Assembly: GCF_016592155.1 (NCBI RefSeq) | Contig: NZ_AP024237.1 | Location: 3,224,001-3,288,000, forward strand | From: Mycobacterium heckeshornense | GTDB lineage: Bacteria > Actinomycetota > Actinomycetes > Mycobacteriales > Mycobacteriaceae | Direction: 5' to 3' | DNA: 64,000 bases | Part shown: positions 1 through 64,000 of the stretch, in pieces | Numbering within the stretch: the first letter of the stretch is position 1 | Layout: each line of letters opens with the position of its first letter | Program-made: the position numbers and the translations under genes | Notes under the pieces: model-generated | Told to the model about the DNA's origin: nothing | Seen by the model: the letters and a program-made list of their open reading frames with translations, nothing else | Database searches by the model: none

Positions 1-80
1 GCTATGCACAGTTGGGATTCCATCACCAGGTGGCGCTTTCGGGTCGGCTCGGCGTCGGTGGCCACACGTAGCATTCGTAC

Positions 81-1445
81 ATGCGTTCGACCAGCCGTGA
101 GGAGATCGTCGAGGTCTTCGATGCACTGCATGATGCGGTGTCGCGGCTCGGTGAGCTGACCTTTGAGGTGCTGACGACGCCGGAGCGGATGGCACTTCTG
201 GAGCGGCTCGAAAACGAGGCGCGCCGGTTGCCGGTGGCAGGACATGCCCTGATCAACGGCGTGCGCCAGCGGGCCACACCGACCGAGCTGGGCGGCAAGT
301 TGTCGCATGCCTTGGCCGATCGGCTGCGCGTCAGCCGTCCGGAGGCCGCGCGGCGCATCCACGAGGCCGAGGATCTCGGCGACCGGCAGGCCTTGACCGG
401 CGAGCCGTTGCCGCCGCGATTGGCTGCCACCGCCGCCGCGCAGCGCGCCGGAGACATCGGCGCCGGCCACGTCGCGGTGATCCGCAGGTTCTTCGAGCAG
501 TTGCCGTGTTGGATCGACGCGGCCACCCGCGAGCGCGCGGAAGCCAAGCTGGCAGGGTTGGCCACCCAGTTTCGACCTGATCAGCTGGCCAAGCTGGCCG
601 ACAAGCTCGCTGACTGCCTCAACCCGGACGGCGACTTCACCGACGAGGATCGCGCCCGTCGACGCGGGCTGAGCCTGGGCAGACAAGACATCGACGGGAT
701 GAGTCCCATCCGCGGCTGGCTCACCCCGGCCATGCGCGCCACCGTGGAGGCGGTGTTAGCCAAACTCGCCGCGCCCGGTATGGCCAACCCGTACGACGAC
801 AGACCGGTCATCGACGGCACTCCCAGCGAAGAAGCCATCAAGCGCGACACTCGCTCAGCCGCTCAGCGCAATCACGATGGCTTGCTGGCCGGGCTGCGGG
901 CGCTGCTAGCCAGCGGGGAACTCGGCCAGCACAACGGACTTCCGGCCAGCATCATCGTCACCACTACCTTGGCAGAGTTGGAGGCCGGCGCCGGGCGTGG
1001 GCTCACCGGTGGCGGATCGTTGCTGCCGATGAGCGACGTGATCCGCATGGCCGGTCATGCCCATCACTATTTGGCCATTTTTCATAAGGGACGCGCCTTG
1101 GCGCTGTACCACACCAAACGTCTGGCTTCACCGGCGCAGCGAATCGTGTTGTACGCGAAGGACCGTGGCTGCACGGCGCCCGGCTGCGACGTGCCCGCGT
1201 ACTTCACCGAGGTCCATCATGTCACCGACTACGCCAAATGCCGTACCACCGACGTCAACGACCTCACCCTCGCCTGCGGAACCAATCACCGAACCGTCCA
1301 ACCCGGCGGCTGGCAAACCCGCAAGCGCAAAGATGGTCTCACCGAATGGATCCCGCCACCGCATCTGGACCGCGGACAGCCGCGCATCAACACTTTCCAC
1401 CACCCGGAAAAGCTGCTCCGCGATGAGGAAGACGACGATCCGTGA
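81..1445 (+). CDS. 13E12-type DUF222/HNH endonuclease-like protein
   Basis: This 454-residue protein has the N-terminal DUF222 region and C-terminal HNH domain typical of the mycobacterial 13E12 repeat family. The HNH part lies at about residues 355-400: Cys pairs in RGCTAPGC, the EVHH motif, and an Asn and later His in DVNDL...CGTNH. Full length and the usual start ([13 protein letters not shown]) suggest it is intact. These proteins occur in many copies in mycobacterial genomes; their role is unresolved, and they are often treated as mobile or repetitive genes although no transposase is visible here. The gene stands alone at the window edge, convergent with the udgX gene. Family is firm; activity is inferred from the domain only. 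Confidence 0.9.
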
Positions 1446-1615
1446 GAACGCGCCGCTGGGCCCAACATCGACGCGTGGCGTAGTGGACCATCGGCGCGCC
1501 ACCACCCGCCGCTTCCGGGGACACGTTTGCGGCGCTGGGCATGCCAAGGCAGGGTGACCGCGCCGATGGTCACCATCACGGTGTACCCGCAGGGATGCGG
1601 ATCAAACGGGGCGCG

Positions 1616-2296
1616 TCACCGTCGTTGACGTCGGCGGCCGGCCAAACTGGCCCGGGCGCTGCGCAGGTCGCCGACGAATAGTTGGTACATCTCGTGGCGG
1701 CGCTCGGTGCGCTCGCGCACCACCGCTGACGGGTGAAAGGTGGCCACTACCCGCGGCTCCGGTTCGACGCGGATCTCCGCCTCGCGGGGCAGCCGCATCA
1801 GCTCGCCGCGGTGCGCCGAGATTCGAAAGGCCGCGCCCAAAAGCGATTGTGCCGCGGTCGCGCCGAGGCACACGATCACCTGCGGTCGCACCGCCTCGAT
1901 TTCGGCGACGAGCCACGGGCGGCAGGCCACCACTTCGGTCCGGCTGGGCTTTTGATGTATGCGTCGCTTTGCGTTCTTGCGGGTGAACTTGAAGTGCTTG
2001 ACGGCATTGGTCTGATACGTCACATCCGGGTCGATGCCCGCCTCGTCGAGCGCCCGGGCAAGCAGCCGGCCGGCCGGACCCACGAACGGCAAGCCCTCGA
2101 TGTCCTCCCGGTCACCCGGTTGCTCACCGACGAGCATGAGCTGGGCATGCGAATCCCCGTGCCCGAAAACAGTTTGCGAGGCGCTCTCGTAGAGCGAGCA
2201 GCCCCGGCACACATTGGCGGCAGCCTCAAGTGAATCGAGGTCGCGGTCCTCGGGTAAGTAGCTCGCCGCACTGGTTTTCCGCGCTGCCGCCATCAC
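1616..2296 (-). CDS. udgX: UdgX-type uracil-DNA glycosylase
   Basis: The 226-residue protein is a family-4-like uracil-DNA glycosylase with iron-sulfur cysteines (C30, C33, C125, C143). Motif GEQPGDRED is at residues 57-65 and HPSAVVR is near the C-terminus. The decisive feature is the loop KRRIHQKPS with His114: in M. smegmatis UdgX the equivalent His forms a covalent bond to DNA at the uracil site, which sets UdgX apart from ordinary UDGs. It would therefore act in uracil recognition or repair as a suicide-type enzyme in the cytoplasm. As far as I recall M. tuberculosis lacks it, so it fits the accessory nature of this end of the window. The next gene upstream is a decayed oxidoreductase, with no operon partner. 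Confidence 0.92.
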   Translation of the reverse strand: MMAAARKTSAASYLPEDRDLDSLEAAANVCRGCSLYESASQTVFGHGDSHAQLMLVGEQPGDREDIEGLPFVGPAGRLLARALDEAGIDPDVTYQTNAVKHFKFTRKNAKRRIHQKPSRTEVVACRPWLVAEIEAVRPQVIVCLGATAAQSLLGAAFRISAHRGELMRLPREAEIRVEPEPRVVATFHPSAVVRERTERRHEMYQLFVGDLRSARASLAGRRRQRR

Positions 2297-2302
2297 CGAT
2301 CC

Positions 2303-2671
2303 TCACGCGTGCTCACGCCGCGACTTTCGACTCCCAGACGCCGAAGAATCGGTCCTGCTCGGGCCCGATCCGCGGGATGTAGACGTCGTCGACAGCCGCG
2401 CTCGACATCCTTTGGAGTAGGGGTCGCGCGGGTCGCTGCCGCTGCGCCACCACGGCGGGGTGCATCCGGATGATGGGCAGGTCACAGCGGTGGTGATCGG
2501 CAGCGAGCAGGCCTGCGACACCGCCCCGATCACCGACCACACCACGGGGCTATGGCCCTGCTTGTCGTTCCAGAGCCGCGCGAACCTAGCGGTTTGGACC
2601 GAACGGGCTTGGCGCACCAGCTTCTTCGGATCGAACTCGTCGCAAGTAAGCAGGTGTCCCGGCGTTATCAT
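2303..2671 (-). pseudogene. Remnant of an LLM-class F420-dependent oxidoreductase
   Basis: Two pieces of one protein family are readable in different frames. The upstream frame (from 2671) gives an N-terminal piece with GHSPVVWSVIGAV, like the HSPFVWSVIGAI segment of the glucose-6-phosphate dehydrogenase-like F420 family. A neighbouring frame (to 2313) continues with CDLPIIRMHPAVVAQ and then jumps directly to a C-terminal end, AVDDVYIPRIGPEQDRFF. About 230 residues of the roughly 320-residue family are missing between these pieces. The gene therefore carries a large internal deletion plus a frameshift and cannot make a working enzyme. The family assignment rests on remembered motif similarity. 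Confidence 0.65.
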
Positions 2672-2681
2672 GCTGGCCCGC

Positions 2682-3239
2682 TCAGCCCTTGCCGAGGATG
2701 GCGTCGCGGGCCCGGTCCATCATCGCCGCGAACGGGCCGGCCAGCATGTTGGCGACCTGGGATTCGACCCCGGCGTGGGGGCGGGTGGGCGCGATTGCTT
2801 CGGCCAGTTCGACGGCGCGGCCCATCCACCGCAGCTCGTCTCGGTCCAGCTCTTCTTCGAGCTTGGCGAACTCCTCCTGCTCTTCGTGCTCGGCGTGCTC
2901 AGCGACCGCATCGCGAAGCTCGATCAATTGGCCGCTGAACTCGTACGAGTCGACATCGAGTGACTCCAATTGACTGAGCACCTTTTTCGCTTCGTTCTCT
3001 TCCTGCAGCCGTGTGCCGACCACCTTGTCGCCGTTGGGGATTTTCCGCTTTGCGCGCGGGTGCACGATCTGTTCCTCCGCGGTTTCATGCACCGCGAGCA
3101 ACCGCCGCAGCTCGAGGAACGTTTTCTCTCGCTCCTTGCCGCTCGCCTTCAGCGTCTCGGCGAACAGCGACTTGATCCGTTCGTGTTGGCCGACGAGGAA
3201 TCGCGTCACCTCGGTCGCTGACCTGACGGTTGTTGCCAC
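2682..3239 (-). CDS. Hemerythrin-like HHE-domain protein
   Basis: This 185-residue protein is predicted to be all-helical with the His/Glu spacing of the hemerythrin HHE domain: H19 (GQHERIKSLF), H51 and H60 (VHETAEEQIVHP), and His-Glu pairs in AEHAEHEEQEEF near residue 115. Such proteins bind a di-iron centre; the mycobacterial relative Rv2633c has been reported to have catalase-like activity, which is only suggestive here. The GTG start at 3239 follows a strong AGGAGGA site. It is a single gene, divergent from the lipoprotein gene at 3582 across a 342-bp gap. A role in peroxide or redox stress is inference from the family. Confidence 0.85.
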   Translation of the reverse strand: MATTVRSATEVTRFLVGQHERIKSLFAETLKASGKEREKTFLELRRLLAVHETAEEQIVHPRAKRKIPNGDKVVGTRLQEENEAKKVLSQLESLDVDSYEFSGQLIELRDAVAEHAEHEEQEEFAKLEEELDRDELRWMGRAVELAEAIAPTRPHAGVESQVANMLAGPFAAMMDRARDAILGKG

Positions 3240-3581
3240 CGTGTCCTCCTGAAGAGTCCTGGACCGCGCCCCGGGCTGTGGTGCGCGCTGCTAGGGGCTA
3301 CCCCAACGTGCCGGGCAGCAAACACGGCACGAAGGTGTCAGCCCGGCCGGCATGCTTGCTGGCGAGCCGATTTGCCAAAGACGCTGTGCGGGTAGGTAAT
3401 ACGCTTGCACCTCAACGCCGAGGACGCGAGATCGTTCTTCGGCTTCTGGGGACACCGCCGGCGGGCCACCCCTGCGGCTGGACCAGAGCGGCGATTGGAC
3501 GCGCCGGGCCAGGTGTAGCCGACGACACATCCGGGTACAGCAACCGGACGGGTTCAGGGCAACCGCGGAAGGAGAGCGGCC
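3240..3581. other. Intergenic region, 342 bp
   Basis: This gap separates the divergent hemerythrin-like and lipoprotein genes, so it should hold a promoter for each. The only candidate I can point to is a weak plus-strand pair, TTGCCA at 3372-3377 and TAATAC at 3397-3402, with a long 19-nt spacer. Overlapping reading frames on both strands have no recognisable protein content. I see no RNA gene or repeat. Confidence 0.3.
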
Positions 3582-4625
3582 GTGGCTGGGTCGCCGCTGT
3601 GGCGCTGGTGCGGTGCCGCGGCCGCGGCGGCCATCGCGGCCGCAGGCTGTTCGAGCCCGTCGCAACCGGAAAGCACGCCCGAAGTGACGGTGCGCTGGGT
3701 CGGCGCAACACTGCGCGATCCGGTGTGGTCGTCTGGCACGCACGCGCTGATCGGCCTCACCGACGACGGTCGGCTGGCCGAGGTCAGCGATCCGCTGAGC
3801 CCCCAGCATGGGAAGACGCGGCTCTCCCCGCCGATGCAAGCGGGGCGCAACCTGCAGATCAGCCGCACCGACGGCGGGCAGGTGTTCGTGCCGCAGCCCG
3901 GCCGTAACAAGGTGGCGGTCGTCGACCTCGGCACGCTGCGTCAGCTCGACGAGGTCGACGCCGGCCCTGCGCCCGCCTACCTGTCCGAAGACGCCGGCCT
4001 GGGTATCCTGCTGGCGCTGTCGGCCGACGGGCTGTCGGTGACGCCGGTCGATCAACACGGCTATCGCAAACTGGCCACCGCGGCCGTCACCGGATCCCCC
4101 GCCGACACCATCGACGGCGCCAACCGCGGGCGCGCGATCGAATACCACCTCTACGGCCCATCGGGAATCCGCTACTACAAGGATGCGTCGTCTCCACCCG
4201 CGCAACGCGGGTCGCTGCGCATCGGCGTCGCGGTCTCCGCCGGCGACGGCACCCAGGTGACGCGCAGCTATGTGGCCGGGCGCGACGACGGCGTGCTGTA
4301 TGCCGTCGACTCGCGCCGCGGCGGTGACGGGATGCAGGTGCTGGCCCGCACCCGGCTGCCCTCCCCCATCCGCAAGCTGGGCACCGACGACACCCGCATC
4401 TACGCGGCCACCGACCATGAGGTGGTGACGCTGGAGACGGCTAGCTTCACCGGATACCCGAGCGGCACGATTCCCGTCCTGCACGTCACCAACTACCGTG
4501 CGGGCCTGCCGCCCGGCCCGGTCCGGTCCGCCGCCGTGTCGGGCATGGCGGTCGGGCCGCACCGGGTCTTTCTGACGCTGCAGGGCACGCCGTATGTGCT
4601 CAGCGTCGCCAAGCCGCACCGGTGA
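3582..4625 (+). CDS. Putative lipoprotein with beta-propeller-like body
   Basis: The product has 347 residues. The GTG start at 3582 follows a GGAAGGAGA ribosome site. The first 22 residues form a lipoprotein signal ending in a lipobox (AAAGC at about 18-22), so the protein is probably lipid-anchored outside the membrane. The rest is a soluble region with repeated strand-rich blocks (for example GGQVFVPQPGRNKVAVVDL), resembling YncE-like beta-propellers. I do not recognise a specific family member and assign no function. The stop codon is 14 bp before the next start, so the two genes are probably co-transcribed. Confidence 0.75.
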   Translation: MAGSPLWRWCGAAAAAAIAAAGCSSPSQPESTPEVTVRWVGATLRDPVWSSGTHALIGLTDDGRLAEVSDPLSPQHGKTRLSPPMQAGRNLQISRTDGGQVFVPQPGRNKVAVVDLGTLRQLDEVDAGPAPAYLSEDAGLGILLALSADGLSVTPVDQHGYRKLATAAVTGSPADTIDGANRGRAIEYHLYGPSGIRYYKDASSPPAQRGSLRIGVAVSAGDGTQVTRSYVAGRDDGVLYAVDSRRGGDGMQVLARTRLPSPIRKLGTDDTRIYAATDHEVVTLETASFTGYPSGTIPVLHVTNYRAGLPPGPVRSAAVSGMAVGPHRVFLTLQGTPYVLSVAKPHR

Positions 4626-4639
4626 GACGAGGAACAGCG

Positions 4640-5020
4640 ATGGTCAATATCGACGACGATATGCAGCTGCTCACCGAGCAGATCGACGCGCTCAAACGAC
4701 TCGGGACGAAACACGAACTGGCCGAAGGCGAAAGCTACGACTTTTCCATCAGGTGGGGCACGGCGCTGGCCGGGCGGCTGCGTCGGCTCGTCCACTACAG
4801 CACCCGCGGCTTGCTCAGCGACGCAGACGAGCGCCGGTTCCGGTCGTTGTGCGACGACCTGCGTGCGCTATCGGACCTTATCGACCGGTTCGAGCTTGCC
4901 CATCCGGTGTTCACCGAGAGGCCACCGGTCAAAGCTAAGCGCCACGGGGCAGGCCGATTCGCCAGCTCGCGGCGCGGGATTCTCCGTCGTGGTCGAGAAA
5001 ATCGTTCTCCCGCAACCTGA
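4640..5020 (+). CDS. Conserved hypothetical protein downstream of lipoprotein
   Basis: A 126-residue hydrophilic protein, probably helical, starting at ATG 4640 (MVNIDDDMQLL) just after a GAGGAA ribosome site; an upstream in-frame start at 4622 would overlap the lipoprotein gene and is less likely. The first 95 residues (LLTEQIDALKRLGTKHELAEG...) look like folded protein. The last 30 residues are basic and Arg/Ser-rich, and overlap the convergent zinc-ribbon gene by 86 bp. No known domain is recognised. The close spacing to the lipoprotein gene suggests a shared transcript. Confidence 0.65.
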   Translation: MVNIDDDMQLLTEQIDALKRLGTKHELAEGESYDFSIRWGTALAGRLRRLVHYSTRGLLSDADERRFRSLCDDLRALSDLIDRFELAHPVFTERPPVKAKRHGAGRFASSRRGILRRGRENRSPAT

Positions 5021-5252
5021 TTCCGGTACGCGGCTTGCGGCAGTCGGGGTTGCGGCAAGTGAGCGCCACCATATACGCGTCCTGGTCTTCGTCGAGAAAC
5101 AAAAAGCCGAGGTACAAAGCGCGGCCGACGTGGAACTCCGTTCCGCCGCAGCTTTCGCAGTACCCGCCCTTGGCGGCAACCTGCTGGAGAACACGTTCAC
5201 GCTCGGCCGGCTGCAACTCGACCAACTCGGGCCGCACCATCGACTCGGTCAT
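4935..5252 (-). CDS. Small zinc-ribbon-like protein
   Basis: A 105-residue protein with two cysteine pairs, CESC at about 32-35 and CRNPDC at about 66-71, spaced as in a zinc ribbon, and a conserved-looking core (RALYLGFLFLDEDQDAY). It starts 2 bp after the stop of the b561/molybdopterin oxidoreductase gene, so it is almost certainly in that operon and may serve that enzyme, although this is inference from position only. The 3' end overlaps the convergent hypothetical gene by 86 bp. I do not recognise a named family. Confidence 0.7.
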   Translation of the reverse strand: MTESMVRPELVELQPAERERVLQQVAAKGGYCESCGGTEFHVGRALYLGFLFLDEDQDAYMVALTCRNPDCRKPRTGIRLRENDFLDHDGESRAASWRIGLPRGA

Positions 5253-5254
5253 GG

Positions 5255-6742
5255 TCAGATCTCCACATCCTTGTCGTAGTGGATGTTGTCTTCACGCCAC
5301 CCGCCCAAGCCCATGCCGATACCGGTGTAGTCATCGATGAACTCAATCTGGTTGATCCACTTGGCCATTTTGAATCCCACCTGGGTCTCCACCCGCAATC
5401 GCAGCGGCGCACCGTGTTTGATCGGCAACGGCATGCCGTTCATCTCGTAGGCCAGGATGGTCTGCGGCTTGTAGGCCAGCTCGAGATCCATGACCTCATA
5501 GAACTGCCCCAGTCCGTCGGAGCTGGGTTCGTCGCGGCTGTTGTCCTGCATGGTCAAAAAGCAGATGTAGCGGGCCCCCGGCAGCGGCTTGACGTGCTCG
5601 ACCAGCTTGCCCAGGTGCAGGCCGCTCCATTGGCCGAGGCTCGTCCAACCCTGCACACAGTTGTGCATGACGCGCTGCGTTTCCGGTTCGGCCAGCGCCC
5701 GCAGCGCGGCAAGGTCCAGGGTCACCGGGTTTTCCACCAGCCCGCCGACCCGCAGCCGCCAGTCGACGAAGTTGTGCACCGCCATCACCTTGTACTCGGT
5801 TGAACAGGGTGGCTTACCGTTAACGCGGTGCTCTCCCGACAGTTTGCGCCGCGGGTAGTTCTGCCGTGAATTCAACGGCCGCAACAACATCAGCTTGGCG
5901 CGCGTGTTGATCGCACCAAGGACGCGGTGTACCTGCACGGGCCGGCGAAGGCTCCACTTCGTTGCCGCGATGTGGATGGCGACGATCGCACCAACGATCA
6001 CTGCGGACAACGCGGTCGCCCAGTAAATGTTGCGGACGGAGCCGAAAATCATGGCGGCGTTGAGTTGACCCCAGCCCCAGAAAGCGATCATCGACAGATG
6101 GATCACGATGAACACCAGGAAGGCGACCAGACCGACGAAATGCAGGGTGCGCGCCCACTGCCGTCCACCCCACATGTGGACATACCACGGAAAGCGCGCC
6201 TCGATCGCCGGGGATTGGGCGGCACCGGTGAGGATCTGAAACGGAGCGAGCAGGAAGATCACGCCCGCGTAGGTCAGTTTCTGGATGGCATCCAGCGGCT
6301 CGCCGGGCAGCAGCGGCGGCAGGTTGAACGTCATGTAGGCGACGATGTCGTTCCAGGCCTCCGGGAAGATTGACCACGAGTAGGGCCAGTACCGGTGCCA
6401 CTGCCCGGTGGCGAACAACAGAAGGTAGTAAGACAGGCCGACCAGAATCCAGCAGATCACCGAGAAGAAGTGCCAGTGCCGGCCCATGCCCAGTTTCTTA
6501 TGACCGGGCAGCGCCACGAGCGAGCTGTAAGACTCTTCTTCGTCGAGGGTGTCGTACAGCTTGTCGGTCGGCATTTCCTTGGTCGTGAAGCGTGCCCACT
6601 CGGTGCCGGGTTTGCTGTCGTCGTTGCAGTACAGCTTGGGATGCGTGCCCAGGATTTCGATGCCGCTGCGCAGCAGCAGCGTCAGAAACAGCACGTTGAG
6701 CCAGTGGTCGATCCGCAGCCATACCGGGTAGTCGAGCGTCAT
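5255..6742 (-). CDS. Cytochrome b561-molybdopterin oxidoreductase fusion
   Basis: The 495-residue protein has two parts. Residues 1-260 carry about five membrane segments with histidines placed as in b561/formate dehydrogenase-gamma cytochromes (for example LRIDHWLNVLF, HWHFFSVICW). Residues 300-495 are a sulfite-oxidase-like molybdopterin-binding domain with the conserved Cys in VMHNCVQGWTSLGQWSG, the probable Mo ligand. This resembles the YedZ/YedY (MsrQ/MsrP) arrangement with both parts in one polypeptide. It would pass electrons between a membrane heme and a molybdenum centre; the substrate is unknown. It follows a small membrane protein gene by 10 bp and precedes the zinc-ribbon gene by 2 bp. 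Confidence 0.85.
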   Translation of the reverse strand: MTLDYPVWLRIDHWLNVLFLTLLLRSGIEILGTHPKLYCNDDSKPGTEWARFTTKEMPTDKLYDTLDEEESYSSLVALPGHKKLGMGRHWHFFSVICWILVGLSYYLLLFATGQWHRYWPYSWSIFPEAWNDIVAYMTFNLPPLLPGEPLDAIQKLTYAGVIFLLAPFQILTGAAQSPAIEARFPWYVHMWGGRQWARTLHFVGLVAFLVFIVIHLSMIAFWGWGQLNAAMIFGSVRNIYWATALSAVIVGAIVAIHIAATKWSLRRPVQVHRVLGAINTRAKLMLLRPLNSRQNYPRRKLSGEHRVNGKPPCSTEYKVMAVHNFVDWRLRVGGLVENPVTLDLAALRALAEPETQRVMHNCVQGWTSLGQWSGLHLGKLVEHVKPLPGARYICFLTMQDNSRDEPSSDGLGQFYEVMDLELAYKPQTILAYEMNGMPLPIKHGAPLRLRVETQVGFKMAKWINQIEFIDDYTGIGMGLGGWREDNIHYDKDVEI

Positions 6743-6752
6743 CGCCGGCCGT

Positions 6753-7283
6753 TCAGTCGTGCCAACCCTGACGCTGGGGATACGCGACGTTGATGCCCAG
6801 CAGCACCGACATGTGCACCGCGACGAACGCCCCCGCGAAGGCGAGTGCGAACGTCGCAGGGGCGAAGTCCCACCGGCCCGTCAGCGCGATCAGCCCGGGC
6901 AGGCTGGCCGCGCGGCTTGCGAAGTACAGCACGATAACGACGACCGAGACCAGGTCGCCGGCAAACCAGCCCAGCTGTGGCGCGCGAGGCTTGACAGCCA
7001 ACCACATCCCGCCGGCTGCCAGCATGCAGGCGGTGATCAGCACGGCGCAGTAGAGCACGAAGTACAGCGGCAGCGCCTGCTGTGTGGCCAACACGTAGGC
7101 GTGCGCGACGATGATACCCACCAGCAGCAATCCGCCCAGCGCGGTTACCGTGCGCGGCAGGTCGAACGCCACATAGCCGTTGAGGCGAAGCCAGCGAGAC
7201 AACCGGCTGCGCCGCCAGGTCTCGACAGCCGTTTCGGCGAGAGCATCCACTGCGGCTGCGTACCCGGCGGCGCCGCTGGGCAA
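6753..7283 (-). CDS. Small integral membrane protein
   Basis: A 176-residue protein with four hydrophobic segments at about residues 46-65, 72-94, 104-124 and 145-166. The best start is TTG at 7283, six bases after the GH15 stop codon and preceded by AGGGG; it ends 10 bp before the b561/molybdopterin oxidoreductase gene. The tight spacing suggests it is an extra membrane subunit of that redox system. No named family is recognised, and it lacks a clear heme-binding His pattern. Confidence 0.7.
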   Translation of the reverse strand: MPSGAAGYAAAVDALAETAVETWRRSRLSRWLRLNGYVAFDLPRTVTALGGLLLVGIIVAHAYVLATQQALPLYFVLYCAVLITACMLAAGGMWLAVKPRAPQLGWFAGDLVSVVVIVLYFASRAASLPGLIALTGRWDFAPATFALAFAGAFVAVHMSVLLGINVAYPQRQGWHD

Positions 7284-7289
7284 ACACCC

Positions 7290-9074
7290 CTATCCGGTTC
7301 CGGCGCCGACCGGCGGGCGGCATCCTTCGGCGAGCCGATGCGCCGTCTCGAACAGCAGCGCATGCACGAAAGCCTGAGGCAGGTTGCCGCGCAGTTGGCG
7401 TTGGGCCACGTCGAATTCCTCGGTGAGCAATCCGGGTGGACCACAGGCGGTGCGGTTGCGCTCGAACCATCGAGCCGCGGCCACGTGGTTGCCGTGCTGA
7501 TGATCGGCCAAGGCCATCAGAAAGCCGCACAGCAGGAAAGCGCCTTCGGCTTGGCCGAGTGGCCGCTCGTCGGGCTGGAACCGGTACACGAAACCGTCCC
7601 GACCCAGATCGGCCCGCACCGCCTCGAGTGTGGCCACGGTGCGCGGATCGCCGAGCGGGATCGCCCCCCGGATCGACGGCATCAACAGTGCCGCATCGAT
7701 CCGTGAATCATCGGGTGCGCGTTGCCATCTTCCACTCGGGTGCAGGCAGTTCGAATCGGCGTCGGTGACGAGCAGATCAGCCAGGCGTTGCCACTCGGCA
7801 CCCTGGCGAGTGGGCGCCTGCTCAGCGATGCGCCGCAGCCCGGCCGCGCAGATGAGCCGCGAATGGGTCCAGCGGTGATTGCCGATCTCCCAGATGCCGG
7901 CGTCGGGCTCGCGCCAGCGCTCTCCGATCGATTGCACCAGCGTTTCCACCGCACGCCAGTGCGCGCCGTCCAGGCGGTCGCGGTCGGCGGCGGCCGCCAG
8001 CAGCAGCAGCGCCTCGCCGAACGTGTCGAGCTGGAACTGCTCGGTCACCCAATTGCCGGTCTTGACATCAGCGCCGGGATAACCCGGCAGGTCGAGCTGC
8101 TGTTCACGCGGCGGCGGCCGGCCGATGACGGAATAAGCGGGCCGAAGTCTGGGACCGTCGGCAAGGACGCGTTCGCCGACAAAGCGGACAGCGTCGTCGA
8201 GCAGCGGATAGCTGCCCGCCGCGGCCACGGCCTGACCGGCGTAACACTGGTCGCGGATCCAGCAGTACCGGTAGTCGTAGTTACGGCCTTGTTCAGCCCG
8301 TTCCGGCAGCGACATCGTCGCCGCGGCCACCATCCCGCCGCCACTGCTGGTCAAGCCGCGCAGCACCGCGTAGGCGACCTGGGTGTCGAGATCGGCCAAG
8401 GTATCCGAGAACGCCGGAACCGCGCTGGCCCAAGCCTGTTCGGTTTGTCGCCACACGTCGTCGGGCCGCACTGCGGCTTGGGGCAGCTCTTGGTCGGATA
8501 CTTCCAGCACCAAGTCGAAGTCGTGCCCGGGCGTAACGTTCACCACCGCGCGCAGCGCGCCGTCGTCGCCGCGGCGGGCCTCGGCGGGCCCGGTCCACCG
8601 GAATCGGTGTCGTCCGGTCCGCCCTGTCCACACGCCGTCGTTGTGGCACAGGTCGCGCATCGGCTCGGCACCGAAACCCGCGCGCAGGTCGAGGGTGACC
8701 CGCATCCGCATCGGCGCATCTCGTGCGATGATGCGGCGCAACAGCACCGCCGTGTCCGAGTCGCCCGGAAATGCAAGTGCCTCAAGGCATTCCACAATCC
8801 CATCGGTGGTCACCCAGCGCGACCGCCAGATCAGCGACCGCTGTTCGTAACGGCCGCCCCACACGAACCGCGGGTGATCCGGCGACACGGCGTAGACACC
8901 GCCGCCACCTAGCAACGAACTGAACACCGCGGGGCTGTCCCAGCGGGGAAAGCACATCCAGCAGTAATCGCCGCGCGGCCCGACGACGACACCCCGTTCG
9001 CCGTCGGCGAGCAGCGCGTATTCCCGAAGTACGTGCGGCGCAAGCTCTTCGACGAATGCTGGTTTTGCCGTCAT
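7290..9074 (-). CDS. Glycoside hydrolase family 15 protein (trehalase/glucoamylase type)
   Basis: The 594-residue protein has the usual GH15 length and order: an N-terminal beta-domain, then an (alpha/alpha)6 catalytic domain. Signature segments are NYDYRYCWIRD at about 275-285, the general acid in EPDAGIWEIG at about 396, and the general base in LTEEFD near 554. Mycobacterial members include trehalases, so trehalose or an alpha-glucan is the likely substrate, but the sequence does not settle which. There is no signal peptide, so it is cytoplasmic. ATG 9074 follows an AAGGGGGA site. The gene heads the run of minus-strand genes that ends at 4935, and it is divergent from the enolase-superfamily gene. 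Confidence 0.9.
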   Translation of the reverse strand: MTAKPAFVEELAPHVLREYALLADGERGVVVGPRGDYCWMCFPRWDSPAVFSSLLGGGGVYAVSPDHPRFVWGGRYEQRSLIWRSRWVTTDGIVECLEALAFPGDSDTAVLLRRIIARDAPMRMRVTLDLRAGFGAEPMRDLCHNDGVWTGRTGRHRFRWTGPAEARRGDDGALRAVVNVTPGHDFDLVLEVSDQELPQAAVRPDDVWRQTEQAWASAVPAFSDTLADLDTQVAYAVLRGLTSSGGGMVAAATMSLPERAEQGRNYDYRYCWIRDQCYAGQAVAAAGSYPLLDDAVRFVGERVLADGPRLRPAYSVIGRPPPREQQLDLPGYPGADVKTGNWVTEQFQLDTFGEALLLLAAAADRDRLDGAHWRAVETLVQSIGERWREPDAGIWEIGNHRWTHSRLICAAGLRRIAEQAPTRQGAEWQRLADLLVTDADSNCLHPSGRWQRAPDDSRIDAALLMPSIRGAIPLGDPRTVATLEAVRADLGRDGFVYRFQPDERPLGQAEGAFLLCGFLMALADHQHGNHVAAARWFERNRTACGPPGLLTEEFDVAQRQLRGNLPQAFVHALLFETAHRLAEGCRPPVGAGTG

Positions 9075-9149
9075 CGTCCCCCTTCCGCGCGCCGCCTGGC
9101 ACTGTGCAAACCGGGCATACCCGGTTTGCGTTGCGGGTAGACACCGGAC

Positions 9150-10262
9150 ATGACTTCATGCGCCGGCTCCACCGTTCCCGTCGAGTCAGTGGAAGCCTCC
9201 GCCTACACGATTCCCACCGATGCTCCCGAGTCCGACGGCACGTTGACCTGGGACTCGACGACTTTCGTGCTGGTGACTGTGCACGCAGGCGGCAAGGTCG
9301 GGACCGGGTACACCTATGCGGACACATCTGTCGTGACCGTGGTGAAATCGAAATTGGCGGAGGTTATCACCGGTCGCGACGCCTTGCAGCCGCCCGCCCG
9401 ATGGGCCGAGATGGCGCATGCGGTGCGCAACCTGGGCAAGCCGGGAGTGGTGGCCGAGGCCATCTCCGCGGTCGACATCGCGCTGTGGGATCTGCGGGCC
9501 CGGCTACTGCAAGAACCGTTGATGATCGCGCTCGGCGCCGTGCACGACGCTACCCCGATCTACGGCAGCGGCGGATTCACCTCGTATGACAACGACACGC
9601 TGCGGGCCCAGCTGTGCGGCTGGGTCGAGGCCGGGATCCCCCGGGTCAAGATGAAAGTGGGGCGCGACCCCGACGCCGACACCGAACGGGTGAGCGCAGC
9701 GCGTTGCGCGATCGGCGACGCCGCCGAACTGTTCGTCGACGCCAACGGCGCCTACAGCCGCAAACAAGCGCTGCTGTGGGCCGGGCGCTTCGCCGAGTAC
9801 GACGTGCGGTGGTTCGAAGAACCGGTGACCTCCGACGACCTGTGGGGACTGCATCAGCTGTGCGAGCACGGCCCGGCGGGAATGGACATCACCGCCGGTG
9901 AATACGGTTACCACTTACCGTATTTCCAGCAAATGCTCGACGCGGACGCGGTGGACTGTCTGCAAGCCGATGTCACCCGCGCCCTCGGGATCACCGGGGT
10001 CCTCAAGGTCGGCGCATTGTGCGACGCCCGCAGCATGGACCTGTCGCTGCATTGCGCTCCGCAAATCAGTGCGCACGCCGGCACGGCGGTGTGGCACATG
10101 CGACACCTGGAGTATTTCCATGACCATGTCCGCATCGAAAAGCTGGCCTTCGACGGCGTTTTGGCGCCGCAGCCGGGCGGCGTGCTGCGTCCCGACCGCG
10201 GCGCACCGGGTCACGGCCTGACCGTCAAGCAGGCAGATTTGGAGGGGTTCCGGGTGGCCTGA
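9150..10262 (+). CDS. Enolase-superfamily enzyme, mandelate racemase subgroup
   Basis: The 370-residue protein shows an N-terminal capping domain and a beta-barrel with the superfamily catalytic pattern: KMK (Lys-x-Lys) at about 168-170, metal ligands in DANGAYS, EEPV and GEYG, then Asp in QADVTR and His in LHCAPQ. The combination of KxK with a later His fits the mandelate racemase subgroup, which includes sugar-acid dehydratases and racemases. The substrate cannot be read from the sequence. It stands alone, divergent from the GH15 gene, with no transporter or regulator beside it. Confidence 0.88.
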   Translation: MTSCAGSTVPVESVEASAYTIPTDAPESDGTLTWDSTTFVLVTVHAGGKVGTGYTYADTSVVTVVKSKLAEVITGRDALQPPARWAEMAHAVRNLGKPGVVAEAISAVDIALWDLRARLLQEPLMIALGAVHDATPIYGSGGFTSYDNDTLRAQLCGWVEAGIPRVKMKVGRDPDADTERVSAARCAIGDAAELFVDANGAYSRKQALLWAGRFAEYDVRWFEEPVTSDDLWGLHQLCEHGPAGMDITAGEYGYHLPYFQQMLDADAVDCLQADVTRALGITGVLKVGALCDARSMDLSLHCAPQISAHAGTAVWHMRHLEYFHDHVRIEKLAFDGVLAPQPGGVLRPDRGAPGHGLTVKQADLEGFRVA

Positions 10263-10420
10263 GCGCGGCGTTACGCCCGTTCGGCGCGAAATTCACAGCT
10301 CCGACTTAATTAGCCGGTGTAACGTTTTCCGCGACCGCGACGAAGATCGTGGAGATCGCGGCCCGCGCGGTGTTCTGCTCCGATCAGACCGCGATGAGCC
10401 CCAGGGACTTGGGAGGAGCG

Positions 10421-12154
10421 ATGGACGTCGTACTCGGGGTCTCGATGGCTCCGGAATCGATCAGGCTGGTGGTGGTCGAGGGCCAAAACGGCGACGGCGT
10501 GACCGTCGAAGAAGACAGCTTCGACACCGCCGCCGCCCCGGGTTTGGCAACCCGCAACGCGCCTGAAGAAGTCGTGGCGGCCATCCTCGGTACCCGCGAA
10601 GGCGCCGCCGAGGCCGGCCATCATCTGCTGTCGACCGGTGTTACGTGGACCGATCAAGCCGAGGGCGCCGCGCTGCGCGACGCGCTGGCCGCCCACAAGG
10701 TCGAAAACGTCATGCTGGTTTCCGCCTTTTTGGCCGCGGCGGCGTTGGCGCAGACGGTCGGCAGCGCGATCGGCTACGAGCACACCGCGATGCTGTTCGT
10801 CGAACCCGATACGGCGACCCTGGCCGTGGTGGACTCCGCCGACGGTTCGATCACCGATGTACGACGCCAGCCGCTGGCTCCGGGCGCCGACGCCTGGCCC
10901 GGGTTGCTCTCGATAGTCGCCGGTGTCGAAGCACTGCAGTCCCGGCCCGAGGGCTTGTTCGTGGTCGGCAGCGGCGTCGACATCGCCGCGATCAAGCCGC
11001 AACTCGAAGCTGCGACGCCGCTCGCGGTCAGCGCTCCCGAGGAGCCGGAGACGGCGCTGGCCCGCGGCGCTGCGCTGGCGTCGGCCAACGCGCCGCTGTT
11101 CGCGTCGTCGACCGCGGCTTTGGCCTACGCACAGGATCCCGGCACGGGTGAGGTCGATCCGCTGGCCTACCTGGGTTTCGTGGAGGGCTCCTCGGACGCT
11201 TCGACGGGTGGCGAGGCTTTGGCCTACAGCGGCGCCGGTGAAGAGTCCGACGCCGCCGTCTGCGCCGGCACCGGGCGGCGGCGCAGGCCGGTGTTGCTGG
11301 TCGGCAGCACGTTAGCGACGGTCGTCGTCGGAGGCGTGGTCGCGCTGGCGATTTCGTTGGCGATCAGCATACGACCGACCGTCGCCTTGCGTCCCGAACC
11401 CGGTCAAAGCCTCATCGTGCCGGCCCAGCAGCCACCCCCGCCGGCGGTGGCCCAACCGCCCGCGCCACAACCACAGCCGATGCGCCAGGCGTCGCCGGTT
11501 GTGCCCGCGGTCGCGCCGCCGCCAGCCGCGAACCCGCCGGCTCCGCCGGAGCCCGTTGCCGTGGCCGCGCCGCCGCTACCGGCAGCGCCGCCGCCTGAGC
11601 CCGTTGCGGTGGCCGCACCGGTGCCTGTGCCAATTCCCGGCCCGCTGCCAGCGCCCGCACCGTCGCCGGCACCTGTCCACGTAACGGTTCCCGCGGCGCC
11701 GGTTCGCATGCCGGCCCCGCAGCCACCGGTACAGCTGCCGAGCCCTGCGCCTCCGGTGCAGGCGCCGCGACCGCCAGTTCATGTTCCCACCCCACCGGTG
11801 CAAACCCCGCGGCCGCCGGCACATGTTCCCACCCCACCGGTGCAGGCGCCCGATCCCACGCCGCCGGTTCAGCTGCCGACACCGCAACCGCCGGTTCACC
11901 TTCCAGAGCCGCAGCCGCCGTTGAACCTCCCGTCGCCGCAGCCACCGGTGCACATTCCGGCGCCCGGGGCCCCGGCACACGTGCCGGCTCCCGAGCCGAT
12001 CCGTCTGCCCGCCCCCGAGGCACCGGTGTTGCCGGCCATGCCGCCCCCGGCAGCCCCGCGAATCCCGGCCATGCCGGCCCCCGTGATGCCTGCGGCGCCG
12101 GCGGTCCCGGCTATGCCGCACTTCAACATGCGGATGCCGGCATTTCACTTCTAA
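10421..12154 (+). CDS. Large membrane protein with proline-rich C-terminal tail (DUF7159-like)
   Basis: The start is ATG 10421 after GGGAGGAG, giving 577 residues; an in-frame start at 10349 lacks a site. The N-terminal 260 residues (MDVVLGVSMAPESIR...) match a mycobacterial family with an actin/ASKHA-like look. A single membrane segment follows at about residues 290-312 (LLVGSTLATVVVGGVVALAI). The last 240 residues are a Pro/Ala/Val-rich tail built from units such as PPVHVPTPPVQTP and QPPVQLPSP. The layout suggests a cytoplasmic domain, one membrane pass and an extended tail reaching through the envelope. Function is unknown. It lies beside the tRNA cluster. Confidence 0.85.
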   Translation: MDVVLGVSMAPESIRLVVVEGQNGDGVTVEEDSFDTAAAPGLATRNAPEEVVAAILGTREGAAEAGHHLLSTGVTWTDQAEGAALRDALAAHKVENVMLVSAFLAAAALAQTVGSAIGYEHTAMLFVEPDTATLAVVDSADGSITDVRRQPLAPGADAWPGLLSIVAGVEALQSRPEGLFVVGSGVDIAAIKPQLEAATPLAVSAPEEPETALARGAALASANAPLFASSTAALAYAQDPGTGEVDPLAYLGFVEGSSDASTGGEALAYSGAGEESDAAVCAGTGRRRRPVLLVGSTLATVVVGGVVALAISLAISIRPTVALRPEPGQSLIVPAQQPPPPAVAQPPAPQPQPMRQASPVVPAVAPPPAANPPAPPEPVAVAAPPLPAAPPPEPVAVAAPVPVPIPGPLPAPAPSPAPVHVTVPAAPVRMPAPQPPVQLPSPAPPVQAPRPPVHVPTPPVQTPRPPAHVPTPPVQAPDPTPPVQLPTPQPPVHLPEPQPPLNLPSPQPPVHIPAPGAPAHVPAPEPIRLPAPEAPVLPAMPPPAAPRIPAMPAPVMPAAPAVPAMPHFNMRMPAFHF

Positions 12155-12226
12155 TGACGGCGGATCAAAGGCGATGCCGAGCGCCCCGCGCACAACAAGG
12201 AACGGCGGTACCCGCACGCCACGCAG

Positions 12227-12298
12227 TGGTCCCGACTGGGATCGAACCAGCGACCTTCCGCGTGTGAGGCGGACGCTCTCCCGCTGAGCTACAGGACC
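12227..12298 (-). tRNA. tRNA-Val (anticodon CAC)
   Basis: Read on the minus strand, the 72 bases fold as a cloverleaf: acceptor GGTCCTG pairs with CGGGACC plus discriminator A, there is a D-arm with AGCTCAGC, an anticodon loop with CAC flanked by CT and AC, and a T-arm GGTTCGATCC. The terminal CCA is not encoded. It lies between the proline-rich protein gene and the plus-strand tRNA cluster, with which it is divergent. Confidence 0.96.
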
Positions 12299-12468
12299 GA
12301 TGCCGCGGGCCAGACGAGGTCGAAGGTTAGCACGTGACGCGCCACTTGAGAGAACCTGCTGCCCACACCGCGGTGAGGTATACCCGAAGATGTCAAGAGA
12401 TTTGTGCGGTCCTGCTCAAGTGGACTATCGTCGTGCTTCGCACCGGGCGACGATCTTGTCCGTTGCGC

Positions 12469-12541
12469 GCGGATGTAGCGCAGTTGGTAGCGCATCACCT
12501 TGCCAAGGTGAGGGTCGCGGGTTCGAATCCCGTCATCCGCT
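12469..12541 (+). tRNA. tRNA-Gly (anticodon GCC)
   Basis: A 73-base cloverleaf with acceptor GCGGATG pairing with CATCCGC, anticodon GCC in the loop TTGCCAA, and a T-arm GGGTTCGAATCCC. It is the first of three closely spaced plus-strand tRNA genes (Gly-Cys-Val), which are probably transcribed together. Confidence 0.97.
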
Positions 12542-12565
12542 CGAAGGTGGTGGCGTCAACCCCGC

Positions 12566-12636
12566 GGTGGAGTGGCCGAGTGGTGAGGCAACGGCCTGCA
12601 AAGCCGTGCACACGGGTTCGATTCCCGTCTCCACCT
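12566..12636 (+). tRNA. tRNA-Cys (anticodon GCA)
   Basis: A 71-base cloverleaf with acceptor GGTGGAG/CTCCACC, anticodon GCA in the loop CTGCAAA, and a T-arm CGGGTTCGATTCCCG. It lies 24 bp after tRNA-Gly and 17 bp before tRNA-Val. Confidence 0.97.
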
Positions 12637-12653
12637 CTTTTTCTTTGATCCGG

Positions 12654-12728
12654 GCGCGGTTAGCTCAGCGGGAGAGCGCTTCCCTGACACGGAAGAGGTC
12701 GCTGGTTCAATCCCAGTACCGCGCACCA
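12654..12728 (+). tRNA. tRNA-Val (anticodon GAC), integration target
   Basis: Acceptor GCGCGGT pairs with ACCGCGC; the anticodon is GAC and the T-arm is CTGGTTCAATCCCAG. The sequence ends with an encoded CCA (12726-12728), unlike the other tRNA genes here. Its 3' 27 bases are repeated at 23315-23341 as part of the 33-bp att repeat, so an element has integrated into this gene and restored it. In M. tuberculosis the phiRv2 prophage also sits in a tRNA-Val gene. Confidence 0.97.
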
Positions 12729-12734
12729 GTGTTT
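12702..12734 (+). repeat. attL: 33-bp direct repeat within and beyond tRNA-Val
   Basis: The sequence from CTGGTTCAATCCC to CAGTGTTT is identical at 23315-23347; the flanking bases on both sides differ, so the repeat is exactly 33 bp. It covers the T-arm and 3' acceptor half of tRNA-Val plus six bases beyond the encoded CCA. This is the classic product of tyrosine-integrase insertion at a tRNA 3' end. Confidence 0.95.
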
Positions 12735-12738
12735 ACGC

Positions 12739-12796
12739 AGGTCAGAGGCGGTAGTTAGCTGAACAAACACGGTGCCGTGACCTAGATATGACCTGA
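12739..12796. promoter_or_regulatory. Left cluster of TCAGGTCA-type half sites (candidate arm sites)
   Basis: Three copies of the hexamer AGGTCA or its complement TGACCT occur just inside attL: AGGTCA at 12739-12744, TGACCT at 12778-12783 and TGACCTGA at 12789-12796. The same octamer makes a palindrome next to the integrase gene at the other end. Repeats beside both att sites fit integrase arm-type binding sites or excisionase sites. Binding is inferred from position and repetition only. Confidence 0.55.
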
Positions 12797-12834
12797 CAAT
12801 CGGCGACGCTGGCTCCGAACCCGAAGGGAGCCAC

Positions 12835-13137
12835 ATGTCCATTGAGTCCTACCGCCAGTTGTGCCGGGCCGGTGACGGGTTGGAGGCGGTGGTGTCTATG
12901 TTCGATTGCCCGCCGGGTTGTGAGATGCCCGCCGCCGGTGAGGGTCGGCGATGCCGCCGGCCGGCCGGCTGGCGGGTGAACCTGCACGGCTGTGAGGCGG
13001 TGCTGATGTGCGGGCAGCACAAGGCCGCGTGGCTGCGGCAGACTCGGGCGCAGTTTTACACGGGCCCGGCGCGCTGCGCGCATTGCGGGTGCGTGTTCGA
13101 CGACCTGGCCACCGCAGTACGGTTGGTGCGGCTATGA
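12835..13137 (+). CDS. Small cysteine-rich protein of the element
   Basis: A 100-residue protein starting at ATG 12835 after GAAGGGAG. It has a first cluster of Cys/His (CPPGCEMP, RCRRPAGW, HGCEAVLMCGQH) and a second pair, CAHCGC, near residue 82, a pattern expected for one or two zinc-binding sites. It is the first gene inside attL and its stop overlaps the recombinase start by ATGA, so the two are translationally coupled. I recognise no named family; a DNA-binding or accessory role for the recombinase is only a guess. Confidence 0.75.
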   Translation: MSIESYRQLCRAGDGLEAVVSMFDCPPGCEMPAAGEGRRCRRPAGWRVNLHGCEAVLMCGQHKAAWLRQTRAQFYTGPARCAHCGCVFDDLATAVRLVRL

Positions 13138-14066
13138 GCGCGGCCCGACACCACCACCGGCATTTGGCGTTGGTGGTGCCCGCCGCCGGTTCCGGCGATG
13201 ACGATGGCGAGCTGAGCGCATTGGAGCGCTGGGAGCTGTACATGCGCGGCGCGGGCCGCTCCAACCGCACGATCAACGAAACCCTGGGTGTGTTGCGCCG
13301 GTTGGAGAAATTCGCCGGGGTGGGCGTGGAGTCGGTGCGGCCCCTTGACATCGCCCGGTTCCTTGGCCGGCCCAATTTGAAGCCCAACAGCCGCGCCGCC
13401 TACTACGGCTACATTCACAGCTTCTACCGCTGGTTGGGGCAAAACGGCGGCACGAATGCCGCAGCGCAGCTACCACGCCCGAAGGCCTCCAAAGGCGTAC
13501 CCCGGCCGATCACCGATGAGCAGTTGCAAAACCTGCTCGCGGTGCGCATGCATCACCGCACCCGTGTGATGATCCTGTTGGCGGCGTTCGCGGGCTTGCG
13601 GGTGCATGAAATCGCCAAAATACGCGGCGAGGACGTTGACCCCCAGGCGCGCACCCTGCGGGTGACCGGCAAGGGCAACGTGACCGCGATACTGCCGCTG
13701 CATCCGCTGCTGGTTGAGGCCGCCGAGACGATGCCCCGGCGCGGTTGGTGGTTTCCGGGCAACGCGCGCCGGCGCGGGCAGCCGATCCGGCCACGCGGCG
13801 TCGCCGACATCATCGGGCAGGCAATGGATCGCGCCGGCATTCCAGGCGGCACCGCACATAGGCTGCGTCACTGGTACGGAACCAAGCTGGTCAGCGACGG
13901 CACCGATCTGCGCACCGCGCAAACCCTGCTGCGGCACGCCAATTTGAACACCACCGCCATTTACACTCAAGTGTCGGATGCTCGGCGCACGGAAGCGATC
14001 AACCGGCTGGCCGCGGGCGGTGCGCGCGCCCAACACGACGATGGAGCCGCCGATGGGCCGCGATGA
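13134..14066 (+). CDS. Tyrosine recombinase (second, XerD-like) of the element
   Basis: A 310-residue tyrosine recombinase starting at the ATGA overlap, 13134. An N-terminal SAM-like core-binding domain (about residues 30-120) is followed by the catalytic domain with the full set of residues: Arg in AGLRVHEI, Lys in GKGN, HRLRHWYGT (His-x-x-Arg), His in LLRHANL and Tyr in TTAIYTQ. It lacks the N-terminal arm-binding domain seen in the right-end integrase, so it is more like Xer-type or resolvase-type recombinases. The 3' end overlaps the next start. Two tyrosine recombinases in one 10.6-kb element is unusual; this one may resolve multimers or move a sub-module. Confidence 0.9.
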   Translation: MSAARHHHRHLALVVPAAGSGDDDGELSALERWELYMRGAGRSNRTINETLGVLRRLEKFAGVGVESVRPLDIARFLGRPNLKPNSRAAYYGYIHSFYRWLGQNGGTNAAAQLPRPKASKGVPRPITDEQLQNLLAVRMHHRTRVMILLAAFAGLRVHEIAKIRGEDVDPQARTLRVTGKGNVTAILPLHPLLVEAAETMPRRGWWFPGNARRRGQPIRPRGVADIIGQAMDRAGIPGGTAHRLRHWYGTKLVSDGTDLRTAQTLLRHANLNTTAIYTQVSDARRTEAINRLAAGGARAQHDDGAADGPR

Positions 14067-14376
14067 CTACCGGCAGGCGACGCCCGCCGAGCTGGCCGAG
14101 GAACGCCGCCGCGCCGAGGAAGCCCGCGCCGGCGCGGCCAGCGGGATCACCGAAGCCGCCAAGTGCCTCGACGAGTGCCGCCATCTGCTGCGCGACGCTT
14201 TGACCCGCGCCCGCTGGGCCGAGGAACACCTATCCGGTGCCCGCGCGGCGCGCGCGTTCGAGCTGGCCGGGAAAATCGCCGACACGATCACCTACGCCGA
14301 CCGGCTACGGTTCGTCGTCGAAGGCGACCTTCGCGCTGAAGGTGACCTGCGCGCCGAACAAGCAGGTACGCGATGA
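14053..14376 (+). CDS. Helical hypothetical protein of the element
   Basis: A 107-residue protein from ATG 14053, chosen because GGAG lies six bases upstream; an in-frame ATG at 14041 is the alternative. It is rich in Ala, Glu and Arg with heptad-like spacing (AELAEERRRAEEARAG) and probably forms a coiled coil. Near the C-terminus a six-residue unit, GDLRAE, is repeated. It overlaps the recombinase 3' end and ends in an ATGA overlap with the next gene. No family is recognised. Confidence 0.65.
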   Translation: MGRDDYRQATPAELAEERRRAEEARAGAASGITEAAKCLDECRHLLRDALTRARWAEEHLSGARAARAFELAGKIADTITYADRLRFVVEGDLRAEGDLRAEQAGTR

Positions 14377-14618
14377 GGGCAACCGTCACCCGTAAAGACC
14401 TGATCCGCTACGTGCTGGTCACACTGCCGTGGGACGGCCGCGACACGTGGAATGTCGGCCGCATCATCGACGACCTGCTGGCCGAATACCCCGGCCTGCT
14501 CGGCGAGCACGACCTGTCCGGCTACCCCGGCCCGGACCGGGTGATCCAGTACCTCGACGACCACATCGACCACGACACTTACCGGCGCATCGTGGAGCGG
14601 TGGGACTCAGCACCATGA
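14373..14618 (+). CDS. Small hypothetical protein of the element
   Basis: An 81-residue protein with ATGA overlaps at both ends (starts 14373, stops at 14618), which strongly supports translation. It contains a compact, probably helical region with acidic patches (WNVGRIIDDLLAEYPGL) and ends in an IDHDTYRRIVERW segment. I recognise no domain. Its place in the coupled run points to an element-specific role shared with the recombinase module. Confidence 0.7.
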   Translation: MRATVTRKDLIRYVLVTLPWDGRDTWNVGRIIDDLLAEYPGLLGEHDLSGYPGPDRVIQYLDDHIDHDTYRRIVERWDSAP

Positions 14619-14914
14619 CGGGAATCCTCGGTCATCTTTTCGCCGTGCTGCTGCTCGTCGGAATCATCGCGCACTTCATCTGGTGGATCATCGGCCTGGC
14701 GGCCATCGTGCTGATGGCCTGGACGCTCAAACGGGCCTACCGCGACATGTGCGCCGCGCGCGATGCGCGGCGCCGGCAGCTCGCCGAGCTGGCCGCTCGC
14801 GCCGACCGCCAGCACGCCTGGGTGATGGCCGGAGACGACCGAGGGATCTACGGCGACTACCCGCCGGCATGCCTGAACCGGGAACCGACCACTTGGCGAT
14901 ATGTGGTCCCGTAA
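14615..14914 (+). CDS. Small membrane protein of the element
   Basis: A 99-residue protein starting at the ATGA overlap, 14615. Residues 7-42 are strongly hydrophobic and could form one long or two short membrane segments (HLFAVLLLVGIIAHFIWWII and the following stretch). The rest is a charged, cytoplasmic-looking helix with KRAYRDMCAARDARRRQ. No family is recognised. Small membrane proteins in such elements can act in exclusion or lysis, but nothing here shows either. Confidence 0.68.
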   Translation: MTGILGHLFAVLLLVGIIAHFIWWIIGLAAIVLMAWTLKRAYRDMCAARDARRRQLAELAARADRQHAWVMAGDDRGIYGDYPPACLNREPTTWRYVVP

Positions 14915-14971
14915 CGACGGCCAGGTCGCGGCAGACTCGGCGCGCCGCTGGCGTGCTGCACACTAGTGGCG

Positions 14972-15307
14972 ATGGTGGAGTTCTTCGCTTGCGCCCGCTG
15001 CGCCGCCTCGGCGGATCCGGTCAGTGACGGCAACTCGACTATCGCCATCGTGCGTCACCGACCCGGCTGCTCGGTGCTGGCCGGGGTGATACGCCGGCGC
15101 TGGCCGCTACGGCGGCACACCAGCCTGCCCGACACGCCAGCCCTACAGCCCTTCGCTGCGCGCGCCGACTGGAGCCGCTGGCAGAAAGTCGTCAGCGCCG
15201 CGCGCGACCGCGCGGCGCGCGCGCCGTTCGCGCAAGTCGGCCGGCCACCCACCAAGACTGCCTACCCGGCCACCGACGACGGCCGGGTAGCTCACGCGCG
15301 GTCATGA
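14972..15307 (+). CDS. Putative zinc-binding small protein of the element
   Basis: About 111 residues from ATG 14972; a GTG two codons earlier (14966) is an alternative, and neither start has a clear ribosome site. The N-terminus has CARC and, 25 residues later, HRPGC, a CxxC...HxxxC arrangement compatible with a zinc site. The C-terminal half is basic and low in predicted structure. It ends by overlapping the convergent HTH gene by six bases. It may continue the plus-strand operon after a 57-bp gap. Assignment as a real gene is moderate. Confidence 0.5.
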   Translation: MVEFFACARCAASADPVSDGNSTIAIVRHRPGCSVLAGVIRRRWPLRRHTSLPDTPALQPFAARADWSRWQKVVSAARDRAARAPFAQVGRPPTKTAYPATDDGRVAHARS

Positions 15308-15808
15308 TGACCGCACATGCCAGTGCCGGCGCGCCGAGACGCCAACGAAAAGGGTCTCGGTCACCGGAGCGGCCGAACCGGCAACTACAACGGCCAGCGT
15401 TGTGGTTGGTGCCGGTTCGGCCGCGACCGGCTGTCCGGCGATGGCGTCCCGGTCGGCCGGTTCAAGATCAGGTGATCGAAATTGATCACCTGATATCTCA
15501 CGCTGCACCTGTCCGGCGATGGCGTCCCGGTCGGCCGGTTCAAGATCAGGTGTCTGAAATTCAGACACCTGCCGCCTGAGATCGGACATGACGGTGTTTC
15601 TGTCGGCTCCTGTTGCTGCGGCGATGGCCCGGACGCTCAGTCCGGCTTCCCGCAGCGAGCACACCACCTCGGCGATGGCGTCCTGGTCGGCCGGTCCAAG
15701 ATCAGGTTCCAGATTGGTACACCTACCAGCAAACGTCTCGGCCACTGTCGATTCAGGGCTTGTGCAGGTCACCCAAGTTGTCGATGCCAGCAACCTGGGA
15801 CAACGCAA
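15302..15808 (-). CDS. Repeat-containing helix-turn-helix protein of the element
   Basis: The reading frame contains a clear helix-turn-helix segment, LSVRAIAAATGADRNTV, at about residues 57-73, as in actinobacterial phage DNA-binding proteins. Before and after it a unit PADRDAIAGQ or PADQDAIAEV appears three times, the last two copies coming from a 78-bp DNA repeat. The start is uncertain: ATG 15808 gives 168 residues, but the first 35 residues look unlike a folded domain. Two perfect DNA palindromes lie inside the gene. It is the last gene of the long minus-strand run, downstream of the terminase small subunit. A regulatory role is inferred. Confidence 0.6.
   Translation of the reverse strand: MRCPRLLASTTWVTCTSPESTVAETFAGRCTNLEPDLGPADQDAIAEVVCSLREAGLSVRAIAAATGADRNTVMSDLRRQVSEFQTPDLEPADRDAIAGQVQREISGDQFRSPDLEPADRDAIAGQPVAAEPAPTTTLAVVVAGSAAPVTETLFVGVSARRHWHVRSS
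15431..15571. repeat. 78-bp-period direct repeat with two paired palindromes
   Basis: A 44-bp block (15431-15474) recurs exactly at 15509-15552, and a decayed third copy lies at about 15667-15707. Each exact copy runs into a different inverted repeat. At 15467-15494 the arms ATCAGGTGATC/GATCACCTGAT are separated by GAAATT. At 15547-15571 the arms CAGGTGTCTGAA/TTCAGACACCTG are separated by one base. The outer AGGTG/CACCT and central GAAATT are shared while the inner arm bases differ in a compensated way, so the palindromic form is kept although the sequence is not. This suggests a protein-binding site or RNA hairpin. Confidence 0.7.
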
Positions 15809-15873
15809 ACTTGCGTACGCTCAGCTTCCCGCAGCGAGCTATCGGTCGGCGGTAGTGGCCGAATCGACTGCGA

Positions 15874-16134
15874 CTATTCGACCAGCCGGTCATGCTCGTC
15901 CAGGACGAACGCGCCGCCGTGATGCTGGCCGCCCAACGCGAACTCGCGGTGAGGCAGGCCGGCGCGCATCAGCGCGGCCAGCAGTTGCGCCGAGGAAACC
16001 ACGACCGGACGGCCGGCTTTCAGGTCGAGTTCGAAGTCGCAGGCCCGGCCGGGGATACGCCAGCGCTGCCACGAAGGTTCATGCCCCGCGATCAGCACTT
16101 GCCGTAGGCCGGACGTGCTGCCGACCCGCCTCAT
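15874..16134 (-). CDS. Small hypothetical protein downstream of terS
   Basis: An 86-residue protein whose start overlaps the terminase small subunit stop by ATGA (16131-16134). It has a mixed alpha/beta look (VLIAGHEPSWQRWRIPGRACDFELDL, read in two parts) and a conserved-looking C-terminal stretch GGQHHGGAFVLDEHDRL. No family is recognised. The coupling to terS suggests a packaging-related or phage-interference role, which is inference from position only. Confidence 0.6.
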   Translation of the reverse strand: MRRVGSTSGLRQVLIAGHEPSWQRWRIPGRACDFELDLKAGRPVVVSSAQLLAALMRAGLPHREFALGGQHHGGAFVLDEHDRLVE

Positions 16135-16523
16135 GCGCCCGCGCCGCGCCAGCGCGTGTGAGCCGCGCGACGCGCCTGAGTGCTGCTGGTGCCGATCACG
16201 CGGATGGCGTTCGACGATTCATCTGGCTCGATTCGCAACCTGGCGAGTGATCGGTCCGCCGCCTGCCGTAGTTGGCGTAGCTCGGAGATGAGCGGGTTGA
16301 TGACCTCCTGGCCCTGTGACCCGCGCACCATCTTCGGTGCGCCGACCAGCTCGGCCTCAAGGGTTGCGGCCTGATCGACCAGCTTGGCCGCCGTCTCCAG
16401 CCAGTACCGCTCGACCGCGGTCAGAACCAGGCCCTCGGCGGTGGCTTCGGCAACGACTTCGCGCCACAGTTTGCGGCCCGCGGCAGCTAACCCGCGCGGT
16501 GGTCTTGGTGCCTGCATGCTCAT
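16131..16523 (-). CDS. Phage terminase small subunit, P27-like
   Basis: A 130-residue protein starting at ATG 16523 behind a strong GGGAGGA site. The N-terminal APRPPRGLAAAGRKLWREVV matches the P27-type terminase small subunit pattern of a proline-rich start, the GLG/AAGRxLW motif and helices. The segment INPLISELRQLRQAADRSLARL is the typical C-terminal helix. TerS recognises the packaging site and passes DNA to TerL, but no large subunit gene is present in the element. This is what is expected of a satellite that redirects a helper phage's packaging machinery, although a decayed prophage could leave the same trace. Confidence 0.75.
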   Translation of the reverse strand: MSMQAPRPPRGLAAAGRKLWREVVAEATAEGLVLTAVERYWLETAAKLVDQAATLEAELVGAPKMVRGSQGQEVINPLISELRQLRQAADRSLARLRIEPDESSNAIRVIGTSSTQARRAAHTRWRGAGA

Positions 16524-16654
16524 CGTCCTCCCTGGTCAGGGTCTATGAGCCGGGGAACCCGGCGCTGCCGCGACAAGCTGGCAAAAACGGCGTTTCGCCG
16601 GGCCGCACGCACAAGCTGAGCTGCTAAGGCGCTTCGGTCTGTGCGGCGCGGCCG

Positions 16655-16717
16655 GGGGGTTACCCCCTGGGTGGGTGCGCCGAGCGGTCCGGACCCGACT
16701 GCCAGACCGCTCGGCGC
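16655..16717 (-). terminator. Paired strong hairpins before terS
   Basis: Between the gene ending at 16762 and terS at 16523 lie two perfect inverted repeats. The larger has 13-bp arms, GCGCCGAGCGGTC at 16677-16689 and its complement at 16705-16717, with a 15-base loop. The smaller is GGGGG/CCCCC at 16655-16667 with a 3-base loop. No T-run follows, as is common for mycobacterial terminators. It probably separates expression of replication genes from terS, or may be a protein-binding or packaging site. Confidence 0.6.
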
Positions 16718-16761
16718 GTGCCGCGCCCAGCAACTCGGGAAGCGCGGCGGCTCCGCTCCGG

Positions 16762-16944
16762 TCATGTCGTGGTGACGGCGACTGGCGTCGAGGGGCCGAT
16801 CAGAAGTGTCAGGCCGGCGACCGTCACGACGCTGCCTTGGTTGCCGCCGTCGGCGGTTGCGGCGCGCATCGCGTCGAGGACTGTTGTTGCCTCGGCGGCC
16901 GTGAGTGTGATCGGTGCCTGGTTGCCGTAGCTGAGTGTCGGCAT
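16762..16944 (-). CDS. Small hypothetical protein of the element
   Basis: A 60-residue protein starting at ATG 16944 (MPTLSYGNQAPITL), preceded by GAAGGGA, which is a better start than the upstream codon at 16980. It has an alternating strand-helix-strand look with TAAEATTVLDAMRAA as the helix and VVTVAGLTLLIG as a strand. No family is recognised. It overlaps nothing and sits 16 bp after the coiled-coil gene, so it belongs to the same transcript, just before the strong hairpins. Confidence 0.6.
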   Translation of the reverse strand: MPTLSYGNQAPITLTAAEATTVLDAMRAATADGGNQGSVVTVAGLTLLIGPSTPVAVTTT

Positions 16945-16960
16945 GCGGTTCCCTTCGTGC

Positions 16961-17668
16961 TCAGTTGCCTTGTGCCACAAGCTGATCGAGCTTGGCCTGC
17001 TCGGCGTTGAGTTCGGCTCGGCGCAAGCCTGCGACTGCGACGGCCTGCTCGTCGATGGCCGGGGTGCCTGCCTGCTCGGCCAACTCGCGGATGCTTGCCG
17101 GAGTGTCGGTCGCGGCCGGCTCGCCGTTCGCCGCTTGCTCGCGGGCCGTCGCGGCTGCCTCGTCGATCACTCGGGTTGCCTGGGCCTGTAGCTCGGCCAA
17201 ATGCCGGTCGTGGGCGGCCTGTGCGCGTCCGGCGATCACGCCGTCGAGCCATGCGGTGAATGTCAGTCCGGCGTAGAGTCGCTGCACGCGCGGCGGCCGG
17301 GTGCGTGGCGCGCCGTTGTGCCGGTCCGGCAGCGGGTCGATGTGGTCGAGCCGGCCTGCGTGGGCGGCGGCGGCACCGGCCCGGGCGTCGAGTCGCTGCA
17401 GCTCGCCGAACGCGGCGACCGCTTCGGCCAGGTCGAGCCGGTCGGCGGCGGCCAGCTCATCGAGCTTCGCCATCGCCGCGTCGCGGCGCTCGCGGTAGCC
17501 GTCGAGCTGGGTGCCGTAAAAGCCCCGGTAGTAACGCAATTCGGTGGCGTCGCGCGCGGTCTGCTCGGCTTCGGCTATCGCCGCCGCGTGTTCGCGCAGC
17601 CTGGCGGCTTCGGCTTCGGCCTTTGCCAGTTGTGCCGCAATGTCTTGTGTCGGGGACGATTTCGTCAC
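16961..17668 (-). CDS. Coiled-coil protein of the element
   Basis: A 235-residue, alanine- and glutamate-rich protein that is helical nearly throughout, with coiled-coil-like blocks at about residues 10-45 (LAKAEAEAARLREHAAAIAE), 65-105 and 150-230. A short non-helical part in the middle includes DHIDPLPDRHNGAPRTRPPR. The start overlaps the preceding gene's stop by ATGA (17665-17668). It may be a scaffold-like or DNA-handling accessory, but no family is recognised and no catalytic motif is visible. Confidence 0.65.
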   Translation of the reverse strand: MTKSSPTQDIAAQLAKAEAEAARLREHAAAIAEAEQTARDATELRYYRGFYGTQLDGYRERRDAAMAKLDELAAADRLDLAEAVAAFGELQRLDARAGAAAAHAGRLDHIDPLPDRHNGAPRTRPPRVQRLYAGLTFTAWLDGVIAGRAQAAHDRHLAELQAQATRVIDEAAATAREQAANGEPAATDTPASIRELAEQAGTPAIDEQAVAVAGLRRAELNAEQAKLDQLVAQGN

Positions 17669-17916
17669 CTGGACCTCCCCTGGGCTAGCGGGCCGTCGGC
17701 GTCGCGTGGCAGGCTGCGAAGCTGCGCCGCTTTGGCCGTCAAGGATTCCGTGATGCGGCGGTGACGGGCCGTGACATCGCCGGGCGGCAGGTCAGCGAAG
17801 TCGCCGGGCGGGCGGGTCCGCGCCACAAGCGCGGCGAAGTCGGCGGCGGAAAGACCCGCCAAGTGCTCCTCCAGCGCCGCTCGCCACAGCTCAGACTCGG
17901 ATTCGTTGCCGCTCAA
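17665..17916 (-). CDS. Small hypothetical protein of the element
   Basis: An 83-residue acidic protein with ATGA overlaps to both neighbours, good support for expression. It contains a predicted helix, SELWRAALEEHLAGLSAADFAAL, cited here in outline, and an Arg-rich end. I recognise no domain. It lies between the HTH gene and the coiled-coil gene in the replication-to-packaging run. Confidence 0.62.
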   Translation of the reverse strand: MSGNESESELWRAALEEHLAGLSAADFAALVARTRPPGDFADLPPGDVTARHRRITESLTAKAAQLRSLPRDADGPLAQGRSR

Positions 17917-18266
17917 CGCCGCCGCCTTTCCGCTGCGTATTCACTGACCGCAGCCGCCGGGAACAGCCAGCGGCCGCCGACGAGCTGGCCGTCGAGGTCG
18001 GCGGCCAGACGCCGCACATGCCGAGCGGACATGCCGAGCGCTTGCGCGGCCTGTGTGGCTGTCAGCCACTGCTGCTGCAATTCTTGCTCGGCGCAACCGG
18101 ATTCATGTCCCGAAGTGGACGCGGCTGCGGCGCGAACGGCGCGGTCAAGACGGTCGAAGTGCCCGCGCAACCAGCTCGGGATCGGCTGGCCAGATAAACG
18201 GCGGCGACGGACTACCTCGGCCACGCAGAAATACGCGGCACGTACGTCGGTCTCGTCGAGTGTCAT
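17913..18266 (-). CDS. Helix-turn-helix (MerR/excisionase-type) protein of the element
   Basis: About 117 residues from ATG 18266, which overlaps the primase stop by ATGA. The C-terminal half has the excisionase/MerR-like helix-turn-helix: WLTATQAAQALGMSARHVRRL, then a wing, GGRWLFPAAAVSEYA. The N-terminal part is helical. It is a likely DNA-binding regulator or replication accessory acting inside the element, and is separate from the smaller excisionase-like protein at 21545. Confidence 0.72.
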   Translation of the reverse strand: MTLDETDVRAAYFCVAEVVRRRRLSGQPIPSWLRGHFDRLDRAVRAAAASTSGHESGCAEQELQQQWLTATQAAQALGMSARHVRRLAADLDGQLVGGRWLFPAAAVSEYAAERRRR

Positions 18267-20209
18267 TGCGCCCGCCGAGGTTTCCCGAGACCGCCCGCTG
18301 CGGCTTGCCGCCACGCGGCGGCCTTGCGTTCGCACCAGTAGCAGAGCCCGGTCTCAGGGTTGATGGGTGCGGGCCGACCGCACGGGCAGAGGCGTGTCGG
18401 CTTGGGCGTTGGCGTTGTAGTCCTCTTTCCGGTGTCGCCGTTAAGGCGCTCGGCGATTTGCTGGACACGATCGGTGAAGCCGGGGGTCGCGCTGGTGACA
18501 TCACCAGGCCGGCCGGTGGGCGCGTACGAGTTCTGGCTGTGTTGTGCCTTAAATGCACTTTTGCCTGACTCACGTGACTCAGCGCCTAGCTCAGTGCCGT
18601 TGAGCTGGGGTTTTACGCCGTTTCCCTGAGTCAGGGCATCTTGACTCAAAGCCGACTCGGAATCGCGGCTCCGATAACGGCCCCGATGTGAGCTATCCGC
18701 TGAGTCAGGATCACCTGACTCAGTTTCACCCCTGTGACCTGTATGTTCGTGCCGTGAGTCAGGTGAGTTAGGCAGTTTGGCATTGCTGGTCGTACATAAA
18801 CCGATCCCGCAGTAGTGGTGGACTTGTACGCCGTTGATTCTCGGTCGCGAGGTCTTTGCTGACGGCACGGCGGCGCGAAGGTCTCGCCCGAAGGTGGACT
18901 TCGAGCCGGGCCGGTGCCCGTTGTCTTCGGCCCAGGTTTTCCAGGCCCTGTAGAGATCGTCGCGGGAGACTTCGGCGTGTGGATCACGAACGCAGCGCTC
19001 CCGAACGAACGCCGACACCGGACTGGCCAGGTCCATCACCAGCAGCGCCGATTCCTCCGAGGACGCCGGGACGGTGAAGCGGCCATTGCGGTTGAGCCGG
19101 TCCAAGCCCTCCAACGCCCAGTTGAGAATGCCCGGGAGTTCGCGGCTCAGCTTCGCGTCCAGTGCGCGATCCTCGCGGCCGAGGAAACTTTCCGTTGTTT
19201 GAAGGACCAACATTCGGTTAGCGATGGCGCCCGAGCTGTCACGGAACCGGGGCAGCTCGTTGGACAGGATCACAAACCGGGTGGGCAGCTTTCCGGTCCA
19301 GCATTCACGGAATTTTCGGTCAACGGTCAAAACGTCTTCACCCGTGATCGACAGCAATCGTTCAACGAGGGTTTCGGTTTGGGTCTTGCCGCCCAGCCGG
19401 GCGTCGGAGATGACCGCCAGCGGTTTGCCCAGCAGCGGGGCTAAACCGAAGTTTGTTGCCAGGCTTGCCAGGGTGGGGCCGGCTACATGACCGCGGCCGA
19501 CCAACTGGGTGAGCATTCGCGCGATCGTGCCTTTACCGGAGCGCGTCGGGCCGATCAGCAGCAGCAGTTTCTGCATATCGGTGCGCCCGGACAGCACGTA
19601 GCCGATGTATTCCTGCAGCAGTGCAATCGAGTCCGGGTCATGCGGCCACAGTGAGTCCAGGAACTCAAACCACGCGGCAGGTTTTGGCGCGTTCGGATCG
19701 TAGGCAAACGGCACCGAGACGAGATTGAAAAACGCGGGGGTGTGGTTGTGAATCGTCCGCGTTGATAGGTCCAGTAGACCGTTCTCGCATGAGATGATTT
19801 GCTCCACGCCGGTTTCCGCCGCGCTATGTAGGTCGATCCACGATGGCGGGTCGATGTCGGCTGACAGGTGGCCGATGGCTTCCAGCGCCTCCACGACGTT
19901 GGCGATCTTGCGTTTGTCGGGGCTCCAGGGCCGGACCTCATGGTCAACGATCACACCCTTTTCCCGGATCGGGTGGTTGTAGTCGACATCGCCGAGGGTG
20001 TCGTAGATTTCGCTGCGAAGCTCCGCGATGTCCAGCTCGGCCCAATGGGTTTTACGCCATCGCATCCATCCGCCGCGCCACGCCAGCAGAACCCGCAGGC
20101 CGTTATCGCCGGTTCGGTATCGGCTGTAAAGTTCGCGGGCCACATCCAGCGGCGCAGTGGGCGGCGGGAACAGCGCACGCTCGGCGCGTGTGGTGTCGGT
20201 GGTAGTCAT
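18263..20209 (-). CDS. SF3 helicase/primase-like replication protein (phage/plasmid type)
   Basis: The 648-residue protein has the D5-N region (about residues 90-180: residues resembling LLDLSTRTIHNHTP and FFNLVSVPFAYDP) and an SF3 helicase domain with Walker A GPTRSGKGT near residue 225. A TRFVILSNELPRF segment with the SF3 motif C Asn follows near 320. The region 480-600 is low-complexity, Ser/Gly/Arg-rich, and the end carries a zinc-finger-like CPCGRP...CYWC. No archaeal-type primase domain is obvious at the N-terminus, so it may be helicase only. It should unwind an origin to replicate the excised element. Neighbours overlap by ATGA downstream and abut a 28-codon reading frame upstream. 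Confidence 0.88.
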   Translation of the reverse strand: MTTTDTTRAERALFPPPTAPLDVARELYSRYRTGDNGLRVLLAWRGGWMRWRKTHWAELDIAELRSEIYDTLGDVDYNHPIREKGVIVDHEVRPWSPDKRKIANVVEALEAIGHLSADIDPPSWIDLHSAAETGVEQIISCENGLLDLSTRTIHNHTPAFFNLVSVPFAYDPNAPKPAAWFEFLDSLWPHDPDSIALLQEYIGYVLSGRTDMQKLLLLIGPTRSGKGTIARMLTQLVGRGHVAGPTLASLATNFGLAPLLGKPLAVISDARLGGKTQTETLVERLLSITGEDVLTVDRKFRECWTGKLPTRFVILSNELPRFRDSSGAIANRMLVLQTTESFLGREDRALDAKLSRELPGILNWALEGLDRLNRNGRFTVPASSEESALLVMDLASPVSAFVRERCVRDPHAEVSRDDLYRAWKTWAEDNGHRPGSKSTFGRDLRAAVPSAKTSRPRINGVQVHHYCGIGLCTTSNAKLPNSPDSRHEHTGHRGETESGDPDSADSSHRGRYRSRDSESALSQDALTQGNGVKPQLNGTELGAESRESGKSAFKAQHSQNSYAPTGRPGDVTSATPGFTDRVQQIAERLNGDTGKRTTTPTPKPTRLCPCGRPAPINPETGLCYWCERKAAAWRQAAAGGLGKPRRAQ

Positions 20210-20296
20210 TCACAAAGAAACCTTTTGTGCGATGCGCGCCCCGGCCGCCTCGGCGGCGCGGCGCTCGCGCAGCTCATCGGAACGGTCGACGCTCAC
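20210..20296 (-). CDS. 28-residue coupled reading frame between TOPRIM and primase genes
   Basis: GTG at 20296 overlaps the TOPRIM stop (GTGA), and the frame ends in TGA at 20210-20212 immediately before the primase ATG (20207-20209). It encodes MSVDRSDELRERRAAEAAG followed by nine residues. Such exact packing between two coupled genes suggests a short translated leader or a small protein that links their translation. The peptide is charged and probably helical. Too short for family assignment; real expression is unproven. Confidence 0.45.
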   Translation of the reverse strand: MSVDRSDELRERRAAEAAGARIAQKVSL

Positions 20297-21201
20297 GATT
20301 CCGGCTCCCGGTCAAGCCACGACCAGCTGCCGGACCGCGACCAGCTGGCGATGCTGTACAGAACCTCGCGTTCACACCTTTCGGCGATCTCGGTCAGCCG
20401 CAGCGCCTCATCGTCGATCCAGAACTCGATCGCCTCCCGCACCAGATCACGCAGGATCGGGGACGGCAGCGCGTCGACTTCGACGGAATCACCGTCGAAG
20501 TCGGCGGCCCGGCTATCGGTTGTCTTGGTCGGCCGCGTCGGTAGGCGGTGTTCGGTTATCTGCGCGGGTGTGACCGCGAGCCGCTCGAAGTGGAACTCGG
20601 CGCGGGGCGCGAACTCGGTTAGCCGGCGCTGGATGTGCTTCCACGCGGCCAATCCGGAGGGATCGTGGTCACCAAGTTGGTAGATCACCGCGGGCTTGTC
20701 ATCGGCGATGATCTCCTGCGCGGTCTCCCACAGGAAGGTTTCGGAGGCGAAACCACGGGCCACCATCAACGGCACATCAAACTCATCGGTGACCGGGTGG
20801 ATCACTGATCGGATGGCGTCTTTCTCCGCCCAGACTTCGACGTGCACGTTCTGTCGGTCCCACAGGGCGCGCCGGTAGCAGGTCGCGGTGTTCTGCAGCG
20901 CTTGCTCGATGCTGGAATAGGTTTTCGGTTTGACCTGCCAGCGGGTGCCATCGGCGACCCACCCGTAAGGCAGATCACCGCGCCGGCGCATCAGCAGCAC
21001 GCGGTTTTGCACTTGCCGGTAGCCTTGCTCGGTCTTGGAGACCAAGCCCTTCGACACGACCCGGTAGAACAATCCGCGGATAGTGACGGGTTTTTCGGCG
21101 GCGGCGACCGCGTGGATCGCGTTCTCCAGCTCCTCAACCTGACGCCTGGTGCGCCGGGATCGTTTTATCGCACTAGTGCGATAAATAGCAGCAGTGCTCA
21201 T
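20293..21201 (-). CDS. TOPRIM-like domain protein of the element
   Basis: A 302-residue protein from ATG 21201, coupled to the upstream gene by ATGA. The middle has features of a TOPRIM fold: Glu in VWAEKDAI, a glycine-containing strand MVARGFASETF, then YQLGDHDPSGLAAW with the DxD acidic pair, as in topoisomerase VI A/Spo11-like proteins. The N-terminal part (TIRGLFYRVVSKGLV) resembles the helix-turn-helix cap of that group. It may nick or process DNA during replication of the element. The exact family is not recognised and the TOPRIM call is moderate. Confidence 0.6.
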   Translation of the reverse strand: MSTAAIYRTSAIKRSRRTRRQVEELENAIHAVAAAEKPVTIRGLFYRVVSKGLVSKTEQGYRQVQNRVLLMRRRGDLPYGWVADGTRWQVKPKTYSSIEQALQNTATCYRRALWDRQNVHVEVWAEKDAIRSVIHPVTDEFDVPLMVARGFASETFLWETAQEIIADDKPAVIYQLGDHDPSGLAAWKHIQRRLTEFAPRAEFHFERLAVTPAQITEHRLPTRPTKTTDSRAADFDGDSVEVDALPSPILRDLVREAIEFWIDDEALRLTEIAERCEREVLYSIASWSRSGSWSWLDREPES

Positions 21202-21548
21202 GGCATCAGTTCCCAGCGCTGCGCGATGAGTTCGGCGGCGGCGCGGTGGTGACCGCCCGCGGCCCACATCGCGCGTAGGCCATCCAGGTCAGGTGCGGGG
21301 GTTAAGCCGCGGTCGAGGAGATGATGTGCGGCTTCGGTGTAGCCCGCCGCGCCGGGGGCCGGATACCGCCAAGGGTCGCGGTACCCGCACGGCAGTGCTG
21401 GCAGGCGATACGATGCGGCGCGGCGTGACCGCAACCAGCGCCCGACTGAGCTAGGATGACTTAGGGCGGTCGGGTAGCCGCATCTTCTCTGGTGGTCGGG
21501 GTCCGGTCCTGCGGGGCCGGCCCCGACTTCTTTCGGCGGCTCGTTCAC
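21198..21548 (-). CDS. Hypothetical protein of the element
   Basis: A 116-residue protein, GTG start at 21548 overlapping the excisionase-like gene's stop (GTGA), and stop overlapping the TOPRIM start (ATGA). The N-terminal half is Pro/Arg/Gly-rich and poorly structured; the second half looks helical (TEAAHHLLDRGLTPAPDLDGL). The double overlap supports translation, but no family is recognised. Confidence 0.55.
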   Translation of the reverse strand: MNEPPKEVGAGPAGPDPDHQRRCGYPTALSHPSSVGRWLRSRRAASYRLPALPCGYRDPWRYPAPGAAGYTEAAHHLLDRGLTPAPDLDGLRAMWAAGGHHRAAAELIAQRWELMP

Positions 21549-21760
21549 CGGGCACCGCCCGGCTGCATGCTGGCGTCCAGCTCATCGAGGTCGATGCGCA
21601 CCAGTCGTTTTCCGTTGCGGTACAATCGGATTCGACCGTCGGCACCCATTTGACGAATGGTCCGCGTGGAAACACCGAGGTAATCCGCGGCTTCGCGCGG
21701 GCTGGCCCAGCGCCGCAGACGTGACGGAGATTTACTGAAGTCGCTTGTGCGTTCAGGCAT
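21545..21760 (-). CDS. Excisionase-like (AlpA/HTH-17) protein
   Basis: A 71-residue protein from ATG 21760, preceded by GGGAG; longer in-frame starts add an unstructured extension. It carries a MerR-like helix-turn-helix: WASPREAADYLGVSTRTIRQM, followed by GRIRLYRNGKRLVRIDLDEL, the excisionase/AlpA pattern. It is the first gene of the long minus-strand run, 253 bp downstream of the integrase gene. It probably acts as recombination directionality factor, or as the activator that starts excision and replication. Confidence 0.82.
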   Translation of the reverse strand: MPERTSDFSKSPSRLRRWASPREAADYLGVSTRTIRQMGADGRIRLYRNGKRLVRIDLDELDASMQPGGAR

Positions 21761-22012
21761 TTGAAAGCTCCCAGGCTTGAATGCGGGAATGTTGAGCGCA
21801 AACCGCTGTCCGCGCCGACTCCGCGCGCAGATGTTTCGGGGATTGCTCGACGTTCTCCGCCTGGGAGCCGAAGGCCGCCTGTGCCTTCCGTCGTTCGCCG
21901 GGTTTCGCGAGTGGCCTGCACCGCTACTGACGGCTAGCGATTGCATGCTAGCGCGTGGTGCCGCTAGTCGCCGGATGAGGCCAAACTTCGGCGTGTCGCG
22001 CCGTTGGTTGCT

Positions 22013-23143
22013 CTACCTGTTCTCGGCGATTTTGCTTAGCAGCGCGGCGATTTCACGGTCCCGGCCTTGCGCGGCGTGCTGGTATTTCAAAGCGGCCGTC
22101 GGCGTTGAGTGACCCAGCCGGGCCATCAACTCGGCGAGCGAGGCCCCGGTGGCCGCCGCCAACACCGCGCCGGAATGCCGCAGATCGTGAAAGCGAAGAT
22201 CGGGGCGGTTGGCAGCGTCACGCGCTTTGTAGAAGTGCCGGTTCAAGCTGGCGGGTGCTAGGTGGCGTCCACTCTTGGCCGGGAACAACAGCGAATCACG
22301 CATGCCGCCAACGTGTCTGGCGAGATGTTCCTCTATGGCCGGCAGCAGGTGCGGCGGTATCGCGACATCGCGAATACTGGCGTCGGATTTCGGTGTGGTG
22401 ACCTGGAATTGGCCGCCGTGGACACGCACCACGGCGCGACGCACACGGATCACTTCATCGGACAGGTCGATGTCCATCCGGCGCAGCTCGGCGAGTTCCC
22501 CGAACCTCAGTGCGCACCACGCGCCGAGCAACACGAGCAGCTTGTACTCGTCGGGCATCGCATTGGTGATGATCTCCAGCTCGTCCAGCGTGGCGGGCCG
22601 GATGCGGTGGACCCGTTTGGCGGTGCCCGCGCCACGGACCACACACGGATTGAGAGCGATCTTGCCGTCGCTGGTCGCGGTGCCCAGAATCGTCCGAAGC
22701 AGCCCGTAGCAGTGCGCGCGCAGGGTAGGGGTTTTGCGGTGAGCCATCGCCGCGTGCCAGCCGCGCACGTCCTCGGCCGTGATGGATGCCAGCGGCATGC
22801 CACCGAATGCGGGCAGCAGGTGGTGGTCGAGCAGCTTGCGGTAGTGCTCGCGGGTGCGCTCCTTCAGGTCGCGCTGGGACAGCCAGGTTTCGGCGTACTC
22901 GGCGAACGTCAGCTTCGGCTCGGCCGGTCGCTCGGCCTCCGGTGGTGTCCATGCGTTACGCACGATCTCGGCCTGCTTGAGCGCCAGCCAGGCGCGGGCC
23001 TCGGCCTTGGTGAGAAACAGGGTGGGCGCTTTGTGGCGGCGGCCGTCCGGCCCGTAGTAGCGGGCGCGGTAGCCGGTGGCGAGCTTATCGACCGACCCAA
23101 ACGTGCCGGAAGTGCGGTTCCTGCGACCCGCTCCCCGTGTCAT
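22013..23143 (-). CDS. Tyrosine integrase of the element
   Basis: The 376-residue protein has an N-terminal arm-binding region (about 1-65, TGYRARYYGPDGRRHKAPTLF in outline), a SAM-like core-binding domain (about 75-165) and a catalytic domain with Arg in CALRFGEL, Lys in TPKSD, HDLRHSG, LGHST and Tyr in ALKYQHA. It faces away from attR, with its start 172 bp inside the repeat, the usual place for an integrase that acts on a tRNA 3' end. It should catalyse insertion at tRNA-Val(GAC). Palindromic TCAGGTCA sites lie 28-54 bp upstream of its start, where they could also control its own promoter. Confidence 0.94.
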   Translation of the reverse strand: MTRGAGRRNRTSGTFGSVDKLATGYRARYYGPDGRRHKAPTLFLTKAEARAWLALKQAEIVRNAWTPPEAERPAEPKLTFAEYAETWLSQRDLKERTREHYRKLLDHHLLPAFGGMPLASITAEDVRGWHAAMAHRKTPTLRAHCYGLLRTILGTATSDGKIALNPCVVRGAGTAKRVHRIRPATLDELEIITNAMPDEYKLLVLLGAWCALRFGELAELRRMDIDLSDEVIRVRRAVVRVHGGQFQVTTPKSDASIRDVAIPPHLLPAIEEHLARHVGGMRDSLLFPAKSGRHLAPASLNRHFYKARDAANRPDLRFHDLRHSGAVLAAATGASLAELMARLGHSTPTAALKYQHAAQGRDREIAALLSKIAENR

Positions 23144-23170
23144 TGTCTGATTCCCAGTCCTCTTGGCTTC

Positions 23171-23197
23171 TCAGGTCATGACCTGAACATGACCTGA
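23171..23197. promoter_or_regulatory. Right cluster of TCAGGTCA palindromes upstream of int
   Basis: A perfect 16-bp palindrome, TCAGGTCATGACCTGA (23171-23186), is followed by one more half site, TGACCTGA (23190-23197). The same octamer occurs beside attL. The cluster lies just upstream of the integrase start (23143). It may be the integrase arm-binding region, an operator for int, or both. Confidence 0.6.
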
Positions 23198-23314
23198 CCA
23201 TAGCACACTTGCTTCCGCTTGCCGCCGCATGCTTCCTGTTGTACTGTCCCTTGTCAGCGCAGGCAATTCAACGTCGGCGCTGGTCAATAAGCAAAAGTCA
23301 GCAAACCGATTGGA

Positions 23315-23347
23315 CTGGTTCAATCCCAGTACCGCGCACCAGTGTTT
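23315..23347 (+). repeat. attR: second copy of the 33-bp repeat
   Basis: This copy is identical to 12702-12734. It carries only the 3' 27 bases of tRNA-Val, including CCA, and no upstream tRNA part, so it marks the right junction between element and chromosome. Confidence 0.95.
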
Positions 23348-23453
23348 GTGTGCGGTACGGCGACGATGTTCAGGGCCGCACGAGGCGCCCGCCTAACCTG
23401 ACCCGTAGCCGAGAGTTGACCCGCAATGGGTCATGCGGGCCTACGCTCAAGGC

Positions 23454-24185
23454 ATGCGCGATCGGGACACGATCGACGCCGAGTTGCGTCGGCTCGTCGC
23501 CCTGCGCCGTTCGATGCGCGAGCACGGCGGCGAGCTGTCGAGTCGCCAGCTCGACGAACTTCTTGACGAGCGCCTCGGCCACCGCGTGGCGACGTCTGAG
23601 ACCACAGCGACGTGCGACGAAACCGGCCGCATTATGCCTCGGCGAAGCAAGCGCGCGCTGCGCCGCGCCGTCCCCCTGATGCTGTTGCCGCTATCCCTGG
23701 TGACCGCGGCCACCGCGCTCGTGGTGATGTTCGCGGCTCACCATCAACACCCGGCTGCGCAGCCCACACAGCCACCGGTAGCCCCGCCGCCGGGTGCACA
23801 ACCTCACCCGATCGCGCCGAAACCAGCGGTCCCACAACTCGACATCGTCGACAAGGCGTTCATCGACGCGCTGAGCCACGAGGGCGTGCCAGTGCCCAGC
23901 CGCGAATACGTGATAAGCCATGGGCACGCGGTCTGCGACTTCCTGGCGCGCCAACCGAGCTTGGCAGAAGCCGTCGCCTTCGTGCAGCGAACCTCGGTAT
24001 GGGACGCCGATCAAAGCACCAATGTCGCCGCCGGAGCTATCGTGGCGTACTGCCCTCAGTACCAACCCGCAAGCCCGGACCAGGCGCAGCAGGCATTCCA
24101 GGATGCCCTCACAGACCTGCAACGCATCCAAGGTGACCTGCAGGGCATCCGCGATGATCTGCAAGCCATCCCGGGCCGGCGGTAA
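23454..24185 (+). CDS. DUF732-type membrane-anchored protein
   Basis: About 243 residues from ATG 23454; an earlier GTG-frame start at 23433 is possible. The N-terminal 50 residues are charged (TIDAELRRLVALRRSMREHG), then a membrane segment (LMLLPLSLVTAATALVVMF) near residue 85, a Pro-rich linker, and a DUF732 domain (about 115-210: VDKAFIDAL, a Cys in VCDFL and a Cys in IVAYCPQY). It ends with repeated DLQ units. The DUF732 domain lies outside the membrane with one probable disulfide. It is the first gene right of the element. Function of DUF732 is unknown; in mycobacteria it is common among secreted proteins. Confidence 0.8.
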   Translation: MRDRDTIDAELRRLVALRRSMREHGGELSSRQLDELLDERLGHRVATSETTATCDETGRIMPRRSKRALRRAVPLMLLPLSLVTAATALVVMFAAHHQHPAAQPTQPPVAPPPGAQPHPIAPKPAVPQLDIVDKAFIDALSHEGVPVPSREYVISHGHAVCDFLARQPSLAEAVAFVQRTSVWDADQSTNVAAGAIVAYCPQYQPASPDQAQQAFQDALTDLQRIQGDLQGIRDDLQAIPGRR

Positions 24186-24221
24186 CCCGAGTCGTCACCG
24201 CAAACGTGCCGACAGCGACCC

Positions 24222-24243
24222 CGGCGGCGCCTGATTACCGCCG
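24222..24243. terminator. Weak bidirectional hairpin between convergent DUF732 genes
   Basis: CGGCGG at 24222-24227 pairs with CCGCCG at 24238-24243 across a 10-base loop, in the 60-bp gap between the convergent genes ending at 24185 and 24246. The stem is short, so the call is low confidence. Confidence 0.3.
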
Positions 24244-24245
24244 CA

Positions 24246-24548
24246 TCACAGGTATTGCGGGCAATATGCGGTGGCTGCGACGACCGTGAAGTTTTTCGCG
24301 CTGTTCAATGTGAACCCCGGATTGGCTTGCCTTAGCTGTTGGACGATGTCCTTTTGAGTTTTGCCTTCATCCAACAGTTGGCATACCGCTCTGCCGCTTG
24401 CGATCACACTATCTGGGCTTTGATACGTGATGCCCAACCGGTCGAGCGACCGCAGGAAGTTCGCGTCATCGCCTGCCGGGTCGGCGTGCGCCGAGGTGGC
24501 CAACAGCATCGCAGTGATCGTGCCGATCATTATCGGTAAAAGCCTCAT
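24246..24548 (-). CDS. Secreted DUF732 protein
   Basis: A 100-residue protein with a signal peptide ending near ATSAHA (residue 22), then a DUF732 domain: DANFLRSLDRLGITYQS, one Cys in RAVCQLL and one in TAYCPQY, a pair expected to form a disulfide. It ends at TAYCPQYL. The next gene, 18 bp upstream, encodes a close relative, so a tandem duplication is likely. Probably secreted; role unknown. Confidence 0.85.
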   Translation of the reverse strand: MRLLPIMIGTITAMLLATSAHADPAGDDANFLRSLDRLGITYQSPDSVIASGRAVCQLLDEGKTQKDIVQQLRQANPGFTLNSAKNFTVVAATAYCPQYL

Positions 24549-24566
24549 GACCCGCCCAATCGCTGC

Positions 24567-24899
24567 CTAGCCGCTGCCGCCGCTTTCGCCGCCGGCCTGC
24601 ATGTATTTGGGGCAATAAGCCACGGACGCGAGCACCGAAAATTTCGCCGCGTCCCGCGCGGAGAAGCCCGGGTTAACCTGGCGTAGCTGGTTGACGATGT
24701 CCGTGGCGTTCTTGCCGTCGTCGAGCATTGCGCATACCGCTTTGCCGGAGGCGACTGCTCCATCCGCGTTCTGATAGGTGATGCCGGCTTTGGTCAGGGC
24801 GTCAAGGAAACTCGCGTCGCCGCTGGACGGCTCGGCGTGCGCATACGCAGCAGAGCCGGCTACAACGGCGACGCTTGTCAGCGCCAGCAGTAGTTTCAT
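24567..24899 (-). CDS. Secreted DUF732 protein, paralog
   Basis: A 110-residue protein from ATG 24899; the longer frame upstream is not needed. A signal peptide ends near YAHA (residue 22), followed by DUF732: DASFLDALTKAGITYQN, Cys in KAVCAML and VAYCPKY, and a short Gly/Ser tail. It is a paralog of the gene 18 bp downstream, and the two are probably one operon with the AGCS symporter gene, which ends 7 bp upstream of this start. Confidence 0.85.
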   Translation of the reverse strand: MKLLLALTSVAVVAGSAAYAHAEPSSGDASFLDALTKAGITYQNADGAVASGKAVCAMLDDGKNATDIVNQLRQVNPGFSARDAAKFSVLASVAYCPKYMQAGGESGGSG

Positions 24900-24906
24900 C
24901 GGGCGC

Positions 24907-26460
24907 TTATTGTCCCACAGCGGCGACCTCGTCGCTCGGTGAGCGGATCGCGCTCGTCGACCGCACCGCAGCGCCGTTTGTCGTCGATGTGCGCCGTGGC
25001 AGACGTCTCGTCGGCTCACTGTCGGCCGGGTGCGCCGGACGTCGCCAGACCTCGCCGCCGAGAACGCCGGGCAGGTCTGCCTCGTCGGCCACGAAAATCG
25101 GCCGGGCGCCCCGCTGTGATTGCCGGTGAAAATCGTTCAGCACCGCCAACGCCCACTTGCCCAGCAAGCTGATCGCGAGGAGGTTGACGATCGCGATCAT
25201 CGCCATCCCCAGATCGGCGAGCGCCCACACCAGCGCCAGCTTGGCGATCGCACCGAACGCGATCGAGACCAGCGCCGAAATTTTCAGCAGATTGATCGCC
25301 CGTCGTCTGCCACCGAGAAACAGCAGGTTGGCCTCCGCACACACGTAATCGCCCAGCACCGAGAAGAACCCGAAGACGAACACCACGACGCTCATCAATC
25401 CGGTGGTCCAGGAACCCAACCCGGCAGCGATTGCGGACTGCGTCAGGCTCGCACCGACGATCGTGCCGGCGTGAGCCGGATCGTAGACCGCCGGGCCGGA
25501 AACCAAGACGATGAACGCCGTCGCCGTGCAGATCACCATGGTGTCGACGAACACCGCCAACGACTGGATCAGACCCTGCTCGACCGGATGCGACACGGTC
25601 GCGGTGGCCGCGATGTTGGGCGCGCTGCCCATCCCCGCCTCGTTCGCGAACAGGCCGCGCTTGACCCCGTTGAGCATCGCGGCGGCGATACCGCCGCCGA
25701 AACCGCCTGCCATCTGCGGAATTCCGAACGCACCGCCGATGATTTCATGGAATACGCCGGGCAGATCTCGGACATGGAGGAGCACGATCACCAGCGCCAG
25801 TACCACGTACGCCAATGCCACGGCGGGTAGGACGACTCCGGCGACCCGGGCGACACTGCGGACGCCGCCGAACACTATCGGCGCGGTAAGCGCGACGAGA
25901 GCCACCGCGGTCCAACCTGCGCCGACGTGATGCGAGGTCTTCAGAACATCGCTGATGGCGTTGGCTTCCACCATGTTGAACGCGATGCCGAATGTGAACA
26001 CGAGCAGCACGGCAAAGAGGACACTGCCCGCCTGCGAGCCCAGCCCACGCTGAATGTAAAACGCCGGGCCTCCGCGGAAGGCGCCGTCGGCGGACCGAAC
26101 TTTGAAGACCTGAGCGAGCGTGGCCTCGATCAACGCCGTCGCCATGCCGACGGCCGCCGCCACCCACATCCACAAGATCGCGCCGGGGCCCCCGACGCTG
26201 AGCGCGATGGCAACGCCGGCGATGTTGCCGACGCCGACACGCGCCGCGAGGCCGACGCAGAACGCCTGGAACGAGGAGATCCCTCCGCCGTCGAGGTGCG
26301 ACACCCGCAGCTGGCGAATCATCCGGCCGATGTAACGGACCTGGACGCAGCGGGTGCGCACCGTCAGATAGATGCCGGTCCCGATCAGCAAGTAAACGAG
26401 GACGTACCCGCAGAGGACTTTGCCGACCGGATCGATGAACTGCGACCGAAGAAAGTCCAT
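24907..26460 (-). CDS. AGCS-family sodium:alanine/glycine symporter
   Basis: The start is ATG 26460, behind GGGAGGA; an upstream GTG lacks such a site. The 517-residue product has about ten membrane segments and the AGCS signature region, GLAARVGVGNIAGVAIAL, near residue 75. Other family segments are GAFRGGPAFYIQRGL and GLFANEAGMGSAPN. It should import small amino acids (alanine, glycine, serine) with sodium. The C-terminal 60 residues are hydrophilic and Arg-rich. The two DUF732 genes follow 7 bp after its stop. It is divergent from clpC2. Confidence 0.92.
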   Translation of the reverse strand: MDFLRSQFIDPVGKVLCGYVLVYLLIGTGIYLTVRTRCVQVRYIGRMIRQLRVSHLDGGGISSFQAFCVGLAARVGVGNIAGVAIALSVGGPGAILWMWVAAAVGMATALIEATLAQVFKVRSADGAFRGGPAFYIQRGLGSQAGSVLFAVLLVFTFGIAFNMVEANAISDVLKTSHHVGAGWTAVALVALTAPIVFGGVRSVARVAGVVLPAVALAYVVLALVIVLLHVRDLPGVFHEIIGGAFGIPQMAGGFGGGIAAAMLNGVKRGLFANEAGMGSAPNIAATATVSHPVEQGLIQSLAVFVDTMVICTATAFIVLVSGPAVYDPAHAGTIVGASLTQSAIAAGLGSWTTGLMSVVVFVFGFFSVLGDYVCAEANLLFLGGRRRAINLLKISALVSIAFGAIAKLALVWALADLGMAMIAIVNLLAISLLGKWALAVLNDFHRQSQRGARPIFVADEADLPGVLGGEVWRRPAHPADSEPTRRLPRRTSTTNGAAVRSTSAIRSPSDEVAAVGQ

Positions 26461-26625
26461 GCCTGCTTCCTCCCGAAACTGGGCCGGTGAGAATGGCCCG
26501 AATGCTAGGGGCGGATTGTTGACGACGCGTTTCACCACTCCGCGGTGTCGACAGCAAAACTGTTAAAAAACCCTCACGCCCAATCCCCACCACGAAGGGC
26601 CGACCCGGGCAAACCCCGGTACGTT

Positions 26626-26676
26626 GTCAACCCACGGTTGACGCACCCATATCGTCAACCTAAGATTGACGATATG
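26626..26676 (+). promoter_or_regulatory. Palindromic operators overlapping the clpC2 start
   Basis: Two inverted repeats share the half site GTCAA/TTGAC. The first is GTCAAC-N5-GTTGAC at 26626-26642. The second is CATATCGTCAA-N7-TTGACGATATG at 26648-26676, with perfect 11-bp arms and the ATG of clpC2 (26674) inside its right arm. Because ClpC2 has an N-terminal helix-turn-helix-like region, autoregulation is plausible. I recall reports of ClpC2 repressing its own gene, but cannot check them. No ribosome site is seen, which fits a leaderless transcript. Confidence 0.7.
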
Positions 26677-27411
26677 ACGGAGCCGATGCCCAAGCCGACC
26701 GCGGTTGCCCACCCCATCCGCCTGGATGACCTGATCAATGCCATCAAGCAGGTCCATACCGACGTACTCGATCAGCTCAGCGACGCCGTTCTGGCCGCCG
26801 AGCATCTCGGTGAAGTCGCCGATCACCTGATCGGGCACTTCGTCGACCAGGCACGTCGCTGCGGCGCGTCCTGGACCGACATCGGTAAGAGCATGGGCGT
26901 CAGCAAACAAGCCGCACAGAAACGGTTCGTGCCCAGATCGGGCACGGCCGCCCTCGACCCAGACCAGGGCTTCGGACGGTTCACCCCGCGGGCCCGCTAC
27001 GCTGTCGCCGCGGCCCAAAAAGCCGCGCACGAGGCCCGCAACCGAGAGATCACACCCGTCCACTTGCTGCTTGGCCTACTCGGTGATCCCGAGGCGCTGG
27101 CCACCAAACTGCTCAAGGAACAGGGGGCGGCCCCCCAAGCCATCCGCGCAGCGATAACGCTGCCGCCGGCCTGTGAGGACCCGCCACGGCTGATCCCCTT
27201 CAGCGGTCCGGCGCGCAAAGCGCTCGAACTGACCTTCCGCGAAGCACTTCGGCTCGGACACACCTACATCGGCACCGAACACCTGCTGCTGGCGCTGCTC
27301 GAACTGGAAGACGGCGACGGGCCACTGCACCGCGCCGGCGTCGACAAGGACCGGGCCGAAGCGGACCTGACGTCGGTGCTGGAGTCGATCGTCGCCGGCA
27401 AAGACGACTGA
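26674..27411 (+). CDS. clpC2: ClpC2: HTH-like plus Clp N-domain protein
   Basis: The start at ATG 26674 gives 245 residues, near the size of M. tuberculosis Rv2667. Residues 25-90 hold a helix-turn-helix-like part (ARRCGASWTDIGKSMGVSKQAAQKRF). Two Clp repeat-like halves follow (FTPRARYAVAAAQKAAHEARN...ITPVHLLLGLL at about 95-130, and RKALELTFREALRLGHTYIGTEHLL at about 180-205, cited in outline). There is no ATPase. The protein resembles the ClpC1 N-domain and can bind ClpC1-targeting antibiotics, acting as a decoy. Palindromic operators overlap the start. A sigma factor and an alkyltransferase follow. Confidence 0.9.
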   Translation: MTEPMPKPTAVAHPIRLDDLINAIKQVHTDVLDQLSDAVLAAEHLGEVADHLIGHFVDQARRCGASWTDIGKSMGVSKQAAQKRFVPRSGTAALDPDQGFGRFTPRARYAVAAAQKAAHEARNREITPVHLLLGLLGDPEALATKLLKEQGAAPQAIRAAITLPPACEDPPRLIPFSGPARKALELTFREALRLGHTYIGTEHLLLALLELEDGDGPLHRAGVDKDRAEADLTSVLESIVAGKDD

Positions 27412-27460
27412 GCCCGTCTCACATCCCGGCCGGCGACGGCGTCTACAGAATGTGGGAGCA

Positions 27461-27937
27461 ATGAAACCGTTCGAGGATGTGGTGGCCGAACACGGCGCGA
27501 CCGTGCTGCGGGTATGCCGCGCGGTGGCCGGTTCCGAGGACGCCGAAGACGCATGGTCGGAAACGTTTCTCTCGGCGTTGCGCGCCTATCCGCGACTACC
27601 GCCCGGCACCAATGTCGAGGCCTGGCTTGTCACGATCGCGCACCGCCGCGCCCTCGACGCCAGCCGTGCCCGGTCCCGGCGCCCTGTTCCAACCGACAAC
27701 CTCGCCCACGGGCCGGCCGCATCCAGCGACCCCGCCGCCCGCGACCAGGGCCTGTGGACGGCAGTGGCGCGACTTCCCGACAAACAACGCCTGGCCGTGG
27801 CCTACCACCACATCGCCGGGCTGCCGTTCGCGGAAGTCGCCGAGCTGCTGGGTAACTCCCCCGACGCCGCCCGCCGCGCCGCCGCCGACGGCATCAAAAC
27901 ACTTCGGAAGACGTACCAGAAAGACCAAACCGCATGA
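27461..27937 (+). CDS. Sigma-70 family (ECF-like) sigma factor
   Basis: A 158-residue protein starting at ATG 27461, behind GGGAG. It has a region 2 (residues about 8-70: AVAGSEDAEDAWSETFLSALR with the ALDASRARSRR end) and a region 4 (about 98-150: ARLPDKQRLAVAYHHIAGLPFAEVAELLG in outline). The stop overlaps the Ogt-like start by ATGA, so the two are translationally coupled. The pairing suggests a stress or alkylation response, but no anti-sigma gene is seen. I do not recognise a named sigma subgroup. Confidence 0.85.
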   Translation: MKPFEDVVAEHGATVLRVCRAVAGSEDAEDAWSETFLSALRAYPRLPPGTNVEAWLVTIAHRRALDASRARSRRPVPTDNLAHGPAASSDPAARDQGLWTAVARLPDKQRLAVAYHHIAGLPFAEVAELLGNSPDAARRAAADGIKTLRKTYQKDQTA

Positions 27938-28524
27938 ACACCAACCTCTTTAACGCATCCGATGAGACGGCCGCGTTGGCGCGGCTGCACGACCGTCTGG
28001 CGCGCGGCGCCGAGCAGCGTGGGCTGCTCGACGTGGCTTACCGCATCGTCGACACCCCGGTGGGCGTGTTGCTTCTGGCGGCAACCGACGTCGGTCTGGT
28101 GCGGGTCGCCTTCGACGTCCAGGACCACGACGCGGTGTTGGATGCGCTGGCACGCGCGGTCAGTCCACGGATCTTGCTGGCACCGGCGCGCCTCGACGCC
28201 GCCGCCCGTCAGCTCGACGACTATTTTTCCAAGCGCCGCAGGACCTTTGAGCTTCCGCTCGATTTACGTTTGGCCACCGGGTTCCGCCGCATGGTGCTCG
28301 ACCACCTGCGCCGCATCGGATACGGGCAGCGGCAAACCTACGCCGCCGTGGCCCGCGCCGTCGGCAACCCACGCGCCGTTCGTGCCGTCGGCACCGCATG
28401 CGCGTGCAACCCCCTGCCCATCGTTATCGGGTGCCACCGCGTGGTGCGCTCGGACGGATCGACCGGCCAGTACGCCGGGGGAGCACAGGCCAAGTCCGCG
28501 CTGCTCAGCCTGGAGGCCGCCTGA
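27934..28524 (+). CDS. Ogt-like O6-alkylguanine-DNA alkyltransferase
   Basis: A 196-residue protein with the N-terminal ribonuclease-H-like part (residues about 40-110) and the catalytic DNA-binding domain: FRRMVLDHLRRIGYGQRQTYAAVARAVGNPRAVRAVG, then active site GCHRVV near residue 164. The catalytic Cys and His are kept, but the nearly invariant Pro of PCHRV is Gly. It would repair O6-alkylguanine by transferring the alkyl group to its own Cys. It is coupled to the sigma factor gene by ATGA. The Pro change may affect activity. Confidence 0.85.
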   Translation: MNTNLFNASDETAALARLHDRLARGAEQRGLLDVAYRIVDTPVGVLLLAATDVGLVRVAFDVQDHDAVLDALARAVSPRILLAPARLDAAARQLDDYFSKRRRTFELPLDLRLATGFRRMVLDHLRRIGYGQRQTYAAVARAVGNPRAVRAVGTACACNPLPIVIGCHRVVRSDGSTGQYAGGAQAKSALLSLEAA

Positions 28525-28602
28525 GTCGCCGGGCTGTCATGAAACCGGCCCTTCGCTGGAGTTGCCGTGTGCGATCATTCCTAGGGTCGCTGAGGAGGGA
28601 AG

Positions 28603-29106
28603 ATGCGCCGCTGGCTGGTTGTCTTGGTGTTCGTCTCCGCGGTGGTCGTCGCCGCTCCCCGGGCCTGGGCCGGCGACGCGCCCATCGGTCGACTCGGTGA
28701 CACGCTGCGGGTGGACACCGGCAAAGTTGTTGCCGACGTCACCGTCAGCCGCGTCGAACCGGTCGATCCGCCCCCCGGATTCGGTTACACCCGCAGCGGT
28801 GTTCCGATCAAGAGTTTTCCCGGCAGCCAGGTGGCTCGCGCTGAGGTGACGGTCCACACCATCAAGTCGCCTACCCCGTTCCAAATGGCCTCCGACTTCA
28901 CCTTCGACGGCGTCACCCCGTTCGCCGACGCCTACACGTCACGGCCGTCCGACGCGCCCGACGCGCTGGACCGCGCGCTGCTGAACGCACCCCCCGGCGC
29001 GACTGTGCACGGCGGCGTGTACTGGGACGCCTACCGCGACCCGGTGTCGAACGTGGTGCTGCTGGACCGGAAAACGGGCGTGCACCTCGCGCAGTGGAAC
29101 CTCTAG
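28603..29106 (+). CDS. Secreted protein, Rv2668-like
   Basis: A 167-residue protein with a clear signal peptide (MRRWLVVLVFVSAVVVAAP, cut near AWA at residue 23) and a mature region with strand-rich blocks (VEVxx-like VTVSRVEP and AEVTVHTIKSP). It matches the position and length of M. tuberculosis Rv2668, an exported protein of unknown function, possibly of an immunoglobulin-like secreted family. ATG 28603 follows GAGGAGGG. The stop overlaps the next gene's GTG start by 13 bp. Confidence 0.8.
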   Translation: MRRWLVVLVFVSAVVVAAPRAWAGDAPIGRLGDTLRVDTGKVVADVTVSRVEPVDPPPGFGYTRSGVPIKSFPGSQVARAEVTVHTIKSPTPFQMASDFTFDGVTPFADAYTSRPSDAPDALDRALLNAPPGATVHGGVYWDAYRDPVSNVVLLDRKTGVHLAQWNL

Positions 29107-29669
29107 CTGTACGGATCGCCACGGCTGATTCGGTCGACGTCGACGAGCTGGCCAAGCTGGCCGCACACACTTTTCCGATGGCCTGCCCGCCGTCGGTGAC
29201 GGCCGACAATATCGCCTCGTTCATCGATGCGCATTTGTCCGAGGCGCGCTTCGGCGAATACCTCGCCGATCCTGAGCGGTTGATTCTCGTTGCAGCGCAA
29301 GGAAATAGGATCATCGGATATGCGATGCTGGTTCACGGGGTTGGCGACGACGTCCACGTGCACCGGGCCGTCGGCCCGCATTCGGCCGTCGAGCTTTCCA
29401 AAATGTATGTGCTGTCGCAGTATCACGGTACCGGGGTATCGACGGCATTGATGGACACCGCGCTGGACAGCGCATCCGGCGCCGACTGTGTGTGGCTGGG
29501 CGTTAATCAGCAAAACCAACGCGCACAACGCTTTTACCGCAAACACGGCTTTACCTTCAACGGCACCAGGACATTCCGGCTGGGAACACGGATCGAGAAC
29601 GACTACGTAATGGTTCGCAGGCTGCCCAGGCCGACGCCAGCGGCGGGGCCGTGCAAGCGGTCGCCGTAG
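29094..29669 (+). CDS. GNAT-family acetyltransferase, Rv2669-like
   Basis: A 191-residue GNAT protein from GTG 29094. The acetyl-CoA-binding region is KMYVLSQYHGTGVSTALMDTAL at about 103-124 (outline), followed by CVWLGVNQQNQRAQRFYRKHGFTF, the typical Ala-Arg-Phe-Tyr motif. Its substrate is unknown. It overlaps the secreted protein gene by 13 bp and the next gene follows after 21 bp. In M. tuberculosis the next gene, Rv2670c, is an ATPase; it is missing here. Confidence 0.88.
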   Translation: MEPLAVRIATADSVDVDELAKLAAHTFPMACPPSVTADNIASFIDAHLSEARFGEYLADPERLILVAAQGNRIIGYAMLVHGVGDDVHVHRAVGPHSAVELSKMYVLSQYHGTGVSTALMDTALDSASGADCVWLGVNQQNQRAQRFYRKHGFTFNGTRTFRLGTRIENDYVMVRRLPRPTPAAGPCKRSP

Positions 29670-29690
29670 CGGCGTGCTGCAATCGTGCTC

Positions 29691-30473
29691 ATGCCCGACC
29701 CGACCGCCGGCGAAGCCCCCGGCCTCCGTCTGACACTGCTGGGTTCGCTCCGCGAGCTCGACGACGGGGACCTGGCCGAGCTCTACAGCTACCCCGCCGA
29801 ACACCGCGGGGTCTGGGTACGGGCAAACTTCATCGCGAGCATTGACGGCAGTGCCACGGTCAAGGGCACCACCGGCGGGCTGGGTGGGCCCGGCGACCGG
29901 GCGCTGTTCACCATCCTGCGGGCGCTGGCCGACATCATCGTGGTCGGCGCGGGCACCGTGCGGATAGAGAGCTACAGCGGTGCCCGGCTGACCGTGGCGC
30001 AGCGGCAATACCGTCAGGCCCGCGGTCTCAGCGAGGTCCCGCAGCTGGCGATCGTCACCCGCTCCGGTCAGCTCGACCGCGACATGCCGGTGTTCACCCG
30101 GACCGAGGTGCCGCCGCTGGTGCTCACCTGCACCGCGGCCGCCGACGAGACGCGGCAGCGGCTGGCCGGGCTCGCCGACGTCATCGACTGCTCGAGCGAT
30201 GATCCCAGCCAGGTCGACGAGGCCCGCGCGCTGGCGCAGCTGGCGGATCGAGGCCTGTGCCGGGTCCTGACCGAGGGCGGCCCGACGCTGCTGAGTTCGT
30301 TCGTCGAACGTGACCTGCTCGACGAGCTGTGCCTGACGATCGCGCCCTGTGTCGTGGGCGGTCAGGCCCGCCGCATCACGGCGGGCCCCGGCCAGGTGCT
30401 GACCCGGATGCGCTGCCTGCATGTGCTGGCCGATGCGTCGGACTACCTCTACACCCGTTACGTGAAAGCCTGA
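29691..30473 (+). CDS. ribD: RibD-C domain reductase, Rv2671-like
   Basis: A 260-residue protein from ATG 29691 with one RibD C-terminal reductase domain and no N-terminal deaminase domain. Signature parts are RANFIASIDGSATVKG, DIIVVGAGTVRIESY and VLTEGGPTLLSSFVERDLLDE. It uses NADPH. In M. tuberculosis, Rv2671 can act as an alternative dihydrofolate reductase and its overexpression gives para-aminosalicylate resistance; the same may hold here. It lies between the GNAT gene and the Rv2672-like gene. Confidence 0.9.
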   Translation: MPDPTAGEAPGLRLTLLGSLRELDDGDLAELYSYPAEHRGVWVRANFIASIDGSATVKGTTGGLGGPGDRALFTILRALADIIVVGAGTVRIESYSGARLTVAQRQYRQARGLSEVPQLAIVTRSGQLDRDMPVFTRTEVPPLVLTCTAAADETRQRLAGLADVIDCSSDDPSQVDEARALAQLADRGLCRVLTEGGPTLLSSFVERDLLDELCLTIAPCVVGGQARRITAGPGQVLTRMRCLHVLADASDYLYTRYVKA

Positions 30474-30502
30474 CCACCCGGCGGCTGGCTACTGTGGTCG
30501 GC

Positions 30503-32062
30503 ATGAGTCGGCACGCCACGCTCGCCACGGTCCTGGTGGCGGTGACCGCACTGTTGGCCGGCTGCGTGCCGGGCTTGGCCGCCAACCCGCGGTTTGCCAC
30601 CAATTCCGGCGGGCGCCCGCGCGGCGCAGCCACCACCCCGCCGCCGCCCGGCGGTCCGCCGCCGATCGCGGTGCCGAAAAACGACTTGTCGTGGCATGAC
30701 TGCACCGCGCGGATATTCGGCGACGCCGCGGTGCCCGCCGCACCGGGCATCAAACTGGAGTGCGCGAGCTATGACGCCGACCTCGACCCCGTCAACGGCG
30801 CAGCCGGAACGCTGAGCATCGGCGCGGTGCGTGCCCGCTCGGTGCAGACCCCGCAGGATGCCGGCCCGCTGGTGTTTACCACCGGATCCGACCTGCCGTC
30901 GTCGGTTCAGCTGCCGGTGTGGCTGTCGCGCGCCGGCGCGGACGTGTTGCGCAGCCACCCCATCGTCGCCGTCGACCGGCGCGGCATGGGAATGTCGAGC
31001 CCGGTCGACTGCCGAGACCAGCACGACCGCCAGGAGATGCGTGACCAGGCGCAGTTCGAGGCCGGCGACGACCCGGTAGCCAACCTCAGCGACATCTCCG
31101 ACAAGGCGACCACCAGCTGCACCGACACCATCGCGCCCGGCGACTCGTCCTACGACAACGCGCATGCGGCCACCGATGTGGAACGGCTGCGCAGCATTTG
31201 GGACGTGCCCACGCTGGCCCTGATCGGCGTGGGCAACGGCGCCCAAGTCGCGCTGACCTACGCCGGGTCGCATCCGGACAAGGTGGCCCGGCTGATTCTC
31301 GACTCCCCGATTGGCTTGGGGGTCAACGCCGAAGCTGCGGCCGAGCAACAGGTGAAGGGGCAGCAGGCGGCGCTGGACGCGTTCGCCAAGCAGTGCGCCG
31401 CGGTGAACTGCGCGCTGGGCCGCGATCCCAAGGCGGCGGTCAGTTCGCTGCTGGCGGCGGCCCGCGGCGGGCACGGCCCCGGCGGCGCCTCGGTGGCCTC
31501 GGTCGCCAACGCCATCGTCACCGCGCTGGGCTACCCCACCGGCGACCGCGTCACCGCTACCACGGACCTGGCCAACGCGCTCGCGGCCGCCAACGCCGGC
31601 GACGCCAACCTGTTGACCAATCTGATCAACCGGGCCGAGGCGACCCGCGACACCGACGGGCAGTTCATCAACTCCTGCGGCGACGCGCTGAACCGCCCGA
31701 CGCCCGACCGGGTCCGTCAGCTGGTCGTCGAATGGGGCAAGCTCTACCCGCAGTTCGGTGCCGTCGGAGCGCTCAACATGGTCAAGTGCATTCACTGGCC
31801 GAGTGGCTCGCCGCCGCAGCCACCGAAGAAACTCAAGGTCGACGTCATGCTGATGGGTGTGCAGCACGACCCGATCACCGGCTCGGAGGGCGTGGCCGCG
31901 ACCGCCGCCACCGTCATCAACGCCAGTGCGGCCAGCAAACGGGTGATGTGGCAGGGCATCGGCCACGGCGCCAGCATCTATTCCTCATGCGCGGTACCGC
32001 CGCTGATCGCCTACCTGGACAGCGGCAGGCTGCCCGACACCGACACCTACTGTCCTGCCTGA
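30503..32062 (+). CDS. Secreted alpha/beta-hydrolase lipoprotein, Rv2672-like
   Basis: A 519-residue protein starting at ATG 30503. A lipobox, LLAGC, ends the signal near residue 20. It has an alpha/beta-hydrolase fold with an N-terminal VFTTGSDLPSSVQLPVWL part and a C-terminal TAP-like domain (QHDPITGSEGVAAT, HGASIY with catalytic His). At the nucleophile elbow, where GxSxG is expected, it reads GVGNG, so the Ser is replaced by Gly. It may be a pseudoenzyme or use another residue. It is 23 bp before aftC and probably co-transcribed with it. Confidence 0.85.
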   Translation: MSRHATLATVLVAVTALLAGCVPGLAANPRFATNSGGRPRGAATTPPPPGGPPPIAVPKNDLSWHDCTARIFGDAAVPAAPGIKLECASYDADLDPVNGAAGTLSIGAVRARSVQTPQDAGPLVFTTGSDLPSSVQLPVWLSRAGADVLRSHPIVAVDRRGMGMSSPVDCRDQHDRQEMRDQAQFEAGDDPVANLSDISDKATTSCTDTIAPGDSSYDNAHAATDVERLRSIWDVPTLALIGVGNGAQVALTYAGSHPDKVARLILDSPIGLGVNAEAAAEQQVKGQQAALDAFAKQCAAVNCALGRDPKAAVSSLLAAARGGHGPGGASVASVANAIVTALGYPTGDRVTATTDLANALAAANAGDANLLTNLINRAEATRDTDGQFINSCGDALNRPTPDRVRQLVVEWGKLYPQFGAVGALNMVKCIHWPSGSPPQPPKKLKVDVMLMGVQHDPITGSEGVAATAATVINASAASKRVMWQGIGHGASIYSSCAVPPLIAYLDSGRLPDTDTYCPA

Positions 32063-32085
32063 CTTATCGCCGCGGTGGAGCCGCG

Positions 32086-33432
32086 GTGTACGGTTCGCTC
32101 GTGACGGCAGCTGACTCCACCGCTTCCGGCTGGCGCGCCTGCGTGCTGGCCGCCTTTCGTCCGCGCACCAGCGCACCGAGCGCAGCGACGGTGCTCAGGT
32201 CGGCGTTGTGGCCGGTGGCCATCCTGGCGGTGATCCACCGCAGCGTCGTGGTCACCACCAACGGCAACATCACCGACGACTTCAAACCGGTTTACCGGGC
32301 CGTGCTCAACTTCCGGCACGGCTGGGACATTTACAACGAACACTTCGACTACGTCGACCCGCACTACCTGTATCCGCCCGGCGGCACCCTGCTGATGGCG
32401 CCGTTCGGGTACCTGTCGTTTACGCCGTCGCGCTATTTATTCATCTTGTGCAACACCCTGGCGATCCTCATCGCCTGGTATCTGTTGCTGCGGTTGTTCA
32501 ACTACACGCTGGCCTCGGTGGCTGCCCCCGCGCTGCTGCTGGCGATGTTTTGCACCGAGAGCGTGACCAACACGCTGGTGTTCACCAACATCAACGGCTG
32601 CGTGCTGCTGGCCGAGGTGCTGTTCTTCCGCTGGCTGCTCGACGGCAAGGTAAGCCACCAGTGGTGGGCCGGCATCGCGGTCGGGCTGACGCTGGTGACC
32701 AAACCCCTGTTGGCGCCGCTGGTGCTGCTGCCGCTGCTGAACCGCCAGTGGCGGGCGGTGGTCACCGCGGTCGTGGTGCCGCTGGTGCTGAACGCCGTGG
32801 CCTGGCCGCTGGTGAGCGATCCGCAGGACTTCGTCACCCGCACGGTGCCCTACATCCTGGGCGTGCGTGACTACTTCAACAGCTCGATCGAGGGCAACGG
32901 GGTCTACTTCGGCTTGCCGACGTGGCTGATCATGTTCCTGCGAATTGCGTTCACGCTGATCGCGATTGCGAGTCTGTGGCTGCTGTACCGCTACTACCGC
33001 GCGCGCGAGCCGCGGTTCTGGATGCTCACCTCGTCCGGGGTGCTGCTGCTGTGGTCGTGGCTGGTGTTGTCGCTGGCGCAGGGCTACTACTCGATGATGC
33101 TGTTCCCGTTCCTGATGACGGTGGTGCTGCCCAACTCGGTGATCCGCAACTGGCCGGCCTGGCTGGGGGTCTACGGGTTTATGACAATGGACCGCTGGCT
33201 GCTGTTCAACTGGATGGGCATCGGGCGGCCGCTGGAATACCTCAAGATCACCTACGGCTGGTCGCTGCTGCTGATCGTGGTGTTCTGCGTGCTGTACTTC
33301 CGCTACCTGGACGCCAGGGCTGAAAACCGGCTGGATTCCGGGATCGATCCGGCGTGGCTGAGGCCGGAGCCACCGCGCACCGCGGTGACCGCAAGCGCGG
33401 CGCAGCCGGGCGCGGCGGGTCACCGCGATTAG
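32086..33432 (+). CDS. aftC: Arabinofuranosyltransferase AftC
   Basis: The 448-residue protein starts at GTG 32086 (MYGSLVTAADS), as in M. tuberculosis AftC. It has about ten membrane segments of a GT-C (GT87) enzyme, with the acidic pair in TNGNITDDFKPVYRAVLNF near residue 65 and conserved YVDPHYLYPPGG. AftC adds alpha-1,3 branch points to arabinan of arabinogalactan and lipoarabinomannan, using decaprenyl-phosphoarabinose outside the membrane. The last 17 residues come from a 46-bp repeat and differ from the M. tuberculosis tail. Confidence 0.95.
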   Translation: MYGSLVTAADSTASGWRACVLAAFRPRTSAPSAATVLRSALWPVAILAVIHRSVVVTTNGNITDDFKPVYRAVLNFRHGWDIYNEHFDYVDPHYLYPPGGTLLMAPFGYLSFTPSRYLFILCNTLAILIAWYLLLRLFNYTLASVAAPALLLAMFCTESVTNTLVFTNINGCVLLAEVLFFRWLLDGKVSHQWWAGIAVGLTLVTKPLLAPLVLLPLLNRQWRAVVTAVVVPLVLNAVAWPLVSDPQDFVTRTVPYILGVRDYFNSSIEGNGVYFGLPTWLIMFLRIAFTLIAIASLWLLYRYYRAREPRFWMLTSSGVLLLWSWLVLSLAQGYYSMMLFPFLMTVVLPNSVIRNWPAWLGVYGFMTMDRWLLFNWMGIGRPLEYLKITYGWSLLLIVVFCVLYFRYLDARAENRLDSGIDPAWLRPEPPRTAVTASAAQPGAAGHRD

Positions 33433-33483
33433 CCCGCGTGACCGCAAGCGCGGCGCAGCCGGGCGCGGCGGGTCACCGCGATT
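33385..33483 (+). repeat. Tandem repeat, 46-bp copies with 53-bp period, at the aftC end
   Basis: Two identical 46-bp copies, 33385-33430 and 33438-33483, begin GTGACCGCAAG and end GGGTCACCGCGATT. Each copy has imperfect dyad symmetry (GGTGACC/GGTCACC, 10-bp arms in the first). The first copy codes for the AftC C-terminus, the second fills the gap before msrB. Size and place fit a mycobacterial interspersed repeat unit, which often varies in copy number. Confidence 0.8.
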
Positions 33484-33500
33484 GACGCTAGCGTGGACGC

Positions 33501-33932
33501 ATGACTTCGTCGCGTTCCAACTTGCCTGAGCCCAGGGTGCAACTGAGCGAGGACGAATGGCGCCAAAAGCTCACTCCCGAGGAGTTCGCGGTGCTGCGCC
33601 AGGCCGGCACCGAGCCCCCGTTCACCGGTGAATACACCGATACCAAGACCGAGGGCGTGTATCAGTGCCGGGCCTGTGGCGCCGAGTTGTTCCGCAGCAG
33701 CGAGAAGTTCGAATCCCATTGCGGTTGGCCGTCATTCTTCGATCCGGCGAACTCCGACGCGGTGATCCTGCGCCCCGACGACTCGCTTGGCATGCGTCGC
33801 ACCGAGGTGCTGTGCGCCAACTGTCACAGCCACCTGGGCCACGTGTTCAGCGGTGAGGGCTATCCGACGCCCACCGACCAGCGTTACTGCATCAACTCGA
33901 TCTGCCTGCGCCTGGTACCGACGGGCTCGTGA
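33501..33932 (+). CDS. msrB: Peptide methionine sulfoxide reductase B
   Basis: A 143-residue MsrB. It has two zinc-binding CxxC pairs (CRAC and CANC), the fold motif HCGWPSFF near residue 72, and the catalytic Cys in RYCINSICL near the C-terminus. It reduces methionine-R-sulfoxide in proteins with thioredoxin. ATG 33501 starts 17 bp after the second repeat copy. It matches Rv2674 in order and length. Confidence 0.95.
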   Translation: MTSSRSNLPEPRVQLSEDEWRQKLTPEEFAVLRQAGTEPPFTGEYTDTKTEGVYQCRACGAELFRSSEKFESHCGWPSFFDPANSDAVILRPDDSLGMRRTEVLCANCHSHLGHVFSGEGYPTPTDQRYCINSICLRLVPTGS

Positions 33933-33955
33933 ACACCATGCCTGTCTGGGCGGGC

Positions 33956-34488
33956 TTAATCCACCCGGGTGGCATGGCATTCCCAGAACGGCGCGTGCGC
34001 GCGGCCGTTGGTGAGCCACGGCTCGATGATGCGGAACCGTTCGGCCAACGGCTTGATTTGCTCGGCCATTTCGGGATTGCGCGCCAGCATCAGGTCGAAG
34101 GTCTCGCTGCTCAGAAGGTGTGGTAGAAGGCGCAGTCGACGACCGTGTCGAAGCGGTTCTCCAGTCCTTCCAGCTTGGTGGCGTCGGCCAGCTGGAAGTT
34201 CACCGACACGCCCGCTTGGCGCGCGTTCTCGCGAGCACGCTGCAACCCGGTCGGCGACGCGTCGATCCCGGTGGCCTGATAGCCCTTCGACGCGTAGTAG
34301 ATGGCATCGTGGCCGGGGCCGGTGCCCGGGTCGAGCACCTCGCCCTTGACCGCGCCCAGCGCCACCAGCTGCTGCACCACCGGTTGCGGGCCACCGATGT
34401 CCCACGCCGTGGCGGTCGGCAAGCCGTGCGAGCTTGGCCGATCGCGGTACATCTCCTCGAAGCGGCCCGGATCCGTCGACGCCGTCAC
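33956..34488 (-). pseudogene. Broken SAM-dependent methyltransferase, Rv2675c-like
   Basis: From GTG 34488 one frame codes 125 residues of a class I methyltransferase with motif VLDPGTGPGHDAIYYA, ending at DCAFYHTF and a stop at 34111. The C-terminal part of the family (LLSSETFDLML...PFWECHATRVD) continues in another frame to 33956. About 80 residues of the expected 250-residue protein are missing at the junction and the frame is lost, so this is a deletion with frameshift. The GTG start overlaps the chdC stop by GTGA, showing it once belonged to the heme operon. Confidence 0.82.
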
Positions 34489-35180
34489 GGCAGCGACGCC
34501 ACCAGCCGCTCGACCGGCACCCGCGGACCGGTGAAAAACGGTGTCTCGGCGCGGGTATGGCGCCGCGCTTCGGTGGCCCGCAGATCGCGCATCAGGTCGA
34601 CGATGCGGTGCAGCTCGGGCGATTCGAACGCCAGGATCCACTCGTAATCACCCAGCGCGAACGCCGGGACCGTGTTTGCGCGGACTTCCTTGTAGCCGCG
34701 GGCGGCCATCCCGTGTTCGGCGAGCATGCGGCGGCGCTCCTCCTCCGGTAACAGGTACCACTCGTAGGACCGCACGAACGGATAGACGCAGACGTAGGCG
34801 CCGGGCTCCTCGCCGGCCAGAAACGCCGGGATGTGGCTCTTGTTGAACTCCGCCGGGCGATGCAGCGCCACGCTGCTCCACACCGGAGTCGATGCCCGGC
34901 CCAGCGCCGTGGTGCGACGGAAATCCTCGTACGTGGCCTGCAGCGCTTCGACGCGCTCGGCGTGGGTCCAGATCATGAAGTCGGCATCAGCGCGCAGGCC
35001 GGCCACGTCGTAGAGGCCGCGCACCACCACGCCGCGCTCCTCCTGCTGCTTGAGGAAGGTGGCGGTTTCGTCGACAATTCCGTCGCGGTCGTCGCCGAGG
35101 GCGCCGGGCCGCACCGAGAACACCGAAAACATCAGGTAGCGGATGGTGGCGTTCAGCGCGTCGTAGTCCAGGCGGGCCAT
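34485..35180 (-). CDS. chdC: Coproheme decarboxylase (chlorite dismutase family)
   Basis: A 231-residue protein of the chlorite dismutase/HemQ family, last step of the coproporphyrin-dependent heme pathway: coproheme to heme b. Family parts are [44 protein letters not shown] with the reactive Tyr, and the heme-ligand His in [12 protein letters not shown]. The start is ATG 35180, 4 bp from the hemY stop; it is in one operon hemE-hemY-chdC with the broken methyltransferase. Confidence 0.93.
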
Positions 35181-35184
35181 GGTC

Positions 35185-36543
35185 CTATCGTGCCATGCGG
35201 GCGCCCAGCAGCTCCGACACCGCTCGCCGCGCAGCGGCGATGCAGGCCGGCACCCCGATGCCGTCGAGATAGTTTCCTGCCACCGCCAGCGCCGGCGGCA
35301 AACCGGCGCGAATTTCGGCGACGATATCGCCGTGGCCGGGGCCGTACTGCGGCATCGCGTCGACCCAGCGCCCAACCCGGACGTCGACCGGCTCGACCGT
35401 CACCCCGAACACCGTCGCCAAATCGGCCACGGCCCAGGCCAGCAGTTCGTCGTCGGCAGCGCGGCAGCCCGCGTCGTCATCGAACCGCCCGAACGAGAGC
35501 CGCACCAACTCGAGGTCGCCGCGGCGACCCCACTTCCGCGACGACAATGTAATCGCCTTGGCGTGCAACGCTTCCCCACTGGCTACCAGCACACCGGACT
35601 GCTCCGGGAACCCCGCATCGGGCGGCACCGCGAGCGCCACCACCACCGAGGACGCACTAGCGATTCGCCTGGCGGCCGCCGCGCTGCGCGGGGCAATCGC
35701 GGTGACGAGGCCGACCAGCCGCGGCGCCGGAACAGCCAGGATCACCGCGTCAGCCCGCCACCGACCGCCGGCGCCGTCGCGCAACGTCCACCCGGGCGTG
35801 GCGGGCTCGATCGACTCGACCGCAGCCGGCTCCCAGCGCAGGCCGCTGCGGCGGACCAGCTCGTCGACCAGCACCGTGTAGCCGCCATCGACGGCGCCGA
35901 ACACCGGCCCGCCGGTGCCGGCCGGCAACACCGCCCGAACCGCCTCGACCAGGCTCGCGGCGCCGCCGTCGAGCGCCGCGGCCAGCCCGGGGGCGGCCGA
36001 GCGCAGACCGATGCTGGCGGCCGAGCCCGCGTACACCCCGCCCAGCAGCGGATCCACCGATCGGGCCACCACCTGTTCGCCGAACCGGTCGGCCACCACC
36101 GCGGCCGTTGCCGGGTCGTCGCCGGGACGCCAGTCCAGCGGGCGGCCGGGTTCCGCGGCGATGCGCGCAACGGTCGCGTCGTCGACCAGCCCCGCCAACG
36201 ATGCCGGCGACGACGGGATTCCGGCGACGGTGTCTGACGGCAACGGGTGCAGCCGGCCTTGGCTGTAGATCAGTGGTCGCGCCCCGGTGGTGCCCAGTTG
36301 CCGATCCGAAATACCCAGCTCGGCCAGCAGTGCAGGCACTTCCGGGCGGCGCACGACGAACGCCTCGGCGCCCACGTCCATCGGCTGGCCACCCACCCGC
36401 TCGGTGCGCAACACCCCGCCGAGCCGGTCGGCCGGGTCGAACACCGTGATGGTGGCGTCGTCGCCGGCCAGCGCCCGCAGCCAGTACGCAGCCGTCAAAC
36501 CCGAAATCCCTCCCCCGACAATGCAATACAAGCGGGATGTCAT
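35185..36543 (-). CDS. hemY: Coproporphyrinogen/protoporphyrinogen oxidase
   Basis: A 452-residue FAD-dependent oxidase with the N-terminal Rossmann motif [29 protein letters not shown], and the C-terminal FAD-contact region [16 protein letters not shown]. In Actinobacteria it oxidises coproporphyrinogen III to coproporphyrin III. The start overlaps the hemE stop by ATGA (36540-36543). Matches Rv2677c (hemY) in place and length. Confidence 0.94.
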
Positions 36544-37601
36544 AGCGAGTGCACCAACGACACCAGCTCGGTGAGGACGTCCGGGTCGGTTTCGGGCAGC
36601 ACCCCGTGCCCGAGGTTGAAAATGTGTCCGGCCGCGCCGGCGTCGACCGCGCGACGCCCGTCGTCAACCACGGCGCGCGCCGCGCGCTCCACCACCGGCC
36701 ACCCCGCCAGCAGCACCGCCGGGTCCAGGTTGCCCTGCAGCGCCGTGCCGGGTTGCACCCGGCCCGCCGCGTCGGTCAGCGACGTTCGCCAGTCGACGCC
36801 GACCACCGTCGCCGGTGCCGGTTTTAAGGCGGCCGACATCGCCCCCAGCAGCTCGGCGGTTCCCACCCCGAAGTGCGTCATCGGCACGCCGTAAGGCGCG
36901 AGCGTGCCGAACACCCGGGCACTGTGCGGCTGCACATAGGCGCGGTAGTCGGCCAGCGACAACGTGCCGGCCCACGAGTCGAACACCTGGATGGCGTCGA
37001 CCCCGGCGTCGAGCTGGAGCCGCAGAAACGCCACGGTCAGGTCGGCCAGCTTGCCCATCAGCGCGTGCCAGGCGTCCGGATCGGACAGCATCATCGCCTT
37101 GGTGCGGGCATGGTGGCGGCTCGGTCCGCCTTCGACCAGGTAGGACGCCAGCGTGAACGGCGCCCCGGCGAAACCGATCAACGGAACATCCCCGAGCGTG
37201 GCCACCAGCAGCGAAACAGCCTCCGCTACCGGCTGAACATGTTGCGGCTCAAGGGGTTTCATCGCTGCGACATCGGCGGCGGTGCGCACCGGCGTCGCGA
37301 TCACCGGTCCGACGTCGGTGACGATGTCCAGCTCGATGCCAGCACCGCGCAGCGGGACCACGATGTCGGAGAACAGGATCGCGGCGTCGACGCCATGACG
37401 CCGGATCGGCTGCAGGGTGATCTCGCAGATCAGTTCGGCGTCGAAGCAGGCCGCCAGCATGCTGTGCTTTTCGCGCAGTGCCCGGTATTCCGGCAGCGAG
37501 CGCCCGGCTTGCCGCATAAACCACACCGGGACCCGGTGCGGTTTGCGGCCGGCGGCAGCGGCCAGATACGGCGACTCGGGAAGGTCGCGGCGAACGGTCA
37601 T
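36540..37601 (-). CDS. hemE: Uroporphyrinogen decarboxylase
   Basis: A 353-residue HemE from ATG 37601 ([15 protein letters not shown]), matching the M. tuberculosis start; an upstream GTG at 37619 is less likely. Signature parts are [16 protein letters not shown] near residue 25 and [18 protein letters not shown] near residue 140, and the end [15 protein letters not shown]. It makes coproporphyrinogen III. First gene of the hemE-hemY-chdC operon, divergent from the membrane protein gene at 37734. Confidence 0.97.
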
Positions 37602-37733
37602 CGCGCTCAATGCTGCCACGAACAGCGCCCTCGGCCACGCCGGTCGGCAGGTACGTGTGCGCGCCGCTGTTTTGGGGAATGCGGCCTACGGCGGACCTCA
37701 GGCACCGCCCCGATGCAGGAAGGGAAGCGGTTG

Positions 37734-38210
37734 ATGGTGCTGACGGAAAGAAGGACGGCCGGGGATGCGGTCGGCGAGGTCGAGTACTTCATCGACCGGG
37801 TGATGCGCAACATCGCCCACGGCCGCTTCGAACGGTCGTTGTCGGGATTGACGGCGTTCGCGGCGGCGGTGACGACGGCGGAGATCTACTTCGAGCATTA
37901 CCGGGCCAGTTTCGGCAACAAATGGATGTGGAGCCCGATCGCGGTGACCCCGCCGGTGGTGGTCGCCGGGGTGGCCGGCGTGTTCTCCAGGCGCTGGGCC
38001 AAGCGGTGGCTGCCGGTCACCGCCGCGGTCTACGCGGCCAATGGGCTGATGGGCCAGTATTTCCACGTGCGCGGGGTGTCGCGACGACCCGGTGGCTGGC
38101 GTTTGGCCAGCTACAACGTGCCGATGGGCCCGCCGATCGCCGCGCCCGGGCTGATGAGCATCGTGGGGGCGATGGGTTTGTTGGCCGCCGTCTTACGTCG
38201 TGAGAAGTAA
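37734..38210 (+). CDS. Membrane protein of the GMC dehydrogenase cluster
   Basis: A 158-residue protein from ATG 37734 behind AGGAAGGGAAG, with a soluble N-terminus and four hydrophobic segments at about residues 40-55, 68-84, 90-108 and 136-152. It overlaps or abuts the next gene by 10 bp if that starts at GTG 38200. It may anchor the dehydrogenase subunits to the membrane and pass electrons, but no heme motif is clear. No named family is recognised. Confidence 0.7.
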   Translation: MVLTERRTAGDAVGEVEYFIDRVMRNIAHGRFERSLSGLTAFAAAVTTAEIYFEHYRASFGNKWMWSPIAVTPPVVVAGVAGVFSRRWAKRWLPVTAAVYAANGLMGQYFHVRGVSRRPGGWRLASYNVPMGPPIAAPGLMSIVGAMGLLAAVLRREK

Positions 38211-38958
38211 CGGGCTTGCGATGCGCGACATCTCCAGCGGCCGTCACCTGCCGCAGCTGCGACCCGACGGCAAGCCGCTGCATCCGTCGTGGCTGCCGCG
38301 GCAGCGCCGCGGTGTGACACCGCAGATGATCGGGCGTTACCCCGACTATGACGTGTTGTCGAACATCGACAGCTGGGACGAGGCCACCAGGCGCGTGGTG
38401 TTGGCCCGGCTGGAAAAGCCGGGACCGTTGCGGTTCTTCGACACCTCGGAAGAGCCGACGCTGCGCGCCTTCTGCGACACCGCGCTGGCCCAGGATGCCG
38501 AACCGCGAATACCGGTGGCCGAGTTCGTCGACGCCAAGCTGGCCGACGGACAGCTCGACGGCTACCAGTACGCCGACATGCCCGACGACCGCGACACCTG
38601 GCGGCTGGTATTGGCCGGGCTCGATGAGGCGGCCCGCGATGCCGGCGCGGAATCGTTCGCGGCGGCCGACCCGCCCACCCGGGAATCGGTCCTCGGGCGG
38701 TTCTCCGACGGACAGCTCCGCGGCGGCAGCTGGGAAAAGCTCGACGTCAAGCGGGCCTGGTCGGTGGTGATGCGCATGGCGCTGTCGGCGTTCTACAGCC
38801 ATCCGTGGGCATGGAACGAGATCGGTTTCGGTGGGCCGGCATATCCACGCGGTTTCATGCGGCTCGGCGGTGTGGGCGTGCGCGAGCCCTACGAAAAGCC
38901 CGGCGCCACCGCCGAGGACCCGGTCACAGCCGTCGAACAGGAAAAACTCGATGGGTGA
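38200..38958 (+). CDS. Gluconate 2-dehydrogenase subunit 3-like protein
   Basis: Starts at GTG 38200 (overlapping the membrane gene) or ATG 38221 (MRDISSGRHLPQLRPDG). The 245-252-residue protein has the pattern of the small subunit of FAD-dependent gluconate 2-dehydrogenases: LRAFCDTALAQD, SAFYSHPWAWNEIGFGGPAYPRGF. It overlaps the GMC gene by 8 bp. The classical small subunit has a Tat signal; none is visible here, so the complex may be cytoplasmic-facing. Confidence 0.78.
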   Translation: MRSNGLAMRDISSGRHLPQLRPDGKPLHPSWLPRQRRGVTPQMIGRYPDYDVLSNIDSWDEATRRVVLARLEKPGPLRFFDTSEEPTLRAFCDTALAQDAEPRIPVAEFVDAKLADGQLDGYQYADMPDDRDTWRLVLAGLDEAARDAGAESFAAADPPTRESVLGRFSDGQLRGGSWEKLDVKRAWSVVMRMALSAFYSHPWAWNEIGFGGPAYPRGFMRLGGVGVREPYEKPGATAEDPVTAVEQEKLDG

Positions 38959-40645
38959 CTTCTGGCGCGGACTGCTCAAAGGCGCGCTCGGCCCGCCGGG
39001 CAACGACTCGCGGTTTTTGCTCGACGTGCATTCGCGTGATCTGCCCGGCGAGGCCACCATGCGCCGCTACCACGATGACGACGAGGTCGACCTGGTGGTG
39101 GTGGGCGCCGGCGCGGGAGGTTCGGTGCTGGCACAACGGCTGGCCCGCGCGGGGTGGCGAGTGGTGATCCTGGAAGCCGGCCCGTTCTGGCACCCCGATG
39201 AGGACTGGGTGTCCGACGAGGCCGGGTCGCACCGGCTGTATTGGACGCAGAAGCGGATCATCGGCGGCTCGGACCCTATCGAGTTGGGCAAGAACAACTC
39301 CGGTCGCGGTGTGGGCGGATCGATGATCCATTACGCCGGCTACACACCGCGCTTTCACCCCAGTGACTTCGAAACCTATAGCCGCGACCGGGTGGGCGCG
39401 GATTGGCCGATCAGCTACGCCGAGCTGCGCCCGCACTATGCGCGTCTCGAGCAGGAGCTGCCGGTGGCCGGCCAGGACTGGCCGTGGGGAGATCCGCACC
39501 GCTACCCGTTCTCGCCGCATCCGGTGTCAGGGGCGGCGCTCAAACTATGGGAAGGCGCGATCAAACTCGGCATCGAGATGCGGGTCGGTCCGGTCGGCAT
39601 TGTCAACGGCACGTTCGGCAACCGGCCGCACTGCGTCTACCGCGGCTACTGTCTGCAGGGCTGCAAGGTCAACGCCAAGGCCAGCCCGTTCGTCACCCAT
39701 CTACCCGACGCGCTGGCACACGGGGTCGAGATTCGGGCCAACTGCATGGCCGCTCGCATCGAACTGGATAAGCGCGGAAATGCCTGCGGCGTAGTATATT
39801 TCGACGAGCATTCCGATCATGAGAGATTACAGCGCACCAAAGTCGTTGCAGTGGCAGGTTATTCGATTGAAACACCGCGGCTGTTGCTCAACTCAACCAG
39901 CAGCCGGTTCCCCAACGGTTTATGCAACAACAACGATCAAGTTGGCCGCTACGTGATGGTGCAGGGCGCCACCCAAAGCGCGGGCCGCTGGCCCGACGAG
40001 CTCCGGATGTACAAGGCGCCGCCGCCCGAGGTGTCGTCGGAGCAGTTCTACGAAACCGATCCGGATCGCGGCTTCGCGCGGGGGTTCTCCATCCAAACCG
40101 TGTCACCGCTGCCGATCGCCTGGGCCGAACATGTGTTGGCCGCCGGGCATTGGGGGGCGGCGCTGCGCGAATACCTGCGCGACTACAACCACTGGGCCAC
40201 CATCGGCGTGCTCAACGAGCTGTTGCCGCTGCCCGACAACCGGGTCACGCTGGCCGACGAGACCGACCAGTATGGCCTGCCCGTCGCCCGGTTCGACTAC
40301 TCACTGTGCGACAACGACAAGGCCAACATGGCGTACTCCACCCAGGTGATCGCCAATATTCTGGATGCCGCCGGCGCCCAAGACGTGCTGACCATTCAGC
40401 GCTTCGCCCACCTCATCGGCGGCGCCCGGATGGGCAGCGACCCCGACACCAGCGTCGTCGACGCCAACCAGCGGGCCTGGGCAGTGCCCAACCTGTTCAT
40501 CGCCGACGGCTCGGTGTGCCCGACCCAGGGCAGCGCCAATCCGGCGCTGACCATCATGGCGCTGGCGTCGCGGCTGGCCGAGAGGCTCGTGCGCCGCGAC
40601 GTCACGGCCGATGCCGCGCTCAGCCGGGCATCCGGGTGTGCGTAA
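38951..40645 (+). CDS. GMC-family FAD oxidoreductase (gluconate 2-dehydrogenase-like large subunit)
   Basis: A 564-residue GMC enzyme from ATG 38951. The FAD motif is [17 protein letters not shown] near residue 50; [13 protein letters not shown] follows near 120; a cysteine-rich [11 protein letters not shown] near 230 resembles the large subunit of gluconate 2-dehydrogenases; and the end has [23 protein letters not shown]. It should oxidise an alcohol or sugar and pass electrons through the small subunit and a membrane partner; the substrate is unknown. As far as I recall this cluster is absent from M. tuberculosis between hemE and echA15. Confidence 0.88.
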
Positions 40646-40655
40646 CCTCGTCGGC

Positions 40656-41489
40656 ATGCCAGTCACACAACCGCCAGTCAGGTACGACGAGTTTCCCAGT
40701 CTCCGAATTGAACCGGGCACCGACGGGGTATTGCACGTGATCCTCGATTCGCCCGGCCTCAATTCGGTGGGCCCGCAGATGCACCGGGACCTCGCCGACA
40801 TCTGGCCGGCGATCGAGCGTGATCCCGAGGTGCGCGCGGTCCTGGTGCGCGGCGAAGGCAAAGCGTTTTCCTCCGGAGGCAGCTTCGATCTGATCGAGGA
40901 AACCATGGGGGACTTCGCCGACCGGATCCGCATCATGCGCGAAGCCCGCGACCTGGTGCTCAACATGGTCAACTTCGACAAGCCGGTAGTTTCGGCGATC
41001 CGCGGCCCGGCGGTTGGCGCCGGCCTGGTCGTGGCCTTGCTGGCCGACATTTCGGTGGCCGGGCGCGGCGCCAAGATCATCGACGGGCACACCAAGCTGG
41101 GGGTCGCGGCCGGTGACCACGCCGCGATCTGCTGGCCGCTGCTGGTCGGCATGGCCAAAGCCAAGTACTACCTGCTCACCTGCCAGCCGCTCACCGGTGA
41201 GGAGGCCGAGCGCATCGGGCTGGTGTCGACCTGTGTCGACGACGAGGACGTGCTCGCCACCGCGACCCGCATCGCCGAGGATCTGGCGCGGGGTGCGCAA
41301 ACGGCGATCCAGTGGACCAAACACAGCCTCAACCACTGGTACCGGATGTTCGCGCCGGCCTTCGAAACGGCCTTGGGCCTGGAATTCATCGGGTTCAGCG
41401 GCCCCGACGTCGCCGAGGGACTGGCCGCCAACCGGGAGAAACGTGCGCCGCGCTTCACCGCCGACCCCCAGGTCAAGCGCGTGCAGTAG
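40656..41489 (+). CDS. echA15: Enoyl-CoA hydratase/isomerase family protein EchA15
   Basis: A 277-residue crotonase-fold protein from ATG 40656. It has the oxyanion region [10 protein letters not shown] near residue 70 and [20 protein letters not shown] near residue 115. The usual catalytic Glu of hydratases is not obvious at [12 protein letters not shown], so it may be an isomerase or hydrolase-type member. Matches Rv2679 in position. Confidence 0.9.
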
Positions 41490-41689
41490 GGCCCGCCGGG
41501 GCTGGCTGTGCTCGCCGTGGCCGACGCCGGGCCGAAACGGCGCGCCTGCCCACACGTGTCGGCGCATGGGTCTAGCGTCAAAGGATGTGAGCCGCCCCGG
41601 CGACGACGCGCGGCGTAGTGACACCGCGACGCGGCGCCCGGGGCCCTGTCGGCGACAATGCAGAGCGCAGCGATGAGGAGGAGCGGCGT

Positions 41690-42271
41690 TTGAGCCCAGC
41701 CGAACCGGCCGTGTTCCGTGAGGCGGTGGCCGCGATGAACGCCGCCAGCGTCCGCGCGGAAATCGAGCTCGGCCCCATCCGTCCGCCGCAGCGCCTGGCG
41801 CCCTACAGCTATGCGCTGGGCGCCGAGGTCAAGCATCCCGAGCTCGACGTCATCCCGGAACGATCCGAGGGGGACGCCTTCGGGCGGTTGATCCTGCTCT
41901 ACGACCCGGACGGATCCGAGGCGTGGGACGGCACCATGCGGCTGGTCGCCTACATCCAGGCCGATTTGGATCCCAGCGAGGCGGTCGACCCGCTGCTACC
42001 GGAAGTGGCGTGGAGTTGGCTGGTCGAGGCGCTGGAGACCCGCGCCGACCACGTCCTTGCGCTCGGCGGGACGGTCACCGCCACCACGTCGGTGCGCTAC
42101 GGTGACATCTCCGGACCGCCCCGGGCCCACCAGCTGGAGCTGCGGGCGTCGTGGACGGCGGCCTCCCCCGAGATCGGCACCCACGTGGAGGCGTTCTGTG
42201 AGGTGCTCGAGCACGCCGCGGGACTTCCGCCGGTGGGGGTGACCGACCTGGGTTCGCGGTCTCGCGCCTGA
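41690..42271 (+). CDS. DUF3000 family protein, Rv2680-like
   Basis: About 193 residues from TTG 41690 (MSPAEPAVFREAV), chosen because a strong GAGGAGGAG site lies six bases before it; GTG 41618 would add 24 unstructured residues. The conserved part includes LAPYSYALGAEVKHPELDV, LILLYDPDGSEAWDGTMRLVAYI (outline) and HVEAFCEVLEHAAGLPPVGV. DUF3000 is restricted to Actinobacteria and has no assigned function. It ends 1 bp before the RNase D start, so the two are co-expressed. Confidence 0.88.
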   Translation: MSPAEPAVFREAVAAMNAASVRAEIELGPIRPPQRLAPYSYALGAEVKHPELDVIPERSEGDAFGRLILLYDPDGSEAWDGTMRLVAYIQADLDPSEAVDPLLPEVAWSWLVEALETRADHVLALGGTVTATTSVRYGDISGPPRAHQLELRASWTAASPEIGTHVEAFCEVLEHAAGLPPVGVTDLGSRSRA

Positions 42272-42272
42272 C

Positions 42273-43540
42273 ATGTGCAATGCGGCCCCAGCGCAGCGTG
42301 GCGTCCAGGCCGAGCCCACCCCGCTGCTGCACCCGGCCGAGGGGGTGCCCGAGCTCTCGGCGACGGTCGGCGAGATCGCCGCGGCCGCCGAGCTGCTGGC
42401 CGGTGGTCACGGGCCGTTCGCGGTCGACGCCGAGCGGGCGTCGGGTTTCCGCTACTCCAACCGGGCCTATCTGATCCAGATCCGCCGCGCCGGTGCGGGC
42501 ACCGTGCTCATCGATCCGGTCAGCCATGGAAGCGACCCGGCGGCCGTGTTGCGGCCGGTCGCCGAAGTGCTCGCCGGGGACGAATGGATTTTGCACGCCG
42601 CCGACCAGGATCTGCCGTGCCTGGCCGAAGTGGGCATGCGGCCACCGGCGCTGTATGACACCGAATTGGCCGGACGGCTGGCCGGATTCGAACGCGTGAA
42701 CCTGGCGGCCATGGTGCAGCGGCTCCTCGGGCTGAGCCTGGCCAAGGGCCACGGCGCGGCCGACTGGTCCAAGCGTCCACTGCCGGCGGCGTGGCTGAAC
42801 TATGCCGCCCTGGACGTCGAAGTCCTCATCGAACTGCGCGCGGCGATCGCGTCCGTGCTGGCGGAGCAAGGGAAAACACGTTGGGCCACAGAGGAATTCG
42901 AATACCTGCGCGCCAGCGCAGTGCGGGGGGGCGCCGAGCACCCGCCGCGATCATTGGCGACGCACGTCGGGCATCCATCGGGTCCGCGACCGGCGCGGAC
43001 TGGCCGCGGTTCGCGAGTTGTGGACCGTACGCGACCGGATCGCCCAGCGCCGCGACATCGCCCCCGGCCGCGTCCTGCCCGATTCGGCCATCATCGACGC
43101 GGCGATCGCCGACCCGAAGACGGTCGAGGACCTGACCGCTTTGCCGGTGTTCGGCGGGCCCAAGCAGCGCCGCAGCGCCGCGACCTGGCTGGCGGCGCTG
43201 GAGGCGGCCAGGCACAACCCCGAGCCCGTGGACGAGGTCGAGCCGCCCAACGGGCCGCCGGCCCCGGCGCGGTGGGTCAAGCGCAGACCGCAGGCCGCCG
43301 CGCGGCTGGATGCGGCCCGGGCAGCGCTGGCGGAGTTGTCGCAGCGGGTGTCGGTGCCCGCGGAGAACCTGATCTCCCCCCGACCTGGTGCGACGGCTGT
43401 GCTGGGACTGGGACGGCGGATCACAGGCCGACAGCGAGCGGGTGATCGACGAGTTTCTCGCCGCCGGGCAGGCTCGCGCCTGGCAGCGCGAGCTCGTGGT
43501 CCCGGTGTTAGCCGCCGCGCTGCAGCAGGCCGCCGGCTAG
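42273..43540 (+). pseudogene. RNase D-like exonuclease with two +1 frameshifts
   Basis: The first frame (from 42273) codes an RNase D-type 3'-5' exonuclease domain: FAVDAERASGFRYSNRAYLIQI, WILHAADQDLPCL, YDTELAGRLAGF. A run of seven G (42925-42931) shifts to the next frame, which continues with the HRDC region (RRTSGIHRVRDRRGLAAVREL and onward). A run of six C (43376-43381) shifts again to a frame that ends DLVRRLCWDWDGG...LQQAAG at 43540. Removing one base from each run restores a protein of about 420 residues, like Rv2681. Either two assembly errors or a true pseudogene. Confidence 0.85.
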
Positions 43541-45450
43541 TCCAGCGGCTCGCTGACCGCGGACTCCGGCACGTCGTTGCCCAAAGCTGCGACCCAGCCG
43601 GTGATCTGGCGGGCCACGCCCTGCTCGGTCAGCCCAACTTCGGCGAGTATCTCACCGCGGGACGCATGCTCGTAAAACCGTTGCGGTAACCCCACATCGC
43701 GGCACGGGACGTCAATCTCCGCGCGCCGCAGTGCCGCCGACACCGCGCTGCCCACACCGCCGTTGACGCCGTTGTCCTCCAACGTCACGACCAGCTTGTG
43801 CGCCGCCGCCAGGTCGCGGATCGCATCCGGCACCGGCAATACCCAGCGCGGATCGACCACCGTCACGCCGATGCCCTGGTTGCGCAACCGCTTGGCGGCC
43901 GCCAGCGCCATCGCGGCGAACGCTCCCACCGCGACCAGCAACACGTGGTGGTTCAGCCCGTCGGCGGGCACCGCGAGCACGTCAACGCCGGCGCGCCGCT
44001 CAAGCGCCGGGATGTCTTCGCCCACATCACCTTTCGGGAACCGAATGGCTGTCGGGCCGTCGTTTACGTCGAGTGCCTCACCGAGTTCCTCACGCAGACG
44101 AGCGCCGTCTCGGGGCGCGGCCACTCGCATGCCGGGCACGATGCCCAGCATCGACAGGTCCCACATGCCGTTGTGGCTGGCGCCGTCCGGACCGGTGATG
44201 CCGGCCCGGTCAAGCACCAGGGTGACCGGCAGTTTGTGCAGCGCCACGTCCATCATGATCTGGTCGAACGCCCGGTTGAGAAACGTCGAATAGATCGCCA
44301 CCACCGGATGCAGCCCGCCCATCGCCAAGCCGGCGGCCGAGGTCAGGGCGTGCTGCTCGGCAATACCGACGTCGAACAACCGGTCGGGGAACCGCTTGCC
44401 GAACGCCGTCAGCCCGGTCGGCCCGGGCATGGCCGCGGTAATCGCGACAATGTCGCGGCGCTGGGCGCCGTAGGCGACCAGTGCCTCGGCGAACGTCGCG
44501 GTCCAGCCCGGCCCCGGCACCTTGGTGGCCGCGCCGGTGGCCGGGTCGATGACGCCGCAGGAATGCATCAGCTCGGCCTCGTCGGCCTCGGCCGGTGGAT
44601 ACCCCATCCCTTTGCGGGTGGCCACGTGCACGATCACCGGTCCGCCGAAACCCCGGGCATGGCGCAGCGCGGACTCCACGGCGCGTTCGTCGTGGCCGTC
44701 GACCGGTCCGACGTACTTCAACCCGAGATCGGTGAACAGCAGCTGTGGGCTCAGCGCGTCCTTGATGCCGGCTTTGACGCTGTGCATGAGGTGGTAGACC
44801 AGCTCGCCGACCACCGGCATACCGCGTACCGCGCCGCGGCCCTTCTCCAGCAACTGCTCGTAGCCGGGCTGCAGCCGCAGCATCGCCAAGTGGTCAGCGA
44901 ACCCTCCGATGGTCGGGGCGTAACTGCGGCCGTTGTCGTTGACGACGATCACCACCGGCCGGCGGGCCGCGGCGATGTTGTTGAGCGCCTCCCAGCACAT
45001 GCCGCCGGTCAGTGCGCCGTCGCCGACGACGGCCACCACGTGCCGGTTGCGGTGCCCGGTCAGCTCGAATGCCTTGGCCAGCCCGTCGGCATAGGACAGC
45101 GCTGCGCTGGCGTGGCTGGACTCCACCCAGTCGTGCTCACTTTCGGCCCGGCTCGGATACCCCGACAGGCCGCCTTTTTTGCGCAAAGTCTCGAAGTCGG
45201 CGCAGCGCCCGGTCAGCATCTTGTGCACGTAGGCCTGGTGGCCGGTGTCGAAGATGATCGGATCGTGCGGTGAGTCGAACACGCGGTGCAGCGCCAGCGT
45301 CAGCTCAACGACGCCGAGGTTGGGTCCCAGGTGTCCCCCGGTGGCGGCCACCTTGTGGATCAGGAACTGCCGGATCTCATGTGCCAGATCTCTCAGCTGT
45401 GCGTGCGAAAGGGGCTGCAGATCGGCGGGTCCGCGGATCCTTTCGAGCAT
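43537..45450 (-). CDS. dxs: 1-deoxy-D-xylulose-5-phosphate synthase
   Basis: A 637-residue transketolase-like enzyme: [15 protein letters not shown] near residue 70, thiamine-diphosphate motif [16 protein letters not shown] near 150, and the central [15 protein letters not shown]. It condenses pyruvate and glyceraldehyde 3-phosphate in the first step of the MEP isoprenoid pathway. Its stop overlaps the RNase D stop by 4 bp, tail to tail. Matches Rv2682c. Confidence 0.97.
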
Positions 45451-45759
45451 CTCGCCAGTGTACGCAAGGACGCCCCCGGCTTGGCGGGCCGCGAACTTTC
45501 GCGGCTGGCCGGGTGCCCACGCTCAGCGGGTGCCGACGAGTCCCGGCGGCGGCCACCCGCGTCTTTGATAGCGTTGCTCTGCGGTGAGCCGGGAAGCCTG
45601 GTCGGCGTCGTTATCTCGCGACCTGGGAGTAAACCGTGGACTTCCCCGCCGGCCGGACGGCATCGGTTCGCTGATGATCGTCCCCGAGCACCACCCGCCC
45701 GGGGACCGCGGTCACCCACATGTCCGCAAAGCCTGCGGCGGCCCGGCGGAGCGCCGGCG
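45451..45759. other. Intergenic region, 309 bp, between dxs and the first ars permease gene
   Basis: The gap separates divergent genes, so it should hold promoters for both. Open frames here have no recognisable content. I see no clear promoter, RNA or repeat beyond G/C-rich short palindromes. Confidence 0.3.
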
Positions 45760-47049
45760 ATGAGCGTCGTCGCGGTGGCGGTGTTCGTGGTCGCCTATGC
45801 GCTGATCGCCTACGAGCGCTTCGACAAAACCTTGGTGGCGCTCGCCGGCGCGGCGGTCGTGGTTACCTTGCCGGTGATCAGATCCGAAGACGTCTTCTAC
45901 TCCCATGACACCGGAATCGACTGGGACGTCATCTTTTTGCTGCTGGGGATGATGATCATCGTCGGCGTGCTGCGCCAGACCGGCGTCTTCGAATACGTCG
46001 CGATCTGGTCGGCCAAACGCGCGAAGGGCTCGCCGCTGCGCATCATGATCCTGCTGGTGGTCGTGACCGCGTTCGGCTCAGCGTTGCTGGACAACGTCAC
46101 CACGGTGCTGCTGATCGCGCCGGTCACCCTGCTGGTGTGTGACCGCCTGGCGATCAACGCGGCACCGTTTCTCATGGCTGAGGCGTTCGCATCCAACATC
46201 GGTGGCACAGCGACGCTGGTCGGCGATCCGCCCAACATCATCATCGCCAGCCGGGCCGGCCTGTCGTTCAACGACTTTTTGATCCACCTGGCGCCGGCGG
46301 TGGTTGTGGTGATGCTCGTCGCGGTCGCGATGTTGCCGGCGCTGTTCCCCGGCGCGTTCGCTGTCGACGCCGGGCGGGTCGCCGACGTCATGTCGCTGGA
46401 AGAGGGCGAGGCGATTCGCGACCGCGGGCTGCTCGTCAAGTGCGGCGTTGTCCTGGCGCTGGTATTGACCGGTTTCATCGCGCACTCGGCGCTGCATATG
46501 GAGCCCTCCGTGGTGGCGCTGCTGGGCGCCGGGATCCTGATCGTGATCTCCGGGCTGGAGCGCTCCGAGTACCTGGCCAGCGTCGAATGGGACACGCTGC
46601 TGTTCTTCGGCGGCTTGTTCATCATGGTCGGTGCCCTGGTGAAAACCGGTGTCGTCAACCAGCTCGCACGCTCGGCCACCAGCGCGACGGGCGGCAACGC
46701 CCTGTTGACGACGATGCTGATCCTCGCGGTGTCGTTGATCTTCAGCGGGATCGTCAACAACGTTCCGTACGCCGCGACCATGACTCCGATCATCGCCGAG
46801 CTGATCCCGTCGATGGTGGGTACCGCCAACCCCGACGTGCTGTGGTGGGCGCTTGCCCTCGGAACCGGGGTCGGCGGCAACCTCACCGCCGTGGGCGCCA
46901 GCGCCAACGTCGTCATCCTGGGAATCGCCCGGCGCGCAGACAATCCCATCTCGTTTTGGGAATTCACCCGCAAAGGCGCGGTGATCACGGTCGTGTCGCT
47001 TGCCCTGGTGGCGATTTATCTGTGGCTGCGCTATTTCGCGCTGAGCTGA
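45760..47049 (+). CDS. arsA: ArsB/NhaD-type ion transporter (Rv2684-like)
   Basis: A 429-residue membrane protein from ATG 45760 with about eleven segments and the ion-transporter superfamily signature [22 protein letters not shown] near residue 140, plus [15 protein letters not shown] and a C-terminal [16 protein letters not shown] half. The two halves repeat the GDPPN/GASAN motif pairing. Such proteins are annotated as arsenite or other anion transporters; the substrate is not known. In M. tuberculosis it is named arsA, although it is not the ArsA ATPase. A close paralog follows at 47657. Confidence 0.88.
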
Positions 47050-47133
47050 TGGCAGACCACGAAGGCGTGACCACTTCGCGACGCCCCGGACCTGCGCGTG
47101 TGATCGGCGGCGCGGCGGACGTATCGTCGGGGT

Positions 47134-47577
47134 ATGCGGGCAGCGGAGATCGCCGAGAATTTCCCGGTCGTAAGCATCGAGTCCGACGCGCTAGACGCCG
47201 CGCGCATGCTCGCCCAGCATCGCCTGCCGGGGATCGTGGTCACCGACCCGTCAGGCGAGCCGTACGCGGTGCTGCCGGCCTCTCAGGTGGTCCGATTCAT
47301 CGTGCCGCGCTACGTGCAGGACGACCCATCGCTGGCCGGTGTGCTCAACGAGTCGATGGCGGACCGCGTGGCGGAAAAGCTGGGCGGCAAGACAGTGCGC
47401 GAAGTGCTGCCCGACCACCTGCTGAACATCCCCTACGCCGACGCCGACGACACCATCATCGAGGTGGCGGCGATGATGGCGCGGTCGAGAAGCCCGCTGG
47501 TCGCGGTGGTCAAAGACGGCGCGCTGCATGGCGTGATCACAGCATCGCGTCTGCTGGCCGCGGCGCTGAAACCCTGA
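47134..47577 (+). CDS. CBS-domain protein
   Basis: A 147-residue protein with two CBS motifs: [19 protein letters not shown] at the start and [20 protein letters not shown] near 85, ending in [23 protein letters not shown] pairs bind adenine nucleotides and often regulate transporters. It lies between two paralogous ion transporters, so a regulatory role for them is plausible, but this is inferred from position. It is the likely counterpart of Rv2683. Confidence 0.85.
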
Positions 47578-47656
47578 CCTTCGGCACGCCGAAAAGCGCG
47601 GCGCGCGCAAATTTTTGCGCCGGCACAGGCGCGATCGTCGATCGGGGCAGCCGCCG

Positions 47657-48946
47657 ATGAGCGCCGTCGCGGTCGCGGTGTTCGTGGCCGCCTATGCACT
47701 GATCGCCAGCGATCGCATCAACAAGACGCTGGTTGCGTTGGCCGGCGCCGCCGTCGTGGTCAGCCTGCCGGTGATCAACTCTACCGACATCTTCTATTCC
47801 CATCGGACCGGAATCGACTGGGACGTCATCTTTTTGCTGCTCGGCATGATGGTCATCGTCAGCGTGCTGCGCCAGACCGGCGTCTTCGAATACGTCGCGA
47901 TCTGGTCGGCTAAACGCGCGAAGGGCTCGCCGCTGCGCATCATGGTCCTGCTAGCGCTGGTCATGGCGGTGGGATCGGCGCTGCTGGATAACGTCACCAC
48001 GGTTTTGCTGATCGCACCGGTCACGCTGCTGGTATGTGACCGGCTGGCTATCAACGCGGTGCCGTTTCTGATCGCCGAAGTGTTCGCGTCCAACATCGGT
48101 GGGGCTGCGACGCTGGTCGGCGACCCGCCGAACATCATCATCGCCAGCCGCGCCGGGCTGACGTTCAACGACTTTCTGGTGCACGTGGCGCCAATCGTGG
48201 TCATCGTCATTGCGGTGTTCGCCGCGCTGTTACCACGGCTGTTCGCTGGCTCTTTCGACGTCGATGCGCAACGAGTCGCCGACGTGATGTCGTTGGATGA
48301 GGCCCAAGCCATCCGCGATCGCGGATTACTGCTGAAGTGCGGCGTGGTGCTGGCACTGGTGTTCGCCGCATTCGTCGCTCACCCGGTGCTGCACCTGGAG
48401 CCGGCCGTCGTGGCCCTGCTGGGCGCCGGTCTTCTGGTCGCGATATCGGGGCTCGAGCGCTCCGACTACCTGGCCAGCGTCGAATGGGACACGCTGTTGT
48501 TTTTCGGCGGCTTGTTCATCATGGTCGGTGCCCTGGTGAAAACCGGTGTCATCGACAAGCTGGCACGCGCAGCCACCGAAGTGACCGGCGGCAACGCGCT
48601 GTTCACCGTGATGCTCATCCTCGGGGTATCCGCACCCGTGTCCGGCATTGTCGACAACATTCCCTATGTCGCCACCATGACACCGATCGTCGGCGAACTG
48701 TCCGCTGCGGTGCCGGCGCATCTTCACCCGGACGTGTTGTGGTGGGCCCTGGCGCTGGGCGCCGACTTCGGCGGCAACCTCACCGCCGTCGGGGCCAGCG
48801 CAAACGTCGTCATGCTCGGAATCGCCCGTCACGCAGACAATTCCATTTCGTTTTGGGAGTTCACCCGCAAAGGCGCAGTGGTCACGGCGGTCTCGCTTGT
48901 GCTCGCCGCGGTCTATCTGTGGGTGCGCTATTTCGTCTGGAGCTGA
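47657..48946 (+). CDS. arsB1: ArsB/NhaD-type ion transporter, paralog (Rv2685-like)
   Basis: A 429-residue paralog of the transporter at 45760, the same length and collinear throughout: [22 protein letters not shown] near residue 140, [20 protein letters not shown] in the second half, and [17 protein letters not shown]. The start is ATG 47657. Identity to the first copy is high along the membrane core, pointing to a tandem duplication around the CBS gene. Substrate unknown. M. tuberculosis has an ABC transporter (Rv2686c-Rv2688c) next; it is absent here. Confidence 0.88.
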
Positions 48947-48994
48947 GCACTCTCGGGTGGCCATGAAATACGCGGTGTCGGGCGACGATGCGCG

Positions 48995-49276
48995 GTGAGC
49001 CCTTTCTACGCCGGGGCGGTGAGCGCGCTGATCCGGGAATTCCTGCACCGGACACAGCGCGGAGACGGCTTGCCCGACACCATTCTCACACCACGCGAAG
49101 AAGAAGTGCTGAAACTGATCGCCGAGGGTTACTCAGCCCGTGAAATCGCGAAAACCCTTGGTATTAGCGCTAAGACAGTGGACCAGCATCGGACAAACAC
49201 GCTGCAGAAGCTTGGCCTGCGCGACCGCCTGGCGCTGACCCGTTACGCAATCAGAATTTGCCGGATCGAGCCCTGA
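48995..49276 (+). CDS. Stand-alone LuxR-type DNA-binding domain
   Basis: A 93-residue product from GTG 48995 consisting of a linker (SPFYAGAVSALIREFL) and a complete LuxR/GerE helix-turn-helix: LTPREEEVLKLIAEGYSAREIAKTLG (outline), ISAKTVDQHRTNTLQKLGLRDR. The linker resembles the segment after the receiver domain in NarL-type response regulators, but no receiver domain is coded in the 48 bp upstream. It may be a truncated regulator still able to bind DNA, or a remnant. No sensor kinase is nearby. Confidence 0.7.
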   Translation: MSPFYAGAVSALIREFLHRTQRGDGLPDTILTPREEEVLKLIAEGYSAREIAKTLGISAKTVDQHRTNTLQKLGLRDRLALTRYAIRICRIEP

Positions 49277-49334
49277 CGGCCGCTGTCGTCTGCCGGGCTG
49301 GCGAGCACATCGAGGGACCGCGGCCGTCGCAACC

Positions 49335-50528
49335 TTAGCGGGTCAGCAGCGCCACACACTCCACGTGATGAGTCAACGGGAACGCGTCGAAAACCCGGAG
49401 CTTCTCGACGGTGTAGCCATGACCGCGGTAAAGACCGATATCACGGGCGAAAGATGCTGCCTCGCAACCGATGTGCACCAGCCGTCGCACTCCCGCTGCA
49501 GCCAGCAGCTCGATGACCGCACGGCCGGCGCCTGAGCGCGGTGGGTCAAGTACTGCGACATCGGCGGCCACGGATTGCGTCGCCAGCACGCGGCGCACCG
49601 AATCGGTGACCGTATGCACTTGCGGCAGATCGGCCAGCGCGGCCCGCGCGGCCTGCGACGCCGCCCGAGCGGTGTCGACGCTTAGCACTCGCCCCGACTC
49701 CCCCACCGCCGCGGCCAGTACCGCTGCGAACAGGCCGGTGCCGCCGTAGAGATCCCAGGCCGTCGTCCCGGCGGCGGGCTGCGCCCAATCGCGCACCATG
49801 GCGCTGTAGATCCGCGCCGCGTCGCGGTGGGCCTGCCAGAACGCGGTCACCGGCACCCGCCACGTGCGCCCGGCCGCCCGCTGGACCGCCTGATATCCGC
49901 CCTCGACCACCTCGGCAACGGTTCTGCGGCCCCGCTTGGCGGTGCACACCACATGTCGCCGCCCGTCGTCATCGACGGCGATGTGCAGGTGCGCGCCCGG
50001 CGGCCAATCGGTACCCGCCAGACCGTCGATCATCCCCGCCGGTAGCTGCCCGCAGCGCAGGTCGGTGACCAGTTCGTCGCTGTGGTAACGATGAAAACCG
50101 GCCCGCCCGTCGTCGCCCACGTCGAGCCGCACGCGGGTTCGCCAGCCGCACGGCCCTGCCGTGCCAAGGGGTTCGGCTTCGCCGTGCCAGCGGTAGCCAC
50201 CCAGGCGGGCCAGCTGGTTGCTGACCACCTGCCCCTTAAGGCCGCGCGCCGCCTCCGGACTGGCAAACGCCAGGTCGCAGCACCCGGCGCCGTCGACCCC
50301 GGCGATCGGGCACAGTGATGGGATCCGATCGGCCGACGGTTCGATCACCTCGACGGCCTCGGCGTGCCAATAGGAGCCACGGTCGGCGGTGATCCGTGCC
50401 CGCACCCGCTCGCCGGGCAGCGCGTAACGCACGAACACCACCCGGCCTTCGTGGCGTGCGACACAACTGCCGCCGTTGGCCGCAGCGCCGGTGGTCAACG
50501 TCAGCTCGCAAGGTGTGGTTTCGGTCAA
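49335..50528 (-). CDS. TrmA/RlmD-type RNA uracil-5 methyltransferase, Rv2689c-like
   Basis: About 397 residues; the start is probably TTG 50528, or TTG 50540 overlapping the permease stop. An N-terminal TRAM-like region (AANGGSCVARHEGRVVFVRYALPGERV in outline), cysteines in SLCPIAGVDGAGCCDL for an iron-sulfur cluster, a SAM motif WDLYGGTGLFAAVLA, and the catalytic Cys in VHIGCEAASFARDI near the end. It methylates uridine in rRNA or tRNA; the exact target is unknown. It follows the APC permease gene with an 8-bp gap. Confidence 0.88.
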   Translation of the reverse strand: MTETTPCELTLTTGAAANGGSCVARHEGRVVFVRYALPGERVRARITADRGSYWHAEAVEVIEPSADRIPSLCPIAGVDGAGCCDLAFASPEAARGLKGQVVSNQLARLGGYRWHGEAEPLGTAGPCGWRTRVRLDVGDDGRAGFHRYHSDELVTDLRCGQLPAGMIDGLAGTDWPPGAHLHIAVDDDGRRHVVCTAKRGRRTVAEVVEGGYQAVQRAAGRTWRVPVTAFWQAHRDAARIYSAMVRDWAQPAAGTTAWDLYGGTGLFAAVLAAAVGESGRVLSVDTARAASQAARAALADLPQVHTVTDSVRRVLATQSVAADVAVLDPPRSGAGRAVIELLAAAGVRRLVHIGCEAASFARDIGLYRGHGYTVEKLRVFDAFPLTHHVECVALLTR

Positions 50529-50536
50529 CTCGCCGA

Positions 50537-52552
50537 TCAATCGAAAATACCCCGTCGGGCGTCGCCCGGAGCAGCGTGCGGCTGCAGTGTCTTGACCCGC
50601 TCCGACGAACTGAGTTGCCAGGGAACCGAAGTCACCATCACATTCGGCATAAACAGTAGTCGGCCCTTGAGCCGAAGGGCACTCTGGTTGTGCAGCAACT
50701 GCTCCCACCAGTGCCCCACCACATATTCCGGAATGAAAACTGTCACCACGGTCCGCGGCGACTCCTTGCTCACCCGCTTCACGTAGTCCAGAACCGGGCG
50801 GGTGATTTCACGATAGGGCGACGCGATCACTTTGAGCGGCACGCTGATATCGCTGTCCTCCCACTTGCGCACCAGCTCGCGGGTTTCGGCGTCGTCGACG
50901 CTGACGGTGACGGCCTCCAGGACATCCGGTCGGGTCGCCCTGGCATAGGCCAGCGCTCGCAGTGTCGGCAGGTGCAACTTCGACACCAATACCACAGCGT
51001 GGTTGCGGCTGGGCAACACTACGTCGTTGTCGGCGGCAGCCTGCTCTTGCAGTTCCCGGCTGACCGTGTTGTAGTGCCGGCGGATCAGCTTCATGATCAC
51101 GAACAGCGAGCCCATGGCGAAAACTGCAATCCATGCCCCGGCAAGGAATTTGGTGATCAAAACGACGAAGAGCACAGTGCCGGTGGACAGGAAGCCGATC
51201 GTGTTGACTACACGGGAGCGCATCATCTTGCGCCGCAGCGCAGGGTCGGTTTCGGTACGCAGCAGCCGAGTCCAGTGCCGCACCATGCCGATCTGGCTCA
51301 ACGTGAACGAAATGAACACGCCGACGATGTACAGCTGAATCAGCGCAGTCACCTGCGCACGGAACGCGATGATCGCCGCCAGGGCGGCCACCGACAAGAA
51401 CACGATGCCGTTGGAAAAAGCCAACCGATCCCCGCGGGTATGCAATTGGCGCGGCAGGTAACTGTGCTGCGCCAGCACGGAACCCAGCACGGGGAAGCCG
51501 TTGAACGCGGTGTTGGCCGCCAGCACCAGGATCAATGCGGTCACCGTGGCGATCAACAGCAACCCCAGGTGGAAGCTGCCGAACACCGCCTGCGCCAGCT
51601 GGGCGACCAACGTCTTTTGGTGATAGCCGGGCGGGGTGCCCGTCAGCTGTTTGGCGGGGTCGTCGACAACCTGCACGCCGGTCTTCTCGGCCAGCACGAT
51701 GATGCCCATGAACAAGGTCACCGCGATGGTGCCCAACATCAGCAGTGTCGTTGCGGCATTGCGGGACTTGGGTTTCCGAAACGCCGGTACCCCGTTGCTG
51801 ATCGCCTCCACCCCGGTCAGCGCCGCGCATCCGGACGAGAACGACCGCGCCACCAGAAACATCAGCGCGAAACCGGCAATCTTGCCGTGTTCGGCATGCA
51901 TCACGAAACCGGCGGACTCGGCCCGCAGCGGATCACCCAGCGCGTAGATACGGAACAGCCCCCAGCCGAGCATGATAAGCACCCCGGCGATAAACGCGTA
52001 GGTGGGGATCGCGAACGCCACCCCGGACTCCCGCACGCCCCGCAGGTTCATCGCCATCACCAAAAGGATCGCGCTCACCGAGAACAGCACAGTGTGGTCG
52101 GCCACGAACGAGATGGCCGAGCCGATGTTCGACATCGCCGATGCCGTCGAAACCGCAACGGTTAGAACATAATCCACCATCAAAGCACTGGCCACCAGCA
52201 GACCCGCGTTGTCACCCAGGTTGGTGGTCACCACTTCGTAGTCGCCACCGCCGGACGGGTAGGCATGCACGTTCTGCCGGTAGCTGGCCACCACCACCAG
52301 CAAGACGACCGCCACCGCCAGGCCGATCCACGGCGTCATCGAGTACGCGGCCAACCCGGCCACCGACAGCATCAGGAAGATCTCCTCGGGGGCATACGCC
52401 ACCGAGGACAGCGCATCCGAGGCGAACACCGGCAGCGCGATCCGTTTAGGCAGCAGGGTGTGGCTTAGCCGATCGCTGCGGAACGGTCGACCCAAAACCA
52501 ACCGGCGCGCCGCGGTCGAGAGTTTGGACACGAGAGCCAAGGGTATGCGCAT
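50537..52552 (-). CDS. APC-family amino acid/K+ permease, Rv2690c-like
   Basis: A 671-residue protein from ATG 52552 (GTG 52531 is an alternative start matching the family). It has about twelve membrane segments starting FASDALSSVAYAPEEIFLML and a soluble C-terminal domain of about 170 residues with VVLVSKLHLPTLRALAYA and FIPEYVVGHWWEQLLHN. Relatives include KimA-type potassium transporters. It is divergent from ceoB-ceoC, the TrkA-type K+ regulators, which supports a role in potassium uptake. Confidence 0.87.
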   Translation of the reverse strand: MRIPLALVSKLSTAARRLVLGRPFRSDRLSHTLLPKRIALPVFASDALSSVAYAPEEIFLMLSVAGLAAYSMTPWIGLAVAVVLLVVVASYRQNVHAYPSGGGDYEVVTTNLGDNAGLLVASALMVDYVLTVAVSTASAMSNIGSAISFVADHTVLFSVSAILLVMAMNLRGVRESGVAFAIPTYAFIAGVLIMLGWGLFRIYALGDPLRAESAGFVMHAEHGKIAGFALMFLVARSFSSGCAALTGVEAISNGVPAFRKPKSRNAATTLLMLGTIAVTLFMGIIVLAEKTGVQVVDDPAKQLTGTPPGYHQKTLVAQLAQAVFGSFHLGLLLIATVTALILVLAANTAFNGFPVLGSVLAQHSYLPRQLHTRGDRLAFSNGIVFLSVAALAAIIAFRAQVTALIQLYIVGVFISFTLSQIGMVRHWTRLLRTETDPALRRKMMRSRVVNTIGFLSTGTVLFVVLITKFLAGAWIAVFAMGSLFVIMKLIRRHYNTVSRELQEQAAADNDVVLPSRNHAVVLVSKLHLPTLRALAYARATRPDVLEAVTVSVDDAETRELVRKWEDSDISVPLKVIASPYREITRPVLDYVKRVSKESPRTVVTVFIPEYVVGHWWEQLLHNQSALRLKGRLLFMPNVMVTSVPWQLSSSERVKTLQPHAAPGDARRGIFD

Positions 52553-52662
52553 GCGGCGTTGGCGGTAGCGTTCCCTAGGAGGGACATGTTCCGGCTCACA
52601 TCGGCGGGCTAACGGCTGCAGGCCGGGCCCCGAGGAAAGGCTGCCGCCGAAAGGACCTAAAG

Positions 52663-53331
52663 GTGCGGGTAGTAGTGATGGGGTGCGGCCGGGTGGGGGC
52701 CGCCGTGGCCGACGGGCTATCCCGCATCGGCCATGATGTCGCGATCATCGACCGTGACAGCACCGCTTTTAACCGGCTCAGCCCGGACTTCGCGGGCGAA
52801 CGGGTGCTGGGCGTGGGGTTCGACCGCGACGTGTTGCTGCGCGCGGGCATCGAGGAAGCGGGCGCGTTCGCCGCGGTGTCATCCGGGGACAACTCCAACA
52901 TCATCTCCGCCCGGCTGGCTCGCGAAACATTCGGTGTGCCGCGGGTGGTCGCGCGGATCTACGACGCCAAGCGGGCTGCCGTCTACGAGCGGCTCGGCAT
53001 CCCGACCATCGCCACCGTGCCGTGGACCACTGATCGGCTGCTCAACGCCCTGCTGCGGGAAAGCGAAACCACCAAATGGCGTGACCCCACCGGCACCGTC
53101 GCCGTCGTTGAACTTGTCGTCCACGAAGACTGGGTGGGCCACCGCATCACCGATCTGGAGGACGCCACAGGTGCCCGGGTCGCGTTCATGATCCGGTTCG
53201 GCAGCGGGCTGCTGCCCGAACCCAAGACCGTTATCCAGGCCGGCGATCAGGTCTATGTCGCCGCGATAGCCGGACGCGCCGCCGAGGCCCAAGCGATCGC
53301 CGCTCAGCCACCAAGTGAGGACTTCGAATGA
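52663..53331 (+). CDS. ceoB: TrkA-family K+ uptake regulator CeoB
   Basis: A 222-residue protein from GTG 52663. It has an N-terminal RCK-N nucleotide-binding fold, VVVMGCGRVGAAVADGL with IDRD at the end of the second strand (NAD-binding), and a C-terminal TrkA-C part. Together with CeoC it forms a TrkA-like regulator of potassium channels or transporters. Stop and next start overlap by ATGA. Confidence 0.92.
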   Translation: MRVVVMGCGRVGAAVADGLSRIGHDVAIIDRDSTAFNRLSPDFAGERVLGVGFDRDVLLRAGIEEAGAFAAVSSGDNSNIISARLARETFGVPRVVARIYDAKRAAVYERLGIPTIATVPWTTDRLLNALLRESETTKWRDPTGTVAVVELVVHEDWVGHRITDLEDATGARVAFMIRFGSGLLPEPKTVIQAGDQVYVAAIAGRAAEAQAIAAQPPSEDFE

Positions 53332-54026
53332 AAGTCGCGATCTCCGGAGCCGGCGCGGTCGGCCGTTCGATCGCCCGGGAACTCATCGAAAGCGGTCACG
53401 ATGTGACGTTGATCGAACGCAACATCGACCACGTCGACGTCGACGCCGTCCCGGCCGCGCACTGGCGGTTGGGCGACGCCTGCGAGCTCAGCCTGCTGGA
53501 GTCGGTGCACCTCGAGGACTTCGACGTCGTGGTCGCCGCCACCGGCGACGACAAAGCCAACGTCGTGCTGAGCCTGCTGGCCAAAACGGAATTCGCGGTG
53601 CCCCGCGTGGTGGCCCGGGTCAACGATCCGCGCAACGAGTGGCTGTTCACCGACGCCTGGGGGGTCGACGTCGCGGTGTCGACCCCACGGATCCTGGCGT
53701 CGCTCGTCGAAGAAGCCGTCGCGGTCGGGGACCTGGTGCGGCTGATGGAGTTCCGCAAGGGCCAGGCGAACCTGGTCGAGATCACGCTGCCCGACGACAC
53801 CCCCTGGGGTGGCAAGCCGGTGCGCAGGCTGCAGCTGCCGCGGGACGCCGCGTTGGTGACGATATTGCGGGGGCCGCGGGTGATCGTGCCGGCCGCCGAC
53901 GAGCCGCTGGAAGGCGGCGACGAGCTGCTCTTCGTCGCGGTCAGCGAGGTGGAGGAGGAGTTGCGCCGGCTGCTGCTGCCGGAGCACCAGCCTGCGGCGG
54001 ATGCATCGCACGTCGGGCAGCCTTGA
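53328..54026 (+). CDS. ceoC: TrkA-family K+ uptake regulator CeoC
   Basis: A 232-residue RCK protein from the ATGA overlap 53328: VAISGAGAVGRSIARELI with IERN (NAD-binding), and a TrkA-C domain (LVEITLPDDTPWGGKPV and VIVPAADEPLEGGDELLFVAV). It pairs with CeoB. The last dozen residues extend past the usual end and overlap the convergent membrane protein gene by 86 bp. Confidence 0.92.
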   Translation: MKVAISGAGAVGRSIARELIESGHDVTLIERNIDHVDVDAVPAAHWRLGDACELSLLESVHLEDFDVVVAATGDDKANVVLSLLAKTEFAVPRVVARVNDPRNEWLFTDAWGVDVAVSTPRILASLVEEAVAVGDLVRLMEFRKGQANLVEITLPDDTPWGGKPVRRLQLPRDAALVTILRGPRVIVPAADEPLEGGDELLFVAVSEVEEELRRLLLPEHQPAADASHVGQP

Positions 54027-54606
54027 TCGCCACGTACGTCGCCATCGCCGCCGCGACTGTCAACGGCCAGCCCATGCCGATGCGAGCCACACCCAGCCAG
54101 CCGGTCTGGTCGGCGTCGTACAGCAGCCGTTGCACCACGAACCGTGCGCCGAACACCAGCACCCAGGCCAGGGTCGCGGCGTCGAACGCCAACACTGCAC
54201 GGCGGACCCGGCGCCAGTCGCGGTCATGCCCGCTCGCCCAGCTCCACAGGTAGCCCACCAGCGGCCGCCGGATCAGCACCGACAGCGCGAAGATCACAGC
54301 CCACACCAGCGAGGCCCAGATGCCCAGCAGGAAGTACCCCTTCGACTCCCCCACCGCGTAGGCAATCACCGCGCAGCAAGCGACCCCGAAGAAGCCGGCC
54401 ACCGCGGGCTGCATCGACTCCCGCCGGATCAGGCGCCACAGCAAGACCAGCGCGGCCGTGCCGAGCGCAGCGCCGATAGCGGGCAGCAACCCGAACCCGC
54501 TGGAGATGGCCACAAACATCACCACCGGCAGCGACGAGTAGACCAGCCCACCAGCCCCGCCCAGCTGGGCCAGCGGGCGCGGGTCGCTGCTGCGCTCGAC
54601 AGCCAT
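53941..54606 (-). CDS. DUF3159 membrane protein, Rv2693c-like
   Basis: A 221-residue protein with about six membrane segments (LVYSSLPVVMFVAISSGFGLLPAIGAALG in outline, VAGFFGVACCAVIAYAVG, YFLLGIWASLVWAVIFALSV) and conserved VLIRRPLVGYLWSW. DUF3159 members are of unknown function. Its 3' end overlaps the end of ceoC by 86 bp. It follows the OB-fold gene with a 41-bp gap and may be co-transcribed with it. Confidence 0.87.
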   Translation of the reverse strand: MAVERSSDPRPLAQLGGAGGLVYSSLPVVMFVAISSGFGLLPAIGAALGTAALVLLWRLIRRESMQPAVAGFFGVACCAVIAYAVGESKGYFLLGIWASLVWAVIFALSVLIRRPLVGYLWSWASGHDRDWRRVRRAVLAFDAATLAWVLVFGARFVVQRLLYDADQTGWLGVARIGMGWPLTVAAAMATYVAIKAARRAMHPPQAGAPAAAAGATPPPPR

Positions 54607-54647
54607 CGCTCACACCCTCGGGTGAGGCGCCGTCATGCCCGGTCCGG

Positions 54648-55016
54648 TCACCGCTGAATTTCGTAGTGCGGGTTGTACATCGCCTTGGCGCCGCTTTCCA
54701 GCGTGCCCAGTCGGCCGTGCACCCGCAGCGTGCGCCCCGACTCGATGCCGGGTATCCGGCGCTGGCCCAACCACACGAGTGTCACCGTGTCGGTGCCGTC
54801 GAACAATTCGGCGCGAACACCACCCGCGCACCCCTTGGCGTTGGCTTCCACGCTGCGCAACGTGCCCACCATCGTGACCTCCTGGCCGCGCTGGCAGTCG
54901 ATGGCCCGCTGCGCCCCGGTGGTAGCGGCTTCGTCGGACAGCTCCTCGACGTCGAGTTGCTCGGGATCCTCCGTCAACCGCCGGGTGAGCCGGCGCAGAT
55001 AACTTTCGGCCGTCAT
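54648..55016 (-). CDS. OB-fold nucleic-acid-binding domain protein, Rv2694c-like
   Basis: A 122-residue protein from ATG 55016. Residues about 45-120 form an OB-fold (EVTMVGTLRSVEANAKG, VRAELFDGTDTVTLVWLGQRRIPGI in outline, GRTLRVHGRLGT), as in the anticodon-binding or single-strand-binding type. The N-terminal part is acidic and helical. No catalytic residues. Likely nucleic-acid binding. Matches the location of Rv2694c. Confidence 0.85.
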   Translation of the reverse strand: MTAESYLRRLTRRLTEDPEQLDVEELSDEAATTGAQRAIDCQRGQEVTMVGTLRSVEANAKGCAGGVRAELFDGTDTVTLVWLGQRRIPGIESGRTLRVHGRLGTLESGAKAMYNPHYEIQR

Positions 55017-55160
55017 GGCCTCTCCTGACACTTCAGCCAGTCCGTCGTGGACGCCATCCAGTAATGCCAACGGACACCGTAGACCCCTTGGTTCCCCAAT
55101 GCCACGCACCCCCGGGAGTGTTTGGTTGGAGTACCCATAAACGCCAGGCAGTATCGGGGA

Positions 55161-55859
55161 GTGGCGGTGAATTTGCGCGGCGTCAGCGCCGTCTTGTTGC
55201 CCGGGACCGGCTCCGACGACGACTATGTCGCGCGGGCGTTCCGCGGTCCACTGCACAGGGCCGGTGCGGCGGTGCAAGCCCACCGGCCGCGGCCCAGCCG
55301 CCTGATCGACGGGTATCTGGCTGCCATGGACGCCGCCGCTCGGGGCGGCCCGATCGTGGTCGGCGGAGTGTCGATCGGTGCGGCGGTGGCCACCGCGTGG
55401 GCGCTGGCCCATCCCGATCGTGCGCTCGCCGTGCTGGCGGCGCTGCCCGCATGGACCGGGCCGCCGGCGAAGGCTCCCGCCGCCCACGCGGCACTCCAGT
55501 CGGCGCAGCAGCTGCGCCGCGACGGGTTGGCGGCGGCGACGGCGCAGATGCGCGCATCCACGCCGCGCTGGCTCGGTGACGAATTGGCCCGGTCGTGGCG
55601 CAGCCAGTGGCCGCAGTTGCCCGATGCGATGGAGCAAGCCGCCAGCTATGTCGCACCGACCTGTACCGAACTTGCCCGGCTGGTTGTACCGCTGGCGGTG
55701 GCCGCCGCGACCGACGACCCGATCCACCCGCTCGACGTCGGTGTCGAATGGGTTCGTGCCGCTCCGCGCGCGGCGTTGCGAACAGTGACACTGGATCAAA
55801 TCGGCGCCGAGCCCGCCACTTTGGGCGCGGCCTGCCTGGCCGCGCTCGGCGATCTCTAG
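55161..55859 (+). CDS. Alpha/beta-hydrolase, Rv2695-like
   Basis: A 232-residue protein from GTG 55161 with an alpha/beta-hydrolase fold: VLLPGTGSDDDYVARAF near the start and the nucleophile elbow GVSIG (Ser near 73). An acid residue is likely in AAATDDPIHPLDV; the final His is not clear. No signal peptide, so cytoplasmic. Substrate unknown. It is convergent with the DUF3710 gene, 12 bp apart. Confidence 0.84.
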   Translation: MAVNLRGVSAVLLPGTGSDDDYVARAFRGPLHRAGAAVQAHRPRPSRLIDGYLAAMDAAARGGPIVVGGVSIGAAVATAWALAHPDRALAVLAALPAWTGPPAKAPAAHAALQSAQQLRRDGLAAATAQMRASTPRWLGDELARSWRSQWPQLPDAMEQAASYVAPTCTELARLVVPLAVAAATDDPIHPLDVGVEWVRAAPRAALRTVTLDQIGAEPATLGAACLAALGDL

Positions 55860-55871
55860 ACGCGGTCGGGG

Positions 55872-56627
55872 TCAGCCGCTTGAGCTGCTGCGCAGCTGTT
55901 GCATCGCCGATCCGCCGGCGCTGCGCCGCGGCGCCTGCTGAGGGCCAGTGGGCTGCTGCGCCGCGGCTTGCTGGGAGGCCGCAGCCTCACGTAGCTGCGC
56001 TGCCATCGGCTCGGGCAGCTGAATCGGCAACGGCGTGCGTACCGGCAGCGGGGTGTTGCCACGGCGAACCACCGTGTCCGCCAACGCAACACGCGCCTCC
56101 TCGGCCAATGCGTCGACGGTTTCGTGCGAACCGTTGACCACGCAACGGATCATCCAGCGGTAGCCGTCGACCCCGATGAACCGGACCGCACCGGCAGCGA
56201 CGCCGACCACTTCACGGCCCCACGGACCGTCTTGGATCGAGACTTTGACCGAGTCTTTGCGCAGCGAGTCGGCGAGCTCAGCGGCCACCTCACGCCACAG
56301 GCCGCCGGTCTTCGGCGCCGCATACGCCGCAATGGTAAAACGCCCGTTGGGCGTGACAACCCATACCGCGTTCGGAACACCGGCCTCGGTGAGCTCGACC
56401 TGCACCTGACCCGCCGCCGGCATCGGTATCAAGACCGACCCGAGATCGAGGCGGGCCAGCTCGGCGTCCGCTGGATCGTCGAAATCCTCGATGTCGAAGG
56501 GACCGGTCAGCTCTTCGGATGTCTCGGGCTCGATGGCAGCTTCACTTTCCGGCGGCGTGGTCGTCGGCTCGGGTTCGACGGCGCCGTCGGCTCTGGCGGT
56601 TTTGGGTTTGCGTCTACCGAATGCCAT
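55872..56627 (-). CDS. DUF3710 protein, Rv2696c-like
   Basis: A 251-residue protein with an acidic, disordered N-terminus (about 45 residues), a DUF3710 core (GPFDIEDFDD, RLDLGSVLIPMPAAGQVQVEL in outline, RWMIRCVVNGS) and a Gln/Ala-rich tail. DUF3710 is an actinobacterial family of unknown function, always close to dut. It follows the dut gene on the same strand with a 52-bp gap. Confidence 0.9.
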   Translation of the reverse strand: MAFGRRKPKTARADGAVEPEPTTTPPESEAAIEPETSEELTGPFDIEDFDDPADAELARLDLGSVLIPMPAAGQVQVELTEAGVPNAVWVVTPNGRFTIAAYAAPKTGGLWREVAAELADSLRKDSVKVSIQDGPWGREVVGVAAGAVRFIGVDGYRWMIRCVVNGSHETVDALAEEARVALADTVVRRGNTPLPVRTPLPIQLPEPMAAQLREAAASQQAAAQQPTGPQQAPRRSAGGSAMQQLRSSSSG

Positions 56628-56679
56628 AGCCAGCGCCGCTCCTCGTCCTCATCGCTTCACTCTGCATCGTCGCAGGCGA

Positions 56680-57144
56680 TCACAAACTCGCATGTCCGCC
56701 GGAGGAACCGTGGCCACCGTCGCCGCGGGACGTCTCGGCCAGCCCGGCCTCGTTGAACGACGAAACCTCGACCAGCTCGACCAGTTCCACCCGCTGCACC
56801 AGCAATTGGGCGATGCGGTCACCGCGATGCACGACGATCGGCGTGACCGGATCGAGGTTGATCAGAGCCACCTTGATCTCACCGCGGTAGCCGGCGTCGA
56901 TGGTGCCCGGACTGTTAACGATCGAAAGCCCTACGCGCGCAGCTAAACCCGAACGCGGATGCACCAAGCCGACCATGCCGTGCGGGATGGCAACCGCGAT
57001 GCCGGTACGCACCAGCGCACGCTGACCCGGCGCCAGCTCGACATCTTCGGCACTGTAAAGATCCACGCCGGCGTCACCGTCGTGGGCACGGCTGGGTATG
57101 GGGAGTTCGCGGTCCAAGCGGACAACCGCCAGACTGGTCGACAC
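56680..57144 (-). CDS. dut: dUTP diphosphatase
   Basis: A 154-residue dUTPase from GTG 57144, the same length as M. tuberculosis Dut. The five motifs are present: [13 protein letters not shown] (1), [14 protein letters not shown] (2), [13 protein letters not shown] (3), [11 protein letters not shown] (4), and the flexible C-terminal [12 protein letters not shown] (5). It hydrolyses dUTP to dUMP, keeping uracil out of DNA. Divergent from the DUF3093 gene, 25 bp away. Confidence 0.97.
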
Positions 57145-57169
57145 GGGGCCACAGACTACTCTTGACCGG

Positions 57170-57646
57170 GTGTCCGGGGTGCGCGTCGCGCCGCGAAGCG
57201 TGCGGTACCGCGAGCGATTATGGGTGCCGTGGTGGTGGTGGCCGCTGGGTTTTGCCCTGGCCGCGCTCATCGCGTTCGAGGTCAATCTCGGCCTGCCCGG
57301 CCTGCCCGACTGGCTACCGTTCGTCGCGCTGTCCGCGCTGGCCGCCGGGGCACTACTGTGGTTGGGACGCTTCGAAATCCGGGTGACTGTCGGCGATAAC
57401 GGCATCGAGTTGTGGGCCGGTCAAGCACACTTGCCGGTCACGGTGATCGCACGTTGCGCGGAGATCCCGCGGTCAGCCAAGTCCGCGGCGCTTGGACGCC
57501 AGCTGGATCCCGCGGCATACGTCCTGCACCGGGGCTGGGTCGGCCCGATGGTGCTCGTGGTGCTCGACGACCCCGAAGATCCGACACCATACTGGCTGGT
57601 GAGTTGCCGCCACCCGGATCGGGTGCTGTCGGCATTGCGTGGTTGA
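57170..57646 (+). CDS. DUF3093 membrane protein, Rv2698-like
   Basis: A 158-residue protein from GTG 57170 with two membrane segments at about residues 20-38 and 45-67 and a conserved soluble part ([24 protein letters not shown] in outline, [20 protein letters not shown]). DUF3093 is of unknown function. It is convergent with the DUF4193 gene, 13 bp apart. Confidence 0.88.
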
Positions 57647-57659
57647 TTTGCCCGACCGG

Positions 57660-57962
57660 TCAGGCCGCGCAGTCGGTACAGATCATCACGCCGTTCTTCT
57701 CACTGGCCAGCCGGCTGCGGTGCTGCACCAAGAAACAACTCGAGCAGGTGAACTCGTCGGCCTGCTTGGGAATCACCCGCACGGACAGCTCTTCGCCGGA
57801 CAAGTCGGCGCCGGGCAGTTCGAAGGATTCAGCGGATTCCGACTCGTCGACGTCGACCACGGCCGACGCCGCTTCGTTCCGCCGTGCCTTGAGCTCCTCC
57901 AGCGAGTCCTCGGAAACGTCATCGGTCTCGGTGCGCCGTGGGGCGTCATAATCGGTAGGCAT
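57660..57962 (-). CDS. DUF4193 protein, Rv2699c-like
   Basis: A 100-residue protein from ATG 57962, the same length as Rv2699c. It is acidic in the middle (DVDESESAESFEL) and has two cysteine pairs near the C-terminus, TCSSCFL and ICTDC, which likely bind zinc. DUF4193 is very conserved in Actinobacteria; function unknown. A perfect CRP-type palindrome lies 95 bp upstream of its start, shared with cei. Confidence 0.93.
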   Translation of the reverse strand: MPTDYDAPRRTETDDVSEDSLEELKARRNEAASAVVDVDESESAESFELPGADLSGEELSVRVIPKQADEFTCSSCFLVQHRSRLASEKNGVMICTDCAA

Positions 57963-58056
57963 TTCGCATCCCCTCGTTACCTTGCCAAGCAACGCTTTGT
58001 ACCAGCGTCGAACGCATCCACCAAACGATTCGTGCCCGTATCGCCACGTGTTCAAG

Positions 58057-58072
58057 TGTGATTTACATCACA
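58057..58072. promoter_or_regulatory. CRP-type binding site between DUF4193 gene and cei
   Basis: TGTGATTTACATCACA is a perfect match to the CRP consensus TGTGA-N6-TCACA, and one further G:C pair extends the dyad. It lies in the divergent promoter region, 95 bp from the DUF4193 start and 54 bp from the cei start. M. tuberculosis has a CRP homologue (Rv3676) with this consensus, and I recall Rv2699c in lists of predicted targets. Direction of control is not known. Confidence 0.85.
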
Positions 58073-58125
58073 CACCAGCTCTGCCCTCGGTGGGCGGTTT
58101 TACACATCGCGTTTAGAGTGCGAAT

Positions 58126-58776
58126 GTGGTCGCGCAAATCACCGAAGGCACGGCTTTCGACAAGCACGGCCGGCCCTTTCGACGACGCAATCCACGCCCG
58201 GCCATCGCCCTGCTGCTGGTTCTGCTCGTCGCCACGGCCGTGGTGTGGACGATGGCGCTGACCCGCTCGTCCGACGTCCACGAGATCGCGACGTGCAACC
58301 CACCCCCGCGGCTGACCACCGGCGAGCAGCCGCGGCTAGGCGAGCAGGTGCCTCGAAGCGCAATGACGAACGTCACGCCGGCCAAACTCGCCGAAACCAA
58401 GATCCACGTGCTCAACGCCAGCGGGCGGGGCGGTCAGGCCGCCGACGTCGCGGATGCCTTGCGCGATCTCGGTTTCGCCCAGCCGAGCGCCGCCAATGAC
58501 CCGATTTACGCGAACGGCCGGCTGAACTGCCAGGCTCAGATCCGGTTCGGTGAAGCGGGTCAAGCGGCGGCAGCCGCGGTGTGGCTGGTTGCGCCGTGTG
58601 CCGAATTGTTCCGCGATGACCGCGCCGACGATTCCGTGGACCTGGCGCTTGGCACCGATTTCACCACGCTGGCGCATAGCGATGACATCGAGACCGTGCT
58701 GGCCAGCCTGCGCCCGGGCGCAACCGAAGAGTCCGATCCCGCGCTGATCTCGAAGATCCACGCCAACAGCTGCTGA
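58126..58776 (+). CDS. cei: Cell envelope integrity protein Cei
   Basis: A 216-residue protein from GTG 58126: short cytoplasmic N-terminus, one membrane segment (ALLLVLLVATAVVWTMAL near residue 28-45), and an outside LytR-C-like domain (KIHVLNASGRGGQAADVADALRDLGF in outline) with two cysteine pairs. In M. tuberculosis Rv2700 (Cei) is needed for envelope integrity and virulence. Its promoter region has the CRP-type site. Convergent with suhB, 6 bp apart. Confidence 0.92.
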   Translation: MVAQITEGTAFDKHGRPFRRRNPRPAIALLLVLLVATAVVWTMALTRSSDVHEIATCNPPPRLTTGEQPRLGEQVPRSAMTNVTPAKLAETKIHVLNASGRGGQAADVADALRDLGFAQPSAANDPIYANGRLNCQAQIRFGEAGQAAAAAVWLVAPCAELFRDDRADDSVDLALGTDFTTLAHSDDIETVLASLRPGATEESDPALISKIHANSC

Positions 58777-58782
58777 CGGGCG

Positions 58783-59658
58783 CTAGTCGCGGATGGGCTT
58801 GAGGCCGTCGAACTGCTCGAGCGCGGTCAGCAGTTGGTCGGCGATTCCCGGTGCGGCGGCGACCACCAGGTTCCCGCTGCCTTCCGGTCCACCCGGTCCC
58901 CGCATCACGACCCGCGCGCCGGCCTCGGCGGCGATCAACGCCCCGGCCGCGCAATCCCACAGGTGCAGCCCGTGTTCGTAATACGCGTCCAGCCGCCCCG
59001 CCGCGACCATGCACAAATCCAGTGCGGCCGAACCGATGCGACGCACATCACGAACGATCGGCAGCATCCGGGCCAGCAGCGCGGCCTGCTCGGCCCGGCG
59101 CCGCCTGGAGTATCCGAATCCGGTGCCGAGCAACGCCAACGACAGGTCCTCGACCGCGGTGCACCGCAGCGGGCGCGTCCCGTGCTCGTCGATAACGTGT
59201 GCCCCGAGCCCGGCGCCTGCCGAATACACCGTGCCGGCGGCGACGTCGGCGACCGCACCGGCCACCGAGACGCCGTTTACCTGTGCAGCAACCGACACGG
59301 CATAGGCGGGGATGCCGTAGACGAAATTCACCGTGCCGTCGATGGGATCGAGCACCCACGTCACAGCGCCGTCAGCGCTGGCGGCGGCATCGGTGGGCCC
59401 GCCCCCCTCTTCACCGAGAATCAGGTCGGCGGAACGCAGTTGCGCCAGCCGGGCGCGGAGCAGCCGCTCGGCCTCGGTGTCGACCACGGTCACCGGGTCG
59501 GTCGGCGTGCTTTTGGTCCGCACCGGCTCATCCTCGGCACCGGGAGCGCCGGCGCCGAACACTTCGCCACGGCGACGCCGCACGAACGCAGCGGCCTCCG
59601 CGGCCAGCGTTTCGGCCAGCGAACGCAGGGGCGCCGGCTGGTTGTCAGCTGTCGTCAC
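58783..59658 (-). CDS. suhB: Inositol monophosphatase family protein SuhB
   Basis: A 291-residue enzyme from GTG 59658, near the M. tuberculosis SuhB length (290). Metal-binding motifs: GEEGGGPTD near residue 85, WVLDPIDGTVNFVYG near 105, and WDCAAGALIAAEAGA near 240. It removes phosphate from inositol 1-phosphate, feeding phosphatidylinositol and mannoside synthesis. Divergent from ppgK. Confidence 0.95.
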   Translation of the reverse strand: MTTADNQPAPLRSLAETLAAEAAAFVRRRRGEVFGAGAPGAEDEPVRTKSTPTDPVTVVDTEAERLLRARLAQLRSADLILGEEGGGPTDAAASADGAVTWVLDPIDGTVNFVYGIPAYAVSVAAQVNGVSVAGAVADVAAGTVYSAGAGLGAHVIDEHGTRPLRCTAVEDLSLALLGTGFGYSRRRRAEQAALLARMLPIVRDVRRIGSAALDLCMVAAGRLDAYYEHGLHLWDCAAGALIAAEAGARVVMRGPGGPEGSGNLVVAAAPGIADQLLTALEQFDGLKPIRD

Positions 59659-59781
59659 CGGCCTATCGCACCACAGCGGCCGGCTAAGAGTGGTCATGCG
59701 CCGCCTGACCAGCAGTTCTACCCGGGCCCGCGGCGCCGTCGGGCTAAGGTGTGGGCAGCTACCTCTCGTCGAGGAGATCCG

Positions 59782-60549
59782 ATGACCAGCAGCACACAGC
59801 CGCAACGGGGGTTCGGCGTCGACGTCGGCGGCAGCGGCATCAAGGGCGGCATTGTCGACCTGGCCACCGGGGCGCTCATCGGCGACCGGTTCAAACTGAC
59901 CACGCCCCAACCGGCCACGCCGGCGGCGGTGGCCAAGACAATTGCGGCGATTGTCAACGAGTTCGGTTGGACGGGTCCGCTCGGCGTGACCTATCCCGGG
60001 GTCGTCACCGAAGGTGTCGTGCAGACCGCGGCCAACGTGGACAAGTCGTGGATCGGCATCAGCGCGCGCGACGTCATCAGCGCTGAGCTGGACGGCCAAG
60101 AGGTTACCGTGCTCAATGACGCCGACGCGGCAGGGCTGGCTGAGGAACGGTACGGCGCCGGCAAAGACAAATCCGGTGTGGTGGTGTTGCTCACCTTCGG
60201 AACCGGGATCGGGTCGGCGGTCATCCACAACGGGAAGTTACTGCCCAACACCGAGTTCGGACACCTCGAGGTGGGCGGCAAGGAGGCCGAGCACCGAGCG
60301 GCGTCGTCGGTCAAGGAACGGCGGGGCTGGAGTTACAAGAAATGGGCCGGGCACGTCACCAAGGTGCTAGTGGCGATCGAGAATGCGATGTGGCCCGACC
60401 TGTTCATCGTCGGCGGCGGCATTAGCCGCAAGGCCGACAAATGGGTGCCGTTGCTTACCAACCGGACCCCGGTGGTGCCGGCCGCCTTGCAGAACACCGC
60501 CGGCATTGTCGGCGCGGCGATGGCGGCCACCACAGACGTCACGCATTGA
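59782..60549 (+). CDS. ppgK: Polyphosphate glucokinase
   Basis: A 255-residue ROK-type kinase from ATG 59782 after GAGGAG. Motifs: GFGVDVGGSGIKGGIVDL (phosphate 1), VLNDADAAGLAEERYG with catalytic Asp, LTFGTGIGSAVI (phosphate 2), and LPNTEFGHLEVGG. It phosphorylates glucose using polyphosphate or ATP. Matches Rv2702. It precedes sigA by 165 bp. Confidence 0.96.
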   Translation: MTSSTQPQRGFGVDVGGSGIKGGIVDLATGALIGDRFKLTTPQPATPAAVAKTIAAIVNEFGWTGPLGVTYPGVVTEGVVQTAANVDKSWIGISARDVISAELDGQEVTVLNDADAAGLAEERYGAGKDKSGVVVLLTFGTGIGSAVIHNGKLLPNTEFGHLEVGGKEAEHRAASSVKERRGWSYKKWAGHVTKVLVAIENAMWPDLFIVGGGISRKADKWVPLLTNRTPVVPAALQNTAGIVGAAMAATTDVTH

Positions 60550-60714
60550 AATTGCCCGCTCAACCGGGTCGGACCGTGGGCTGTCGTTACAATGGTCAGC
60601 GGCGGCCGCCTGAACCGATAGCGGCGCGTATCCACGCCGACATTCGACATAACCGATACTTTCGGTCAAGCACGCCCAAGCGCACCGGAAGTGAGTCCGA
60701 CCGAAGGGGTGTAC

Positions 60715-62295
60715 GTGGCAGCGACCAAGGCAAGCCCGTCAACCGATGAGCCGGTGAAACGCACCGCCACCAAGGCCCCCGCCAAGGCCGGGGCAAAACG
60801 GTCCGCAGCGAAGTCCGGCCACGGCTCCGCGGCCACCAAGCGGACCGCTAAGAGCACCACCCGCGCCAGTAAGACAACTCAACGCCCCGCGAAGACCGGC
60901 GGCGCCAAACGTGCCGAGACCACGAAAGCCCAGACCACGAAGAAGGGCCACACCTCGGCCAAGAACGCGACCGCCGCGCCGACGCGAAGCCGCGCAAAGA
61001 AGGTTGCTGCCCCAAAGGATGTCGAAGTCGTTGCCGACGCGCTGGATTCCGCGGTCGAAGACCTCGATGTGGAACCGGATCTCGACGGGGAACCGGACGC
61101 CGACATCGAGCCCGAGGATCTCGACATCGATGCCGCCGATTTGAACCTCGACGACCTCGAGGACGTCGCGGTGGAGGGTGCGGACGTCGATCTCGACCAG
61201 GCCGACACCGACGACGCCGACGCGACCGCGGCCACCATTGCCGTCGATGACACCGTCGACGAGGATGAAGAGATCGCTGAGCCGACCGAAAAGGACAAGG
61301 CTTCAGGCGATTTCGTCTGGGACGAAGACGAGTCGGAGGCGTTGCGCCAGGCGCGCAAAGACGCCGAACTCACCGCATCGGCGGACTCGGTTCGCGCCTA
61401 CCTGAAGCAGATCGGCAAGGTGGCGCTGCTCAACGCCGAGGAAGAGGTCGAGCTGGCCAAGCGGATCGAGGCCGGCCTTTACGCCAGCCAGCTGTTGGCC
61501 GAGATGGCCGAGCGCGGCGAGAAGCTGCCGACCGCGCTGCGCCGCGACATGCTGTGGATCTGTCGCGACGGTGACCGGGCGAAAAACCATCTGCTGGAAG
61601 CGAATTTGCGTCTAGTGGTCTCGCTGGCCAAACGTTACACCGGCCGCGGCATGGCGTTTTTGGACTTGATTCAGGAGGGCAACCTCGGCCTGATCCGCGC
61701 GGTCGAGAAGTTCGACTACACCAAGGGATACAAATTCTCCACGTACGCCACCTGGTGGATTCGCCAGGCCATCACCCGGGCAATGGCCGACCAGGCACGC
61801 ACCATCCGCATACCGGTGCACATGGTCGAGGTGATCAACAAGCTGGGCCGCATCCAGCGTGAGCTGCTGCAGGATCTGGGCCGTGAGCCCACTCCGGAGG
61901 AGCTGGCCAAAGAAATGGACATCACGCCGGAGAAGGTTCTGGAGATTCAGCAATACGCCCGCGAACCGATCTCACTCGACCAGACCATCGGTGACGAGGG
62001 CGATTCGCAGTTGGGCGATTTCATCGAGGACAGCGAAGCCGTGGTGGCGGTCGACGCGGTGTCGTTTACTCTGCTGCAGGATCAATTGCAGTCGGTATTG
62101 GAGACGCTGTCCGAGCGGGAAGCCGGCGTGGTGCGGCTGCGCTTCGGGCTCACCGACGGCCAACCGCGCACTCTTGACGAGATCGGCCAGGTCTACGGCG
62201 TCACCCGGGAACGCATCCGCCAGATCGAGTCCAAGACGATGTCGAAGCTGCGTCACCCCAGCCGTTCCCAGGTGCTGCGCGACTACCTGGACTGA
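60715..62295 (+). CDS. sigA: Primary RNA polymerase sigma factor SigA
   Basis: A 526-residue primary sigma factor. The start is GTG 60715 ([17 protein letters not shown]), as in M. tuberculosis SigA, after AAGGGG; a GTG 24 bp upstream is less likely. The first 125 residues are Lys/Ala/Thr-rich, the next 80 are acidic. Then regions 1.2 to 4.2: [20 protein letters not shown] (1.2), region 2.4 [14 protein letters not shown] near 360, region 3, and region 4.2 [20 protein letters not shown]. It directs housekeeping transcription. Confidence 0.98.
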
Positions 62296-62328
62296 CGCAT
62301 ACTCACGCCAGCTATATTGCCGGCCCGG

Positions 62329-63810
62329 CTAGCTCGTGTCGCGGGCTATCTTCTCGAGCACTCCGTCGACGTCTCGCTGGAAGACGAACGACGCAGGCTG
62401 CGCGCGCGGCGCTGAGTCACCCGCCAGTGCGAGGATCTCGTCGAAACCCTCGAGCACGCACCGGGTAAACAGCTGCTCATCCTGGACGGCGGCCCTGTCG
62501 TAGCGCACGGTGATAGTGCACCAAGCTCCCATGGATAACAGGACGACCGACATCGCCAGACCAGCCAACGAATTTAGGGCATACGTCCGTAGCACCTTCC
62601 CGCCGGCAACGTAGACGTCGCCGTCGTACGTACGCGCATTGCTGGCCGCCGCATCGAAACGCCCACCGCCATTCAACGACTCCAGCGCGCGCGCCGGCAC
62701 GAGGTTCAGCAGGGGCGTTAAGACACTGCCGATGTTTCGTGCGGGCTCCGCGCGCCGCTGCGTTATCTGCTCGCGGATCTGCTGGATGCGAGCCGTCGGA
62801 TCGGCCGTCCCCGCCGGCGCCGCCAGATTGATCATGGTGACCCGATTGCCGCCGGCCGCGTCGGCATCGGTGCGTACGCTCACCGGGACGATCACCGGCA
62901 GCGTGTCAATCGGTGAGCCGAGCGCCTTGTGGTAGCGGCCCAACCCGCCGCACAGACCTGCCAGGTAGGCGTCGTTGATTGAGCCGCCGCCGGCTATCGC
63001 AGCCTTTTGCAGGTCAGAAAGCCGGATGTCGAGCGCTTCGCTGCGGCAAGCCAAGCTGCGCTGGCGCAGCACGGGTGACGGCTCGGCGACCAGGCTCATT
63101 ACCCGAACACTTGAGCGTGCATGCCCCACAACGCCCGCCAGGGCCGACGGCGGGTGGAGCACCACCCGGCCGACTGTCGAGATCGCGCCCCACAACGCTC
63201 GCCAGACTGCCCTGACAACGACGCCAGGCAGGTTTTTGATGCCGTCCAGCATTAAGCCGTTGGGTGACAGATGCTGCGGAATCGGCGGCGGAGGCAGCGG
63301 CCCGGCCGGTGGATCGCGCTGCAGGTCGCAGATCTGGGCGAAAATCTCGAAGCTGCCGACTCCGTCGCCGATCGCATGGCTTACGTGGAAGACAATCGCG
63401 GCTGTGCCATCGGCAAGGCCCTCGACCAGGGTGGCCGTCCACAGCGGCCGCGCGATGTCCAGCGGTGACTGCAGCATCACCTCGGCCAGCTCGAAAACCT
63501 CCCGCAGCGTGCCGGGTTCGGGGACGCGCACCCGCCGCACATGAAAGTCCAAGTCGAAGTCGGGATCCACCACCCAGCGCGGTGCCGCCGTCGGCAGGGT
63601 GGGCACCACGACCTTCTGGCGCATTCGCAGCACCCGTCGGGAGGCGTTGTCGAAGCAGTCGCGGAACCGGCCCCACCCCGGGGCGGTGTCGAGAAGGACG
63701 ACGCCCATGACCGCTGCGCGGGTGCGTGGGTTGGCTTCCCGCCGATACATGAGATAGTCGAGCGGGCTCAGCTCTACGGGCAATCCGGCGGTGTCGAGGG
63801 ACTCAACCAT
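62329..63810 (-). CDS. Wax ester synthase/diacylglycerol acyltransferase (WS/DGAT)
   Basis: A 493-residue protein of the WS/DGAT family (ATF). The N-terminus PVELSPLDYLMYRREANPRTRAAVMG (outline) is typical. The active-site motif HHxxxDG reads SHAIGDG near residue 148, so the catalytic second His and DG are kept but the first His is Ser. The C-terminal domain has VVPVSVRTDADAAGGNRVT and NSLAGLAMSVVLLSMG. It makes triacylglycerol or wax esters from acyl-CoA. Mycobacteria have many paralogs; which one this is I cannot tell. Convergent with sigA. Confidence 0.88.
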   Translation of the reverse strand: MVESLDTAGLPVELSPLDYLMYRREANPRTRAAVMGVVLLDTAPGWGRFRDCFDNASRRVLRMRQKVVVPTLPTAAPRWVVDPDFDLDFHVRRVRVPEPGTLREVFELAEVMLQSPLDIARPLWTATLVEGLADGTAAIVFHVSHAIGDGVGSFEIFAQICDLQRDPPAGPLPPPPIPQHLSPNGLMLDGIKNLPGVVVRAVWRALWGAISTVGRVVLHPPSALAGVVGHARSSVRVMSLVAEPSPVLRQRSLACRSEALDIRLSDLQKAAIAGGGSINDAYLAGLCGGLGRYHKALGSPIDTLPVIVPVSVRTDADAAGGNRVTMINLAAPAGTADPTARIQQIREQITQRRAEPARNIGSVLTPLLNLVPARALESLNGGGRFDAAASNARTYDGDVYVAGGKVLRTYALNSLAGLAMSVVLLSMGAWCTITVRYDRAAVQDEQLFTRCVLEGFDEILALAGDSAPRAQPASFVFQRDVDGVLEKIARDTS

Positions 63811-64000
63811 CGCCGCTCCGCCGACTGGGTTCGGGTGTCGGTGTGGCCAACGACATCATTGCCAAGCCTCCTGTGTCAGACGCCCTCCCGGCCCTGGCAT
63901 CAGCAGGCTAACCCGGTTAGACGCGTGCCGGAGCTAATCGTGCGATCACACTCGACGGACCTGATTGACGGTGTGCCGGCCCCGCCCGGCTGATATTTCG

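Follow-up and report, generated by a model that had tools for sequence, protein, structure and literature searches.

A 10,613-bp element, measured from repeat to repeat and inserted at a tRNA-Val gene in the chromosome of Mycobacterium heckeshornense, is probably an integrated, capsid-less phage satellite that resembles the phage-inducible chromosomal islands (PICIs). To judge from its sequence, it would combine its own small terminase (TerS) and its own cos site with the large terminase (TerL), heads and tails of a Bernalvirus-like helper phage. New in this context is the copy of a Bernalvirus-type cos site that we recognise upstream of a satellite-like element's own terS gene. A preliminary description of the window, i.e. 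the whole 64-kb stretch of DNA that was analysed, had already considered mobilisation by a helper via the element's own TerS, and from the sequence we can now propose, in addition, at which site packaging would start and from which phage lineage the helper would come.

Boundaries and gene content of the element

The perfect att repeats in tRNA-Val, the integrase, the SF3 helicase/primase-like protein and the terminase small subunit of the preliminary description were all recovered (Table 1), while the second tyrosine recombinase, the cos site and four further related regions in the same chromosome were absent from it. The AGGTCA/TGACCT motif occurs 14 times in the element, including the three copies at each end. 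Among the loci compared, the integrase is closest to that of L127 (51.5%), a satellite-like element that resides in the same tRNA-Val of another genome, has the same gene order and is the only other occupant seen at this site. When the right flank was searched for the empty attB, a single usable relative came up (G001, 71%), and no tRNA is present in its short locus. The protein that had been called AlpA-like is of the HTH_17/excisionase type, with 66% to L127 over 56 residues, but the Pfam AlpA family did not match it at E≤0.1.

Relatives of the topoisomerase-like protein occur in phages that infect, among other hosts, Pseudomonas, Flavobacterium and Achromobacter. Relatives of the second tyrosine recombinase are found in L126 (57%), L147 (38%) and L128 (32%), and its best solved match is Gp33, the integrase of phage Brujita. 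The label 'tail fiber' of phrog_2857 is doubtful for the 100 amino acid long protein adjoining attL. Palindromes and repeats are present at 15431-15717. PADLOC, applied to seven of the 19 element proteins, returned no match at E≤0.01.

A comparison of p86 and cc235 with 50,697 phage records yielded no match for either (E≤0.01), and both may have roles in the satellite cycle. Six homologues of p86 were obtained from 5.8 billion proteins by a word-limited search, and its gene follows that of TerS also in L009, L046, L047, L125, L126, L127, L128 and L131. The structure prediction of p86 was poor for the single sequence (pLDDT 46) and confident with an alignment of homologues (88.0); the predicted structure matched nothing in the PDB or among viral structures (best E 1.9 and 2.5, respectively). 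Relatives of cc235 were detected in L009, L046, L047, L125 and L147, and none in L126 or L127. A relationship between cc235 and the Bernalvirus scaffold, for which a two-sequence profile gave a probability of 0.4%, was considered and is unsupported.

Table 1. Features of the element and of its attachment site, with positions in the window
Feature	Position	Strand	Remarks
tRNA-Val(GAC)	12654-12728		3' end overlapped by left att copy
attL core, 33 bp	12702..12734		perfect direct repeat; overlaps tRNA-Val(GAC) 3' end
Three AGGTCA/TGACCT motifs inside attL	12739..12794		putative integrase arm sites
Cysteine-rich small protein adjoining attL	12835..13137	+	weak phrog_2857 match, 2e-6
Second tyrosine recombinase, beside attL	13134..14066	+	best solved match Gp33, 5vfz, 2.6e-68
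Small protein	14041..14376	+	L009 99%
Small protein	14373..14618	+	L009 100%, L011 86%
Putative membrane protein (by eye)	14615..14914	+	phrog_6131 (unknown function), 7.6e-19
Small protein	14966..15307	+	L009 99%, L010 65%
HTH protein, repeated DLEPADRDAIA units containing palindromes	15302..15808	-	weak HTH_38 match, 0.0017
p86	15874..16134	-	directly downstream of TerS gene
Small terminase TerS	16131..16523	-	phrog_1496, 2.3e-14; Pfam Terminase_4 near cut-off
cos site, Bernalvirus type	16623..16665	-	GGGTNNCCCCC box and cut-site core
p72, small protein	16762..16980	-	between cc235 and cos; L009 copy identical
cc235	16961..17668	-	encoded just upstream of cos
Small protein	17665..17916	-	L009 counterpart 86%
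HTH_17 protein	17913..18335	-	common to L009, L045, L046, L125, L127, L128
D5-type primase-helicase (replication)	18263..20209	-	D5_N, DUF5906, Pox_D5; phrog DNA primase, 5e-75
Topoisomerase-like protein	20293..21204	-	phrog_6247, 3e-54
Small protein	21198..21548	-	no family matched; 36% relative in L128
HTH_17/excisionase-type regulator	21545..21946	-	PF12728 8.3e-8, phrog_66 6.5e-8; putative AlpA-like role
Tyrosine integrase	22013..23143	-	PF00589 6.9e-17, PF14659
Three AGGTCA/TGACCT motifs inside attR	23173..23195		putative integrase arm sites
attR core, 33 bp	23315..23347		perfect direct repeat, identical to attL core

TerS and the cos site

The element's TerS scores 24.1 bits with Pfam Terminase_4, slightly below the cut-off of 24.7. 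In the comparison with phage databases that the preliminary description had suggested, it matched nine records with 43.8-45.5% identity over 86% of its length, and all nine are Bernalvirus-like mycobacteriophages (the four that were checked are classed as Bernalvirus, 'cluster T'). These phages were isolated on M. smegmatis, i.e. on a host other than that of the element. When TerS was compared by part, its middle columns agreed better with Bernal13 (18/26) than with L046 (12/26) and its N-terminal columns better with L046 (30/63) than with Bernal13 (22/59); the split was dropped as a satellite signal because the prophage L048 (27/60) matches as well as the satellite L047 (25/59).

The terS gene is intact and is preceded, at a distance of 107 bp, by a copy of the cos site found at the genome ends of Bernalvirus phages. 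The ends of the phage records place the putative cut between 16626 and 16625. The search pattern, which was composed after this site was known, has one match in the 64-kb window and none in 100 shuffles. With a matrix derived from eight phage and prophage sites, three of which (L071-L073) had been retrieved with the pattern, the site reaches 21.1 bits and the next site on either strand 7.1, against a mean of 9.6 and a maximum of 19.7 in 200 simulated 64-kb strands; a matrix from four sites that were found without the pattern gives 21.4.

Of 396 genomes from the genus, five contain the exact pattern, with six matches in total, while the reversed-pattern control has none; within the genome of the window only the element and L009 carry it. 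Five of the six matches are located directly upstream of a TerS gene. The sixth belongs to L147, a 9,980-bp element in which TerS was not detected and which encodes a cc235 relative and a tape-measure protein close to that of Bernalvirus, whose eight top-ranked phage matches are the same phages as for the element's TerS. At 47 distinct TerS places (58 loci), a cos of this type occurs nine times, in three Bernalvirus-like prophages and six elements, after which the scores drop from 17.0 to 12.4; L127 has no recognisable cos of the Bernalvirus type.

These data suggest how the element could be mobilised. It would reside in tRNA-Val by means of its tyrosine integrase until a Bernalvirus-like phage grows in the cell, upon which the HTH/excisionase-type protein would turn on excision and the D5-type primase-helicase would replicate the excised circle. 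TerS would then bind the element's cos and recruit the large terminase of the helper, so that the DNA could be cut at the phage-like cos core, pumped into helper heads and released with helper tails. Induction, excision, replication, packaging and transfer are each proposed here from the gene content. The cos site is common to the element and to an isolated group of phages that grow on M. smegmatis, and therefore a direct test in a laboratory strain is possible.

Virion genes, related elements and alternative explanations

In agreement with the preliminary description, the element yielded no gene for a large terminase, a portal, a capsid, a tail or lysis, and a six-frame profile search likewise gave no capsid, TerL, portal or protease, including among the small genes where structural genes might have been hidden. 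This search detected the controls L048, L050 and L055, whose sequences had gone into the profiles, and independently the capsid of L126, while of the two independent controls L062 gave a weak match and L061 was missed even though PF05065 sees its capsid; the sensitivity for structural genes is therefore limited. Of ten head and tail proteins of Bernal13, TerS alone has a match in the element. Genome-wide, PF05065 detects a single capsid, in the phiRv1-like region L011, and PF03354 no TerL. As PF03354 also misses the Bernalvirus-type TerL in G009 and G041, the TerL protein of Bernal13 was used as query, and it had no match at 1e-30 in this genome; phrog_2 gave one weak match (4172931, 2.2e-6), comparable to many of those in the 17 of 19 genomes that have one. 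With a TerL of the Bernalvirus type undetected in this genome, an external origin of the helper is probable.

The reduced set of TerS followed by p86, with no capsid detected, recurs at tRNA-Ser (L046), tRNA-Phe (L125) and tRNA-Val (L127) of other genomes and at tRNA-Arg (L009) of the window's genome, in elements of 10.3 to 11.1 kb. It had been foreseen that the same cassette might occur at other tRNA genes, and that close relatives might turn out to be full prophages; neither capsid nor TerL was detected in L046, L047 (the ends of which were not located), L125 and L127. A single mycobacterial chromosome can thus carry several related elements with modules in common. L126 has the same cos type and p86, yet also its own capsid gene, and the family is therefore not purely capsid-less. 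More distant is the capsid-less TerS element L045, which is without p86 and contains transposase genes. Sizes of 10,613, 10,706 and 10,759 bp correspond to about one quarter of Bernalvirus genomes (42,392 to 43,511) and, if this were a rule, would point to small heads or to DNA packaged as tetramers; given the spread of L125 (10,254), L126 (9,303), L127 (11,120), L147 (9,980) and L045 (12,382), it is a suggestion only.

The Bernalvirus character of both TerS and cos, together with the existence of Bernalvirus-type prophages in the genus, could also mean that the element is a decayed prophage of this type, which lost most of its genes and retained terS and cos by chance. We consider this unlikely, because just two of the 19 element proteins have a match in Bernal13 and Mendokysei, TerS at 44-46% and the integrase at a remote 24%, because major capsid protein, TerL, portal and protease were not found in the six-frame search with its limited sensitivity, and because the same reduced set recurs at four different tRNA genes in elements of similar length. 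It is very unlikely that a satellite of this kind would obtain its head from the co-resident L011 and need a phage for nothing but TerL and tails: L011 carries the sole PF05065 capsid of the genome and has short stretches in common with the element, but the exact cos pattern has no match in it, and the related L046 is located in a genome (G128) without any PF05065 match. Recombinases, topoisomerase-like proteins and primases are known outside phages too, which would fit a plasmid-like or conjugative element that captured terS. The chance of such an origin appears very small, as no conjugation, relaxase or FtsK/TraB-type family was detected in the 19 proteins (Pfam, E≤0.1), and an element that had captured just the terS gene would not thereby acquire the matching cos, which six elements have.

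A satellite that depends on a Bernalvirus-like helper thus remains our preferred reading, and it invites a wider, tentative one, which we hold to be possible rather than probable. Actinobacterial satellites of this type might form a guild that is specialised on Bernalvirus-like phages, with the helper's cos core and mostly also cc235 in common, and whose members differ in the helper function they replace. TerS and p86 are encoded by the window element, L009, L046, L047 and L125, TerS, p86 and a capsid by L126, and a tape-measure protein by L147. Those members that encode TerS would each combine it with their own cos site.

Comparison with known satellites and phages

With the Bernalvirus phages Bernal13 and Mendokysei, the element shares the TerS family, the cos box with the cut-site core and the order of cos and terS; in contrast to it, these phages possess TerL, portal, capsid, tail and lysis genes, and the TerS proteins are just 44-46% identical. 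Candidate mycobacterial PICIs were selected by an integrase and a major capsid gene, and in the cited passages their mobilisation 'remains to be determined', which leaves their induction and transduction open (Gauthier 2023, PMC10654092). The window element resembles these candidates and phiRv1/phiRv2 in its mycobacterial host, its integrase and the location of tyrosine-integrase members at tRNA genes, and some candidates likewise carry replication and terminase genes. Unlike them, it has no detected capsid, and searches based on capsids would overlook elements of this kind. Among the capsid-bearing loci examined, this cos type lies upstream of TerS only in L126. A literature search judged by titles and abstract starts found no published mycobacterial satellite with a cos site.

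Vibrio PLE satellites, which have another host and another helper, encode a tape-measure protein according to the part of PMC12987554 cited here; the window element has no such gene, while L147 carries one beside satellite genes. Capsid-forming PICIs are also small integrated satellites with terS, but they bring their own genes for heads and packaging, TerL among them (PMC10690885, as excerpted), of which capsid, portal, protease and TerL were not found in the element.

PICIs are described by a constellation of features that includes phage-dependent induction and packaging, and among which are also attachment sites that prophages never occupy, a conserved organisation of the replication origin, interference with the helper and transfer at high frequency (Fillol-Salom 2018, PMC6092414, in the sections cited). 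The features listed in the preliminary description fit a PICI, but gene set and size alone are insufficient for this assignment. The element agrees with PICIs in having att sites with an integrase, a gene for replication, terS and element-specific genes and, within the limited sensitivity of the search, in the lack of structural and lytic genes. Its candidate for the AlpA- or Stl-type regulator of PICIs is the HTH_17/excisionase-type protein, which the Pfam AlpA family does not match at E≤0.1; p86 and cc235 appear exclusive to such elements by their absence from phage records and their recurrence in relatives. Its 10.6 kb deviate from the typical size of about 15 kb (PMC6092414) and fit the wider range of about 10-15 kb (PMC11364771, as excerpted). 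In the portions of PMC6092414, PMC5052747, PMC6739421 and PMC10690885 considered here, TerS-encoding SaPIs use pac, and cos-type PICIs use the TerS of the helper. Unlike the cos-type SaPI and the E. coli cos PICI, and unlike the PICIs described in these portions, the element pairs an intact TerS of its own with a cos site, which together would provide its specific packaging determinant.

Ends, gene order and the search for virion genes

The element resides in a host genome consisting of one contig (4,957,188 bases). It is bounded by direct repeats of 33 bp without mismatch, the left of which overlaps the 3' end of tRNA-Val(GAC), and spans 10,613 bp from repeat to repeat. The element has 14 AGGTCA/TGACCT motifs, six of which lie just inside its ends, three at each; these clusters are putative integrase arm sites, and their placement is as expected for such sites. 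A tyrosine integrase gene lies at the right end. Next come genes for an HTH_17/excisionase-type protein and a small protein, then for the topoisomerase-like protein and the D5/DUF5906 primase-helicase, another HTH_17 protein, further small proteins and cc235, followed by cos, the small terminase TerS, p86 and a repeat-bearing HTH protein. At the left end, the opposite strand encodes a second tyrosine recombinase, preceded by a cysteine-rich protein and followed by four small proteins. One frame overlapping cos is probably not a gene. The closest homologue of p86 (98% identical) also comes from Mycobacterium heckeshornense.

The best solved-structure match of the second recombinase is Gp33 (5vfz), which we take to be the Brujita phage integrase. 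Recombinases of this kind stand beside another recombinase in the window and in the related elements L126 and L147, and could serve as a second integration system or in multimer resolution. Palindromes (CAGGTG-N-CACCTG) lie within the DLEPADRDAIA-encoding repeats; their inner arms vary among copies while complementarity is kept, and they are possible operator or replication sites. Outside the element, a 53-bp unit occurs in about two copies with 98% matches.

Coordinates of features in the window and in related loci
Feature	Locus	Position
Second tyrosine recombinase	window	13134-14066
Second tyrosine recombinase	L126	6217-7074
Second tyrosine recombinase	L147	5058-6008
DLEPADRDAIA-encoding repeats	window	15431-15717
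DLEPADRDAIA-encoding repeats	L010	7491-7593
DLEPADRDAIA-encoding repeats	L011	8992-9015
Frame overlapping cos	window	16520-16765
53-bp repeat unit	window	33380-33483
Variable cargo	L125	13335-14285, 11978-12712
Variable cargo	L046	7344-7973
Element with tape-measure gene	L147	4959-14974
Transposase genes	L045	6811-9512
Block shared with L011	L009	7951-9818
Block shared with L009	L011	5514-7400
Block shared with L009	window	12810-18328

Among the 19 element proteins, no capsid, portal, large terminase (TerL) or lysis protein was called with Pfam and PHROGs (E<=0.1). The cysteine-rich protein of 100 residues obtained a weak 'tail fiber' label (PHROGs, 2e-6), and both HTH_17 proteins weak TerS labels (phrog_57). 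Capsid, TerL, portal and protease profiles had no match in the element or in L009, L010, L045, L046, L047, L125, L127, L128 and L131. The control loci L048, L050 and L055 were matched, but are themselves sources of profile sequences; the capsid of L126 was detected by one profile built without it, L062 gave a weak match only, and L061 was missed although PF05065 detects its capsid. Across the whole genome, PF05065 detects one capsid, in L011, and no Bernalvirus-type TerL was found in the chromosome.

The cos site and its phage relatives

The sequence common to the physical ends of the records of the phages Bernal13, Mendokysei, ZenTime222 and RonRayGun is a GGGGTGACCCCC box and, behind it, ACCG(A/G)AACGCC(A/T)T|AGCACC. 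This group, presumably the 'cluster T' mycobacteriophages, is classed as Bernalvirus in the records looked up. Upstream of the element's terS, the reverse complement reads GGGGGTAACCCCC ... ACCGAAGCGCCTTAGCAGC. The pattern GGGTNNCCCCCN{14,20}CSGNNNNGCCWTAGC matches once in the window and never in 100 shuffles; because it was composed after the window's own site was known, matrices of phage and prophage sites provide the fairer test. A matrix of four sites found without the pattern scores the window cos at 21.4 bits. An eight-site matrix, for which three sites (L071-L073) had been retrieved by the pattern, yields 21.1 bits versus 7.1 for the next site, the maximum in 200 simulated single strands being 19.7 bits.

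Within a genome-contig collection, the pattern retrieved 11 stretches: three are mycobacterial and adjoin TerS (in genomes G041, G128 and G009), another belongs to the L084/L147 element, and in the remaining seven, one of them just 506 bases long, no query gene was seen. Three of four viral-contig stretches adjoin a TerS of Bernalvirus-like type; the fourth (L074) has a site identical to that of L073 and no recognised gene in its partial sequence. The 396 genomes of the genus contain six matches in five genomes, with none for the reversed pattern: the window element, L009 in the same chromosome, elements in G128 and G395 (L147), and prophages in G009 and G041.

Of ten Bernal13 head and tail proteins, TerS alone matches the element, and 2 of the 19 element proteins match Bernal13 or Mendokysei, namely TerS at 44-46% and, as a remote match, the integrase at 24%. 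While boundaries, gene content, cos and family are established at the sequence level, a Bernalvirus-like lineage is strongly indicated as the helper, and packaging by the element's own TerS at its own cos is proposed with moderate confidence.

Related elements in the genus and in the same chromosome

A TerS profile (1e-12) matches in 70 of the 396 genomes. The 58 fetched loci represent 47 distinct places (11 fetched twice), 9 of which have a Bernalvirus-type cos upstream of TerS, with matrix scores of at least 17.0 against 12.4 for the next place. The carriers are prophages in G009 and G041 (both in the matrix training set) and G223, and six elements, all with p86 after TerS: the window element, L009 (10,759 bp, tRNA-Arg), L046 in G128 (10,706 bp, tRNA-Ser), L125 in G152 (10,254 bp, tRNA-Phe), L126 in G306 (9,303 bp, tRNA-Val TAC) and L047 in G024, whose contig stops within the locus and whose ends were not found; both ends were found for the four sized here. 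L126 encodes its own capsid (PF05065, 7.9e-19). L127, an 11,120-bp element of another genome, occupies tRNA-Val(GAC) like the window element and matches its gene order (integrase 52%, HTH/excisionase-type protein 66% over 56 residues, TerS 41%, p86 47%); profiles found no capsid in it, and no Bernalvirus-type cos was recognised. Cargo varies: L125 and L046 carry a phrog_5990 protein, a protein with an M78 peptidase domain and another with a 3'-5' exonuclease domain, with weak matches to defence-associated models. Upstream of TerS, L111, L112, L115 and L117 resemble one another in a different stretch (near GACCGGTCGGTTATGCGG ... ATCCGATGCGACTTAAACC), which may be a further cos type; the place of L112 includes a capsid gene (L051).

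L147 (G395, MAG SZAS-8), the sixth cos match of the genus, has 36-bp repeats 9,980 bp apart, a cc235 relative and a pair of tyrosine recombinases; the window's second recombinase resembles one of them at 38% and the other only weakly. Searches with the query TerS types found none in it; directly behind cos lies a tape-measure protein of 1,248 residues (phrog_3547, 1e-201). Among 1,437 phage records, the eight top-ranking rows all belong to Bernal13, Mendokysei, Nairb, Whitty, RonRayGun and Ibrahim, at 50 to 51% identity; two further records reach 60-80% over a shorter part. Through a second gene, the cc235-cos family is thus connected with the Bernal13 phages, and L147 is possibly a tail-modifying satellite.

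The window element's chromosome holds four further related regions. L009 shares TerS (98%) and left-module DNA (99.6%) with the window element, but integrase and primase differ. L011, whose ends were not found, has a serine recombinase (PF00239), the capsid gene and a primase 93% like that of L009; it is phiRv1-like in that it adjoins an HNH gene, which we take to be a 13E12-type repeat. L010 has small genes and repeats in common with related elements, and neither integrase nor ends were found. L045 (tRNA-Pro, 43-bp repeats, 12,382 bp, TerS 37%, no Bernalvirus-type cos) is larger, perhaps owing to the transposase genes (PF01609; ISL3-type domains) that it contains. Different residents share blocks at 93.6 to 99.6% identity, which makes module exchange evident and suggests that it was recent.

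Comparison with known satellites

In the parts of PMC6092414, PMC5052747, PMC6739421 and PMC10690885 drawn on here, TerS-encoding SaPIs recognise pac sites, cos-type phage-inducible chromosomal islands (PICIs) rely on TerS of the helper (together with Rpp in E. coli), and capsid-forming PICIs carry their own head genes and TerL; PMC6092414 places a terS homologue in some other PICIs. The mycobacterial candidate PICIs in the consulted part of PMC10654092 were chosen by capsid genes, and their movement 'remains to be determined'. Vibrio PLEs encode a satellite tape-measure protein, and predicted ones are mentioned in unrelated satellites (PMC12987554, in part). In the window element, no packaging-set member beyond TerS and cos was found. 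In contrast to SaPIs, cos-type PICIs and capsid-forming PICIs as described in these excerpts, it adjoins its own TerS to its own cos.
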